Virus record (IMG/VR): IMGVR_UViG_3300010160_000077
Span: 1 to 45,948 of that record
Length of the DNA: 45,948 bases
Direction: 5' to 3' (one strand)
Source: a virus
Both the position numbers and the translations under genes were made by a program. Positions 1 to 45,948 of the stretch are shown one piece after another; within the stretch, counting starts at the first letter, position 1; each line of letters opens with the position of its first letter. Under the pieces are notes generated by a model that was not told where the DNA came from, made no database searches, and was given only the letters and a program-made list of their open reading frames with translations.

Positions 1-14
1 ATGGTTGTGGCCAC
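1..14 (-). CDS. 5' end of a leftward gene, cut by the window edge
   Basis: Only the first codons are present: a GTG start at 14-12 on the minus strand reading M-A-T-T and then leaving the window. The case rests on its upstream signals. An AAGGAG ribosome binding site lies at 28-23, eight bases before the GTG. A near-consensus sigma70 promoter lies at 67-40. The gene is divergent from the baseplate genes. Its product cannot be told from four residues. Confidence 0.55.
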
Positions 15-39
15 TAGTGAATCTCCTTGATGTGTATTT

Positions 40-67
40 ATTTTACAACACTTTTGGCATTTGTCAA
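40..67 (-). promoter_or_regulatory. Leftward sigma70-type promoter
   Basis: On the minus strand TTGACA (67-62) is followed after 16 bases by TAAAAT (45-40). A good ribosome binding site (28-23) and GTG start (14) follow. The -10 box runs directly into AATAAATA, so a T4-late-type element may overlap it and the leftward gene could be transcribed both early and late. The -35 hexamer is a perfect match. Confidence 0.65.
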
Positions 68-101
68 CCTCTATATCATTATATAGGTGGTTTATTTTTG
101 C

Positions 102-109
102 GATAAATA
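102..109 (+). promoter_or_regulatory. T4-late-type promoter element (GATAAATA)
   Basis: The octamer resembles the T4 late consensus TATAAATA and ends 18 bases before the ATG at 128. The same core, TAAATA, occurs 18-20 bases before the starts at 9448, 27546 and 28965. It would drive the first block of baseplate genes. The core sits in a short palindrome, CGATAAATATCG. Confidence 0.6.
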
Positions 110-127
110 TCGTATAGGAAAAATATT

Positions 128-2149
128 ATGGCTGATTTAACAGGACAGACAGTTACTACTACCAATGGAAACACGGTCACCTATGGACCCGATGGCAAGC
201 CCCGGATGAATGTGGCCCCTGATGGCACAACACAATACTATGATGCATTGGGCAACGAAATCAGCAACCCTGCTGAAATCAAAGCAACCCAGGCCGCAAT
301 TAATTCACAGCCCAACTACAATGTTCCGCCAACTCCGACCAACAACCCCGCTGGCCCACAACCTGCTAATCCTCCAACAAATGTTGCAGCTCTAGTCGAA
401 GCTGGACAAACACCGCAAACTGCTTTATTGAGCTCTACTGAAAACAGTCAACTTACCACGGCACAACAACTTAGTGCTCGGGCGCAAGCAGCAGAACAAA
501 ACGCCATAGTAAAATTAACTGAAGCTCAAATTCAACTTGACAAACTGAAACCCGACACAGAAGCATACGACCGGGCACAACAATCAGTGAATCTTTTACG
601 TGAGCAAGCCGAGCTGGCTGAGACGCAGGTACAGGCCGCAAAAGAAAATTTAAAAATAGAAGCGACCCTGGCACAGGACGCTGGGCGAATAACCACGGTG
701 ACTCCTTCACAACAACCGCCAAATCTCGATAGATTCAATGTGGTATCGTCTAATAAAATAAGTGTAGCAGCCCAGATTGAGGCCGGGCTTGATCCAGAAA
801 CAGCACTGGCCAGTGTTCAGGCTCTTGCAATTGACGATCCGTTTGCCCAAGAAAATGCATCACCAGAACCTCTTGCCCGCACAATCACTGTGCCCGGCGA
901 CTATTCTGTAGTACCAAACAACAACGGCAGTTTTGATGTGGTAGAAACTCAAACTGGAGTCACAGTAGCATCCGGACTAGATCGCGACGAAGCCAGTTTG
1001 TTTGCATACGAACAATCACAGATTGACACCGGGGTTGAGATACCCAATCCAGATGCCGAAGAAGTGCCCAATCAATTGTCTGGTCCAACCGACGTAGAAG
1101 ATCCGCTGGCACTGTATGCATCCCAGGAACTGGATGTCACTGGCACTCTAGCAGAATCCTTGACAGCCCCCAATCCTTATCGTGAACGACAGGCCTACGA
1201 CGAAGACGGCAATCTCAATCCGGGATTTACTCTAGATGAAGACAACAATCCAGTATTTGTAGGCTACGATTTTGTGGAGCCAGCCACGCAGGCCAGCAGT
1301 GATCAATCCAGGGCCGTAGCAGCTGGTGCAGCCAATGTAAAAAAACAACAGACTATACTAACTCAACAACGAACCCTAAACAACACTGACTGGCGATTGC
1401 GCCTGAGTCTAGCAGACAACAGTGATTATCTATACAATGCTGAAAATGCTTTCATACTCAACCCGCTCAAGTCCAGCAACGGAGTTATATTTCCATATAC
1501 GCCACAAATTTCTACCAATTACAAGGCCAACTACAATCCCACCGATCTTACCCACAGCAACTATCGCGGATATTTTTACCAAAACAGCTACACCGACAAC
1601 GTCACTATAACAGCTGCGTTTACGGCACAGGATACCGAAGAGGCCAATTATCTCTTGGCCGTGATACATTTCTTTAGATCAGTGACTAAAATGTTTTACG
1701 GACAAAGCCAGAATTTAGGATCACCTCCTCCTATGTGTTTTTTAACCGGGTTTGGAGATTATCAATTTAATAAGCACCCAGTATTGGTCACAAGTTTCAA
1801 CTACAATCTGCCAGCTGATGTGGATTATATCCGTGCCGGCAGCAGTAACAATTTGCAACTGAATCAAAATCAATTGCGCAACAAACAAGTTCAAACTACC
1901 AATAACTCATTGAGCTCGGTTAGGCGATTGGCCACTGCAATAGACTCGTTTGGAAAATCTCTCCCCAAAGGTGCCAAAGCGACAAGGCCAACGCCCAGTA
2001 ACCCAAACACTGAAAATCCAACCTATGTGCCAACCAAGATAGACATAGTCATAACCTTGTTGCCAGTACAAAGTCGTCAACAGGTAAGTCAGGTATTTAA
2101 TTTACAACAATTTGCCAACGGCAATCAACTCAAAGGAGGATTCTGGTAA
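128..2149 (+). CDS. Baseplate tail-tube cap/initiator-type protein (gp48/gp54 class)
   Basis: This 673-residue protein has two parts. Residues 1-400 are low-complexity, rich in N, P, T, Q and A, with a probable coiled coil at about 115-185. The C-terminal part (about 400-570) carries the conserved block, including DLTHSNYRGYFYQNSYTDN, LLAVIHFFRSVTKMFYG and NKHPVLVTSFNYNLP. I associate this block with the tube cap/initiator proteins of T4-like marine phages, which nucleate the tail tube on the baseplate. T4 gp48 and gp54 are 364 and 320 residues, so the long N-terminus is an extension. Two copies of a short V-A-A-x-[VI]-E-x-G motif start at residues 85 and 212. The stop overlaps the next ATG by one base. 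I cannot decide between gp48 and gp54 from sequence alone. Confidence 0.75.
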   Translation: MADLTGQTVTTTNGNTVTYGPDGKPRMNVAPDGTTQYYDALGNEISNPAEIKATQAAINSQPNYNVPPTPTNNPAGPQPANPPTNVAALVEAGQTPQTALLSSTENSQLTTAQQLSARAQAAEQNAIVKLTEAQIQLDKLKPDTEAYDRAQQSVNLLREQAELAETQVQAAKENLKIEATLAQDAGRITTVTPSQQPPNLDRFNVVSSNKISVAAQIEAGLDPETALASVQALAIDDPFAQENASPEPLARTITVPGDYSVVPNNNGSFDVVETQTGVTVASGLDRDEASLFAYEQSQIDTGVEIPNPDAEEVPNQLSGPTDVEDPLALYASQELDVTGTLAESLTAPNPYRERQAYDEDGNLNPGFTLDEDNNPVFVGYDFVEPATQASSDQSRAVAAGAANVKKQQTILTQQRTLNNTDWRLRLSLADNSDYLYNAENAFILNPLKSSNGVIFPYTPQISTNYKANYNPTDLTHSNYRGYFYQNSYTDNVTITAAFTAQDTEEANYLLAVIHFFRSVTKMFYGQSQNLGSPPPMCFLTGFGDYQFNKHPVLVTSFNYNLPADVDYIRAGSSNNLQLNQNQLRNKQVQTTNNSLSSVRRLATAIDSFGKSLPKGAKATRPTPSNPNTENPTYVPTKIDIVITLLPVQSRQQVSQVFNLQQFANGNQLKGGFW

Positions 2150-2448
2150 TGGCTGCATACGATAGTACTAGTGCTTATTATACAACCGGCTACAGCCAGT
2201 TCTTTTTGGATACCATGACCAATCGGCCTATTCCCTTATTACCGGACGACTTGTCATTTGCTATCAATCTAACCTATCAGTACAGACCTGATTTGTTGGC
2301 CTATGATCTATACAGCAATCCAGGATTGTGGTGGGTGTTTTATCAACGCAACCCCAACACCTTGACCAAGCCGCCTTTGGATTTTGCTGTGGGCGTTGAA
2401 ATATTTCTGCCCAGGATAGCTACCTTGCAAACAGTGTTGGGATTCTAA
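2149..2448 (+). CDS. gp53: Baseplate wedge protein gp53
   Basis: A 99-residue protein in which YRPDLLAYDLYSNPGLWWVF, followed by an R-N-P segment and a closing VGVEIFLPR stretch, matches the gp53 family. Gp53 joins wedge subunits around the hub during assembly and ends in a LysM-like fold. T4 gp53 is 196 residues; this compact form is typical of marine T4-like phages. The start is supported by a strong AAGGAGGA at 2133-2140 and by a one-base overlap with the previous stop. The next gene begins one base after the stop, so translation is likely coupled. Confidence 0.85.
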   Translation: MAAYDSTSAYYTTGYSQFFLDTMTNRPIPLLPDDLSFAINLTYQYRPDLLAYDLYSNPGLWWVFYQRNPNTLTKPPLDFAVGVEIFLPRIATLQTVLGF

Positions 2449-2449
2449 C

Positions 2450-4075
2450 ATGGCTGAGATTAAACGGGTGATTGATGGCTACACCATTTCACTTAATCCT
2501 TTCAATGACGGTACAATTTTTTATACCATTACCCAGCCAAACGGTCGTGAATTGTTCAGGTCTGCTTCGACCATGGAAGCATTCAACCGATTCACCCAAT
2601 TCATACAAGACGCCGGTGACCCAGACACTGCCGCTATATATAAAGACTTACAGCTTGCAATACCAGCACTAGATCAACAGGCAAGACAAGCGATTGAAGC
2701 GGCAACCCCGCCACCACTAGATGGTGGTCCGGTCAGCTCAGGAGCAGTAGCGGCCAACAATCAGACAGCCAGGACAGACGGGGCAACAGCACAAAACCCA
2801 ACCAGTCTAGTTACTGAGCCCTTGGGTTCTGTAGAAGAACCGATTGTGGTTGACGAGGGCCTGGATCCAGATCCAATCAAGTTATCAATAAGCCAAGCTA
2901 CTCCTGCTCCTAACATAAACACTGGAAGAATAAATGTTGCAGCCCTGGTCGAAGGTGGACTCAGCCCACAAGAAGCCCTGGACGTTGCTGCCGGGGGCAC
3001 AGCCAGCTCAGCCACACAACCTGGTGTTGGTGACGGCAGAGCCGACAGTCCTGTAATCACTGGTAACTCAACCAAAGACATAATCAAATCCACATTTGGA
3101 ACAGCCACAAATAGTCGTATCATCACTCAACCCAACATACTTGATGAATATGCCAGCTATACATACCAGATCAGTTGGTATCTAATGACCGACGTTCAGT
3201 TTAACCAATTAATAAATTCTCCCCAACGCAGTGTAGCTGGCTGGACACTGTTGATGCAAAGCGGCGGAGCTCCAACAACAACAAGCAATAATTCTACCGG
3301 CGCATCAAGTCCGGGCGGACGTAGTGCAATGTTTCCTGTTGATTACTATATAGATGATTTAGAAATAACATCCAGCGCGCCCGGAGGAGGAACCCAGATG
3401 GCCCACTGTGCCACTGATATCAAATTTAAAGTAACTGAACCCAACGGAATAACCTTGATACAAAATCTCTATCGAGCAGTTAGAGAAATAAACACTCCGG
3501 GCGGCACATTTATTGATCCAACTGTTCCTGACTACGCCTCTCAAGACCGCCGGGCCAATGCATCTGGTAGCAATCTTACTCCAAACTACATAAAAGCTCA
3601 GTATTGCCTGGTTGTTCGTTTTTACGGATATGACAGCCAAGGCAATTTGTCAGCACCCATAATAGGTAGATACAACAGACGGGGCACAGGCCAGATCACT
3701 ACCACTGACCCTAGGGCCATAGTAGAAAAAATATATCCATTTACTCTGACTAAACTTACTTTTCGTGTAGCTAAAGCACAAGTTGAATACAACATTGAAG
3801 CCAAGCCGGTGGCACAAAACGTTGCCATAGGTCAAAATAGAGGAACTATACCTTTTCCTTTCCAGCTGTCAGGAACCACTGTGAAAGATCTGCTAAGAGG
3901 AAATGCACCTTTATCACAACTACCGCCACTGGCAGGCGAGAGAACACCACAGGCAACACCGTCAAGTTCTAACATTCCGCCCGGTCCTCCTAATCCACGA
4001 TCAACCAGTGCCGGTGTAGATGCGTTGGGCAACTTTACCGGTGAAAGTGACTCACCAACCCAGGTAGGAGCATAA
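2450..4075 (+). CDS. Baseplate hub-type structural protein
   Basis: I do not recognise a named family for this 541-residue protein with certainty. The N-terminal third is P/T/A/G-rich linker and includes a V-A-A-L-V-E-G-G motif near residue 162, almost the same as in the tube-cap gene. The folded part (about 215-490) contains YTYQISWYLM, FPVDYYIDDLEI, a segment with I-K-F-K-V-T-E-P, and KIYPFTLTKLTFRV. The last 50 residues are again low-complexity. The next gene has the same architecture (linker, globular core with a Y-[QR]-[IM]-[ST] strand, linker), so the two may be related subunits. Its place between gp53 and the spike suggests it forms part of the central hub, in the place of T4 gp27. No catalytic motif is seen. 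Confidence 0.6.
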   Translation: MAEIKRVIDGYTISLNPFNDGTIFYTITQPNGRELFRSASTMEAFNRFTQFIQDAGDPDTAAIYKDLQLAIPALDQQARQAIEAATPPPLDGGPVSSGAVAANNQTARTDGATAQNPTSLVTEPLGSVEEPIVVDEGLDPDPIKLSISQATPAPNINTGRINVAALVEGGLSPQEALDVAAGGTASSATQPGVGDGRADSPVITGNSTKDIIKSTFGTATNSRIITQPNILDEYASYTYQISWYLMTDVQFNQLINSPQRSVAGWTLLMQSGGAPTTTSNNSTGASSPGGRSAMFPVDYYIDDLEITSSAPGGGTQMAHCATDIKFKVTEPNGITLIQNLYRAVREINTPGGTFIDPTVPDYASQDRRANASGSNLTPNYIKAQYCLVVRFYGYDSQGNLSAPIIGRYNRRGTGQITTTDPRAIVEKIYPFTLTKLTFRVAKAQVEYNIEAKPVAQNVAIGQNRGTIPFPFQLSGTTVKDLLRGNAPLSQLPPLAGERTPQATPSSSNIPPGPPNPRSTSAGVDALGNFTGESDSPTQVGA

Positions 4076-4077
4076 GC

Positions 4078-5562
4078 ATGGCTGATCTAACAAACAAACA
4101 ACAAAATTTAGTCGACGACGGAAAGTTTGGTTCGGGCTTTGGAGCAGGTCCGCGTAGGTTTGGAGCAAATAATCAACAAACAGTTCTTGGAACAGGAGCC
4201 GGAGTAAGACAAGTAGCGCAACCAACACAGACCACTACTACAGCTCCAGCAAAGGCTCCGGCAGCACCCACCGGTAATCAAAATTATATTTTTACTGGAT
4301 TGGTAGAGGCCTTGAATACCTATCAAAATGATTTGGCCAAACAAAACAAATACGACATAGCCGATGTTTACGAAATTATATTTGAACCAGTGGCTTTGGA
4401 AGAATCCACCATTAAAAAACCTGGCAGTACTGACCGATCAAAGACTGCCAACAAGAATAGCGATACTGCCAAAGAAACATTAGACCCCAAAACTGATAGA
4501 GTAGACAACAACAGTCAAAATTGGCCTATATCTCAAGGCACTCAGGTAGTACAGGCAATTGATCAAATTTTGCGCAGTAGCAGTTTTGCATCGGATCAGG
4601 CCTTGCAACAAGTCGATCCTCTCACTCAAGAAGTTTTGCCCAACCCCAAGGCTGGAGGAGGAACCACAGTATGGTACAAGGTAAGTGTACAGGCCACAAG
4701 CCTTGGTTACGATGTTGCACGCCGAGACTATGCTTATCGTATGACATATCTAATAACTCCATATGCTGTCAGCAACTTGGAAACACCATTTTTTCCTAAA
4801 AGTAGATATCGCGGCAGTCACAAAAGCTATTACTATTGGTTTACAGGACAAAACACACAGATTTTAAATTTTGAACAGGCCTTTAATACCTTGTATACTC
4901 TGATACTCGGTGGTAATGGACCTGTAGCAGCCAGAACACGGCTGACCACAGACTATCGAGACCAGTACAGTTACACTGCCATGCCAACCACTACCCAAAA
5001 AACTGGTCAGGCAACAGGAACTTATACCAACAACGCAGTTGACAGCCTTACTGATTTTTTTTACGATCCAAGCGCCCAAAGCGAAGTCACCCTGCGTATA
5101 GTAGGAGATCCTGCTTGGTTACAACAAGGAGAAGCCAGTGGAGGAATTACCAATGGTCAGTTTACGTTTGCGCCGTTCAATGCTGATGGCAGTATCAACT
5201 ACGACAGCCAAGAAATAGTTTTTGATATCAGCTGGAACCAGCCGCAAGATTATGATTTTTCTACTGGAGTCATGAATGTGAACAATCAACAAGGACTTCC
5301 AAGACAGAACAACACCTATACTGCCACAGCGGTAAAATCTTTTTTTAGTAAAGGTCGATTTGAACAAGAACTAAAAGGAAAACAAATATTGGAATCAGCC
5401 CAACTTGAACAACAGACCCCGGTTGTTGTTCCGCCTGCTCCTCCAAAAGCATCAGTTCCTAAATTTGATCCCTACGAACTAAATGAAACCATACGACCAA
5501 GATTAACGCAACCAAACAGATTTAATTTTAAATCAAAAAATCGTACAGGAACAGATCAATAA
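4078..5562 (+). CDS. Baseplate hub-type structural protein
   Basis: A 494-residue protein with low-complexity N- and C-terminal tails and a central core. Core segments include DIADVYEIIFEPVALEES, VSVQATSLGYDVARRDYAY, PFFPKSRYRGSHKSYYYWF and TGQNTQILNFEQAFNTLY. I associate this core with structural proteins coded next to the spike in T4-like marine phages; the exact T4 counterpart (gp27 or another hub protein) is uncertain. An AGGAG at 4065-4069 precedes the ATG, and only two bases separate it from the previous stop. A tandem 11-bp repeat straddles its stop codon. No enzymatic motif is seen. Confidence 0.6.
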   Translation: MADLTNKQQNLVDDGKFGSGFGAGPRRFGANNQQTVLGTGAGVRQVAQPTQTTTTAPAKAPAAPTGNQNYIFTGLVEALNTYQNDLAKQNKYDIADVYEIIFEPVALEESTIKKPGSTDRSKTANKNSDTAKETLDPKTDRVDNNSQNWPISQGTQVVQAIDQILRSSSFASDQALQQVDPLTQEVLPNPKAGGGTTVWYKVSVQATSLGYDVARRDYAYRMTYLITPYAVSNLETPFFPKSRYRGSHKSYYYWFTGQNTQILNFEQAFNTLYTLILGGNGPVAARTRLTTDYRDQYSYTAMPTTTQKTGQATGTYTNNAVDSLTDFFYDPSAQSEVTLRIVGDPAWLQQGEASGGITNGQFTFAPFNADGSINYDSQEIVFDISWNQPQDYDFSTGVMNVNNQQGLPRQNNTYTATAVKSFFSKGRFEQELKGKQILESAQLEQQTPVVVPPAPPKASVPKFDPYELNETIRPRLTQPNRFNFKSKNRTGTDQ

Positions 5563-5571
5563 CAGATCAAT
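5550..5571 (+). repeat. Tandem 11-bp repeat across a stop codon
   Basis: AACAGATCAAT occurs at 5550-5560 and again immediately at 5561-5571. The TAA stop of the hub gene (5560-5562) is formed at the junction. This looks like a simple duplication at the gene end. Confidence 0.9.
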
Positions 5572-5589
5572 ATCGAGAAAGAATACTAG

Positions 5590-7104
5590 ATGGCTTTAGA
5601 TAATTTTCAACGCAGTACCGGAACACCCAACACCTTTGACCAAGATCGTGGCGGGTTACCAGGCTCCTCTGGCCCCTACATCGGCGAAGTGCGCAACAAC
5701 AACGATCCTACTCGTATGGGACGTCTGCAAGTGTACATTGAAACATTCGGAGGTCCTGACAAAAACAATCAAGATCTTTGGCGCACAGTAAGCTACTGTA
5801 CGCCATTTTATGGTGCTACACCCAAGGGCGGTAGTGCTGGAACTGGTACCTTTTTAGATGGCAACCAACAGAGTTACGGCATGTGGTTCACACCTCCTGA
5901 CATTGGCACACAGGTCTTGTGCTTTTTTGTCAACGACGATCCAGGTAATGGATACTATATAGGATGCTTGCCAGAAAATGGTATCACACACATGATCCCG
6001 GCTATTGGTGCGGTAGGTCAAGATCAAGCACAAACTCAAAATGCCATACAAGGCGAGTATCTAAGCAGTTCACCAAGGTTGCCGGTTACTGAAATAAACA
6101 ATGCACCCAGCAATCCTAAAACTAGCGAAAGTCCCACATTCTTCAACGAAAAGAAACCGGTGCACAGTTATGTGGCTGGTGTGTTATTTCAACAAGGCTT
6201 GAACAATGACACTGTTCGTGGCCCAATTGGTTCCAGTGCCCAGAGAGAAAGCCCAAGCAACTGCTATGGAATTAGCACTCCGGGTCGCGCTATCTATCAA
6301 AGCGGACTGGGTGACACCAACAATCCCAAGGCACTAGATCAACAAACGCTACAAGGCATTGCTGTGATTGGACGCCGGGGTGGACACAGTTTTGTCATGG
6401 ACGATGGAGCACTAAATGGATCTGATAATTTGGTCAGAATCAGGACCGCCAAAGGACATCAGATAACCATGAGTGATGACGGCAACTGTTTTTATATCTG
6501 TCATGCTAACGGACAGACCTGGGTCGAGCTTGGACAAGAAGGCACACTTGATGTTTACAGCACCAACAGTATAAACATGCGAACCGAAGGCACAATAAAT
6601 CTACATGCCGACGCAGATGTTAATATTTTTGCTGGCGGAAGCATGAATCTCAAAAGCATCAAAGGTACCAGTATACAAAGTGATGGAGATGCTGATCTGG
6701 CAGGCAAAGGTAAACTCAGCCTGTTTGGAGAAAGCAGCATGGCCATCAAGAGCGGTGGAGGACTGGCAATCAAGAGCGGTCTAGGCAGTTGGGCGTCAGA
6801 AGGACAACTCAGTTTAACTGGCAGCAAGGTCTTGCTCAACAGTGGTGGCGGACAGCCAGCAGACGCTCCTACTGCAATAACCAAATATCTAATGCCCGGC
6901 GTGGAATTTAATCCCAGCACTGGTTGGCAAACCAGCTCTACCGGTACTGAAAGTTGTTGTACCCGGGCACCCACACACGAACCGTATGCCTATCACAATC
7001 AAGGTGTATCTGTGCAGTCTTCAATTGTGCAACCGGGACAACCAAGTCCTCCGCCCGATGCAGCTGCTTTACCAGCTGGAGTGAGTATCACAAAAACATC
7101 ATGA
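5590..7104 (+). CDS. gp5: gp5-like baseplate spike, without lysozyme domain
   Basis: A 504-residue central spike protein. Residues about 28-100 form the OB-fold entry: GPYIGEVRNNNDPTRMGRLQ followed by V-Y-I-E-T-F-G-G, typical of gp5/VgrG proteins. Residues about 282-420 hold alternating short polar strands (AKGHQITMSDD, then repeated S-I-N-M, T-I-N-L and S-M-N-L patterns), the expected triple-stranded beta-helix needle. T4 gp5 is 575 residues and has a lysozyme domain between these parts. Here the intervening segment (about 100-280) has no recognisable lysozyme motif. The spike would pierce the outer membrane at the tip of the tail tube. The TGA overlaps the next ATG in an ATGA junction. Confidence 0.85.
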   Translation: MALDNFQRSTGTPNTFDQDRGGLPGSSGPYIGEVRNNNDPTRMGRLQVYIETFGGPDKNNQDLWRTVSYCTPFYGATPKGGSAGTGTFLDGNQQSYGMWFTPPDIGTQVLCFFVNDDPGNGYYIGCLPENGITHMIPAIGAVGQDQAQTQNAIQGEYLSSSPRLPVTEINNAPSNPKTSESPTFFNEKKPVHSYVAGVLFQQGLNNDTVRGPIGSSAQRESPSNCYGISTPGRAIYQSGLGDTNNPKALDQQTLQGIAVIGRRGGHSFVMDDGALNGSDNLVRIRTAKGHQITMSDDGNCFYICHANGQTWVELGQEGTLDVYSTNSINMRTEGTINLHADADVNIFAGGSMNLKSIKGTSIQSDGDADLAGKGKLSLFGESSMAIKSGGGLAIKSGLGSWASEGQLSLTGSKVLLNSGGGQPADAPTAITKYLMPGVEFNPSTGWQTSSTGTESCCTRAPTHEPYAYHNQGVSVQSSIVQPGQPSPPPDAAALPAGVSITKTS

Positions 7105-9014
7105 GCATATTCAACTATACTCTTCCTTCAGGTTCTACATTCAGACTATCTGCACCTGCTGGCACCACACAGTTACAGGCTGATTTGATATTTTATGGTC
7201 AAGTGGCCGCTGGGGCATTGGTGGGCTACAGCCCTGGGCAAACACTGACCGGTGCCGCAACAAACATTACCAAGTTTGCGCTTAGTAGATTGGATCGAGG
7301 AACAGCCGGAGTTGACAACCAGGCAATACTTTCGTTGATAGGTAGTGGTCTAGGGGCATCAATAGCAACAAACAACGGACTAGGGATATTGACAAATAAT
7401 TCACTGAATGCATTGACCAACAGCATATTGAATACATTGGCAAATGACGGACTGGGCATATCAACAAATAATGCACTACTGAATGCGTTGACAAACAATG
7501 GACTAGGGATATTGACAAATAATTCACTGAATGCATTGACAAATAATTCACTAGGTACATTGACAACCAGCATACTGGATGCATTAACAAACAATGGATT
7601 GAATGCAATTTTGACGTTGAACAATTTGCCCACCAGTACTGGAATACCCGCATTGGTTAACACGCCGTTGACTAATCCAATTAATCAAGCCAATTTAATA
7701 AACATCAACACAGGTCTTCCTGTTGCAGCAATTGGGCCTCTCAGTTCAATACAGGTGCAAGGTATCCTGGCCCAGGTGGCCAACCTGGTGGATCAGCCCG
7801 CCGACACAATGAGTGACGATAAGGGAGTTGGACAATACGGTCTAAGCTGTGTGCAATTAGAACAGGCCGGGTATGTCAAGCCCAATACTTGGAAACGATT
7901 TATATTTGATCCAGCGCCGTTGACCAGTGTACTGAGTTCTCCTGGAATTTGGACTGGCAAAGGCGGAATTACTACAGCCGCACAATTTTTAGCAAATCCA
8001 GGAACACAAACTAGGGCCATGACATCGTTACTACAAGATGGTTACACTGGGCTGGTATCAAATGGAGTAATAACTCCATCAACCACACAGGCAATAACAG
8101 CCAGTGTTGGACAGGTGTTTACACAAAATAGCGTGACCAGTGTCTTGACAAATACCGCAGTGGGAGATGTAGGTGCCTTGGTTGCCAACGCAGGAAGATT
8201 TGGATCAGCAGCCACAGCAGCCTGGAGTCAGACTAGTAATTTAACAAGTTTAGTAAATGGACAGCTTCCAAATCCAGCCGGTGTTCTTAGCGGTCTAAGC
8301 GGATCATTGAGTACCACGGTTGGTAATATTGGACAAAGTGTTAGCTCGCTGACCAGTAACCTTGACATCACAGGCAAGGCTGCACAGTTTGCCACAGCAT
8401 TTAGCAATCCAACAAGTGCAATTACTAATTTAGCAAATACCGATGTAGGTGCCCTGGCCACAGGTGCTCTTGACAATGCCACTGCGGCTGTTTCTGGTGC
8501 AATTGACAATGCCACTGCGGCAGCAACCGGCGCTGTCAGCAGTGCGATTGATGCAGTCAACGGTCAAATAAGCAACGTAACTGATAAACTCAATGGTTTA
8601 TCTAATTTGAGTTTAGACAGTCTTAGCAATATATTTGGTGGCGGAGCTGGCGATCTAGTAGCAAAAGTACAAACCGCAGCTGGATTTACAAACACAACAA
8701 ATCGTGCCACACTGGATGTGGCATTTGTTAAGATACTAGGAAGTTCTAAAATACCAGTGCCTTCGTTTGAAGCACCATCGGCTAATAGTTTGTCTTTGAG
8801 TTCTCTTGCAGATATTTCATCAGCAGCAACAATCCTACAGAACTTAAAAAGCCAAGGCGGTGCGTTATTAAGCCAAGTCTCTCAAGCACAAAATACTGTG
8901 ACAGGGCTAATAAGTCAGGCACAAAATACTGCATCGGGAATATCCACGCAGGCCGGCGGTGTGATTAGTAATGCTTTAAATCAAGCGAGACCCACCTTTC
9001 CACGAATAGGATAA
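7101..9014 (+). CDS. Repeat-rich baseplate hub/spike-associated protein
   Basis: I chose the ATG at 7101, which forms an ATGA overlap with the spike gene. The longer open frame from 6954 lies inside the spike's conserved end. The 637-residue product starts SIFNYTLPSGSTFRLSAPAG. Residues 91-171 are ten near-perfect octapeptide repeats of the type NNGLGILT/NNSLNALT. Residues about 243-325 form the only globular-looking, family-like block (GQYGLSCVQLEQAGYVKP, then W-T-G-K-G-G-I and a segment with FLANPGTQTRAM). A similar block occurs in hub or tail-lysin-like proteins of marine phages, but I see no clear catalytic set. The rest is A/S/T/N-rich, probably helical, with further repeats. Its position directly after the spike suggests a hub or spike-tip role. 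Function unproven. Confidence 0.6.
   Translation: MSIFNYTLPSGSTFRLSAPAGTTQLQADLIFYGQVAAGALVGYSPGQTLTGAATNITKFALSRLDRGTAGVDNQAILSLIGSGLGASIATNNGLGILTNNSLNALTNSILNTLANDGLGISTNNALLNALTNNGLGILTNNSLNALTNNSLGTLTTSILDALTNNGLNAILTLNNLPTSTGIPALVNTPLTNPINQANLININTGLPVAAIGPLSSIQVQGILAQVANLVDQPADTMSDDKGVGQYGLSCVQLEQAGYVKPNTWKRFIFDPAPLTSVLSSPGIWTGKGGITTAAQFLANPGTQTRAMTSLLQDGYTGLVSNGVITPSTTQAITASVGQVFTQNSVTSVLTNTAVGDVGALVANAGRFGSAATAAWSQTSNLTSLVNGQLPNPAGVLSGLSGSLSTTVGNIGQSVSSLTSNLDITGKAAQFATAFSNPTSAITNLANTDVGALATGALDNATAAVSGAIDNATAAATGAVSSAIDAVNGQISNVTDKLNGLSNLSLDSLSNIFGGGAGDLVAKVQTAAGFTNTTNRATLDVAFVKILGSSKIPVPSFEAPSANSLSLSSLADISSAATILQNLKSQGGALLSQVSQAQNTVTGLISQAQNTASGISTQAGGVISNALNQARPTFPRIG
7371..7613 (+). 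repeat. Ten tandem 24-bp units coding octapeptides
   Basis: The translated units run NNGLGILT, NNSLNALT, NSILNTLA, NDGLGIST, NNALLNALT (nine residues), NNGLGILT, NNSLNALT, NNSLGTLT, TSILDALT, NNGLNAIL. The 48-bp pair NNGLGILT-NNSLNALT occurs twice with almost identical DNA (from 7371 and from 7498). The reading frame is kept throughout, including through the one nine-residue unit. Confidence 0.9.
8470..8521 (+). repeat. Two 19-bp direct repeats, 33-bp period
   Basis: TTGACAATGCCACTGCGGC is found at 8470-8488 and at 8503-8521. It lies inside an alanine-rich stretch whose protein repeats read LDNATAAVSGA and IDNATAAATGA. It is probably an in-frame duplication of an 11-residue helix unit. Confidence 0.85.
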
Positions 9015-9017
9015 GAG

Positions 9018-9023
9018 TAAATA
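9018..9023 (+). promoter_or_regulatory. TAAATA element just before the gp25 start (weak)
   Basis: GTAAATAC lies between the previous stop and the gp25 ATG, with only four bases before the start. A normal late promoter here would start transcription at or inside the start codon. It may be chance in an A/T-rich gap or a leaderless late start. The same four-base spacing recurs at 26718-26723. Confidence 0.25.
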
Positions 9024-9027
9024 CATT

Positions 9028-9402
9028 ATGACTACGTTTATTGGATTTAATACCATCAATCAAAACAAGTATTTTACTTTAACTGATTTTGAACTGATCA
9101 AAAGAGACTTGCTAAATGCTTTTAATATTAGACAAGGTGAACTGGTGGGCCGTCCTGCCTACGGAACTACCCTGTGGGACATGTTGTTTGAAAATCAAAC
9201 ACAAGATACTTTGCAATCAATGTACACTGAAATCCAGCGTGTAGCAGCCGGAGATCCTAGGATTTATATCAGCGCCCTAGAAGTATTCCCACAAGAAAAC
9301 GGCCTGTTGATACAGCTTGAGCTTACCGTAGTTCCAACCACAGACGCACAAAGATTGAGTGTTTTCTTTGATCAGACTCAGCGTGTAGCCACGTATGTTT
9401 AA
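9028..9402 (+). CDS. gp25: Baseplate wedge protein gp25
   Basis: A 124-residue protein with the complete gp25-like fold (named lysozyme-like but structural). Landmarks are LIKRDLLNAFNIRQGELVGR, PAYGTTLWDMLFENQ, IQRVAAGDPRIYISALEVFP and a closing beta strand. T4 gp25 is 132 residues, so it is full length. Gp25 clamps the gp6 ring and is needed to start sheath polymerisation. The conserved gp6 gene follows after a 45-base gap holding a late-type promoter element. Confidence 0.9.
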   Translation: MTTFIGFNTINQNKYFTLTDFELIKRDLLNAFNIRQGELVGRPAYGTTLWDMLFENQTQDTLQSMYTEIQRVAAGDPRIYISALEVFPQENGLLIQLELTVVPTTDAQRLSVFFDQTQRVATYV

Positions 9403-9421
9403 CTACCCAGATTATTAATGC

Positions 9422-9429
9422 CATAAATA
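9422..9429 (+). promoter_or_regulatory. T4-late-type promoter element (CATAAATA)
   Basis: CATAAATA in the 45-base gap between gp25 and gp6 ends 18 bases before the gp6 ATG. A GGAAGAA ribosome binding site follows it. The spacing matches that of the elements before 128, 27546 and 28965. It would drive gp6 and the giant gp7-type gene. Confidence 0.6.
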
Positions 9430-9447
9430 CAAAACACTGGAAGAACT

Positions 9448-12400
9448 ATGGCTACAACTACAAGACAAACTGTAATATTTGGCGTCGAGGATTGGAAACG
9501 GATCTATCAAACCTATAGAGAAGCCGACTTTCAAAGTTATGATTTTGAAACACTGCGTAAAAGTTTTGTAGATTATTTGCGCCTGTACTATCCAGAAACT
9601 TTCAATGACTACATTGAAAGTAGTGAATTCATTGCCTTGCTTGACGTCATGGCTTTTATGGGCCAGGCACTGGCATTCAGAACAGACTTAAACACCAGAG
9701 AAAATTACCTAGACACAGCTGAACGTAGAGACAGCGTGATCAAGCTGGCCAATTTGGTCAGCTATACTCCGTTGCGTAATACCGAAGCAAGTGGTTATCT
9801 CAAAGTATTCAGTGTCAGTACCACAGAAAGTGTTTTTGACTACAATGGTATCAATCTTGCCAACCTCACTATAAACTGGGCTGATCCTACCAATCTTGAT
9901 TGGCAAGAACAATTTACCGTTATTATCAATGCCTCCTTGGTCAATACACAACGCTTTGGTCGCCCAGGTGCTAGCCAAGATATCCTTGGAGTTGGCACAC
10001 AAGAATACACTATCAATCTTGTTCCAGGGTTTTTACCAGTGATTCCATATACTGCCACAGTTGATGGAGTCAACATGCCTTTTGAAGTGGTCAACGCCAC
10101 CGCAGTAGGACAAGATTACATATACGAACCGCCGCCGTTGCCTATTGGCAGATTCAATGTTTTATTCCGTAACGATCAATTGGGCTTTGCTAGTGCCAAC
10201 ACCGGGTACTTTTTCTTGTTCAAGCAAGGTACGCTACAAAATCAAGACTTTAATTTGGCCGAAAGAATTACAAATCGTGCGGTCAATATAAACATTGAAG
10301 GCGTTAATAATACCGATGTGTGGTTGTATCAATTGGATAATGTGGGTAATATCAGCACTTTTTGGAGACCAGTGCAAAGTGTTTATGCAGCCGCAGTTGA
10401 ACAGTTGGCCGTAGGCACACAAAATATCTACAGTATTGCCAGTCGAGTAAATGATCAAATCACTTTGAATTTTGGTGACGGCATATTCAGTACTATCCCT
10501 GTTGGCACATTTAGAACTTATGTTAGAGCCAGCAATGGATTGACTTATATTATCAATCCGCAGGAAATGCAAAGCGTACAGATCCCCATCAGCTATGTGA
10601 GTCGTACTGGGCAAATTGAAACACTGACCTTCACTTGCGGAATTACTCAGCCAGTGACCAATGCCCAGTCTAGAGAAACCATTGCTGAAATCAAACAACG
10701 TGCTCCTGCACAATACTATACACAAAACAGAATGGTCAACGGCGAAGACTATAGTAATTTTCCATTTACACAGTACAACAGTATACTAAAAAGCACAGCG
10801 GTAAATCGTGCCAGCATTGGTACCAGCAGATATCTTGACCTAGTTGATGGTACAGGAAAATATTCCAGCACTAATATTTTTGCCAGCGATGGTGCCTTGT
10901 ATGAAAGCAATTTAACACCGGCATTTTTATTCAGTTGGCTCAGTATCAACGACATCAGCGATGTGGTATATAATCAACTCAATCCATTGTTGGCCAAGGC
11001 CGGTATGCAACAGTTTTACTATGCTAATTTTCGTCCAAGACCACAGCTGGCCTCGTATCAATATACTTGGCATCTCAGCACAGTTATAACAAACGAAGCC
11101 ACAGGCTATTTTGAAAACAGTGCAGGACAACCAGTTCCCATTGGTGAGTATGCCAGCAACAATGCCAAGTATATCACAGTTGGTAGCCTGGTAAAATTTA
11201 TTCCACCCAGTGGCTATTACTTTGATGCAGAGAACCGTTTGCAAGCAGGCTCAGCAACACAGCCAAATCAAAAAATGGTATTGTGGGCAGGTCCCACTGC
11301 GGTATATCTAGCAGGTATTGCAGACGGGCTAGGAAATTTACCCGACGGCACAGGTCCAGTGGTGTTGAATACCTATGTACCAAATGGTGCAATACCCGTA
11401 GAAGTTATTCCGTTATTTGTAACAGATATACCCACCAGTCTAAAACAAGATATTGTAAATCAAATTTATCAAAATCAAAATTTTGGTCTAGGGTATGATA
11501 ATCTTACAGCCACCTGGTACCTGATTACCAGCAGTAACCTAGACACAAATGCCGAATTCAGTTTAACCAACGCACAGAACACATCTGGCACCAATATTGA
11601 TGCCAGTTGGCTAATACAGTGTACCACCAATGGTGCAAACTATACTGTAATATCACGATCCTTGGATTATTTCTTTGGTAGTGTGGCAGAAACAAGATTC
11701 TTCTTTTACACCAGCGATCCAATTTATGACAGTCGCACTGGCACTGTGATTAGTGATTATGTAAACATACTCAAAATCAATTCAGAACCCGATACAAACT
11801 ATCCCTTGCCTGAAGATGCTAGATTGCCCATCATTGCTCAACCAGTCTTAACTGATGGACTCACAGATGACTTCCAGGTAGAAGTCAGTTTTGAAACCAG
11901 CGCCGGTGGAACTGTTCCTGTTGATCCAGACTTTTTTGACAATCTTGTGGCACCTGCAGTGAGTCCCAATAACAAATTGGTATTCTTCCAACAGACTGTG
12001 GACTTTGACAATTTACAAAGATATCTTTTGGTGCAAAATGGCATAGTCAACAGCGAGTATCCCACCCAGGACACAATATTGGTGGTGCTAGATCAATACA
12101 ACATAGGACAGGTATTCTATGCATACAATCAATATCTTACATATGATAATGGCCAACCTAGACCTATTACTGACCAAATTTTTTACACATTAGAATTAAA
12201 CAGCTCTGGTGTAAGAATACTCACAGTCAATAGTACTTTTGTAGCCAGAATTGGTCGACAAGATTTGTATTTTCAATACAGACACAACAGTCCCCTGACC
12301 AATCGTATTGACCCAGGTAGCACAAATATCATTGATGTATATGTGGTCACTAATGAATATTATACCTCCTATCAAAACTGGCTAAGAGATGTTACCGGCA

Positions 12401-12897
12401 CAGTGTCAGAACCCAGTCCGCCTACTATAGATCAATTAAACACGGCCTACGCCGGACTTGATACCTACAAGATGATTTCAGACAATTTGATTTTGAATTC
12501 CGTCGACTTCCAGCCCTTGTTTGGTCGCAAAGCTGATGTTGCACTACGGGCCACTATCAAAGTTATCCAGAACGGCCAGAGCACAGCCAGCAATAGTGAA
12601 ATACGCAATCTTGTGGTGGCCACAATGGAAACTTATTTTGATTTGGCAGCATGGAACTTTGGAGATACATTTTACTTCAGTGAACTTGCGGCCTATATAC
12701 ATCAACAGATTGGAGACATTGTCAGCAGCGTGGTCCTGGTTCCCTTAGATCCACAAAAGAGCTTTGGTGACTTGTATGAAATAAGATCTGCTCCAAATCA
12801 AATATTTGTCAATGGTGCCACAGTCAACGATGTAGAAGTTATTACCGCACTCACCAGCACAAATTTACAAACTGCACCTGGTAGTGGAGTAATTTAA
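9448..12897 (+). CDS. gp6: Baseplate wedge protein gp6
   Basis: The 1149-residue protein opens with the conserved gp6 N-terminus of T4-like phages: a W-K-R-I-Y segment, FDYLRLYYPETF-like FVDYLRLYYPETFNDYIESS, LLDVMAFMGQALAFRTDLN and YLDTAERRDSVIKLANLVSY. The C-terminus (about 1010-1130) has RKADVALRATIKV and a helical FSELAAYIHQQIGDIVSSV segment, which also fit the baseplate_J/gp6 class. Gp6 dimers with gp7 and gp53 make the inner iris ring that links the wedges around the hub. T4 gp6 is 660 residues; the extra length lies in beta-rich middle insertions (about 300-1000). Its stop shares one base with the following start. Confidence 0.85.
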   Translation: MATTTRQTVIFGVEDWKRIYQTYREADFQSYDFETLRKSFVDYLRLYYPETFNDYIESSEFIALLDVMAFMGQALAFRTDLNTRENYLDTAERRDSVIKLANLVSYTPLRNTEASGYLKVFSVSTTESVFDYNGINLANLTINWADPTNLDWQEQFTVIINASLVNTQRFGRPGASQDILGVGTQEYTINLVPGFLPVIPYTATVDGVNMPFEVVNATAVGQDYIYEPPPLPIGRFNVLFRNDQLGFASANTGYFFLFKQGTLQNQDFNLAERITNRAVNINIEGVNNTDVWLYQLDNVGNISTFWRPVQSVYAAAVEQLAVGTQNIYSIASRVNDQITLNFGDGIFSTIPVGTFRTYVRASNGLTYIINPQEMQSVQIPISYVSRTGQIETLTFTCGITQPVTNAQSRETIAEIKQRAPAQYYTQNRMVNGEDYSNFPFTQYNSILKSTAVNRASIGTSRYLDLVDGTGKYSSTNIFASDGALYESNLTPAFLFSWLSINDISDVVYNQLNPLLAKAGMQQFYYANFRPRPQLASYQYTWHLSTVITNEATGYFENSAGQPVPIGEYASNNAKYITVGSLVKFIPPSGYYFDAENRLQAGSATQPNQKMVLWAGPTAVYLAGIADGLGNLPDGTGPVVLNTYVPNGAIPVEVIPLFVTDIPTSLKQDIVNQIYQNQNFGLGYDNLTATWYLITSSNLDTNAEFSLTNAQNTSGTNIDASWLIQCTTNGANYTVISRSLDYFFGSVAETRFFFYTSDPIYDSRTGTVISDYVNILKINSEPDTNYPLPEDARLPIIAQPVLTDGLTDDFQVEVSFETSAGGTVPVDPDFFDNLVAPAVSPNNKLVFFQQTVDFDNLQRYLLVQNGIVNSEYPTQDTILVVLDQYNIGQVFYAYNQYLTYDNGQPRPITDQIFYTLELNSSGVRILTVNSTFVARIGRQDLYFQYRHNSPLTNRIDPGSTNIIDVYVVTNEYYTSYQNWLRDVTGTVSEPSPPTIDQLNTAYAGLDTYKMISDNLILNSVDFQPLFGRKADVALRATIKVIQNGQSTASNSEIRNLVVATMETYFDLAAWNFGDTFYFSELAAYIHQQIGDIVSSVVLVPLDPQKSFGDLYEIRSAPNQIFVNGATVNDVEVITALTSTNLQTAPGSGVI

Positions 12898-15800
12898 TGG
12901 CCAACAATGTACGCTCAGTAGACTTTCTTCCAGAGATATTCCAGACTCCAGTCAACCAACAGTTTTTGGCCGCAACACTGGATCAGTTAATACAAGAACC
13001 AGCATTTAAAAAGAGTCAAGGATTTATTGGTCGCCGTATTGGTCCTGGAGTAAATGCTAATGATCGTTACGTGGTAGAACCCACTGCGGTACGCAACAAC
13101 TATCAACTGGAGCCCGGTGTCTGTCAGATCAATCCTGACAATACTCGTCAGGTCATTGATGCTATTACCTATCCTGGAATCAATGATGCCCTGGCTTTAC
13201 AAGGCGCAGTGGTCAATAACCCATCTGATCTGTACAAGAGTGATTACTATACTTGGGATCCATTTGTTGACTTTGACAAGTTTATAAATTATGCACAATA
13301 TTACTGGGTTCCGGGTGGCCCAGACGCAGTCACAGTCAGTGCCACAGGAGTTCCTACATTTCAAAACTACACAGTAACTCGCAACAGCAACGGATACTAT
13401 ACATTTTCTGGAGTGCGCGGCAACAACCCAACACTTACTTTAGCCCGTCAAGGATCTTATAATTTTAACATAGCACAAAATGATCAAGTTACCGTACAGT
13501 ATCGTGTGACCAACAACGGTACCACCGCCTGGACCATCAACTACGACAGCAATCCAACATTGAGCCTGGTGCGTGGCAATACCTATATATTCAATTTGTC
13601 GTTGTCGGCACCATTGCCGTTTTATATCAAAACAGAACTCAGCTTTGGTTCTATTAATCAATACAACAATGGTGTCTCTCGTAATGGCTCCGTTACTGGA
13701 CTAATCACATTTACAGTTCCGCAAGATGCTCCGGATACCTTGTACTATTGCAGTTCAACTGAATTCAACATGCGTGGGCAATTTGACATTGTTGATGCTG
13801 TGGATGGAACAGGTCCTGATTTTTGGATACAAAGCAGTCCGGGAATAAATGGTGTGATACCTGCTACTCCCAACATTACTAGCAGAGATGTATATGGTGT
13901 TGTCAATAACGGCATTGACCTTGGTATTGTAACTTTTAATACTCCTACAGCAACAGAACAAAGTTTTTATTATAACCTGCCGCAACTTGGATCAATTCCA
14001 AATCAACCTCCTGGCACAGTAGATCTAGTCGTTAATCTTGGTTTCAATCAGATCAACAATATATATGTGGATACGTTTTTAGACAGCAATCCCAATGGCA
14101 TAGACGGAATAACCAATCTCAATGGACGTACTGTCTTTTTTCCAAATTCCAGCAGCTGGATAGTAAATGGCCAATATGATGTTCCACCTCAGCCATATGA
14201 CGCAGCTACATTTAGTAATCTAGAAGAAATAACAAATCCTGCTGTGCAATACGGTATATGGTTGATAAATTATGTGCCAGACGTAGACGGGAGATTATAC
14301 ATATCTCTCACTAGTATTTTGTCAGTGCCCAATTTGACACAGTGTAGCGTATTGTTTGGAACCCAATATGCCAGCACTAGGTGGTATAAAAACAGTTCTG
14401 GTTTCTTTGTAACAATGCCGGCGTTGACTGCTGTGCAAGACATATTGTATTATCAAGATAGTCAAGATCCAACCATGATCGGAGTAATAAAATTAGTAGA
14501 TGTTACTGTTGATGCTGAACTCAAAATAGATGATATAATTGGCAAAACTAATTATACCAGTCCCAATGGGGTGACATTTACCAATGGACTAAAAGTTTTA
14601 TTCACAGGCATAACAGTGCCAGACACCTATTCGGGCAATGAATACTATGTAGAAGGCGTTGGAACTGCTATACAACTATTGCCAGTTACAGATTTTGTAA
14701 CTCCTGAAACTTATATTCCAGGATCTCCTGTGGCGCCTGATTATCTTACGATTAATAGAGCCGGCCCAGATCTAAATCCTTGGTCAAGAAGCAATAGATG
14801 GTTTCATGTAGATGTGGTTGAACAAACAGCTCAATACAACTCAGACACAAATCCTCCGGTGCTAGATCAAGCATTTCGGGCCAAGCGCCCGATATTGGAA
14901 TTTAGAGCAGGAACTAGATTATTTGACTTTGGAACGCAAGGTTTGCAACCGGTCAACATTGTGGACTTTTCTCAAGAGGACGCCTTGACAACAGTTGAAG
15001 GCCAAGAGGAATTTATTACCGACGGTTATACAGTAGTTCAAGGTAGTACTATAATTTTTGCTGGTGATGAAGATCTTGCAGTTCGTAATAAAGTTTATCA
15101 AGTTGAATTTATTACACCAGACACAATACCTCCGCTGATCCCAGAACCAATTATCAATCTAGTGCCCATTGCAACTGTGGTCTATGATCAAACAACTGTG
15201 TGCCTGGATGGTGATACACTCACCGGTGTCAGTTTTTACTTTGACGGAGTCAACTGGCTTCAAACACAACAAAAAACTTCAGTAAATCAAGCTCCACTGT
15301 TCAACATCTACAATGCCAGTGGCGTAAGTTTTGGCAATCAATCTACCTACCCAAGTAGTAACTTTGTTGGTAGTAAGTTATTCAGCTATGCTGTAGGTAC
15401 TGGATCAAATGATGTAGTTTTAGGATTTCCATTATCCTATCTTAATCTTTCCAACATTGGTGACATAGTATTTGATAACAATTTGTACAGCGACAGTTTT
15501 AATTACACATCCAACAGCCAAGGATTTACCACAGCACTTAGCACAGGGTTTGTAAGACAGTATCAAGATCGAATTGTTTTCCAAAGAGAAATTGGCTGGC
15601 AAGATGCTGCGGTACAAAGTCAAATTAGACAACAGTTTAGATTTGCCTACGATGGCCGCCCACTACAATTAGACCTAGCAGTCAACGCCAATACCGTAGT
15701 TCCAGCCATACAGATATTTGTCAATGCCAACTTCTTAGAACCCTACGATACCGCAACAGGTGACTACACCTATTCGTATACTACAACGGCTACAACCACA

Positions 15801-18800
15801 ACAATCACTCTGCGTCGGCCTTATGTGGTTGGTGATCTAGTAGAAATACAAGTGCTAAGTGATCAAATAAGCGCCACAGCATTTTATCAAGTGCCCGTCA
15901 ACTTAGAAAACAATCCATTCAACGGCAACAGCAACCAGTTTACTCTGGGCACTGCAAGAAATCATTACAGTACCATTGGACAAAATTTAATCAATCTTGA
16001 AGGACCAGTGATTGGTAACAACAACAGTCGCGACCTTGGCAACATTGTTCCTTATGGTCTACAGATACTGCAACAAAGTGCTCCGCTTACCTTGGCCGGA
16101 TATTTTTTACGCAGTGAAGAATACAATATTTTTAATGCTTTACAGTTTAACAGCCGAGAGTATATCAAGTTTAAATCATTATTATTAAACACTTCAATAA
16201 CAAACGACTTTGTCAATTTAACTATACCTCAAATTGTAGATCAGTCAATTGCTATTATCAATGCAGGCGACACCAGCATCAGTCCTTTTTACTGGAGTGA
16301 TATGTTGCCCACTGGAACCACAGTGGCATCGAACTCGACCACTGTAACACCAATTACCATAGCAAGATTTAACACTGTACAGACTTACGATTTTACTACG
16401 TCTAATTACTTGGGGCTGTTGGTGTATGTAAACGATCGATTACTCGCTCGTGGCGTGGAATATGTGGTTGGAGATGGAACTCCTACCTTGACTATTTTAA
16501 TTCCGTTAGTGGTAGGAGATGTAGTTACTATCAACGAATACAATCCTACTTACGGAAATTTTGTACCAAACACTCCTACCAAGCTAGGTTTGTATCCTAA
16601 ATACATTCCGCGTATTTACATCAGTACTGACTATGTGAGACCCACGCCAGTAATACAAGGACACGATGGCAGCATTACTGTAGCATTTGGTGACATTAGA
16701 GATCAGGTCTTGTTAGAATTTGAAAACAGAATTTATAGTAATCTTAAAACAGATGGCAATCCTGTTCCAATCACTGTGGAACAAGTGTTACCAGGTTTCT
16801 TCCGCACAACAGATTATACCGAAGCCGAAATAACCAAGATCCTAGGCGAAGACTTTTTAATCTGGGTGGGTCTAAACAAACTAGATTATACCGCTCAAGA
16901 TTACTTGACCAATAACCCATTTACCTACAACTACAGCACAGCTGGAAACAGGATCAACAATGCGGTACTAGATCAAGGAGCCTGGCGCGGCATCTATCGT
17001 TATTTTTACGATACAATGACACCAAACACTACTCCATGGGAAATGTTGGGCTTTACTGAAAAACCCATCTGGTGGGAAGATCGTTATGGTCCAGTTCCGT
17101 ATACCAGTGATAACCTGGTGCTATGGGGCGATCTTGAACAAGGACTTGTGGCAGATCCAGTAGCACCATACATCAAACCCAACTTTGCCAGACCTGGGCT
17201 GACCACAGTCATTCCAGTCAACAGCCTAGGAGAACTACTACCGCCACTTGAAAGTGTAGTGGGATTGTACAATCCCAATGACTTCCGCAAGAGCTGGACA
17301 GTAGGCGACGGTGGTCCAGTTGAAGCGTCATGGTGGATGAGTTCAAGTTATCCATTTGCAGTAATGCGCCTGTTGGCTCTAACTAGACCAGCTGAATTTT
17401 TTGCCTTGTTTGCTGATCGAGATCTTTATCGTTACAATGCTGAACTAGAACAGTATCTCTACAACAATCGTTACAGACTTGATGGCAACGGATTAGAAAT
17501 CTATGGCAATGGTGTCAGCAAAGCCAGCTATATCAACTGGATCATTGACTACAATCAACAACGTGGTATCAACAGCACAACAGCCCTGACTACTGATTTG
17601 GCCAATCTTGATGTACGGTTATGTTATCGTATGGCAGCCTGGACTGATCAACAATATCTTGAAGTGTATCTTGAAAAGTCCAGCCCAGACAGTCAAAATG
17701 AATCTTTACAGATTCCTCCAGAAAGTTACAATCTTTTAGTTTATCGAGATCAACCCTACGCACAAATTACCTACAGTAGTGTGGTAGTTGAAACTGTGGA
17801 AAACGGTTGGGCAGTTTATGGGTATGGCAGTTACCAGCCATACTTTCCAATCATAGTCAGCGCAGTAAACGGAAAATTACAAACGGTATCAGCCGGTGGT
17901 GCCACAGTACAAGTGCCAGCACAGTACACCAACAATGTGACCAACATTCCATATGGATATGTGTTTACTAATCGTACCATGATGGTGGACTTTTTATTAA
18001 GTTATGGACAGTATCTTGAATCGCAAGGTATGACCTTTACTGAATTGGAAAATGGTTACACACTAAATTGGCCACAAATGGCTCAAGAGTTCTTGTACTT
18101 TAGTCAACAAGGCTGGCAGACCGGTACCTTGATCAATCTTAATCCGGCTGCAGGGCAACTCACAGCATATCGATTGGAATCAGTCGTTGACGACATTTAT
18201 AGTTATAGTCCTGAAAATCAGTTACTGGATCAAAATCGTCAGACAATACCCACAAGAGATTTGATCATACAGCGTGAAGGAAATAGCTTTAAGATAAATC
18301 CAGAACCTACAGCCAATCAGGCCATCAGTTTCTTGAACTTACGGTTTACTGATTATGAAAATATTGTAATCTTTGACAATGTCGATATATTCAATGATTT
18401 GATTTATGATCCAGTAACTGGAGCAAGACAAAGCAGAATGTATCTAAATGCATTTAATACAGTTGAATGGAACGGCACTCTTGATGCAAAAGGATTTATC
18501 CTAAATCAAAACAATGTCAAAGCATGGAATCCAAATTTGAGATATACCAAAGGTGACATTGTACGCTATAAAAATACCTATTGGCAAGCCAGTGGGCTGG
18601 TACAACCAAAGACCAAATTTGATTACAATGACTGGCTCAAAAGTAACTATGCTCTGATCGAGCAAGGACTATTGCCTAACCTGGCCAACAAAGCTGACCA
18701 ATTGGCCAACACTTACAACACACAAACTGCTAATTTAAACAACAACAATGATTTGCTGGCCTATAACTTGATTGGATTTACACCACGGCAGTACATGGCC

Positions 18801-21800
18801 GATCTCAATCTTGATGATGTTACACAGGTCAATCTTTATCAACAGTTTATCAAAGTCAAAGGAACCACAAGAGCCACAGACTTGTTTACTCGTGTAAACT
18901 TGACCAAAGAAAGCGGTAACTATCAGATTTACGAAACCTGGGGTGTGCTGATAGGAACATATGGTGCCAACAGTAATAGAAGTTATTTTGAAATTAACCT
19001 CAATGAAGCCAAGTTGACTGGAAGCCCGAGCACAGTACAAATTATTCTGCCAGGGCAAACAAGTCAGGCCAATCAAACTGTGCTATTGAACAATCTCTGG
19101 AGTGAAAGCTACAATATCACATCAACTGATATATTACCAACCATATATCCATCCAGCCAGAACACAGCATTGCCATCAGCTGGATATGTCAACATCGACG
19201 ATGTGGATATAACGGTTTATACCTTGGATGACCCATCTGCTATTGCCGCCAATCTTAACACAGTAGGAACTGGCACAAGTATTTGGGTAGCTAGAGATAA
19301 TCCTTATAACTGGAATATCTATAGATGCACTCAAATTCCTGGAAAACTGACCCAGATAACAGACAACTTGAACAGTACCAGTATTGCACAGTTCAGCCAG
19401 ATTACAACTCTAGCTGTTGGTGACTTGATTATTGTACGCTATTTTGCCGACGGAGTAGATGGTGTATACCGTGTGCTAGGACGACCATCACCGACCAGTA
19501 TCATAATTGCCTATGCATTTACCAATAACAATCAAACCACCTTGACTGGCAATGGCCTAGGATGGTTTTTACAAACAATGAGAGTCAGTCAGGCCAGTGA
19601 CGTTGCCACGTTACCATATGCAAATGCATTGGTGCCTGGTGCTCGGGCCTGGGTCGATGACAACGGATCCGGCCATTGGGAAGTATTAGAAAAACAAGCG
19701 CCTTTCACCTTGACTGAAAGTAAAAATGCTGTAACTCCTCAAACCAATAGTTTGTATGGAACCAGCATTGGACAATCAACCAATCATTATAGTTTACTAG
19801 TAGGTAGTCCAAGTGCCGCTGATGGTGGCGCAGTATACACCTATCGTCGAATCGCGTCAGCTGGCAACGCTGGCACATACGCCAACAACATTGTATTATC
19901 ATTGCCAGCTGAAGATGTAGCTGGATATGGAAATAGTCTTGAATGGGGCGATAACAATTGGGCAGTCATTGGTGCCAGTACCAGCCGCAGTGGTCAAGGA
20001 TATGCTTCTGTGGTATATCAAATTCCTGGCAGTAACAATTACGAGCAAACACAACTATTAACAGCCTTGAGTAGTAATGCAGTTACAACCAATGCTGTAG
20101 CATTTGGCTCGGCAGTAGCAATGAGCAAAGATGAAAGATGGATGTATGTTAGTGCACCAGTTGAAAATTTAGTTTATGCTTACGGCAAGGTAGAAATCCC
20201 AGAACAGTCAGTGACTTACACAACCGATGGCACTAGCACAGCATACGCCTGGTCACCTGACTTGATTATCGACCCAGCATATCCTGAACAATTAGCGGTA
20301 ATTCTTGACAATCAACCACAATCTTATCCAGCTGATTATACCATACCCTTAGATAGCTCTAACGTGGTGTTTGCTACAGCACCGCCAGCTGGTGTTCAGT
20401 TAGAGATCGCTCGACGAGCTTTCCAATCTTTTGACGGTACTGGATCGGGTGATCCTACCTATGATTTACAACCATATCTATATACAGCCACCGTTGGTAA
20501 TACTGCGACAAATATCAATTCATGTACTATTACTGTTGACGGAATAATTCAGCGTCCTTGGATAGATTATGTGTTTTCTGATGATGGAAATGTAACTTTT
20601 AATTCAGGATCAGAACCTGCCAGTGCCGCTGTAATTAATGTGACTGCTGGCACATACTGGCAGTATGTTACAACTCTTCCTACTGCTGGTCTGTCATTGT
20701 CAGCCAACGCTGTTTTTGGCACCAGCCTAGCAACCAGCACTGACGGAAGAAGTATAATTGTTGGTACCCAAAACGACACAGCCGTAAATGCCGCAGGCAA
20801 TACTGTGACAGCAGGATCGACCTATGTGTTTGATCGTAGTGTAGTTAGATATGTGGTAACAGATACCGCTCAGACCATTTATGCCATTCCTGGCACGTCA
20901 ATTGATCCAATCTCGGTACTACACAATGATGTATTTTTAACCAACGAGGCCCAATATGTGCCAGGACAGTTCTCTGTGGTTGGGTCCAACATTGAATTAG
21001 CAAGTTCTGTTACACTGACCATTGGAGACAGTATTGAAATTGAAACCAATGAATTCCAGTTTGTACAAAAAATAGTTTCTCAGGCTCCACAAAATGGTGC
21101 ACGATTTGGAAATGCTGTGGCCATGTGTTCTAATAATTGTAGTCTTTATAGCGGAGCTCCTAGCAACACCAATGTCATTGAACAAGATGGTAGTGTTGAA
21201 CGACAAGCCAATCAAAGTAGACTGTATGGCGTGACAGTCAGCACTATTGCCAACCCAACCCTGACTCCTGGTACTACAATTCGTATCAACAACATTGAAG
21301 TTGCTGTTCCTAACAGTCCTAACAATACTGTGTCTGGATTAGCAACAGCTATCAGTCCTGTAGCATGGTCTATTACAAAACAATATTATATCAATGATCG
21401 AGTGATTTATAATTATGTTTGTTATATTGCTACCGCATCAAGTTCAGAGAAGGTACCTAGTTCTTCAAGCGCCTACTGGGACGCATCATTTGTCATACCC
21501 AATGTTCAAGCCTCATTGACTGCTGATTTGGAATTCACCGGGGATGGTATTACAAAAATCTTTTTTGTAGGAACGGTGTATAGTACCGCTGGATCAACCC
21601 CGGTAGTTTATGTCAATAATGCATTAAGCTCTGGCTACACCTATAATAACACCTCTCAACAAATTGAATTTGTATCTGCTCCAGCAATAGGAGTTAAAAT
21701 AACAGTGGTCACAGGACGATTGATTTTGTCAACTATTAACAATTCATCGGCCCCAGAATTTAACAAACTCACAGTATTACCTGGAGTGGGCGGAACAGGA

Positions 21801-24800
21801 TCAGCATTTGCGGAACTGGGATTTAATACTTTTATCTATACACAAACACTATACAGTCCAAATCCAGTTGGATACAGTTCTTTTGGTAGTGCAATCAGTA
21901 TCAATACTGACAGTGTCAACATCGTGATAGGTGCACCAAACGGCAGTGTGTATGAAGCCATGAGCTTTGATGGTGGCGAAACCATTGTTGACGATAACAG
22001 CACGTTCTTTAGTAATCCGGTATCCAACTGTGGTGTAGCGTATACATTTGATTATTTGCCAAGTGCTCAATCATCAGTGTCAAACACAGGACAATTGGTA
22101 TTTGGTCAACAAATTTATCAATTGCCTCGACTGGATACTTTTACTTTTGTCGGTGATGGAACCACAAGAACTTATAATATAAACTCTGTTTATAATACTA
22201 TTACAAATCCGCCACAAGTTTATTTAAACAATGAGCTCTTAATCCTAGGACCAGACACTTACGACTACGCTTATTATTCTTCTACTTATTTTGTTGTGTT
22301 TGCAACTGCACCTAGTACGAATTCTCTTATTTTTATTGAAACAGGACAGGCTGGCACAAGTATTGCAGATCGATTTGGCACAGCAGTAAACTATGTGGAT
22401 GGACGTCTGATTGTGGGTGCGCCTGGTGTAGATCTTGGAGCTAGTAGTAACACAAACTACGGGTCAATGTCTATATTTGATAATAATAATAATTTGCCAA
22501 GTTGGGCAGTAATACATGAACAACAGCCAGTGGTCAACATTGAGCTGATGAATAGTGTATACAGTTTTGATAAACTGTTAAACAGCACTCAAACCTATTA
22601 CGACTTTATTGATCCACTACAAGGCAAGATACTGGGAGTGGCTGCTCGCAATATCAATTACATTGGTGCAGTAGATCCAGCCAATTACAATACAGGAACC
22701 ATACACAACAACGGCACTGCCTGGGGATCTGCTCATGTGGGAGAAATTTGGTGGGACACTGACACTGTGAGATTTATCAATCCCAACCAAGATGATATTG
22801 TGTACGCAAGTAAACGCTGGGGCCAGATATTTCCAGGTAGTCGTGTAGACATTTATCAATGGATTCAAAGTGACGTTCCTCCTGCTAGTTATATTGGCAT
22901 CGGAACTCCATTAAGTGCCACTAGTTATACGGTGTCATCGATACTGACTGCCAATGGAGTGTTTGCCAGCTATTACTATTATTGGGTACGGGGAATCAAC
23001 ACTGTAGACACAGCCAATGGAAAAAATTTAAGCACCACAGCCATTGCCAGTTATATTGCCAATCCACTTGGCAGCGGTCTACCTTATATAGCCGCACTAA
23101 ATTCTAGTACTGTGGCACTATACAATGCGGTAGGATTAATCAGTGCTCAAGATACAATTTTACACATTGAATATGAACGTCAGATTGGTGGTGCTAATGC
23201 TAACATCCATACTGAATATCAATTTGTAAATGAAGGCAAAGCCGACAGCTTTGTTACTGATTCAATCTATCAAAAATTACAAGACAGTTTGTGTGGAGAA
23301 GACGTATCTGGTAATTTGGTTCCAGATCCATTCTTGAGTCCAGGTCTGCGTTACGGAGTACAATTCCGTCCACGGCAGAGCATGTTTGTCAACAGATATA
23401 CAGCATTACAAAACTATCTTGGCCGAGCTAATACTATACTGGCACAATATCCTATCTCAGAGTTACGCACTTTCAATCTGTTGAACAGCAGTGAAAGTAT
23501 TCCAAATGCCACAACAGCAACAGCTACAGCGGCCACTATCTCTGGAAACATATTGACTGTGGCTGGCACAATCACTGGAGTGTTTGCCTTAGGACAAACC
23601 ATAAGCGGCACCGGCATTCCTGGTCTAGTCACAATCTTGGATTATGGAACCGGAACTGGCGGAGAAGGAACATATACAATCAGTGCCAGTCTCTCTATCA
23701 CAGCACGCACTATAACTGGTACTACTGGTTATAATCAAGTTGTTTCTAACTTGACTGTGTTAGGTTATCAAAATCTTGCTGCTGTCAATCTAGGATATCG
23801 TTATCTGGTCTTGACTGACAGCAGCCAAGGTGGACGATGGACCATATACGAAGTGGTCACTGACCCCTTGACAGACATCACTGCAACTCGAACTACCTTG
23901 TTGGTTCGCATACAAAATTACGATACATCGTTATATTGGAGTTACATCAACTGGAATCAGCCTGGATACAACAGTTCAATACAGCCTGTTGCTCAGGTTG
24001 CCATCACAGCCGATCTACAAGCATTAAGTATCAATCAGGCACCTATTGGCAGCAGTGTGCAGGTCAATAACAACGGCCAAGGAAAATATGAAATTTATTT
24101 AAGAATTGACACTGGGTGGGAACGTGTGGTACTCGAAGATGGCACTATTGCTTTTGATGCTGTGCTATGGAATTATGCACTTGGTCCTTATGGTTTTTCG
24201 GCCGAAGTATATGATGCACAATACTTTGACCAGGCTCCTACAATTGAAACTAGAAAAATTATTCAGGCTATTAATCAAGAACTGTTTACTAATGAGTTTT
24301 TGATATATCGCAATGAACTATTGATATTGATGTTCAAATATATCTACAGTGAATTTACAGCCCCAGTCTGGTTAATGAAAAGCAGCTTTATCAATGTGGA
24401 TCATAAACTGCGTGCCCTGGAGGCGTATCAGCTGTATCAACAAGACAATCAAACTTTTGTGGAACAATATCTACAAGAAGTAAAACCCTATCATGTGCAA
24501 ACTCTAGCATTTAATTTGGTCTATGATGGATTGGATCTCTATCCTGGATCAATGAGCGACTTTGACGTACCAGCCAGGTGGGATAACACAGTTGAAATCC
24601 CACAGTTTGTAAGTCCGGTGTTAACCCCTTACACCGACTCTGTGAGCTTGGTTGAATCATTTGTCAGTGACACCGCTCCAAATGCAGCTATATGGACAGA
24701 AACTCCTTGGCAGTCGTGGTTCAATAATTATACCTTGAGCATTATCGGTGCAACTGTAGTAACTGGTGGATCTGGATATAATGTAGTTCCTGAAGTGGTG

Positions 24801-26681
24801 TTTGGAACCGAATGGCAAGCTGATACGGTTTATACTATTGGACAACAAATTTTTTATGTTAGTGGTCCAACCAATAATTTATACACGGTCACTGCATCTG
24901 GAACCACAGGAAATATTCCTCCATCATTCACGTCCGGGTCAGCCCTAAACGGAACAGCTACCTTGTCCTGGTTTGGCAATGGTGCCAGTGGGTATGCCAC
25001 ACTCAGTGGCACAGGTGGTGTACAATCAGTGATTGTGAGCGACCCTGGGTCAGGCTACACGACAACAGCCGCTATAACATTTGTGGGTGGTAATGGAACT
25101 GGCGCACAAGCTGTGCCAATCATGACCAATCAGTTGGTAAGAAATTTTACTATTACAATTCGATTTGATCGTTATCAATATGAAACTACCATATACGAAT
25201 GGCAAGCCAATTACAGTTATGCGCAAGGAGATCGGGTACGTTGGCACAACCTAGTTTGGTCTGCCAACAGTGCTGTTTCAAGTGCCACATTTAACATAGA
25301 CCAATGGACAGATATCACTATTCCTGTGGACGCTGTTGACATTGTGGCTGGTAATACCTATACCATAACTTCTTTAGGAACAGTCACAAGTCCAACCAAT
25401 TTTACTTTGATTGGTGCATCTCAAAACATAGTTGGAACACCGTTTATTGCAACAGGAGCAGGCACAGGAACTGGAACCGCAACTATTTTATTAAGTGGTG
25501 TAGATCGTACCATGGGCTATTATACTCCTACTCCAAACATGCTGGGACTCAGTTTGCCATTGTTGATTGCAGGTGATCATTATCCAGGTGTGCAAGTAAT
25601 GGCTCCAAATTTTGATCAAGATATAATAGCTGATCCTGACATACTTGATGCTGTGTATTCCAGTTCGTATCTTGACACATTCCTGGGAACACGTCCAACT
25701 GATATCAATGTTGATGGCGGTGGCTACATTGATGTATTCAGCAGTTATGCTCCAGAAGAACTGGTGCCCGGTAGCGAATTTGATACCTTGGATTTCCGTG
25801 TATATACCACCGGCGGTCCAACCAACGGAGCTGATTTTAGAATATTCCAGGACATGCGTGGATTACAATTGACCTATATCATCAATGATGAGACTACTAC
25901 TGAATTGGCTCAAGACCTAGGCACCACCGATGACATAATTTATGTTGACAATGCTGGCGCTTTGGCTGTTCCAAATTTGGCTTCAAATCGATGGGGCGTG
26001 TTGACTGTTGGTGCTGAAAGAATTATGTACCGTGAAATTGACCTGGCAAACAACACAGTTAGTGGATTGTTGAGAGGAACTGCTGGTACGGCTATCACGG
26101 CTCACATCGATGGAGCAACAGTCTACAACATGGGCACTGATAATTTGTTTAGCCAACAATATCAAAATTACATTGTGGAAACCACCACCGTGGCCAATGG
26201 ATCCACTACAGTATTTGCTGCTCCAAACATCACTCTAAGCACATCAACTACTGCCTGGGTAATTGGTAACACCTACACATCTGGGGATATTGTCATCAAC
26301 AGCGGCAGTTTTTACAGTGCCAAACAGAATGTACCAGCTGGCACAGCAATCGCCAACACTGATTACTGGCAACCACTTGCGGTAGCTGTAGAAGTTTATG
26401 TGGGCGGACTACGAATAACAGGAGCAACTACATGGGTGATTGGTAATACCTACTCATTTGAAGATATAGTTGTCAACAGCGGCAGTTTCTACAGTGCCAA
26501 ACAGAATGTACCAGCTGGCACAGCAATAAGCAATACTGATTACTGGCAACCACTCTCCACACCTGCTGAAGCTTATATTGTAACCAATCAAGCCCCAGTA
26601 TCAGTCACACTGAATACTGCACCACCAGATGGCGTTGCTGTAACTATATTAGTTCGCAGAGGAACCTGGATAGACTATTAA
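12897..26681 (+). CDS. gp7: Giant gp7-type baseplate wedge protein, 4594 residues
   Basis: The start overlaps the gp6 stop by one base and GGAG at 12886-12889 supports it. Residues 1-150 form a conserved opening (FLPEIFQTPVNQQFLAATLD, QGFIGRRIGPGVNANDRYVV, YYTWDPFVDFDKFINYAQYY). I know this opening from very large wedge/structural proteins of T4-like marine phages that take the place of gp7. T4 gp7 is 1032 residues. Recognisable later parts are: wedge-like segments around 1040-1400; seven FG-GAP-like repeats between 2284 and 3193; six W..Y..GD.V modules near 1876, 2823, 3972, 4101, 4452 and 4511; a helical segment at 3784-3880; and a G-L-L-R-G-T-A-G-T block near 4400. The frame is open throughout with no sign of a frameshift. 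The gp7 name rests mainly on position and the N-terminus. Confidence 0.7.
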   Translation: MANNVRSVDFLPEIFQTPVNQQFLAATLDQLIQEPAFKKSQGFIGRRIGPGVNANDRYVVEPTAVRNNYQLEPGVCQINPDNTRQVIDAITYPGINDALALQGAVVNNPSDLYKSDYYTWDPFVDFDKFINYAQYYWVPGGPDAVTVSATGVPTFQNYTVTRNSNGYYTFSGVRGNNPTLTLARQGSYNFNIAQNDQVTVQYRVTNNGTTAWTINYDSNPTLSLVRGNTYIFNLSLSAPLPFYIKTELSFGSINQYNNGVSRNGSVTGLITFTVPQDAPDTLYYCSSTEFNMRGQFDIVDAVDGTGPDFWIQSSPGINGVIPATPNITSRDVYGVVNNGIDLGIVTFNTPTATEQSFYYNLPQLGSIPNQPPGTVDLVVNLGFNQINNIYVDTFLDSNPNGIDGITNLNGRTVFFPNSSSWIVNGQYDVPPQPYDAATFSNLEEITNPAVQYGIWLINYVPDVDGRLYISLTSILSVPNLTQCSVLFGTQYASTRWYKNSSGFFVTMPALTAVQDILYYQDSQDPTMIGVIKLVDVTVDAELKIDDIIGKTNYTSPNGVTFTNGLKVLFTGITVPDTYSGNEYYVEGVGTAIQLLPVTDFVTPETYIPGSPVAPDYLTINRAGPDLNPWSRSNRWFHVDVVEQTAQYNSDTNPPVLDQAFRAKRPILEFRAGTRLFDFGTQGLQPVNIVDFSQEDALTTVEGQEEFITDGYTVVQGSTIIFAGDEDLAVRNKVYQVEFITPDTIPPLIPEPIINLVPIATVVYDQTTVCLDGDTLTGVSFYFDGVNWLQTQQKTSVNQAPLFNIYNASGVSFGNQSTYPSSNFVGSKLFSYAVGTGSNDVVLGFPLSYLNLSNIGDIVFDNNLYSDSFNYTSNSQGFTTALSTGFVRQYQDRIVFQREIGWQDAAVQSQIRQQFRFAYDGRPLQLDLAVNANTVVPAIQIFVNANFLEPYDTATGDYTYSYTTTATTTTITLRRPYVVGDLVEIQVLSDQISATAFYQVPVNLENNPFNGNSNQFTLGTARNHYSTIGQNLINLEGPVIGNNNSRDLGNIVPYGLQILQQSAPLTLAGYFLRSEEYNIFNALQFNSREYIKFKSLLLNTSITNDFVNLTIPQIVDQSIAIINAGDTSISPFYWSDMLPTGTTVASNSTTVTPITIARFNTVQTYDFTTSNYLGLLVYVNDRLLARGVEYVVGDGTPTLTILIPLVVGDVVTINEYNPTYGNFVPNTPTKLGLYPKYIPRIYISTDYVRPTPVIQGHDGSITVAFGDIRDQVLLEFENRIYSNLKTDGNPVPITVEQVLPGFFRTTDYTEAEITKILGEDFLIWVGLNKLDYTAQDYLTNNPFTYNYSTAGNRINNAVLDQGAWRGIYRYFYDTMTPNTTPWEMLGFTEKPIWWEDRYGPVPYTSDNLVLWGDLEQGLVADPVAPYIKPNFARPGLTTVIPVNSLGELLPPLESVVGLYNPNDFRKSWTVGDGGPVEASWWMSSSYPFAVMRLLALTRPAEFFALFADRDLYRYNAELEQYLYNNRYRLDGNGLEIYGNGVSKASYINWIIDYNQQRGINSTTALTTDLANLDVRLCYRMAAWTDQQYLEVYLEKSSPDSQNESLQIPPESYNLLVYRDQPYAQITYSSVVVETVENGWAVYGYGSYQPYFPIIVSAVNGKLQTVSAGGATVQVPAQYTNNVTNIPYGYVFTNRTMMVDFLLSYGQYLESQGMTFTELENGYTLNWPQMAQEFLYFSQQGWQTGTLINLNPAAGQLTAYRLESVVDDIYSYSPENQLLDQNRQTIPTRDLIIQREGNSFKINPEPTANQAISFLNLRFTDYENIVIFDNVDIFNDLIYDPVTGARQSRMYLNAFNTVEWNGTLDAKGFILNQNNVKAWNPNLRYTKGDIVRYKNTYWQASGLVQPKTKFDYNDWLKSNYALIEQGLLPNLANKADQLANTYNTQTANLNNNNDLLAYNLIGFTPRQYMADLNLDDVTQVNLYQQFIKVKGTTRATDLFTRVNLTKESGNYQIYETWGVLIGTYGANSNRSYFEINLNEAKLTGSPSTVQIILPGQTSQANQTVLLNNLWSESYNITSTDILPTIYPSSQNTALPSAGYVNIDDVDITVYTLDDPSAIAANLNTVGTGTSIWVARDNPYNWNIYRCTQIPGKLTQITDNLNSTSIAQFSQITTLAVGDLIIVRYFADGVDGVYRVLGRPSPTSIIIAYAFTNNNQTTLTGNGLGWFLQTMRVSQASDVATLPYANALVPGARAWVDDNGSGHWEVLEKQAPFTLTESKNAVTPQTNSLYGTSIGQSTNHYSLLVGSPSAADGGAVYTYRRIASAGNAGTYANNIVLSLPAEDVAGYGNSLEWGDNNWAVIGASTSRSGQGYASVVYQIPGSNNYEQTQLLTALSSNAVTTNAVAFGSAVAMSKDERWMYVSAPVENLVYAYGKVEIPEQSVTYTTDGTSTAYAWSPDLIIDPAYPEQLAVILDNQPQSYPADYTIPLDSSNVVFATAPPAGVQLEIARRAFQSFDGTGSGDPTYDLQPYLYTATVGNTATNINSCTITVDGIIQRPWIDYVFSDDGNVTFNSGSEPASAAVINVTAGTYWQYVTTLPTAGLSLSANAVFGTSLATSTDGRSIIVGTQNDTAVNAAGNTVTAGSTYVFDRSVVRYVVTDTAQTIYAIPGTSIDPISVLHNDVFLTNEAQYVPGQFSVVGSNIELASSVTLTIGDSIEIETNEFQFVQKIVSQAPQNGARFGNAVAMCSNNCSLYSGAPSNTNVIEQDGSVERQANQSRLYGVTVSTIANPTLTPGTTIRINNIEVAVPNSPNNTVSGLATAISPVAWSITKQYYINDRVIYNYVCYIATASSSEKVPSSSSAYWDASFVIPNVQASLTADLEFTGDGITKIFFVGTVYSTAGSTPVVYVNNALSSGYTYNNTSQQIEFVSAPAIGVKITVVTGRLILSTINNSSAPEFNKLTVLPGVGGTGSAFAELGFNTFIYTQTLYSPNPVGYSSFGSAISINTDSVNIVIGAPNGSVYEAMSFDGGETIVDDNSTFFSNPVSNCGVAYTFDYLPSAQSSVSNTGQLVFGQQIYQLPRLDTFTFVGDGTTRTYNINSVYNTITNPPQVYLNNELLILGPDTYDYAYYSSTYFVVFATAPSTNSLIFIETGQAGTSIADRFGTAVNYVDGRLIVGAPGVDLGASSNTNYGSMSIFDNNNNLPSWAVIHEQQPVVNIELMNSVYSFDKLLNSTQTYYDFIDPLQGKILGVAARNINYIGAVDPANYNTGTIHNNGTAWGSAHVGEIWWDTDTVRFINPNQDDIVYASKRWGQIFPGSRVDIYQWIQSDVPPASYIGIGTPLSATSYTVSSILTANGVFASYYYYWVRGINTVDTANGKNLSTTAIASYIANPLGSGLPYIAALNSSTVALYNAVGLISAQDTILHIEYERQIGGANANIHTEYQFVNEGKADSFVTDSIYQKLQDSLCGEDVSGNLVPDPFLSPGLRYGVQFRPRQSMFVNRYTALQNYLGRANTILAQYPISELRTFNLLNSSESIPNATTATATAATISGNILTVAGTITGVFALGQTISGTGIPGLVTILDYGTGTGGEGTYTISASLSITARTITGTTGYNQVVSNLTVLGYQNLAAVNLGYRYLVLTDSSQGGRWTIYEVVTDPLTDITATRTTLLVRIQNYDTSLYWSYINWNQPGYNSSIQPVAQVAITADLQALSINQAPIGSSVQVNNNGQGKYEIYLRIDTGWERVVLEDGTIAFDAVLWNYALGPYGFSAEVYDAQYFDQAPTIETRKIIQAINQELFTNEFLIYRNELLILMFKYIYSEFTAPVWLMKSSFINVDHKLRALEAYQLYQQDNQTFVEQYLQEVKPYHVQTLAFNLVYDGLDLYPGSMSDFDVPARWDNTVEIPQFVSPVLTPYTDSVSLVESFVSDTAPNAAIWTETPWQSWFNNYTLSIIGATVVTGGSGYNVVPEVVFGTEWQADTVYTIGQQIFYVSGPTNNLYTVTASGTTGNIPPSFTSGSALNGTATLSWFGNGASGYATLSGTGGVQSVIVSDPGSGYTTTAAITFVGGNGTGAQAVPIMTNQLVRNFTITIRFDRYQYETTIYEWQANYSYAQGDRVRWHNLVWSANSAVSSATFNIDQWTDITIPVDAVDIVAGNTYTITSLGTVTSPTNFTLIGASQNIVGTPFIATGAGTGTGTATILLSGVDRTMGYYTPTPNMLGLSLPLLIAGDHYPGVQVMAPNFDQDIIADPDILDAVYSSSYLDTFLGTRPTDINVDGGGYIDVFSSYAPEELVPGSEFDTLDFRVYTTGGPTNGADFRIFQDMRGLQLTYIINDETTTELAQDLGTTDDIIYVDNAGALAVPNLASNRWGVLTVGAERIMYREIDLANNTVSGLLRGTAGTAITAHIDGATVYNMGTDNLFSQQYQNYIVETTTVANGSTTVFAAPNITLSTSTTAWVIGNTYTSGDIVINSGSFYSAKQNVPAGTAIANTDYWQPLAVAVEVYVGGLRITGATTWVIGNTYSFEDIVVNSGSFYSAKQNVPAGTAISNTDYWQPLSTPAEAYIVTNQAPVSVTLNTAPPDGVAVTILVRRGTWIDY
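26256..26555 (+). repeat. Tandem 177-bp duplication in the gp7-type gene
   Basis: A 59-codon unit is repeated in frame: copy one begins at 26256 and copy two at 26433. Both code for W-V-I-G-N-T-Y, then NSGSFYSAKQNVPAGTAI and DYWQPL. DNA identity is highest over the NSGSFYSAKQ part, which suggests a recent duplication or gene conversion. Confidence 0.9.
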
Positions 26682-26685
26682 AATA

Positions 26686-26704
26686 CCCCAAGGTTTTCCG
26701 GGGG
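26686..26704 (+). terminator. GC-rich hairpin after the gp7-type gene
   Basis: Starting five bases after the stop, CCCC-AA-GG-TTTT-CC-GGGG can fold into a hairpin with a TTTT loop and a two-base bulge. No T-run follows, so it is not a standard intrinsic terminator. It may be a phage late terminator or an mRNA processing or stability element. A new TAAATA element follows at 26718. Confidence 0.4.
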
Positions 26705-26717
26705 CTGTAAAACAAGC

Positions 26718-26723
26718 TAAATA
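26718..26723 (+). promoter_or_regulatory. TAAATA element before the 49-residue gene (weak)
   Basis: CTAAATAAAAT lies just after the GC-rich hairpin. Its core ends four bases before the ATG at 26728, the same spacing as at gp25. It resembles the T4-late consensus, but a start at the usual distance would give a leaderless transcript. Confidence 0.35.
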
Positions 26724-26727
26724 AAAT

Positions 26728-26877
26728 ATGACTGATAAAAACCAGACAACCAAACAAACTGTTACTGAAAAAACCCCACAGCGTCGTCCCAACGATACCG
26801 GAACTATTTCAGTACAAGGACATATAAGGATTTCGGATCCTCAAACCAAGCAGGTATTTGTGGAGAAACGAGCATGA
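26728..26877 (+). CDS. 49-residue mini-gene, truncated paralogue of the next gene
   Basis: The product starts with a charged linker (MTDKNQTTKQTVTEKTPQRR) and ends G-T-I-S-V-Q-G-H-I-R-I-S-D-P-Q-T-K-Q-V-F followed by V-E-K-R-A. The tail aligns with the N-terminus of the downstream protein (TKIEGFVKIHDPRTGEILVD), position by position. Its TGA overlaps the next ATG in an ATGA junction, so the two are probably translated together. The frames differ by one base, so this is not simply the front of the same gene unless a frameshift is used. The coupling and the conserved strand pattern argue for a real short gene, perhaps an assembly partner offering the same beta-hairpin. Function unknown. Confidence 0.6.
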   Translation: MTDKNQTTKQTVTEKTPQRRPNDTGTISVQGHIRISDPQTKQVFVEKRA

Positions 26878-27497
26878 TAATCACTCCTGGACTAACAAAA
26901 ATTGAAGGTTTTGTAAAAATACACGACCCCAGAACAGGCGAAATTTTAGTAGATAAAAAGAATGCCATACACTATGAAAATATCAGTATCTGTATGGCTC
27001 GTACTCTAAGCGACCGATCTTTGGTACAAGGCGGAGGATTTATCTATGACATGGCATTTGGCAACGGTGGTAGCGCAGTAGATCCTACTGGAGTTATAAC
27101 CTATTTGCCCCCCAATACTGTGGGCATTAACGCAAGTCTATACAACGAAACCTACGTTAAAGTAGTGGATGATAACAGCGCAGCCAATCAAGACCCTGGT
27201 AACAACTACATGACTGTGGTACACACGTCAGGACAACCTTACACCGACATTATTGTGACCTGTTTGCTAGACTACGGTGAACCAGCAGGACAACAGGCCT
27301 TTGATAACAGCACCAATTTCAATGGCGAATACGTGTTTGATGAACTGGGATTGCAATGTAAAGTTGGACCCAGTGCAGGTGATTTATTGTTAATTACCCA
27401 TGTAATCTTTCATCCTGTGCAAAAAAGTTTGAATCGTCAAATACAGATTGATTACACGTTACGAATCCAAACTCTTACTAACTTGAGTAGAGCATAA
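26874..27497 (+). CDS. Baseplate/tail virion protein, paralogue of the mini-gene
   Basis: A 207-residue protein with an opening strand (KIEGFVKIHDPRTGEILVDK), NAIHYENISICMARTLSDRS, a G-G-F-I-Y-D-M-A-F-G-N-G-G loop and a C-terminal beta-rich part ending IQIDYTLRIQTL. I recall this opening pattern from virion proteins of T4-like marine phages but cannot name a T4 gene. Its place right after the gp7-type gene corresponds to T4 gp8 (334 residues), yet homology to gp8 is not evident to me. It sits between the wedge gene and the fibre genes, so a fibre-attachment or outer-baseplate role is likely. Confidence 0.6.
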   Translation: MIITPGLTKIEGFVKIHDPRTGEILVDKKNAIHYENISICMARTLSDRSLVQGGGFIYDMAFGNGGSAVDPTGVITYLPPNTVGINASLYNETYVKVVDDNSAANQDPGNNYMTVVHTSGQPYTDIIVTCLLDYGEPAGQQAFDNSTNFNGEYVFDELGLQCKVGPSAGDLLLITHVIFHPVQKSLNRQIQIDYTLRIQTLTNLSRA

Positions 27498-27510
27498 ATA
27501 TGCTTATGCT
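27491..27510. repeat. 7-bp inverted repeat spanning a stop codon
   Basis: AGCATAA (27491-27497) and TTATGCT (27504-27510) pair perfectly around a six-base loop. The left arm contains the TAA stop of the previous gene. There is no T-run, so it may be an mRNA 3'-end stabiliser rather than a terminator. A TAAATA also lies across its left arm and loop. Confidence 0.5.
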
Positions 27511-27517
27511 ACAGAAT

Positions 27518-27525
27518 AATAAATA
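27518..27525 (+). promoter_or_regulatory. T4-late-type promoter element (AATAAATA)
   Basis: AATAAATA ends 20 bases before the tail-fibre ATG at 27546. It lies in a 48-base gap, and its spacing matches the other late-type elements. It would drive the fibre gene. Confidence 0.6.
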
Positions 27526-27545
27526 TAACGGGATCGAATAAACAA

Positions 27546-28946
27546 ATGTCATATACAATAACCCTAACAGATGGAACCATATTTGCAACTATAGCAGACG
27601 GTACAATCAACACTTCTGCCAATCCAGCTGTAACATTGGTAGGTAAAAATTACGCTGGATATGGAGCATTCTTAGACACTAACTTCATGAGAATGTTAGA
27701 AAATTCTTCTTTCAATACGGCACCACCTGCTCCAATAACTGGACAACTTTGGTGGAACAATACTCCAAACGCTGGGCAACTTTCTGTTTATATGGGTTCG
27801 GCCTGGAAATCGCTTGCTGCCTTGGTCGTAGCAAACTCAACTCCTAGCACATCAGTTTATAGTACCACTGGCGATCTTTGGTATGACACTGTAAATCAAC
27901 AGGTAAACATCTGGACTGGTGCTACCTGGTTGTTGGTAGGTCCACAATTTAGTGCAGGTACAGGTGTAACCGGTGCCTTTGCCAATGTGATAACTGATAG
28001 TATTAGTGTAACTCATAAAGTGATAGAGTTAGTGGTCAATAATAATGTAGTCGGTATCATCAGTGAAGACACAGTATTTACACCTCAAACAACCATTCCA
28101 GGTTTTGCCAACGTCAATCCTGGACTACAATTGGCCAATGTTTCAAACGGTGTGGGCGGTGCTAGTGTTCCATCATACTGGGGACAAGGCAATGTAGGTG
28201 TAAGCGTACAAGGCAACGTCAGCGCCAACGTATTCTTGGGTAATGGTAGTCAATTGACTGGAGTATACGGTAATGCCAACGTAGCTACCTTTATGGGTAG
28301 TGGCAACAGCATGAACATCAGTGTCACTGGTACCGTCAATACCACTTCAATAGTATCTGCTACTGGTAACATAACTGGTGGTAATGTGCTATTTGGTGCA
28401 GGTGTTGTAAGTGGAACTGGTAATATTACTGGAAATACATTACGAATTTCAAGTATTACTAATGCCAGCGGCAATATCTCGGGCAATATTGGTAATAGCA
28501 CATCTTATTTTAACACTGTGTTTGCAAACACATTCGCTGGTACTTCCACTACGGCCTTATACGCTGACGTTGCAGAACGATTTTCTGCAGATGCTGAGTA
28601 TGAACCTGGTACCGTGGTTGAATTGGGCGGATCGGCAGAAATTACAAGATCCACAACAGAATTAAGCGACTCTGTGTTCGGTGTCATAAGTACACGAGCA
28701 GCATATTTAATGAATAGTGGTGCTGGATCTGATTTGACTCATCCTCCGGTTGCAATGACCGGCCGAGTTCCTGTACAATGTACTGGTGTTATACACAAAG
28801 GCGATCGATTGGTCAGTGCCGGACATGGCGTTGCAAGATCTGCCAATCCTGGAGAAGCCACAGCGTTCAACACAATTGGCCGAGCACTTGTGGACAAATT
28901 AGATTCAGGTGTGGGCATGGTTGAAGCTATTGTAACAATTAAATAA
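27546..28946 (+). CDS. Tail-fibre-type protein
   Basis: A 466-residue protein of a type common in marine T4-like phages. The N-terminus has the conserved F-L-D-T-N-F-M-R-M-L-E-N helix, then two related W-rich repeats, ITGQLWWNNTPNAGQLSVY and GDLWYDTVNQQVNIWTG. The middle is N/G/T/S-rich (repeated G-N-I-[TS]-G), likely a beta-structured fibre shaft. The C-terminal domain starts near residue 338: ALYADVAERFSADAEYEPG, FGVISTRAAYLMNSG and PPVAMTGRVPVQC. This end domain recurs on many phage fibre proteins and may act as a trimerisation or self-cleaving tip, which is not shown here. It is probably an adhesin attached to the baseplate. Confidence 0.75.
   Translation: MSYTITLTDGTIFATIADGTINTSANPAVTLVGKNYAGYGAFLDTNFMRMLENSSFNTAPPAPITGQLWWNNTPNAGQLSVYMGSAWKSLAALVVANSTPSTSVYSTTGDLWYDTVNQQVNIWTGATWLLVGPQFSAGTGVTGAFANVITDSISVTHKVIELVVNNNVVGIISEDTVFTPQTTIPGFANVNPGLQLANVSNGVGGASVPSYWGQGNVGVSVQGNVSANVFLGNGSQLTGVYGNANVATFMGSGNSMNISVTGTVNTTSIVSATGNITGGNVLFGAGVVSGTGNITGNTLRISSITNASGNISGNIGNSTSYFNTVFANTFAGTSTTALYADVAERFSADAEYEPGTVVELGGSAEITRSTTELSDSVFGVISTRAAYLMNSGAGSDLTHPPVAMTGRVPVQCTGVIHKGDRLVSAGHGVARSANPGEATAFNTIGRALVDKLDSGVGMVEAIVTIK
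28938..28945 (+). promoter_or_regulatory. T4-late-type promoter element (ATTAAATA)
   Basis: ATTAAATA overlaps the stop codon of the fibre gene and ends 19 bases before the ATG at 28965. This is the fourth element with 18-20-base spacing in the window. Confidence 0.5.
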
Positions 28947-28964
28947 AGTTGGAATTAATAAAAA

Positions 28965-29921
28965 ATGACATATACAGCCGGTAGCACTATTGTAGCAACA
29001 GATTATAATGGGTTTGTCAGCACCACAGCTGGTGCCAATGTAAATGCCACCTGGAACTCAACCTACGGTCAAACAGCAATAAGCACAGTAAGTGCTGCTG
29101 GTAGCATAACAGCAACACAATGGGCTACTCTAGTAAACACTATCACAAGTATGGGCAGTCATCAACCTACTGTTATCACTAGTAGAGCCGCACCAACTGC
29201 AGGTACTACCATATCAATTCTGGCCGCAGTAAATACCGACATTACCAACTGCTACAACAACAGGCTGAATGCCTATGCCTCGGGTAGCCAATACACTGGA
29301 TGGACCGGTACCAACAGCAAGACCTCAGCAACTGGCGCAGGTACAAATGCTTGGTCAATTGCATTTGTCAATGATGTGGCCTTCTCTAGCAGTACTACCA
29401 AAGATTACTTTTTTGGAGCAGGCGGCATAATCCGTTTACAGTTCAGCAAAACCAGTACCGGCACTGACATTGATCCAGACTGGAATGCTTTTGCCACAGC
29501 CTGCGGAACATTGTCGTTCACTGGAACCAGTACAAGCAAAACCATCGCCGGTGTCTCCTATCAAGGAACTAATAAAATTGCCGGCTCGGGAACCCCAACC
29601 ACGTTGGCCACCAGTATTGGTGCTGCACAGTTGACTGGAAGCAATCAAGAAATATTCCTACAGTACATAGGTGGAGCATACACTACTTCATATATCCAAG
29701 TGCAGGCATACAATTTAAGCGCAAGTGTGATACGGTTTACCGCCAATTGGGTACAACCAGCCGTAGGCGGAGCCGGACAAACCAACAACATCACGGGCGG
29801 TACAGCTGCAAGTGGTGCCACACCTGGCACAGCACCATGCACAATTTGCACCTATTTCCCACCAGAAACCACATACTTGTCCAATAGCTGGGGCACACCA
29901 ACTGTAGCCGCTACACTGTAG
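28965..29921 (+). CDS. Fibre/virion protein, T/S/A-rich
   Basis: The 318-residue product begins MTYTAGSTIVATDYNGFVST. It continues with an alanine-, threonine- and asparagine-rich helix (ATWNSTYGQTAISTVSAAG, TQWATLVNTITSMGSHQP). The C-terminal half is beta-rich and ends with a C-x-x-C pair (APCTICTYFPPE). Similar proteins are common among virion proteins near tail fibres in marine phages, where the opening A-x-D-Y-N-x-[FI] is typical. No enzymatic motif is seen. Its stop lies in the second copy of a tandem 14-bp repeat, so the last residues may be recent. Confidence 0.6.
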   Translation: MTYTAGSTIVATDYNGFVSTTAGANVNATWNSTYGQTAISTVSAAGSITATQWATLVNTITSMGSHQPTVITSRAAPTAGTTISILAAVNTDITNCYNNRLNAYASGSQYTGWTGTNSKTSATGAGTNAWSIAFVNDVAFSSSTTKDYFFGAGGIIRLQFSKTSTGTDIDPDWNAFATACGTLSFTGTSTSKTIAGVSYQGTNKIAGSGTPTTLATSIGAAQLTGSNQEIFLQYIGGAYTTSYIQVQAYNLSASVIRFTANWVQPAVGGAGQTNNITGGTAASGATPGTAPCTICTYFPPETTYLSNSWGTPTVAATL

Positions 29922-29928
29922 CCGCTAC
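29901..29928 (+). repeat. Tandem 14-bp repeat containing a stop codon
   Basis: ACTGTAGCCGCTAC is present twice without a gap (29901-29914 and 29915-29928). In the first copy the frame reads T-V-A-A-T. Because 14 is not a multiple of three, the second copy is read in another frame and supplies the TAG stop (29919-29921). Confidence 0.95.
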
Positions 29929-29958
29929 TACCACCTAACCAAATTGGCACAACAACAG

Positions 29959-29987
29959 TAGACTTCCAACGTATTTTGTAGTATAAT
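29959..29987 (+). promoter_or_regulatory. Sigma70-like promoter of the first accessory unit
   Basis: TAGACT (29959-29964), a 17-base spacer, then a perfect TATAAT (29982-29987). The -10 box ends six bases before the ATG at 29994, so the predicted transcript starts at about the A of ATG and is leaderless. It differs from the TAAATA elements before the structural genes. Confidence 0.6.
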
Positions 29988-29993
29988 ACAATT

Positions 29994-30308
29994 ATGGATA
30001 CCAATCAACTAGTAGAACATGGCCGTGCTAGATTTGAACATGCTCAGTCTCGACGTGTACTTAAAGAAAAATATCAAGCCAAACTGACCTTTGCCTATAA
30101 CGGTGGAATGTGGTCAGCTGGTCCTGAACTTATCAATACATTAACAGCGTCCGTGGAAACGGGCCAACAAGGCTTGGTTCTTCTTGACTTGTACGATACA
30201 CCTGTTAGAGTAGATTATCGAGAACTACTAACATTGGCACAACAACGCTGGCAAGAACAAATGACAGCCTGGTTGATTGAACACGACGAACTAAACAAAA
30301 ACAGATGA
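29994..30308 (+). CDS. Small conserved phage protein of unknown function
   Basis: A 104-residue soluble protein. Its body reads HGRARFEHAQSRRVLKEKYQ, FAYNGGMWSAGPELI, VLLDLYDTPVRVDYRELL and AQQRWQEQMTAWLIEHDEL: helix, short beta hairpin, helix. I recall similar small proteins beside tail-fibre genes in T4-like marine phages but know no function. The arginine/lysine-rich first helix could bind nucleic acid or a partner protein; this is conjecture. Its TGA overlaps the next ATG (ATGA). A promoter with the -10 box six bases upstream predicts a leaderless message. Confidence 0.65.
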   Translation: MDTNQLVEHGRARFEHAQSRRVLKEKYQAKLTFAYNGGMWSAGPELINTLTASVETGQQGLVLLDLYDTPVRVDYRELLTLAQQRWQEQMTAWLIEHDELNKNR

Positions 30309-31108
30309 CACAAGGAGTTGTAATATTTGCCTACGCCAACAAACTGATCGACTATGTGGCCTTGGCAGCCTGGAGTACTAAGAATATACATCGTCATTTG
30401 GGTCTCCCGGTCTGTGTTGTTACTGACGTTGTTGATTTACCTGGCACATACCAATTCGATCAAGTCATACACGCTGACAAGCAAGGAAACAATTCCAGAT
30501 ACTTTACCGACTTTGGCGACAGCGTGACATGGTACAATCATGATCGCATGACAGCCTATGCCGTGAGTCCATGGGATCAGACCCTGGTCTTGGATGCAGA
30601 CTATGTGGTAGCAAGTGATCAATTAAAAGTATTGTTCGATGTTGATATAGATTTCTTGGCACATGATCATGCATATGATGTTACCGGAGGTGACACATTT
30701 GCACAGGACAACTGGTTTGGACGATATCGCATGCCCATGTCATGGGCCACTGTAATGCGTTTCAACCGCAGTCAAACCTCTGAATTGATATTTGATGCTA
30801 TGCAAATGATAAGAGACAACTGGACCCATTATAGACGCTTGTATGGCGTATCTGATGCCACCTACAGGAATGATTATGCATTGACCATCGCTCAACTGCT
30901 TGTAAATGGGCAGGTACTAGATTGGCCTAGCATTCCATGGGGACTGGCCACAGTTACTCCAGATGCACAACTGACACAGTTAATCAACAAACACTATCGA
31001 GTAGACTATCGGACTGTGTCGGGTCAGTCACGGTATATCACATTAAATCAAGACTTTCATGCCATGGGCAAACGACATCTAGGAGACATTGTTGCCAGTA
31101 CTTGCTGA
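30305..31108 (+). CDS. GT-A-fold glycosyltransferase-like protein
   Basis: A 267-residue protein with a nucleotide-sugar transferase layout. The N-terminal Rossmann-like strand is VVIFAYANKLIDYVALAAWS, followed by H-L-G-L-P-V-C-V-V-T-D. A D-x-D-type motif, LVLDADYVV, lies near residue 99, where GT-A enzymes bind metal and nucleotide sugar. Later parts are FLAHDHAYDVTGGDTFAQDN and a conserved W-x-T-V-M-R-F-N. The next gene is a clear relative. It probably transfers a sugar to an envelope or virion acceptor. The family is most like GT8 in shape but I cannot confirm it. ATGA overlap with the upstream gene. Confidence 0.6.
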   Translation: MTQGVVIFAYANKLIDYVALAAWSTKNIHRHLGLPVCVVTDVVDLPGTYQFDQVIHADKQGNNSRYFTDFGDSVTWYNHDRMTAYAVSPWDQTLVLDADYVVASDQLKVLFDVDIDFLAHDHAYDVTGGDTFAQDNWFGRYRMPMSWATVMRFNRSQTSELIFDAMQMIRDNWTHYRRLYGVSDATYRNDYALTIAQLLVNGQVLDWPSIPWGLATVTPDAQLTQLINKHYRVDYRTVSGQSRYITLNQDFHAMGKRHLGDIVASTC

Positions 31109-31874
31109 ACGTGGCTATCTAATACCAGCCATTGATAATGCTACAACAGACTATCTGGCCTGTGCTGTCCAGCTGGCTCGTAGTATCCGTGAGTTTCATC
31201 CTGATGCACAAATTGCCGCTGTTACAACACGACGATTAAGTGATCCAGTATTTAATCATGTGATTCCTTTGCCACATGGTGATCAAAGCGCCACAGAAAA
31301 CAAACAATGCAACGACTGGCAGGTGTTTGAAGCTAGTCCATTTAGACAAACTATCAAACTAGAAGCTGACATGATTGTTGCAAGTCCCGTTGATCATTGG
31401 TGGACCTTGTTTGAACGGCGTGATGTGGTGATTAGTCAAGGCTGTAGAGACATTTATGATCAGCCTGCTCGATCCAGATTTTACAGACAACTATTTGATC
31501 GCAATCATCTTCCAGATGTTTACAATGCTATCACTTATTGGCGCCTGAGTAAAACAGCAAGAGATTTTTTTGATCTAGTAAGAAGCATATTTGAAAATTG
31601 GTCTGACTATCAACGCTGTCTCTTAATGCCCGATGCAGAACCGTCCACAGATGTGGTATATGCTATGGCCGCAATCTTAATGGGGCCAGACCTTGTTACA
31701 TTGCCTTCGGGACTTGGTCCTACAATAACTCACATGAAACAACACATAATACCAACGCAAACACCGGATTGGACTAAAGAATTAGTATGGGAATATCCCA
31801 ACCTTAGGATACAGACAGTGGCACAATGGGGAGTAATACACTACAACACAAAGACTTGGCGTGCTGATGGATGA
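31092..31874 (+). CDS. GT-A-fold glycosyltransferase-like protein, paralogue of the previous gene
   Basis: The frame opens with tandem TTG codons at 31089 and 31092. AGGAG at 31081-31085 gives better spacing to the second, so I place the start there (260 residues). It overlaps the previous gene by 17 bases. The layout follows the upstream paralogue: YLIPAIDNATTDYLACAVQL, A-A-V-T-T-R-R-L, then IKLEADMIVASP, where E-A-D replaces the usual D-x-D. YNAITYWRLSKTARDFFDLV follows, and an N-W-x-x-Y-x-R pattern is shared with the neighbour (W-T-H-Y-R-R there). E-A-D is seen in some GT-A proteins, but it weakens a firm activity call. It probably acts with the upstream protein. Confidence 0.55.
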   Translation: MPVLAERGYLIPAIDNATTDYLACAVQLARSIREFHPDAQIAAVTTRRLSDPVFNHVIPLPHGDQSATENKQCNDWQVFEASPFRQTIKLEADMIVASPVDHWWTLFERRDVVISQGCRDIYDQPARSRFYRQLFDRNHLPDVYNAITYWRLSKTARDFFDLVRSIFENWSDYQRCLLMPDAEPSTDVVYAMAAILMGPDLVTLPSGLGPTITHMKQHIIPTQTPDWTKELVWEYPNLRIQTVAQWGVIHYNTKTWRADG

Positions 31875-32226
31875 TACTACAAAAAACTTTTGGCAGGCGT
31901 TCCAGGACTGGCAGGCTACACCTGTGGAATACAAGCCACCCATTCAACGACTCTATTACGATGACAACGGCATGCCATTATTTTACGTGGATCAAGATCT
32001 TCCAGGTAATTATATTGATCTAGATGGTGCCAGTTACGTTGTAGCAGACATGAATATCCGTGTTGTTGACGGTAAAATTGTAAAAATTAAACAGCCTGTT
32101 TATATAAAAAAATTAATGCCTGATTTGGAATCGGGCACATGTTGCCATCCTGATACTGTATGCATAGTAGTCGATGACACTGAACCTTGTACCAAATGGA
32201 ATTTAAAAACTTATGAAAAAAATTGA
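31867..32226 (+). CDS. Hypothetical protein, about 119 residues
   Basis: I chose the ATG at 31867; a GTG two codons earlier (31861) is possible. The product starts MDDTTKNFWQAFQDWQA. It continues with RLYYDDNGMPLFYVDQDLPG, a short beta domain (YIDLDGASYVVADMNIRVVD) and a C-terminal part with three cysteines (G-T-C-C-H-P-D and a single C near the end). No known family comes to mind, though the D-x-x-G-x-P-L-x-Y opening looks conserved-phage-like. It overlaps both neighbours, so it belongs to the same message as the glycosyltransferase-like genes. Confidence 0.5.
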   Translation: MDDTTKNFWQAFQDWQATPVEYKPPIQRLYYDDNGMPLFYVDQDLPGNYIDLDGASYVVADMNIRVVDGKIVKIKQPVYIKKLMPDLESGTCCHPDTVCIVVDDTEPCTKWNLKTYEKN

Positions 32227-33139
32227 CATAGCTGATCTAGATTGTATCTACCTAACATATGATGAACCCGAACGTGAAGAGTTCTGGGTCAAAATCCGTA
32301 ACATGATTCCTTGGGCTCTCAGAGTTGATGGAGTTAAAGGATCGGATGCTGCACACAAGGCAGCTGCGGCCGCAAGTACCACTGAACGTTTTGTTCTAAT
32401 TGATGGTGACAACTTGCCAGAAGAAAAGTTTTTTAATCTCACTCTAGAGTTACCTGACGCCCAATGGGAAAGTGCTGTGTTTCGCTGGCGTGCCCGTAAT
32501 CATGTCAATGGGCTTATGTACGGCAATGGTGGATTAAGTTCATGGACTAGAACATTTGCCAATGAAATGAAAACACACGAAGCCACGGATGGTCGTGTGG
32601 CTACCGAAGTAGAGTTTTGTTTTGATCCGTTATACTGGGCCATGCACGATTGTTATAGCACAACATACCCCAATGGATCAGCATTCCATGCTTGGCGTGC
32701 GGGCTTCAGAGAAGGAGTCAAAATGTGTCTCAATCAAGGAGCTCGACCAAGTCTTGCCGAGTTCAAGACACGAGTACATCATAGAAATCTAGATCATTTG
32801 ACCATTTGGCACAACGTAGGACGTGACGTAGAACATGGCATCTGGGCAATAGCCGGCAGCAGAATGGGCACTTACATGACCATGTTGACTGAATGGGATC
32901 ATTGCCTGGTACAGGATTTTGATGCTCTTGCTGAAATATATAAAACGGTAGACGGACACAATCCTGAAATAATACTGGGTCGTGTGGCTGAAGACCTATA
33001 CAAACAATTGGACTTGCCCATGACCGTGATAGACGCACAGGCCAGCAGGTTCTTTAAGCATCACTATCGTAGCAATTGGCACAACCGCGGAGTCATGACA
33101 CGTGAGATTGATGTGATTAGAAGTCAGGAAGGTTGGTAA
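32213..33139 (+). CDS. Possible glycosyltransferase, conserved in marine phages
   Basis: The 308-residue protein starts KKIDIADLDCIYLTYDEPER. The pattern Y-L-T-Y-D-E-P, VDGVKGSDAAHKAAAAAST and RFVLIDGDNLPEEKF gives a GT-A-like reading. The strand ending in D-G-D-N would be the metal-binding D-x-D site, and the K-G-S-D-A-A-H-K helix would contact the nucleotide. Homologues with this K-G-x-D-A-A-H-K signature occur in T4-like cyanophages, to my recollection without known activity. The C-terminal half is helical and rich in W and H (GRDVEHGIWAIAGSRMGTYM). It is the last gene of the first accessory unit, followed by a 113-base gap. Confidence 0.5.
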   Translation: MKKIDIADLDCIYLTYDEPEREEFWVKIRNMIPWALRVDGVKGSDAAHKAAAAASTTERFVLIDGDNLPEEKFFNLTLELPDAQWESAVFRWRARNHVNGLMYGNGGLSSWTRTFANEMKTHEATDGRVATEVEFCFDPLYWAMHDCYSTTYPNGSAFHAWRAGFREGVKMCLNQGARPSLAEFKTRVHHRNLDHLTIWHNVGRDVEHGIWAIAGSRMGTYMTMLTEWDHCLVQDFDALAEIYKTVDGHNPEIILGRVAEDLYKQLDLPMTVIDAQASRFFKHHYRSNWHNRGVMTREIDVIRSQEGW

Positions 33140-33184
33140 TTTGACCTGGTCCTGTGCTGCAACTGTCAAATTGTTCAATACCAA
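33140..33184. repeat. 8-bp perfect inverted repeat in the gap between accessory units
   Basis: AATTTGAC (33140-33147) pairs with GTCAAATT (33177-33184) across 29 bases. It starts directly at the end of the previous gene and lies 35 bases before the -35 box of the next promoter. It could be an operator or part of an mRNA 3' structure. The rest of this 113-base gap is A/T-rich and holds the promoter. Confidence 0.5.
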
Positions 33185-33218
33185 AAGAAAAACTATTGCT
33201 ATCTGATTTAAAATTCAG

Positions 33219-33247
33219 TTGATTTAACAAGACAAATACTGTATAAT
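33219..33247 (+). promoter_or_regulatory. Sigma70-like promoter of the radical SAM unit
   Basis: TTGATT (33219-33224), a 17-base spacer and a perfect TATAAT (33242-33247). The -10 box ends five bases before the ATG at 33253, so initiation would fall on or next to the start codon and give a leaderless mRNA. The arrangement repeats that of 29959-29994. Confidence 0.65.
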
Positions 33248-33252
33248 AAACT

Positions 33253-35190
33253 ATGATTATTGCTTTTTATCCTGGTGCCGGTGGCAACCGCTACCATCAC
33301 TATTGTCAAGGCCAACGCACATTTGATAGCAACGTCACTTATGATCATTTATTAAAAAATCAAGATTTTAAATATCGTTATTTAGACCACAGTTCTATTG
33401 GACTTGCTGACCAAGAATTGATATTGACGCATTGTGTCAATGTTCCTTTGCTTAAAACACTTTTTCCAAATCAAACAGAAATTGTTGTCATACAAGCAGA
33501 CCTTGTGCAAAGTTTACGTAGAGAATGGTATCTAGCAGACCAGCATCGAGACAAAAACATGCCCGACAAACTTGAACATGCTAAAGCACATTGGTCATAC
33601 CATAAAAAATATTATACAGAATATCCAATGGATATCACCGGATCCACAGTCGTGGTTGATCTTGCCGATGATAGTGATTTTTCTAAAATCATGCAAGGCG
33701 AACTTGACAGTATCCAATCATCAGAATACGATCAAGCAGTCGCAGAATTCATGCCACATGATTTATCAAATATAGCGGGCGATAAGATCGTGGAAGGATT
33801 TAAAAGTAAATTTCTTGACGATGCCGAAACAATGAAACAACGCTTGGACAAGGTAAGTCCAAGCATGTGTCTAGCCAAGTGGAAACAAGTGAGTTTGCAC
33901 CTGGCTACTGGTCTCAATAACTCATGCTATCATCCGCCGTTGCATACGATACAATTAGAAGATATACAGCGTAGTCCCAGTGGATTACATAATACAGCAT
34001 ATAAAAAAGAACAACGTAAACTAATGCTCGATGGCAAACGTCCCAGTGAATGTAGCTACTGCTGGACCATGGAAGATGCCGGTAAACTGAGTGATAGACA
34101 TTATCGTTCAGGTGAGTCTTGGGCTGCTCGAGACTTTGGAAAAATTGTTAGTGGAGAATGGAACGATGATGTCATACCTAGCTATGTTGAAGTCAATTTT
34201 AATCATGCTTGTAATCTGGCATGTAGCTACTGTAGTCCTCAATTTAGTTCAACTTGGCAACAAGAAATGGATCAGCATGGCGCTTACCCTACTAGCACTA
34301 GACACAATGATCCTAGTCACTTTGTTGGTCGCAACAGGCCTATTCCAGTTCGCGACCACAATCCTTACGTAGAAGCATTTTGGGCTTGGTGGCCCACACT
34401 ATATCCTGAACTTGAACACTTCCGTATGACCGGTGGAGAACCTTTACTAGATAAAAATACCTATAGAGTGTTTGACTATGTGCTGGCCAATCCCAAACCC
34501 AACCTGCATTTAAATGTGACTAGCAACTTTAGCGTAGATGAAAAGTTGTGGCAAAAATACAAAGGCTATGTGAAACAGTTGTGTGAAGGTGAACAGATCG
34601 AACACTTCATGCAGTACATAAGTTTGGACTCATGGGGCACCCAAGCTGAATACATCAGACACGGACTGGACTTCGATCTCTTATGGGATCGAGTAAATCA
34701 ATTCCTAACTGAAATACCCTATCGCAACAGCGTGACATTTATTGTGACCATGAACAATCTTTCAGTGACTGGACTCAGCAGTTTGATGTCTGGCATCTTG
34801 GGCCTCAGACAGCTTTACAGCACAACTTACCAGCGTGTGTGGTTTGATACTCCAGTTCTAAGACAGCCACATTGGCAAAGTCTACAACTGTTGCCCGAAA
34901 GCTATTGTGATCAACTGGAACAGTTGTGGGCCTGGATGTTGACTCAAGCAGAAACTCCTGACACAAGATTCCATGGATTTAAAGATTATGAACTGTCCAG
35001 ACTGGATCGAGACATTGCCTGGATGCGAGCTGGACAACAGCTAGATCCTGTGTATATACAACAGAACAAGGCAGACTTTTATAGATTCTTCACGGAAGCT
35101 GATCGTAGACACGGCACCAACTTCTTGAAGACCTTTCCGGAAATGCGTGCATGGTGGTCAGAATGCGAGTATCATGCTCGGCAATCGTAA
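33253..35190 (+). CDS. Radical SAM enzyme with extra N-terminal domain (rSAM 1)
   Basis: A 645-residue fusion. Residues 1-195 form a separate domain that opens IIAFYPGAGGNRYHHY; the glycine loop resembles a nucleotide- or PAPS-binding turn, but this is uncertain. From about 200 a radical SAM unit of the N-terminal-twitch type begins. Auxiliary-cluster cysteines are C206 (M-C-L-A-K-W), C225 (S-C-Y-H-P-P), C267 and C270 (C-S-Y-C-W). The SAM-cluster motif is C320-x3-C324-x2-C327 (CNLACSYC), and the SAM-binding G-G-E-P is near 393. Such enzymes cleave SAM to a 5'-deoxyadenosyl radical. The two-cluster layout is common in peptide- and sugar-modifying members. The 444-residue gene at 37295 is its close relative without the N-terminal domain. 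First gene of a long overlapping unit. Confidence 0.8.
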   Translation: MIIAFYPGAGGNRYHHYCQGQRTFDSNVTYDHLLKNQDFKYRYLDHSSIGLADQELILTHCVNVPLLKTLFPNQTEIVVIQADLVQSLRREWYLADQHRDKNMPDKLEHAKAHWSYHKKYYTEYPMDITGSTVVVDLADDSDFSKIMQGELDSIQSSEYDQAVAEFMPHDLSNIAGDKIVEGFKSKFLDDAETMKQRLDKVSPSMCLAKWKQVSLHLATGLNNSCYHPPLHTIQLEDIQRSPSGLHNTAYKKEQRKLMLDGKRPSECSYCWTMEDAGKLSDRHYRSGESWAARDFGKIVSGEWNDDVIPSYVEVNFNHACNLACSYCSPQFSSTWQQEMDQHGAYPTSTRHNDPSHFVGRNRPIPVRDHNPYVEAFWAWWPTLYPELEHFRMTGGEPLLDKNTYRVFDYVLANPKPNLHLNVTSNFSVDEKLWQKYKGYVKQLCEGEQIEHFMQYISLDSWGTQAEYIRHGLDFDLLWDRVNQFLTEIPYRNSVTFIVTMNNLSVTGLSSLMSGILGLRQLYSTTYQRVWFDTPVLRQPHWQSLQLLPESYCDQLEQLWAWMLTQAETPDTRFHGFKDYELSRLDRDIAWMRAGQQLDPVYIQQNKADFYRFFTEADRRHGTNFLKTFPEMRAWWSECEYHARQS

Positions 35191-36226
35191 ACTTATTGTA
35201 GATGAATTTTGTGAAGTAAAAGAATTTACGCAAAATTTCCAAGATGGATATTTTTGGAATTTTGCCGAACACGAAATTTGTGCAGGGGCAGTATATATTA
35301 TCAGTCGTCAGCAGTTTGCTGAGAACATTGTAAAAATAAAACAGCTGGCCCAAGATCAAATCATACTACCGGTGCTGGGTAATCCTGCCGAAGGCTCTGA
35401 CACCATGTTCAAACAAGCACAGGCTTTGGGAATTTTAGAACTAGTTCAACAAGGAAAAATTATTATTATTTCCGGAGGTGATCTACCCGAACACATTCCG
35501 CATCTGTTCTATGAAAACTTTTTACCCAAGATCCTGGATTACGATGAAAATTTACAAGCCATTGCACAGTACAAAAAAAGTTGGAGTACTGATAGACCCT
35601 ATAAATTTTTATTTTTAAATGGTCGAGGGCGAGATCATCGTAGACAATTATTGGCTAGACTACACCCTTTACTTGATGTAGCAATCTGGAGCAACTTGGA
35701 TTCGGCAGCTGGGCCAATCAAGCTACTGGATCCAGAGCACGAGTTTGAGTTTTATCGGCACAATCTCGATATTGATCCGTCGGGTTTTGTAAAATATTCA
35801 TTGTTCGATAACAATTGGGGAGAAATATATCTCAATGCACAACCATATACAGACAGTTATTTCAGTCTAGTGACAGAAACTGTATTCGATTATCCGTACA
35901 GTTTCAGGACAGAAAAAATCTGGAAGCCGATTGCAATTGGACATCCGTTTGTTGTGGCCAGTAATGCTGGCTACTATCGTGACTTACACAACTTGGGATT
36001 TAAAACTTTTGGGGATCTGATTGACGAAAGTTTTGATCTAGAAATGGACAATGTTAAAAGAATGGCAAAACTCATACACCAAATAGAATGGTTATGTCAA
36101 CAAGATCTTGCTAAATTTGTACAAGAGTCGTATAATGTATGTAAATACAATCAATCACTGCTTGCCGAACTTGGACCCAAGATCCGTGCAGAATTTCCCC
36201 AGAAGCTCCTAAACTTTATAAAATGA
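35174..36226 (+). CDS. GT10/exostosin-like glycosyltransferase (paralogue a)
   Basis: I chose the ATG at 35174 (350 residues, 17-base overlap with the radical SAM gene); a GTG at 35147 is possible. The N-terminal half is a variable Rossmann-like domain. The C-terminal half has the signature SFRTEKIWKPIAIGHPFVVA followed by Y-Y-R-D-L-H-N-L-G-F-K-T-F. The E-K-x-x-K-P-[IL] segment, then [HR]-P-[FL] and L-x-x-x-G-F-x-[ST]-[FY], is the kind of donor-site block seen in GT10 (fucosyltransferase-like) and exostosin-like enzymes. Two further paralogues lie at 36223 and 41476. It probably transfers a sugar in the pathway coded by this cluster. The substrate is unknown. Confidence 0.55.
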   Translation: MLGNRKLIVDEFCEVKEFTQNFQDGYFWNFAEHEICAGAVYIISRQQFAENIVKIKQLAQDQIILPVLGNPAEGSDTMFKQAQALGILELVQQGKIIIISGGDLPEHIPHLFYENFLPKILDYDENLQAIAQYKKSWSTDRPYKFLFLNGRGRDHRRQLLARLHPLLDVAIWSNLDSAAGPIKLLDPEHEFEFYRHNLDIDPSGFVKYSLFDNNWGEIYLNAQPYTDSYFSLVTETVFDYPYSFRTEKIWKPIAIGHPFVVASNAGYYRDLHNLGFKTFGDLIDESFDLEMDNVKRMAKLIHQIEWLCQQDLAKFVQESYNVCKYNQSLLAELGPKIRAEFPQKLLNFIK

Positions 36227-37302
36227 TCACTACAATATCTAAAACTTTTCCAGATCATTGGATTTATGGCAAGTATGAACAAGAAATTCTTGCCGGCATA
36301 CAACGTCAGATTGATGCACGATTCCCTGATCAAAACAATCTGTTGTTCAACACCACTTGGCGAGAAAATCCTGAACATGATGTGGAACTACAGCAGTGTC
36401 TTGCTGATGCTGTGCCTGTTGACAATTTGTTTGTGGTATCCACTGTGGATTATTTTTTACCACATCACGAGCAAATGGTACTGGACATGATTGAGCGCCT
36501 GTCAGTAAAGCACACCTACTTCCTGGGCAACTTTGATACTCCTAGTCCTAGATGGGCTCCTGACAATAGCACGACAATTTATTTTAATTTTTTTGCCATC
36601 GTGTGTAGAGATAAGTTTGAAAAATATCAGCAGGATGAATTAATTTTGACCGACCCAAAGTATCTGTTTATCAGTTACAATCGCAAACCATATGCACATC
36701 GTTTGGCATTTGTAAAAAAATTAATTGAACACAACGTAAAAGATCTTGGAGTGGTCACTCTAGGTCGGGCATTTCCTGGTAACACTGGACCTGACAAAGA
36801 TCTTTATTTTAGCATTGGTGAAAAGAATCAAGACTACGTGAAATATGGACACTGGTACAGTGACAGTCCCGAAGCCACGTCTCACGATATTCCACATGAC
36901 TTGTTTAGCCTACACAACATGCACTATTGGAAACATCATTTTTTACACATAGTGGGCGGAACCAGTCAGTCAAGATGGAATCAATTCCTTACACAGATTG
37001 ATTTCAAACCCATCATTGGAATGCGGCCGTTCCTGATCAATGGACAAACACAAAATTACGAATTCTGGCGACGCAATGGATTCCGTACATTCAATCATTA
37101 TTTTCCAGGATTGGATTTTGAAAAATCTGACACCGTGCATGCAACCCTAATAGATGCAATACGACAACTTTCTGCGATGAGTTCTAGTGAGTTATTGGCC
37201 ATGTACAACATGATGTTGCCGGACTTGATACACAACAGACAACGCTGGTATGCCTGGGCCAATGAACAAAAAAATCAAGTGGAGAATTTGTTTGATGAAT
37301 GA
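36223..37302 (+). CDS. GT10/exostosin-like glycosyltransferase, divergent (paralogue b)
   Basis: The 359-residue product overlaps the previous gene by four bases (ATGA). It has the same layout as the upstream protein: a variable N-terminal domain, then YLFISYNRKPYAHRLAFVKK and a C-terminal IDFKPIIGMRPFLINGQTQN, followed by Y-E-F-W-R-R-N-G-F-R-T-F. The usual glutamate-lysine pair before K-P-I is replaced by I-D-F, so the donor site may be altered or the protein may be a non-catalytic partner. Its pairing with paralogue a suggests a complex or two successive transfers. Confidence 0.5.
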   Translation: MITTISKTFPDHWIYGKYEQEILAGIQRQIDARFPDQNNLLFNTTWRENPEHDVELQQCLADAVPVDNLFVVSTVDYFLPHHEQMVLDMIERLSVKHTYFLGNFDTPSPRWAPDNSTTIYFNFFAIVCRDKFEKYQQDELILTDPKYLFISYNRKPYAHRLAFVKKLIEHNVKDLGVVTLGRAFPGNTGPDKDLYFSIGEKNQDYVKYGHWYSDSPEATSHDIPHDLFSLHNMHYWKHHFLHIVGGTSQSRWNQFLTQIDFKPIIGMRPFLINGQTQNYEFWRRNGFRTFNHYFPGLDFEKSDTVHATLIDAIRQLSAMSSSELLAMYNMMLPDLIHNRQRWYAWANEQKNQVENLFDE

Positions 37303-38629
37303 TTTAGAATTCCGCCAGCAAGTATTGGACACCAAAAGTTCCAGCTTTTGTGCAGCCAAATGGTACAATGCTACCATATGGTTAGGATCAGGACAGACTA
37401 CCAGTTGCCATCATCCATTGCCACATGCTGTTGATCCAGAAGAGCTTGAACACAATCCCAGTGCGCTACACAACACGCAACGCAAGAAAATGGAACGTGA
37501 GCAGATGCAAAAAGGCGAACGTCCCAGCGGCTGTGAGTATTGTTGGAAAATAGAAGACATTGGTCGAGATAACATCAGTGACCGTGTGTACAAGAGTCGA
37601 ATTTACCCCTTAGAGGATTTATCATATGCATACCGAACACCACCAGAAACAGACATTAACCTACGCACCCTGGAAATCTCGTTTGACCGTACTTGCCAAT
37701 TGGCTTGTAGCTATTGTAACCCTGCTTTCAGTAGCACATGGGTTAGGGACATACGACAAAGCGGCCCCTATACCAATCTGGTGTCTGATGGGCGCAATCA
37801 CTTTACTCATATTCATGCTAGTAGTCAACCGTTCCGCCGTGGTGAAACAAATCCGTATGTGGAAGCATTCTTCAAGTGGTGGGAAACAGACCTACACCAA
37901 AGCCTCCAAGAGCTAAGGATCACTGGCGGTGAGCCCTTGATGAGCGGCGACACCTGGAAACTACTAGATTGGTTCAAGAACAACAAAGGGCGCAGCCGGA
38001 CACGACTGGCTATCAACAGCAATTTAAGCATGGCCTATGACATAGTTGATCGTGCCATCACAGCATGCGAAGGCACTGAACTGGATATCTATACCAGCAT
38101 GGAAAGCGTAGGCTCACAAGCTGAATACATCCGAGACGGCCTGGACTATGACCGCTGGTGTTACAACATGACACAGATCATGGATGCCAAGCAGGTGCGT
38201 GGGCTACATGTGATGTGTACTATCAACGCACTTTGTTTAGAAAGCCTTCCTGAATTGCTTACTCAACTCATGTCATGGAAAAGCCTTGCCGGTGCGGACT
38301 TTCCAAGTTTTACATTAAATATCTTGCGTTTCCCCAGCTTTCAAAGTGCTTTGGTATTGCCTGACGAGATTAGAACACATCATCAACAACGCCTACAAAC
38401 TTGGTTAAACACGTGGGATCGTAATATCCATTTACACGAGCATGAACGTAATCATGTGCAGCGTTTAATCGATTACCTAGACGTAGTTAAAACTCCACAC
38501 AGTGAAGCATTTGATCGTGTGAGTTTGTTAAATGATTTCAAACAATTTTATACACAGTATGATCAACGTCGTGGGCAAGATTTTGCAAAAACATTTCCTA
38601 ACTTGGCAGATTGGTACAACACATTATGA
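37295..38629 (+). CDS. Radical SAM enzyme with N-terminal twitch-type cluster (rSAM 2)
   Basis: I chose the ATG at 37295, with GGAG at 37281-37284 and an eight-base overlap with the previous gene; the frame is open from 37250. The 444-residue protein is collinear with the C-terminal 440 residues of rSAM 1. It has C19 (F-C-A-A-K-W), C38 (S-C-H-H-P), C80 and C83 (C-E-Y-C-W), C134-x3-C138-x2-C141 (CQLACSYC), and G-G-E-P near 211. Shared text also includes an N-P-S-A-L-H-N-T stretch, N-P-Y-V-E-A-F and a Q-A-E-Y-I-R-x-G-L-D-[FY]-D segment. The two are clear duplicates that probably act on related substrates. Confidence 0.8.
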   Translation: MNDLEFRQQVLDTKSSSFCAAKWYNATIWLGSGQTTSCHHPLPHAVDPEELEHNPSALHNTQRKKMEREQMQKGERPSGCEYCWKIEDIGRDNISDRVYKSRIYPLEDLSYAYRTPPETDINLRTLEISFDRTCQLACSYCNPAFSSTWVRDIRQSGPYTNLVSDGRNHFTHIHASSQPFRRGETNPYVEAFFKWWETDLHQSLQELRITGGEPLMSGDTWKLLDWFKNNKGRSRTRLAINSNLSMAYDIVDRAITACEGTELDIYTSMESVGSQAEYIRDGLDYDRWCYNMTQIMDAKQVRGLHVMCTINALCLESLPELLTQLMSWKSLAGADFPSFTLNILRFPSFQSALVLPDEIRTHHQQRLQTWLNTWDRNIHLHEHERNHVQRLIDYLDVVKTPHSEAFDRVSLLNDFKQFYTQYDQRRGQDFAKTFPNLADWYNTL

Positions 38630-40278
38630 CCTTAGATGAAAAAGTAGCAGAGTACAAAACAAAATACACAGTACTAGCTGTTATCGACCTGGATCACTGG
38701 CATGATTTAAAAATATATCAGCAAGATCCGTGGTTGCGTGATACATTGACATCATTGCATCAAGAAGTTTATACAAATGATCAACGCATTTTATTAACCT
38801 TGTCAAGATGTAACAACGCAGAAATACTGTTAGAACGACTACAACATTGGTTATACAACGTAGATATTTCTAGTTTTTTTATTGCAATACTATCAAACGA
38901 TCCTGATATTGCTCAATTATGGAAATCTGGTCCAGACATGTCCGGTATAACTTTTGATTTTTTCCAAAGTGAAAAGTATATCGATGATAAAGATCAAGCT
39001 ACGTCGAGTTATAATAATAGCGAGTTGGTAAACCCAATAGATCTTGACGGTCGAGAACAATTTTTATTAAAGGAATCAAAAACATTTTGTATGTATCCGT
39101 GGATACATCTTCATACTTATCCTACTGGTGAAGCATATCCGTGTTGCCAGGCAGAAATGAAAGTGGGTTCAATTGGAAACAGCCGTATCAATACACTCAG
39201 TGAAATATGGAATAGTCCTAAGCAAAGACAACTACGACAGGATATGTTAAGCGAAACATTTAATCCAACTTGTGGAAGATGTTATGAACAAGAAGATAGC
39301 GGATTTTTTAGCGGAAGACGAAGCGCAAATAAACATCATGGTCACCACATTAAAAAAGTCAAAGACACTCAAGCAGATGGCACTGTACAAGACTTTAAAA
39401 TGACCTATTGGGACATACGCTTCAGTAACTTGTGTAATTTAAGTTGCCGTAGTTGTGGACATATCTTTAGCAGCAGTTGGTACCAGGATCAGGTTAAATT
39501 GGCTGGAGGAGATTGGAAGGATCGTAATCAAGTGTTGAACTATGCCGGACGTACAGAAACAGACATGTGGGAACAGTTGATACCACATTTGGATTATGTA
39601 GAGCAGATTTACTTTGCCGGTGGCGAGCCCTTGATGATGAAGGAACACTATAATATTTTGGATGAGCTAGAACGCAGAGGACGTTTTGATGTACGGTTAA
39701 TCTACAATACAAACTTTACACATATCAAACTAAAAGACCGTACAGTCTTTGATTACTGGAAACGATTTAAATCAGTAGCAGTTGGAGCAAGTCTAGACGC
39801 TATGGGCCCACGTGCTGAATATATAAGAAAAGGCACAGACTGGTCTGTAGTAGAATCAAATCGTAAACAAATGCTGGAAGTATGCCCAGAAGTTGATTTC
39901 TATATCAGTCCTACACTCAGCATTATGAATGCGTTACATTTACCAGACTTCCATCAAGAATGGGTTGATCAAGGCTTGTTAAAACCGCAAGATCTCAACA
40001 TAAATATCTTACAAGATCCGTTTCATCTCAGGATTGATCTGGCCCCAAAAAATTACAAGGATCGTATACACGCTCGATTTCAAGAACATCTAGAATGGTT
40101 ACGTCCTTTAGATCCATTGCAAAGAGCCACTGTGGGTTTTGAGAGTGCTATTAATTTTATGTCAGCTGCTGACAACACACATTTGCTAGATACATTCTGG
40201 CGCAAAACACATGAACTTGACAACATCAGAAATGAAAATATATTGACAACTATCCCTGAATTGAAGGCATTACTATGA
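38626..40278 (+). CDS. Radical SAM enzyme with unknown N-terminal domain (rSAM 3)
   Basis: Start at the ATG of an ATGA junction (38626); 550 residues. Residues 1-145 are an unrecognised alpha/beta domain (TVLAVIDLDHWHDLKIYQQD). Then the second radical SAM subtype of this cluster begins: C155 (F-C-M-Y-P-W-I-H), C173-C174 (P-C-C-Q-A-E-M), C216 and C219 (C-G-R-C-Y-E-Q-E), and C270-x3-C274-x2-C277 (CNLSCRSC). G-G-E-P-L-M-M lies near 332. The P-W and C-C spacing is shared with rSAM 4 and 5. It is a likely catalyst of a radical step on a glycan or peptide. The substrate is not visible from sequence. Confidence 0.8.
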   Translation: MTLDEKVAEYKTKYTVLAVIDLDHWHDLKIYQQDPWLRDTLTSLHQEVYTNDQRILLTLSRCNNAEILLERLQHWLYNVDISSFFIAILSNDPDIAQLWKSGPDMSGITFDFFQSEKYIDDKDQATSSYNNSELVNPIDLDGREQFLLKESKTFCMYPWIHLHTYPTGEAYPCCQAEMKVGSIGNSRINTLSEIWNSPKQRQLRQDMLSETFNPTCGRCYEQEDSGFFSGRRSANKHHGHHIKKVKDTQADGTVQDFKMTYWDIRFSNLCNLSCRSCGHIFSSSWYQDQVKLAGGDWKDRNQVLNYAGRTETDMWEQLIPHLDYVEQIYFAGGEPLMMKEHYNILDELERRGRFDVRLIYNTNFTHIKLKDRTVFDYWKRFKSVAVGASLDAMGPRAEYIRKGTDWSVVESNRKQMLEVCPEVDFYISPTLSIMNALHLPDFHQEWVDQGLLKPQDLNINILQDPFHLRIDLAPKNYKDRIHARFQEHLEWLRPLDPLQRATVGFESAINFMSAADNTHLLDTFWRKTHELDNIRNENILTTIPELKALL

Positions 40279-41483
40279 ACATTCCACATGATCAATTTTG
40301 TGTGTTGCCCTGGGTCAGTTTGGAAACCAGCCCAATTGGCACAGTGAGGCCATGCTGTCTGGCTGAAGAAGAAATTGTTGATGACGCAGGTAACAAGTTT
40401 GATCTCAACACAGCAAACTTTAGCAACATACAAACCAGCCAGTACATGCAGGATCTAAGACAACAGTTTTTAGACCAAAAGAAACCAGCCGCTTGCAGAA
40501 AATGCTGGCGAGAAGAATCAGCCGGTCGTACTAGCAAACGTATGCATACTTTGGACAGACTCAAGCACATGATTACCGATTCTGAATGGACTGCGGATGC
40601 CAAACCCTTGATGTTTTTGGATCTAAAACTAGGCAACATCTGCAATCTCAAATGTCGTATATGTGGCTCATGGAGTTCTAGTACCTTTGCCACCGAAGAA
40701 CTAGCCGATCTGCCACCAGGAGAAGATCGCAAAAGTAATCATCACTACCATATGCTCAAGCAAGGAGCGTGGCCTAGAGAGAATCCCACGTTCTGGACTG
40801 AAATTGATCAGGTAGCGGATCAAATACAGTACATAGAATTTACCGGTGGTGAGCCATTCATGATCAAGGAACACTTTGATCTGTTACAAGGTCTAGTCGA
40901 TCGAGGTCTAGCCGGGCAGATTGAAATACATTATAACACCAATGGCACGCAATGGCCCGAACACGCAGAGGCAATCTGGAAACATTTTAAAACTGTGGAA
41001 ATAGCATTCAGTATTGATGATGTGGGCGATAGATTTGAATATCAAAGATCAAATGCTGTATGGTCAGAAGTATGCGATAACATTGAACGTTTTAGACAAA
41101 TGCGCAATCGTAATCCACGCATCAGATTACAAGTATGCACCACAGTAAATGTGTTCAATGTTTACTACATAGAACAAGTGGCCAATTGGATCAACACACA
41201 AAGTTTTGATTTTGTGTACTGGAACATGATGCACGAAGCCTACTACTTTAGCATCAGCACTTTGCCCGAATCAGCCAAACAGTCAATTGCAACAAAATTA
41301 CAATCTGCACAAGTTGATGCACGAACACAACATGAGTTTGCACAAATCATAGACTTCATGATGCGTGGTGTCAGCCTAGATGGCAACATATTGCGTATGC
41401 GTGTAGCAGATCTTGATCGCAAACGCAATCAAAATTTAACACAGGTGCAACCTGAACTGGCTGCCTTGATCGACTATGCGTAA
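40275..41483 (+). CDS. Radical SAM enzyme with N-terminal twitch-type cluster (rSAM 4)
   Basis: 402 residues, starting at an ATGA overlap with rSAM 3. Cysteines: C9 (F-C-V-L-P-W-V-S), C27-C28, C74 and C77 (C-R-K-C-W-R-E-E), then C123-x3-C127-x2-C130 (CNLKCRIC). The SAM-binding FTGGEPFMIKEHFDLL and a later Y-N-T-N-G-T strand fit the radical SAM barrel. It is the minimal form of the second subtype, without any added domain. All metal-binding residues expected for an active two-cluster enzyme are present. Confidence 0.82.
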   Translation: MNIPHDQFCVLPWVSLETSPIGTVRPCCLAEEEIVDDAGNKFDLNTANFSNIQTSQYMQDLRQQFLDQKKPAACRKCWREESAGRTSKRMHTLDRLKHMITDSEWTADAKPLMFLDLKLGNICNLKCRICGSWSSSTFATEELADLPPGEDRKSNHHYHMLKQGAWPRENPTFWTEIDQVADQIQYIEFTGGEPFMIKEHFDLLQGLVDRGLAGQIEIHYNTNGTQWPEHAEAIWKHFKTVEIAFSIDDVGDRFEYQRSNAVWSEVCDNIERFRQMRNRNPRIRLQVCTTVNVFNVYYIEQVANWINTQSFDFVYWNMMHEAYYFSISTLPESAKQSIATKLQSAQVDARTQHEFAQIIDFMMRGVSLDGNILRMRVADLDRKRNQNLTQVQPELAALIDYA

Positions 41484-42495
41484 ACTGGTTTACATGTGGC
41501 TTCCTGGTCAAGCACCTGAATGGTTCCGTGACGCATTGCCAGAAAATTACCCAATAGAAATTTATGATCCAGCGAAAGAGTACGATCTAGACACCGTTTT
41601 TTATTATGACCTGTACGGATACTATCGCGAAAATATCAAGACTTATCTAGAGCGTGGACACCGAGTGATTCTTGACGCAAAAAATGAACATTATATTCAA
41701 TATCGTTTTCATTGGATATTTTTATTGTTCTTGCAATACCCAGGACAAGGCATGATTTTGATCAGTGGCGATCGTGCCAAACAGATCCCTGGACTCCAGA
41801 TACAAGCCACTCCGTATTGGTACTGGATCATGGACCAACCTAGATTACAAGCAATAGGATTAGATCAGTATCACCCTGTTCCTACGCAAGAGAAAAAATT
41901 CTTCATGAGCCTGGGCAAGACTCGAATAGCTCGTGATTATCTGTACGACAGGCTTGGAGATCTCTTACAAGACAGCGTACACAGTTATTTGGGTCGCGGT
42001 AGGTACTTACCAAATGACCGAAAACAAGACGAGGTTATAGGAATAGGTTTTGATCGGTATGTAAACACCGACTGGTTAGATGCAACTTGTTTTACCTTGG
42101 CTGTTGAAACTTATGTAGATGATTCTGATCTATCTGGATTTAGCCTGACTGAAAATGATGGTTTTTTCTTGTGCGAAAAAACCTATAAGCCATTGGCTTG
42201 CAAGCATCCTTTGTTGATGGTTAGCACCCAGGGAAATTTATCACATCTACGCAATCAAGGGTTTGAATCATATCCTGAGCTATGGGACGAAAGTTATGAT
42301 GATATTCCAGATTGGCAAACAAGAATAGATCGCATAATACAGATAGTGCATGACTTTGATCCGCGTACTCTTGATAATCCTGTGATTCAAGAAAAGCTAT
42401 TGTATAATAGCGTAAGATTTTTTGATAAAGATTTAACAACACATTTATTAAATAGCACCGTAATCAATCCGTTACTGGAGTTTGTTAATGCTTGA
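41476..42495 (+). CDS. GT10/exostosin-like glycosyltransferase (paralogue c)
   Basis: A 339-residue protein overlapping rSAM 4 by eight bases. Its N-terminal half opens RKLVYMWLPGQAPEWF. The C-terminal half has FLCEKTYKPLACKHPLLMVS, followed by L-S-H-L-R-N-Q-G-F-E-S-Y. This block matches paralogue a closely (E-K-x-x-K-P-[IL]-x-x-x-H-P). The intact E-K-T-Y-K-P suggests an active donor site. It is separated from paralogues a and b by three radical SAM genes, so the families alternate along the message. Confidence 0.55.
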   Translation: MRKLVYMWLPGQAPEWFRDALPENYPIEIYDPAKEYDLDTVFYYDLYGYYRENIKTYLERGHRVILDAKNEHYIQYRFHWIFLLFLQYPGQGMILISGDRAKQIPGLQIQATPYWYWIMDQPRLQAIGLDQYHPVPTQEKKFFMSLGKTRIARDYLYDRLGDLLQDSVHSYLGRGRYLPNDRKQDEVIGIGFDRYVNTDWLDATCFTLAVETYVDDSDLSGFSLTENDGFFLCEKTYKPLACKHPLLMVSTQGNLSHLRNQGFESYPELWDESYDDIPDWQTRIDRIIQIVHDFDPRTLDNPVIQEKLLYNSVRFFDKDLTTHLLNSTVINPLLEFVNA

Positions 42496-43780
42496 TTCAC
42501 CTACCTTGTGCATGGCACCCTGGACTCATACGTACTTGAGTCCACAGACCGAACGCCGGCTGTGTTGTGCCAGTCGTGAACCAGCACAGAACTTTGAACA
42601 GTATATAGATACCAGTTCCGGCACTGGCCGTTACATTCCCGTCACTCTAGATGACCACTGGAACAGCGAGCACATGCGGTCAGTACGCAAGAGAATGATG
42701 GCTGGAGAAACACTGCCCGAGTGTGATGTTTGTAACAGCAAACTGCTCAACACTGACGTGTATAGGAGTTACTTCAATAGCCTGTTTGGTCATAAGCGTG
42801 ATCAGATTGAATTGACCACAGATGCCACAGGACATACTAGTATGTTACCAGTCAGCTGGGATTATAGATTCAGCAACCTTTGTAACTTTAAATGTCGCAT
42901 GTGTGGTGACATGTTGTCAAGTGCTTGGGAAAGTGAACAACGACAGCATGACATGATTGATTGGACCAACACAAAAAACAGTTGGATGCGGCCAGAAGTC
43001 AAAGCTGAGATAACTCAATTCCAAGACACGCAGATTGAAGCCGAGTTTGCTCAAGCAGTAGAGCAACACAGGGTAGAAGAAATATACTGGGTAGGCGGAG
43101 AGCCACTCATGTATGAACAACACTGGCGCTATATGCGCAGAATTATTGAACTAGGAGATGGACAACGTGTTTACGCTAGATATAATACTAATCTTAGCCG
43201 TGTCAACTACGGTAGTAGCAATCTGTATCGCGATATTTTATCTGGGCTACGAGACTGGCAGATCTGTGCAAGCCTTGACGGAACCGGACAGATTGGAGAA
43301 TACATCCGTACAGGACTCGATTACCCTGCATGGCTTGCGAACTTTAAGCAAGGAGTACAAATAGCACGCCATTCAAGGCAGATGCGTATAGACTTTACGC
43401 TTACCTTACCTGGCATGTTTGAAGTGAAAAATATCACACGTCTAGCACAAGAATTACAGGTTGATATACTAGCCAAAGTGGTATTCTCATTCTCACCAGA
43501 CATTGTGATGAGCCCCTTGGCCTTGCCAAGGACCATATTAGATCCTTGGCTAACGGAATTGATTGAGCAAACCTCAGGAGCCATGCAGTCCGTATTAACA
43601 CAGTTACGATCGCGACCGACCTTTGAGGAACAATGGCCTGACACTTATCTAGCCGGTATCAAGAAAGGCAAAAAGAGAATATTGCAGCTTGAAAAAATCC
43701 GTAAAGACCTGTATACTATGAGTAATATCCTGGCATCGAGACCAGCTGTATTAGAATGGTGGAACCAAATTGACAATTAG
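42488..43780 (+). CDS. Radical SAM enzyme with N-terminal twitch-type cluster (rSAM 5)
   Basis: Start at ATG 42488, supported by GGAG at 42477-42480 and an eight-base overlap; the frame is open from a TTG at 42482. The product is 430 residues. Cysteines: C8 (L-C-M-A-P-W-T-H), C26-C27, C79 and C82 (C-D-V-C), C132-x3-C136-x2-C139 (CNFKCRMC). G-G-E-P-L-M-Y follows near residue 206. A long insertion after the SAM motif (HDMIDWTNTKNSWMRPEVKA onward) is partly shared in position with rSAM 3. It is the fifth and last radical SAM gene seen here. All cluster ligands appear intact. Confidence 0.82.
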   Translation: MLDSPTLCMAPWTHTYLSPQTERRLCCASREPAQNFEQYIDTSSGTGRYIPVTLDDHWNSEHMRSVRKRMMAGETLPECDVCNSKLLNTDVYRSYFNSLFGHKRDQIELTTDATGHTSMLPVSWDYRFSNLCNFKCRMCGDMLSSAWESEQRQHDMIDWTNTKNSWMRPEVKAEITQFQDTQIEAEFAQAVEQHRVEEIYWVGGEPLMYEQHWRYMRRIIELGDGQRVYARYNTNLSRVNYGSSNLYRDILSGLRDWQICASLDGTGQIGEYIRTGLDYPAWLANFKQGVQIARHSRQMRIDFTLTLPGMFEVKNITRLAQELQVDILAKVVFSFSPDIVMSPLALPRTILDPWLTELIEQTSGAMQSVLTQLRSRPTFEEQWPDTYLAGIKKGKKRILQLEKIRKDLYTMSNILASRPAVLEWWNQIDN

Positions 43781-44855
43781 AGTCGTACTAAGGAACCCGC
43801 TGGATTCAACTGATCAAGTGGATTATACAATACGAGCAGAAGATCATGAGCTGGCACAGGACTGGCAACATGCTCTTAAAGATCTATTGCAATCGGGTAA
43901 CCTGTTAGAAAAAAACTTTTGTTTTATGGGATTCCCTGACACAGCAAGGACCTTGGACTATTTGTGCAACGAGCTTAATCAACACGTTAAAACAATTAAT
44001 GCATTTTTTCCTGATTACCGTATTGCAGAATCATTTAGTCCTGATAATGTATTAGCAGGAGATTACGCCGACCATGGCATTAATCATGACGTAATGAACA
44101 TATTACATAATCATTTTGAAATATTACAAGGTACTGTTTGGAGTCTTAGCGAATATTACAAACGAGCAGACTATGAAACAAAATACGCCATTAGACAGTT
44201 AAACAATATCTGTCATGAAATGGAGAATCTTATACTGAGTCAACGTAAAGCAAAAACTAGTCCATTTTGGGTCAGACCCAGTCAAATTACTACATTTTTA
44301 AATGCTCCTAGACTAGACCTTAAACCTGTCCATAGACAAGGATTTGCTACTAACGGATATGATAGAGTACTAGGCGGAGTGTATATGCACTGGACTCAAA
44401 TAGGAAAGACTCTATATGAAGTTTTTAAAGATGAAGGTGCTCCGGTATTGACTGACGCGGTGTGCGAAGCTATTACTGAATTGCGTTATTATTCCGGTGA
44501 ATTTGATGTGGAATGGGGCAACAATGTAACTTTTGCTGGTGACAATCCCTGGCACAATCGGGACCAATTGGCTTTCAAGGCATGGCTGATAGAAAACAAT
44601 CGAGATCCATTGGATCTCAATCTAAGCCTAGGATACTTACCACTAGGGCAAGTGGACCTGCGCAGCAGTTTTGGTACTGCTAAAAGTTCTGACATATGGG
44701 AAATACTGTCAGCACATTTGGATATCTATAGTATAGAAATTGACGGTGTATCACAAAAATTCAATTACTGTTGGACCGACGCTAATTATAAACAAATGCA
44801 AATTGATATGATGAAACCTGGATATGATTACTCAACTAAAGGAGCACGACCATGA
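43770..44855 (+). CDS. 361-residue protein of unknown function
   Basis: The start is a TTG at 43770 overlapping rSAM 5 by 11 bases; the next ATG (43927) would remove a well-formed first strand (TIRVVLRNPLDSTDQVDYTI). I do not recognise the family. The N-terminal half is helical with N-F-C-F-M-G-F-P-D and a long N-E-L-N-Q-H-V-K-T-I helix. The C-terminal half has GEFDVEWGNNVTFAGDNPWH, LGYLPLGQVDLRSSFGTAKS and a beta-rich end. Conserved W, H and D residues in the second half could form an active site, but no known motif is present. It is coupled to the 33-residue gene by an ATGA overlap. Confidence 0.55.
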   Translation: MTIRVVLRNPLDSTDQVDYTIRAEDHELAQDWQHALKDLLQSGNLLEKNFCFMGFPDTARTLDYLCNELNQHVKTINAFFPDYRIAESFSPDNVLAGDYADHGINHDVMNILHNHFEILQGTVWSLSEYYKRADYETKYAIRQLNNICHEMENLILSQRKAKTSPFWVRPSQITTFLNAPRLDLKPVHRQGFATNGYDRVLGGVYMHWTQIGKTLYEVFKDEGAPVLTDAVCEAITELRYYSGEFDVEWGNNVTFAGDNPWHNRDQLAFKAWLIENNRDPLDLNLSLGYLPLGQVDLRSSFGTAKSSDIWEILSAHLDIYSIEIDGVSQKFNYCWTDANYKQMQIDMMKPGYDYSTKGARP

Positions 44856-44953
44856 ACTGGATTAAAAACATAATTAACCGTATTCGACTAGAAATACGAT
44901 ACCGCAAGAAATTAAAAGAATTACGCAAACGAGATCCTTTTATCTATAAATGA
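44852..44953 (+). CDS. 33-residue basic peptide gene
   Basis: A strong AAGGAG (44838-44843) precedes the ATG, and both ends are ATGA overlaps with the neighbours. The product opens MNWIKNIINRIRLEIRYRKK and ends L-K-E-L-R-K-R-D-P-F-I-Y-K. It is a highly basic, amphipathic helix with a short aromatic tail. A C-terminal D-P-F-I-Y-K looks like a conserved motif rather than random sequence; from memory, similar small proteins occur in marine phages. It lacks cysteine, serine and threonine. It could be a membrane- or RNA-binding helix, a subunit of a neighbouring enzyme, or a precursor peptide for the radical SAM enzymes. None of these is shown. Confidence 0.6.
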   Translation: MNWIKNIINRIRLEIRYRKKLKELRKRDPFIYK

Positions 44954-45948
44954 AATTGCAGAACATCCTTGGCATCAGTGCCGGGTTCCATGACGCAGCC
45001 GCCTCGGTAATCAACACCCGGGGTGAAATCTTGTTTGCTGGACATAGCGAACGCTATAGTAAAAAGAAAAACGATGCCGACATACATCCGGGATTGCTGT
45101 GTGATCTTGGCCGATATGCAATTGATCATGTGGCCTATTACGAACGACCTTGGAACAAACAACTAAGACAACTATATTCAGGGCAAGGTATTGAATGGTC
45201 AAAACTAACCGTACGACAGATACTCAATCAGCAATTACACGGTTATTTTTCGCATACTACCGTCAGTTCGTACAACCATCATTTGAGTCATGCCGCCGGG
45301 GGATTCCAAACTAGCACGTTTGATCGTGCCACAGTTGTGGTCATTGATGCCATAGGCGAATGGGACACTGTGAGCATATGGGGTGCTGAATATCGGAATG
45401 GCCAGGCAAGATATCGAAGACTTTGGCGACAACAGTATCCACACAGCATAGGACTATTTTATACTGCCATGACTGATAGGATAGGACTTAGACCCATGGA
45501 AGATGAGTATGTACTAATGGGCATGGCGGCTTACGGCACTGATCGGTTGACCAAACATCTTGATGATCTAGTCATTGAAGATTTAGACGAGATACAATTA
45601 CGACAGAACTTCCATGCCGGAGTAGATGAAAACTTTTTGGCGTCAACTGAAAATGAAGATATTGCCACCGCAACACAGCAAGTAGCAGAAACTTTGATAT
45701 ATAGTATTATGCGCCGAGCAAGAGAATTTGCGTGGAGCACAAATCTGGTATATTCGGGCGGGGTCGCCCTAAATTGTTTGGCAAATAGAAATCTTGGAGA
45801 GTATTTTGAAAAAATTTGGATCATGCCTTGTCCTGGTGATAGTGGCAGTAGTCTTGGCGCGGCCGCCTTGGCCTACGGAGGAAGGTTACAGTTCGACCAT
45901 GCATACCTTGGTCACGACATCGGTGGACCATATCCTGTCGACGCCGTA
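44950..45948 (+). CDS. NodU/CmcH-type carbamoyltransferase, 3' end outside window
   Basis: The ATG at 44950 overlaps the peptide gene (ATGA) and the frame is open to the window edge (333 codons). Family usual length is about 550-600, so the C-terminal domain is missing from view. N-terminal ASKHA-type motifs are clear: LGISAGFHDAAASVI (H14, D15), HHLSHAAGGF with metal-binding histidines near 110-114, VVVIDAIGEWDT, SGGVALNCLANRNL near 269, and PGDSGSSLGAAALAYGG. These enzymes make carbamoyl-adenylate from carbamoyl phosphate and ATP and pass the carbamoyl group to a hydroxyl, often of a sugar. It would add an O-carbamoyl group to the product of the upstream pathway. Confidence 0.85.
   Translation, partial: MKLQNILGISAGFHDAAASVINTRGEILFAGHSERYSKKKNDADIHPGLLCDLGRYAIDHVAYYERPWNKQLRQLYSGQGIEWSKLTVRQILNQQLHGYFSHTTVSSYNHHLSHAAGGFQTSTFDRATVVVIDAIGEWDTVSIWGAEYRNGQARYRRLWRQQYPHSIGLFYTAMTDRIGLRPMEDEYVLMGMAAYGTDRLTKHLDDLVIEDLDEIQLRQNFHAGVDENFLASTENEDIATATQQVAETLIYSIMRRAREFAWSTNLVYSGGVALNCLANRNLGEYFEKIWIMPCPGDSGSSLGAAALAYGGRLQFDHAYLGHDIGGPYPVDAV

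Follow-up and report, generated by a model that had tools for sequence, protein, structure and literature searches.

The window, i.e. the whole stretch of 45,948 nucleotides analysed here, derives from an environmental jumbo phage and encodes a giant tail baseplate protein. Within this wedge protein a predicted seven-bladed β-propeller of the FG-GAP/integrin-α type is an independent domain (residues 2268–3206; 19698..22514, plus strand, as all features below), as delimited by an AlphaFold2 model, structural alignment with VIA-align and a profile match. A first-pass annotation had placed a domain of this kind at residues 2284–3193; the location was right, while the start lies slightly earlier (~2268) and the end at ~3206. 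Much of a protein that had been annotated merely as "virion structural protein" is accounted for by the propeller.

The protein (4,594 aa; 12897..26681) is encoded directly after a gp6-like baseplate wedge protein (9448..12897; PHROG 10646, E 3e-279; PHROG 219, E 1e-21), and the stop codon of the gp6-like gene overlaps the start of the giant ORF at 12897. A gp25-like baseplate wedge protein (9028..9402; PHROG 43, E 7.6e-13) is encoded nearby, and the gene order is that of T4. The wedge core matches PHROG 10938 (virion structural protein) with an E value of 1.1e-291 (972 bits), and homologues of the giant protein are virion proteins by mass spectrometry (gp355 of PA5oct). Together, neighbours and homologue support the baseplate wedge setting that had been proposed. 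The earlier designation "gp7-type" agrees with the gene position after gp6, but no similarity to T4 gp7 was detectable with hhalign and an 8-member profile (probability 0.1%, E 0.61). Homology with T4 gp7 was therefore dropped and the designation is a positional label only. Segments resembling CBM_5_12 are present in the same protein. Host assignment via metagenome-bin contigs was unusable (four contigs, mixed taxa).

Seven FG-GAP motifs define the blades: YGTSI...VGSP (residues 2287–2305; 19755..19811), YGNSL...IGAS (2344–2361; 19926..19979), FGSAV...VSAP (2403–2421; 20103..20159), FGTSL...VGTQ (2607–2625; 20715..20771), FGNAV...SGAP (2737–2755; 21105..21161), FGSAI...IGAP (2996–3014; 21882..21938) and FGTAV...VGAP (3160–3176; 22374..22424). 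The seven segments quoted in the first-pass annotation are all in frame at the first residues of these motifs. The strict pattern [FY]G-x-[SA]-[VILM] occurs seven times in the 4,594 residues, always within the propeller interval. Shuffling the whole protein yielded on average 1.2 occurrences (maximum 6; 2,000 shuffles), and shuffling a 910-aa stretch 0.34 (maximum 4; 5,000 shuffles). Residues 2285–3194 match Pfam FG-GAP_2 (PF14312) with 41.2 bits (E 1.9e-10), above the curated cut-off of 23 bits, and the scores of relatives range between 39.6 and 74.8 bits. In an alignment of 97 sequences, consisting of the phage protein of the window and 96 homologues, conservation is 92–100% at every one of the seven F/Y/W-G positions. 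The insert-free marine relative L179 has seven uninterrupted repeats (FG-GAP_2, E 9.9e-17). The calcium motif DxDxDGxxD is absent from all blades in the 97 sequences, its sole matches preceding the first blade. The loop FDxxxT.FDxxxT.F, which joins strands 2 and 3 in blade 6 (residues 3024–3038; 21966..22010), belongs to the best-conserved parts of the domain and is a candidate functional site. Its FD/T/FD/T positions are kept in 88–95 of the 97 rows, and the loop is also present in the marine and L075 lineages.

The AlphaFold2 model of the propeller, calculated with 96 homologues, is of high confidence (pLDDT 89.2, pTM 0.88). VIA-align superimposed model residues 69–1007 on integrin α4 with a Z-score of 40.7 (2.8 Å over 365 residues), and aligned 372 residues of the 452-residue integrin α5 chain (residues 1–452; Z 38.1, 2.8 Å). 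All 50 of the structural matches listed are integrins, with Z-scores of about 37–41 at 2.6–3.0 Å and sequence identities of 17–21% within the structural alignment. A profile search also recovered integrin αM (E 5.5e-5), whereas the single sequence found nothing relevant in the PDB with phmmer. The structure prediction and fold search proposed as a check thus supported the integrin-like fold of seven blades that had been claimed, the model matching integrin α over the whole length and the insert-free relatives having exactly seven repeats. An N-terminal strand (residues 2271–2276; 19707..19724) was assigned by DSSP at model residues 72–77, and the alignment to integrin residue 1 begins at model residue 69. 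As read off the full-length alignment of the predicted model to integrin propellers, this strand probably pairs with blade 7 and closes the ring.

Four blocks are inserted in the propeller of the window phage, three of them inside blades, in the loops between strands 3 and 4, and one between blades. The G-D-G-x-T modules, which are one recurring family, had been described as lying between blades; the modules exist and one does lie there, but most are within blades. Insert I (residues 2430–2585; 20184..20651) occupies the strand 3–4 loop of blade 3 and comprises two tandem modules similar to the N-terminal domain of T7 gp17 and to XD domains. It is present in 84 of 97 homologues and missing from a compact clade. 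Its model has a pLDDT of 90, with TSP4 and T7 gp17 as fold matches. Ten of 30 homologues match the T7 gp17 N-terminal domain (PF03906) with their inserted modules at E ≤ 0.1 (best 6.2e-9); the module of the window phage scores 14.2 bits against a curated cut-off of 25.2. Foldseek matched the inserted modules to tailspike TSP4 (E 1.2e-5), and a K1 depolymerase was matched with E 2.2e-5. The fold is shared with T7 gp17 (7boz, Z 7.7; 7ey9, Z 8.2, 2.0 Å over 68 residues), although Z-scores of 7–8 are in a range where small β-sandwiches can match by general arrangement. Insert II (residues 2652–2718; 20850..21050), in the strand 3–4 loop of blade 4, is present in 96 of 97 homologues and has weak similarity (E 0.003) to the first of the two insert I modules.

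Insert III (residues 2772–2979; 21210..21833) is located in the strand 3–4 loop of blade 5, and some segment of it is present in nearly all relatives. In its core it is reminiscent of the flagellin hook IN motif (PF07196), which was matched by four of 21 homologues (best E 2.6e-5) and neither by insert III of L038 nor by the window phage's own segment. Two smaller segments are nested in it. One (residues 2821–2864; 21357..21488), found in nine of the 97 rows, is weakly similar to CBM_5_12; with an E value of only 0.64, a chitin-binding nature was not adopted. The other is a GDG module (residues 2876–2939; 21522..21713) found in 49 of the 97 rows. It is the nearest relative within the window (E 1.8e-9) of insert IV (residues 3076–3150; 22122..22346), the GDG module that separates blades 6 and 7. 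Insert IV, modelled with low confidence, occurs in none of the 96 homologues and is hence unique to this phage; its best matches are the blade-5 modules of sister phages (E 6e-12). Divergence is faster in the propeller and its inserted modules than in the flanking protein: the identity to L014 is 78% in the wedge core, 66% in the blades and 52% in insert I. This may be just weaker constraint on an exposed domain.

An integrin-type propeller was found in more than 200 environmental jumbo-phage contigs, and in a tree of the core of the protein a single supported branch separates the propeller-bearing phages from the rest. It was absent from all six cultured relatives inspected (PA5oct, 121Q, Atu_ph07, Phosso, SCTP-2 and Vibrio 2.275). 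These align on both flanks of what is a variable site of the wedge protein and carry other, unrelated sequence between, in jumbo phages without propeller about 90–1,520 aa and in 121Q about 93 aa. The sequence at this site in SCTP-2 looked LamG-like by eye; a Pfam match was not obtained. A tblastn search of isolate phages with the propeller region gave no match at E 1e-5 and, at E values up to 10, nothing beyond module-level matches.

We favour, at a probability of slightly below 60%, a role of the propeller as a peripheral adhesion scaffold which presents modules and either retains fibres or spikes at the baseplate or itself touches the host surface. If the N-terminal strand closes the ring, both propeller ends would be brought together and the domain could protrude as a rigid platform from the wedge. 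In its strand 3–4 loops it would bear small modules of the kind used for docking fibres and tailspikes (T7 gp17-N, TSP4 XD2/XD3, T4 gp10), and gain, loss and copying of modules between loops would change attachment and leave the wedge unaltered. The presence of docking-like modules in propeller loops suggests such a platform for fibres or host contact. However, XD modules work as trimers in TSP4 and gp10, the module Z-scores are also reachable by a general β-sandwich arrangement, and the faster divergence could simply stem from relaxed constraint. More tentatively, and rather doubtfully, the domain might be an exchangeable cartridge for adhesion, i.e. a cellular-type integrin propeller captured once by a phage wedge protein, whose loops collect and copy fibre-docking modules and so switch fibres or hosts loop by loop. 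If true, this would be a way of changing fibres or hosts distinct from the swapping of fibre genes.

That the propeller face itself is the primary receptor- or glycan-binding site appears unlikely. The faster divergence of the propeller relative to the flanking wedge protein and the CBM_5_12-like segments in the same protein would agree with it, as would the five-bladed receptor-binding propeller of phi11 and a similar proposal for gp131C (PMC4901313). However, a ligand site was not identified, the integrin-type calcium motifs are missing from the blades, and a single blade-6 loop ranks among the best-conserved spots, whereas variation would be expected of a host-specific pocket. In such phages, receptor-binding tips are usually found on separate fibres, and for the inserted modules the likeness to fibre-docking domains is at least as strong as that to binding domains. 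It is still less probable that the propeller has a structural role alone, as a spacer which enlarges or stiffens the wedge and contacts baseplate proteins only. β-Propellers are common platforms for protein contacts, this one is embedded in a wedge protein, and its blade-6 loop is kept throughout the clade, as expected for a fixed contact between proteins. Yet related wedge proteins lack the propeller, that of 121Q having only the short segment at the site, and the propeller loops accommodate large inserts, present in some phages and absent from others, which argues for a free surface on at least one propeller face. Finally, short motifs can arise randomly and some repeats, taken singly, fall short of the Pfam cut-off, but the whole-domain Pfam score, the seven conserved positions and the fold match leave a negligible probability for a chance composition or artefact in place of a real seven-blade domain.

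To our knowledge, only a handful of structures show a propeller on a phage baseplate, and the literature searched contained no paper tying FG-GAP repeats to a phage baseplate. With phiKZ gp131C, one such propeller was already known; the integrin-type propeller within a wedge protein seems to be a new variant. It gives a tangible starting point for work on how the attachment machinery of giant phages is assembled and diversified. Similar to the propeller of integrin α, it has seven FG-GAP blades in the same order and an aligned N-terminal strand at its start. In contrast, its blades are devoid of the DxDxDG calcium motifs, and whereas integrin α has legs (thigh, calf), a membrane anchor and a β-subunit partner, it lies mid-way in a phage baseplate protein, to which its flanking sequence belongs. 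As in α-I integrins, domains are inserted into propeller loops; the α-I domain is located between blades 2 and 3, whereas the inserts here are mostly in strand 3–4 loops.

Among phage-tail β-propellers, phiKZ gp131C is seven-bladed, located at the baseplate periphery and proposed as a receptor-binding domain, and the one that forms the receptor-binding domain of phi11 (gp45) has five blades and a putative pocket for GlcNAc (PMC4901313). Unlike the domain described here, gp131C is encoded by a separate gene and gp45 is a separate receptor-binding protein; as described in PMC4901313, neither is inserted in a wedge protein or carries fibre-type modules in its loops. The phiKZ protein is not among the 50 structural matches listed, which is uninformative on its relation to the propeller. 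Synechococcus phage S-MbCM6 encodes a 7,022-aa protein with FG-GAP_2 repeats, as here directly downstream of gp25 and gp6; it was rejected as orthologue because the wedge core of the window protein has no match among S-MbCM6 proteins. In Sinorhizobium phage Phosso, the giant FG-GAP_2 protein gp108 is the product of a different gene, and the wedge homologue has no propeller. With respect to the inserted modules, XD2 and XD3 of CBA120 TSP4 are documented docking modules, and modules of this kind attach to other tail proteins in CBA120 and T4 (PMC8825819). These domains, T4 gp10 and the N-terminal domain of T7 gp17 resemble the inserted modules in fold or profile; they form trimers at the N-termini of fibres and spikes, whereas here the modules are present as single copies in the loops of a propeller.

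The seven FG-GAP segments named in the first-pass annotation (19749-22480) lie in frame within a single plus-strand ORF (12897-26681) encoding a giant protein of 4,594 amino acid residues; stops occur throughout the opposite strand of this interval. All seven were recovered, at residues 2287, 2344, 2403, 2607, 2737, 2996 and 3160; no further strict motif occurs in the protein. Shuffles of the whole protein contained on average 1.2 and at most six strict motifs (2,000 trials) versus the seven observed, and shuffles of the 910-aa stretch a mean of 0.34 and a maximum of four. The Pfam family FG-GAP_2 matched the protein over its cut-off (E 1.9e-10). Motif spacing is 48-89 residues once four inserted blocks are taken out, and a marine relative without inserts (L179; FG-GAP_2 E 9.9e-17) has seven uninterrupted repeats spaced by 57-79 residues. 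Among 97 aligned rows, comprising the window and 96 homologues, all seven FG positions kept F/Y/W at 92-100% and G at 97-100%, and no integrin calcium motifs were found in the blades.

The giant ORF follows a hub/lysozyme-like gene (5590-7104), a gp25-like gene (9028-9402) and a gp6-like gene (9448-12897). The earlier designation "gp7-type" suits this gene position, but T4 gp7 is not detectably similar in sequence and the label is therefore positional only. The ORF product matches PHROG 10938 (giant virion structural protein), and its best cultured relatives over the full-length core are the jumbo phages PA5oct, Atu_ph07, Phosso, SCTP-2, Vibrio phage 2.275 and 121Q; the PA5oct homologue is annotated as detected by mass spectrometry. 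The window is a virus record of 45,948 bases; its wedge core recurs at 100% identity in two longer contigs, and contigs of relatives reach 344 kb. CBM_5_12-like segments (E 1.4e-5, slightly below Pfam's cut-off) are located at 18522-18587 (residues 1876-1897) and in two more stretches. Close to the ORF end, a 159-nt tandem direct repeat (26241-26576, 82% identical) encodes a repeated CBM5/12-like segment.

A model of residues 2200-3223, built with the 96 homologues, reached a mean pLDDT of 89.2 and a pTM of 0.88, insert IV being the sole poorly modelled part. The fold search bore out the proposed integrin alpha propeller: the best 50 VIA-align matches were integrin alpha subunits throughout, the top one (Z 40.7, 2.8 A, 365 residues) covering model residues 69-1007, and integrin alpha5 aligned over 372 of 452 residues. 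From sequence alone, a domain profile reached integrin alpha-M (E 5.5e-5). Foldseek also retrieved integrins, but its top row was a cyanophage A4 tail protein, whose likeness is at least partly in a fibre-type module. As the alignment starts at integrin residue 1, the model fits a ring closed through the N-terminal strand.

Small G-D-G-x-T modules had been placed between the blades. Insert IV (residues 3076-3150) does separate blade 6 from blade 7, whereas inserts I, II and III (residues 2430-2585, 2652-2718 and 2772-2979) lie within blades 3, 4 and 5, respectively, between model strands 3 and 4. Insert I occurs in 84 of the 97 rows and is missing from a compact clade; it holds two modules in the window and by length has room for three or four in other relatives. 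Insert II is close to universal, a G-D-G-x-T module is nested in insert III in 49 rows, and insert IV is confined to the window. Insert IV has its closest match in the module that sister phages carry in blade 5 (E 6e-12), and it also resembles the blade-5 module of the window protein itself (E 1.8e-9 to 2.7e-9). Insert II resembles insert I (E 0.003). Judged by these sequence similarities, these modules are copies of one family. The T7 tail fibre N-terminal domain was matched by 10 of 30 insert I homologues (best E 6.2e-9). Modelled separately (pLDDT 90), insert I resembles residues 187-331 of the CBA120 tailspike TSP4 (Foldseek E 1.2e-5) and T7 gp17 (Z 7.7-8.2), and a sequence profile relates it to K1 capsule depolymerase (E 2.2e-5). 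In CBA120 and T4, XD2 and XD3 domains attach to other tail proteins (PMC8825819). In some relatives, the insert III core shows likeness to the flagellin hook IN motif.

The propeller occupies a variable site. Conservation between the window protein and the six cultured relatives extends to about residue 2050-2170 and resumes at about 3199; the sequence between is unrelated and widely different in length (121Q, ~93 aa; Vibrio 2.275, ~175; PA5oct, ~250; SCTP-2, ~400; Atu_ph07 and Phosso, ~1,520), with no FG-GAP matches in these six stretches. The Atu_ph07 and Phosso stretch (residues ~1660-3190 of their wedge homologues) is rich in GxGY..P repeats that resemble parts of the giant cyanophage protein described below. 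In environmental contigs, a sample biased to queries close to the window, the propeller profile matched 209 of 218 loci having both flanks and did not match the other nine. The cores extracted from L101 and L140 are 943 aa long, compared with a usual length of 737 aa, which points to misplaced boundaries or to an additional insertion. In unrooted wedge-core trees, a single supported branch separates the propeller-bearing rows from the others. Its support is 100/99 in the careful 19-row tree and SH-aLRT 97 in the quick 75-row tree, three of whose sequences are short and have long branches; a single origin of the propeller may therefore hold.

Computation shows the fold, site and module family of the propeller. 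The reading we favour, at a probability of roughly 0.58, is that it would act as a peripheral scaffold presenting fibre-docking or surface-contact modules; its exposure, docking and any part in adsorption are what we infer. Its chief rivals are that the propeller face binds a receptor directly or that its role is purely structural. Identity to the homologous locus L014 is 78% in the wedge core, 81% in the post-propeller part, 66% in the blades and 52% in insert I, and the same order was observed with L013, L053 and L015. Within blade 6, an FDxxxT.FDxxxT.F loop keeps its key positions in 88-95 of the 97 rows and is a candidate functional site.

FG-GAP repeats are also present in giant proteins of other phages. 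Gp108 of Sinorhizobium phage Phosso (L174:1114-12192), a separate protein of 3,692 aa, contains 24 FG-GAP_2 stretches (E 1.5e-172), which may form several successive propellers, and has laminin-G-like ends. In Synechococcus phage S-MbCM6, a 7,022-aa protein annotated as gp8 (L176:14780-35848) is encoded immediately downstream of gp25 and gp6 and matches FG-GAP_2 (E 6.7e-40), laminin-G and reelin-like domains; no relation to the core of the window protein was found. Propellers are already known from receptor-binding or peripheral baseplate proteins of phages, namely phi11 gp45, PRD1 P2 and phiKZ gp131C (PMC4901313, PMC6115969). No paper joining FG-GAP, phage and baseplate was found in the literature searched. 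On these grounds, we rate an integrin-type propeller within a wedge protein, carrying docking-type modules in its loops, as a new variation on something already known.

Follow-up and report, generated by a model that had tools for sequence, protein, structure and literature searches.

A phage-borne, ordered set of five radical SAM, glycosyltransferase-like and carbamoyltransferase genes looks like a surface or sugar modification assembly line

Introduction

The hypervariable regions that adjoin the tail fibres of pelagimyophages hold glycosyltransferases (GTs) and radical SAM (rSAM) cassettes (PMC7029224). The locus described here likewise sits beside fibre genes in T4-like phages and combines GTs with rSAM genes, but the pelagimyophage region varies in content between genomes, whereas here a core of eight genes is fixed and includes ORF9, the small peptide p33 and a carbamoyltransferase. 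The T4-like TARA_ERS488813_N000010, which encodes 12 radical SAM proteins together with an A-type Fe-S carrier (PMC5332604), is comparable as a large, rSAM-rich T4-like phage with such a carrier; the passage of that paper concerned with these genes discusses them as Fe-S proteins, with no mention of an operon or pathway. Among isolates, Vibrio phages K566 and K567 alternate N_Twi rSAMs with GT8/GT4-like genes in one region, as seen here, but their sets are not orthologous to ours: an ORF9 profile finds nothing in K566, and neither p33 nor a carbamoyltransferase was found in the stretch examined. An earlier comparison with P-SSM2 proved weak, as the nol carbamoyltransferase examined in that phage is flanked by purM and by hypothetical genes that precede gp43, outside any rSAM/GT cluster. 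Our literature search found no description of a five-rSAM operon behind tail-fibre genes such as these large, uncultivated water phages carry.

We analysed 45,948 nucleotides of viral DNA, the window (IMG/VR record IMGVR_UViG_3300010160_000077, positions 1 to 45,948). With confidence that is about evenly balanced, we propose that the genes from 29994 to the end of the carbamoyltransferase form an operon for the synthesis and attachment of an unusual carbamoylated sugar or glycoconjugate.

Extent and setting of the operon

The eleven open reading frames annotated in a first pass at 33253-45948 were recovered with the same coordinates and order (Table 1). Each was said to overlap the next by 4-17 bases, and this is so when the best start codons are used: overlaps with the preceding gene are 17 bases for GTa, 4 for GTb, 8 for rSAM2, 4 each for rSAM3 and rSAM4, 8 for GTc, 8 (ATG) or 14 (TTG) for rSAM5, 11 for ORF9, and 4 each for p33 and the carbamoyltransferase. 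The unit itself had been drawn too short, as its true start lies upstream, at 29994, and takes in three more GT-like genes. Rfam and tRNA scans gave no match.

Table 1. Features of the modification operon and its fibre-gene neighbourhood, in window coordinates
Feature	Coordinates	Strand	Evidence and remarks
4594-aa tail protein, upstream synteny anchor	12897..26681	+	relatives at the same place in 10/10 jumbo contigs
fib466, tail-fibre-like protein	27546..28946	+	PHROG tail fibre/virion structural matches; synteny
fib318, Ser/Thr/Gly/Ala-rich small fibre-like protein	28965..29921	+	synteny; alignment of 13 sequences
Sigma-70-like promoter match TAGACT-17-TATAAT	29959..29987	+	consensus match only; directly 5' of the ATG of the 104-aa gene
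104-aa protein, first gene of the unit	29994..30308	+	syntenic in 10/10 jumbo contigs
267-aa GT-A-like protein, LDADY motif	30305..31108	+	motif only, and synteny
261-aa GT-A-like protein, LEAD motif	31089..31874	+	motif only; PHROG 1903 (unknown function); synteny
121-aa protein of unknown function	31861..32226	+	synteny
308-aa GT-A-like protein, DGDN motif	32213..33139	+	motif only; directly 5' of the rSAM array in relatives
Second sigma-70-like match TTGATT-17-TATAAT	33219..33247	+	consensus match only; in the unit's only 113-base gap
rSAM1, N_Twi radical SAM	33253..35190	+	NF033640, 307 bits; orthologue group of 62 loci, support 1.0
GTa, GTc-related putative GT-B glycosyltransferase	35174..36226	+	aligned with GTc; variable slot rSAM1-rSAM2
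GTb, GTc-related putative GT-B glycosyltransferase	36223..37302	+	aligned with GTc; variable slot
rSAM2, N_Twi radical SAM	37295..38629	+	NF033640, 302 bits; orthologue group of 79, support 1.0
rSAM3, N_Twi radical SAM	38626..40278	+	NF033640, 410 bits; orthologue group of 82, support 0.997
rSAM4, N_Twi radical SAM	40275..41483	+	NF033640, 347 bits; orthologue group of 87, support 0.88
GTc, putative GT-B glycosyltransferase	41476..42495	+	AlphaFold pLDDT 93.7; variable slot rSAM4-rSAM5
rSAM5, N_Twi radical SAM	42488..43780	+	NF033640, 282 bits; directly 5' of ORF9
ORF9, conserved partner protein	43770..44855	+	154 viral relatives; pLDDT 90.9; invariant H113, E117, H149, E150
p33, 33-residue basic peptide (..YRKKLKELRKRDPFIYK)	44852..44953	+	91 distinct relatives; mostly accompanies the carbamoyltransferase
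O-carbamoyltransferase (TobZ/NodU/NovN type)	44950..45948	+	Carbam_trans_N; cut by the contig end

The operon lies directly 3' of tail-fibre genes in the window and in all ten jumbo contigs tested, the position of a tail-fibre-adjacent variable region of T4-like phages. The gene immediately before it is fib318; fib466, present in one to several copies in relatives, is preceded here and in many of them by the T4-type late motif ATAAATA. We propose that transcription of the unit starts at the upstream sigma-70-like match, and TGTATAAT occupies the equivalent place in L180, L181 and L182, although such matches are no more frequent in the region than in shuffled sequence. The modification unit seems to own a sigma-70-like promoter, whereas the fibres have late motifs, so the two may not be expressed jointly, which counts against our proposal.

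Glycosylated phage DNA is well established, and the GT and carbamoyltransferase genes could in principle serve it, by glycosylation and carbamoylation of a previously modified base. We consider such DNA hypermodification very improbable. No computed result points to it; inspection of the unit revealed neither a base hydroxymethylase nor a TET-like or nucleotide-specific gene, the nearby thymidylate synthase and dCMP deaminase genes match ordinary families, and the unit is located with fibre genes, not replication genes.

A fixed core with exchangeable insertions

In 89 related viral loci the core genes follow the order rSAM1-2-3-4-5-ORF9-(SGNH)-p33-(SGNH)-carbamoyltransferase, always on one strand, and 49 of these loci hold the full order. 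Loci recruited by a different gene, rSAM3, show the same arrangement. The five rSAMs belong to five distinct orthologue groups, each of which occupies a set position and has one member in the window, while GT-like and SGNH genes around the fixed core come and go among relatives. The diversity of ORF9 is real: all 61 sequences sampled differ by >5%, with a median identity of 62%. The five rSAMs, ORF9, p33 and the carbamoyltransferase are shown to form a conserved core with exchangeable GT-like and SGNH insertions in large T4-like phages, and the dedicated multi-step pathway suggested by the first-pass annotation is supported both by the gene neighbourhoods and by the clustering of the rSAMs. 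The conservation points to a modification that these phages need.

Hypervariability is a feature of the regions beside the tail fibres of T4-like phages (PMC7029224), and the contents of the GT/SGNH slots do differ between loci, as expected if unrelated accessory genes had simply gathered by chance. For the core this is refuted: its eight genes retain their order, strand and orthology in dozens of diverged contigs, so it is not random cargo. A chance gathering has almost no probability left, and then only for the inserted genes.

No cultured phage yielded the cluster, either in a DNA search or in protein searches with ORF9 and GTc. A tblastn search of 50,697 phage records with ORF9 was empty, so a study confined to isolates would overlook this protein.

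Five distinct radical SAM enzymes

All five rSAMs pass NCBIfam NF033640 ("twitch domain-containing radical SAM protein"), with 281-410 bits against a curated cut-off of 170 bits. This is a subfamily with no named reaction, and five fixed orthologue groups per operon are absent from its description, as far as this can be checked; the gene set defined here makes the role of its twitch-type rSAMs testable. As previously claimed, each protein retains the CxxxCxxC triad, GGE and upstream cysteines, which number four and are of twitch type (C..C plus two singles), as in the family at large. Among 413 rSAM relatives the four N-terminal cysteines are kept in 96-100% and the triad and GGE in about 100%, so at the level of sequence the loss of cysteine ligands that would have refuted the first-pass reading does not occur. 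rSAM1 has an extra N-terminal domain of about 200 aa, and rSAM3 an N-terminal extension common to only part of its relatives. Viperin identity (NF038283) was considered and rejected, with at most 35 bits against a cut-off of 180 and only weak pVip matches.

What these enzymes act on is the main point of choice. The majority of SPASM/twitch rSAMs characterised so far have peptide or protein substrates, which weighs against a sugar substrate. Such modification is the topic of PMC9012708, and here the five rSAMs could act sequentially on a fibre, tail or other phage protein, with the GTs and the carbamoyltransferase decorating the modified residues. The position directly 3' of fibre genes, one of which encodes a Ser/Thr-rich protein, fits this account, and the rSAM profiles match SkfB as well as BlsE. 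We nevertheless regard it as a doubtful, if serious, alternative: neither a recognition element nor a conserved modified motif was identified, and N_Twi rSAMs, of which there are 7-16 per contig, are also encoded elsewhere in these genomes, far from the fibre genes, and in other phages close to sets of sugar genes.

ORF9, p33 and the carbamoyltransferase

ORF9 and p33 each represent an uncharacterised family that has a clear partner. ORF9 adjoins rSAM5 in 85 of 86 loci, and its invariant residues H113, E117, H149 and E150 may form a metal site. Its confidently predicted fold has no match in the PDB, by profile or by fold, and in BFVD its fold matches are phage proteins only. One of these suggested a relative in Agrobacterium phage Atu_ph07, where the profile search was empty and a single weak rSAM match was found; a cellular origin was similarly discarded, as only three MAG contigs in 84,980 genomes carry a relative and these look viral or mixed.

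The p33 gene changes freely at synonymous sites and is conserved at the protein level under strong purifying selection, which indicates, from codon evidence, that p33 is a real, translated peptide. The same free synonymous change rules out RNA- or promoter-level conservation of its 3' end. tblastn of a p33 relative against phages had no match, but the BLAST low-complexity filter probably masks this query. Of 120 loci found by the p33 motif alone, 97 have a carbamoyltransferase within five genes and 95 have no ORF9 nearby; in other phages p33 adjoins GT genes where this rSAM array is absent.

A translated, strongly conserved short peptide encoded two genes from an rSAM invites comparison with RiPP pathways, with p33 as the precursor that the rSAMs convert into a small peptide product. 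This seems distinctly improbable. RiPP clusters tie a precursor with a variable core to an rSAM maturase, whereas p33 is nearly invariant throughout and follows the carbamoyltransferase, mostly travelling with it even where ORF9 is absent; it is therefore probably not a RiPP precursor.

The carbamoyltransferase identified in the first pass is indeed an O-carbamoyltransferase of the TobZ/NodU type, though the window holds only 333 of its 494 aa before the contig ends. The full gene, in a near-identical 91-kb contig, encodes both Carbam_trans_N and Carbam_trans_C and has NovN, GdmN and TobZ as PDB relatives; the HHxxH metal motif is present in the window as HHLSH at residue 110. NovN, GdmN and TobZ act on sugar or macrocycle hydroxyls. 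The phage enzyme shares both domains and the motif with TobZ, NodU, NovN and GdmN, but it is shorter (494 aa) and p33 directly precedes it.

Solved relatives that include TobZ, GdmN, StrB1-type enzymes and SxtG recall aminocyclitol and guanidino natural products, whose enzyme types (amidinotransferase, DegT aminotransferase, carbamoyltransferase, rSAM) are all represented among these loci. A soluble aminocyclitol-, antibiotic- or cofactor-like small molecule, directed against competitors or serving host metabolism, is nonetheless distinctly unlikely, given that neither an exporter nor a resistance gene was noticed in the unit and that the amidinotransferase occurs in only 12 of the related loci, outside the operon.

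Sugar-gene company and a proposed pathway

The "glycosyltransferase-like" label given to GTa, GTb and GTc holds in part. None has a Pfam match, and neither GTa and GTb nor the GT-A-like genes match a curated family (the 267-aa protein has no Pfam or NCBIfam match). The predicted structure of GTc is loosely GT-B-like: its best PDB match is the SdgB glycosyltransferase (E 1.9e-4, probability 1.00), followed by WaaG, tll1591 and POGLUT1, with many further GT-B enzymes below significance and a best TM of about 0.4, hence a loose match. For GTa and GTb the one link to GT-B is their sequence alignment with GTc.

The carbohydrate company of the rSAMs, also part of the original claim, is supported. 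In related loci a sugar aminotransferase (DegT), an NDP-sugar epimerase and a UDP-glucose/GDP-mannose dehydrogenase are encoded close to these genes or to p33; GT8 and GT4-like genes alternate with N_Twi rSAMs in a different gene set in the cultured Vibrio phage K566; and 28 of 70 GT-recruited loci lacking ORF9 have an N_Twi rSAM ≤5 kb from a GT. In marine virus record MH319727, an amidinotransferase, SGNH, carbamoyltransferase and N_Twi rSAM recur in another order, which also fits our proposal. No gene for NDP-sugar synthesis lies inside the operon, which counts against our proposal.

In the carbamoylated-sugar pathway that we favour, the five rSAMs would modify a sugar or glycan in successive radical reactions. 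Dehydrogenation, epimerisation and deoxygenation are the chemistry of twitch/SPASM sugar rSAMs, and any of these may be used. ORF9 would partner rSAM5, GT-A- and GT-B-like enzymes would put the glycan together, and the carbamoyltransferase, with the small p33 as partner, would cap a hydroxyl; SGNH enzymes in some phages may add or remove acyl groups. The acceptor would most likely be the phage's own fibre or virion surface, or alternatively the host envelope. A constant core would then supply a constant group, and the changing GT and SGNH genes a varied outer part that could escape host recognition or competing phages. More tentatively, five non-redundant rSAMs acting in series with a new-fold partner, ORF9, may make a group not known from any organism, which would be carbamoylated, displayed at the surface of phage or host and diversified through exchangeable GT cassettes.

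Five ordered, orthologous rSAMs in one viral operon, kept across dozens of diverged large phages, are an unusual investment in oxygen-sensitive chemistry. Phage-borne Fe-S carrier genes accompany the rSAM operon in the largest contigs: each of the five contigs that reach 289 kb or more has two A-type Fe-S carriers.

A conserved, dedicated operon

All eleven genes named in the first-pass annotation were found on the + strand, with overlaps of 4-17 bases given best starts. The radical SAM enzymes rSAM1-5 score 281-410 bits each (cut-off 170) against NF033640, the NCBIfam model for twitch domain-containing radical SAM proteins (N_Twi), and the remaining four are merely 20-29% identical to rSAM4. 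In a tree built from 413 relatives at 87 loci there are five large groups, each with nearly one member per locus and exactly one of the window's enzymes. Group support is 1.0, 1.0, 0.997, 0.88 and 0.42, the lowest being that of rSAM5, a group nevertheless backed by its position immediately 5' of ORF9 in 85 of 86 loci. The cysteine ligands noted earlier are kept: four N-terminal cysteines, the CxxxCxxC triad and GGE occur in 96-100% of sequences. rSAM1 has an additional N-terminal domain (~200 aa, beginning FYPGAGGNRY, P-loop-like by eye), as does rSAM3 (~130-150 aa, common to only part of its orthologues).

Gene order was compared across 89 viral loci, nearly all recruited by ORF9. Core genes always share one strand, and the full order rSAM1-2-3-4-5-ORF9-p33-carbamoyltransferase occurs in 49; most other loci are apparently cut off where the locus ends, or contain a single duplication. 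Independent recruitment by rSAM3 gave the identical order, complete in 26 of 80 loci despite just 6 kb of flank. Sampled ORF9 sequences have a median pairwise identity of 62%, with no pair >95%, and the loci are therefore not repeated samples of one phage; a single broad lineage could nonetheless include all the contigs. The variable insertions occupy definite slots: glycosyltransferase (GT)-like genes in the rSAM1-rSAM2 and rSAM4-rSAM5 intervals, and SGNH/GDSL-like genes around p33. The first-pass observation is confirmed, in a stronger form than first claimed: the pathway is conserved as well as dedicated.

The unit's genes were correctly recognized, but its extent was set too small, as it continues upstream. 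In 10/10 jumbo contigs the order is a 4594-aa-type tail protein, fibre genes, a 104-aa gene, GT-A-like genes (a motif-based assignment) with a small gene, and the rSAM array. T4-type ATAAATA late motifs belong to the fibre genes, and a TGTATAAT-like element lies immediately 5' of the 104-aa gene ATG in the window and several relatives; as promoters, these are just matches to a consensus, no more numerous in the region than in shuffles. TATAAT lies 6-7 bases 5' of the ATG at both unit breaks and would therefore yield nearly leaderless messages.

The window is a complete IMG/VR record (45,948 bases). A 91-kb contig reaches beyond both its ends, with 24 differing positions across the overlap.

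ORF9, p33 and the carbamoyltransferase

ORF9 has 154 viral relatives. Family searches yielded no convincing family, and its AlphaFold model (pLDDT 90.9) had zero PDB matches and phage-only matches in BFVD. Invariant H113, E117, H149 and E150 sit on two helices, where we would guess at a metal site. ORF9 paralogues directly follow rSAM4 in three contigs, which suggests a pairing of ORF9-type proteins with N_Twi enzymes. One contig assigned to a Pacearchaeota MAG encodes an ORF9 of 36% identity, which precedes SGNH-like, IscA-like and fibre-like genes, and the rSAM1-5 array is absent beside it. Another copy is reported with a single internal TGA, through sequencing error or decay.

The carbamoyltransferase, the last gene of the window, is truncated by the contig end. 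A full-length copy has 494 aa and two carbamoyltransferase domains; by sequence comparison, its closest solved structures are NovN, GdmN and TobZ.

The 33-residue peptide p33 is conserved at the protein level, with synonymous sites changing freely. A DNA search by its C-terminal motif alone recruited 120 loci, some short; a carbamoyltransferase lies within five genes in 97, and a nearby ORF9 is absent from 95. Other phages encode p33 amid GT, epimerase and NDP-sugar dehydrogenase genes. The peptide is more likely a small carbamoyltransferase partner than an rSAM substrate.

Carbohydrate links

Our best reading, held with about even confidence, is that the product is a sugar, radically modified and carbamoylated, destined for a surface; the main rival is a protein-modifying pathway. 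The fold of GTc is GT-B-like. DegT aminotransferase genes lie close to the cluster in 60 of 89 loci and epimerase genes in 46. N_Twi enzymes of cultured Vibrio phage K566 alternate with GT8 and GT4-like genes, and a marine single-cell virus record groups an amidinotransferase, two SGNH-like genes, a carbamoyltransferase and an N_Twi-like enzyme. Pelagimyophage GTs and radical-SAM cassettes adjoin tail fibres, the GTs being interpreted as modifying the host O-chain (PMC7029224), and some cyanophages possess carbamoyltransferases (PMC3037559). We found no description of the operon among open-licence papers.

NF033640 matches number 7-16 per contig among 18 long contigs searched, and each of 5/5 contigs ≥289 kb encodes two A-type Fe-S carriers; one T4-like ocean virus that encodes an A-type carrier has 12 radical SAM genes (PMC5332604).

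Coordinates of features in and around the operon
Feature	Location	Strand	Basis
rSAM1 N-terminal domain	window 33253-33850		
rSAM3 N-terminal domain	window 38626-39070		
TATAAT to ATG, unit breaks	window 29982-29994, 33241-33253		
ORF9, Pacearchaeota-binned contig, with following genes	L171:5010-7539		
ORF9 with internal TGA	G018:C1:123438-124472		
Amidinotransferase, AGAT/StrB1/SxtG kind	L167:13857-14876 = 91-kb contig 53857-54876	-	PDB sequence matches
1395-aa protein, WxPxPxDPPYIYxFGNQW-type repeats	91-kb contig 57149-61336		
Two more radical SAM enzymes, B12-binding domains	91-kb contig 80505-82520, 83252-85282		
Tryptophan-halogenase-type flavoprotein-like gene	91-kb contig 70314-71891		by eye
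TctC-type binding protein-like gene	91-kb contig 77406-78302		by eye

The amidinotransferase sits just 3' of the carbamoyltransferase and had no Pfam or NCBIfam match. Relatives of the 1395-aa repeat protein are encoded near the cluster in other loci, and TctA/TctC-like genes apparently lie alongside ORF9 on a further MAG contig (L170).
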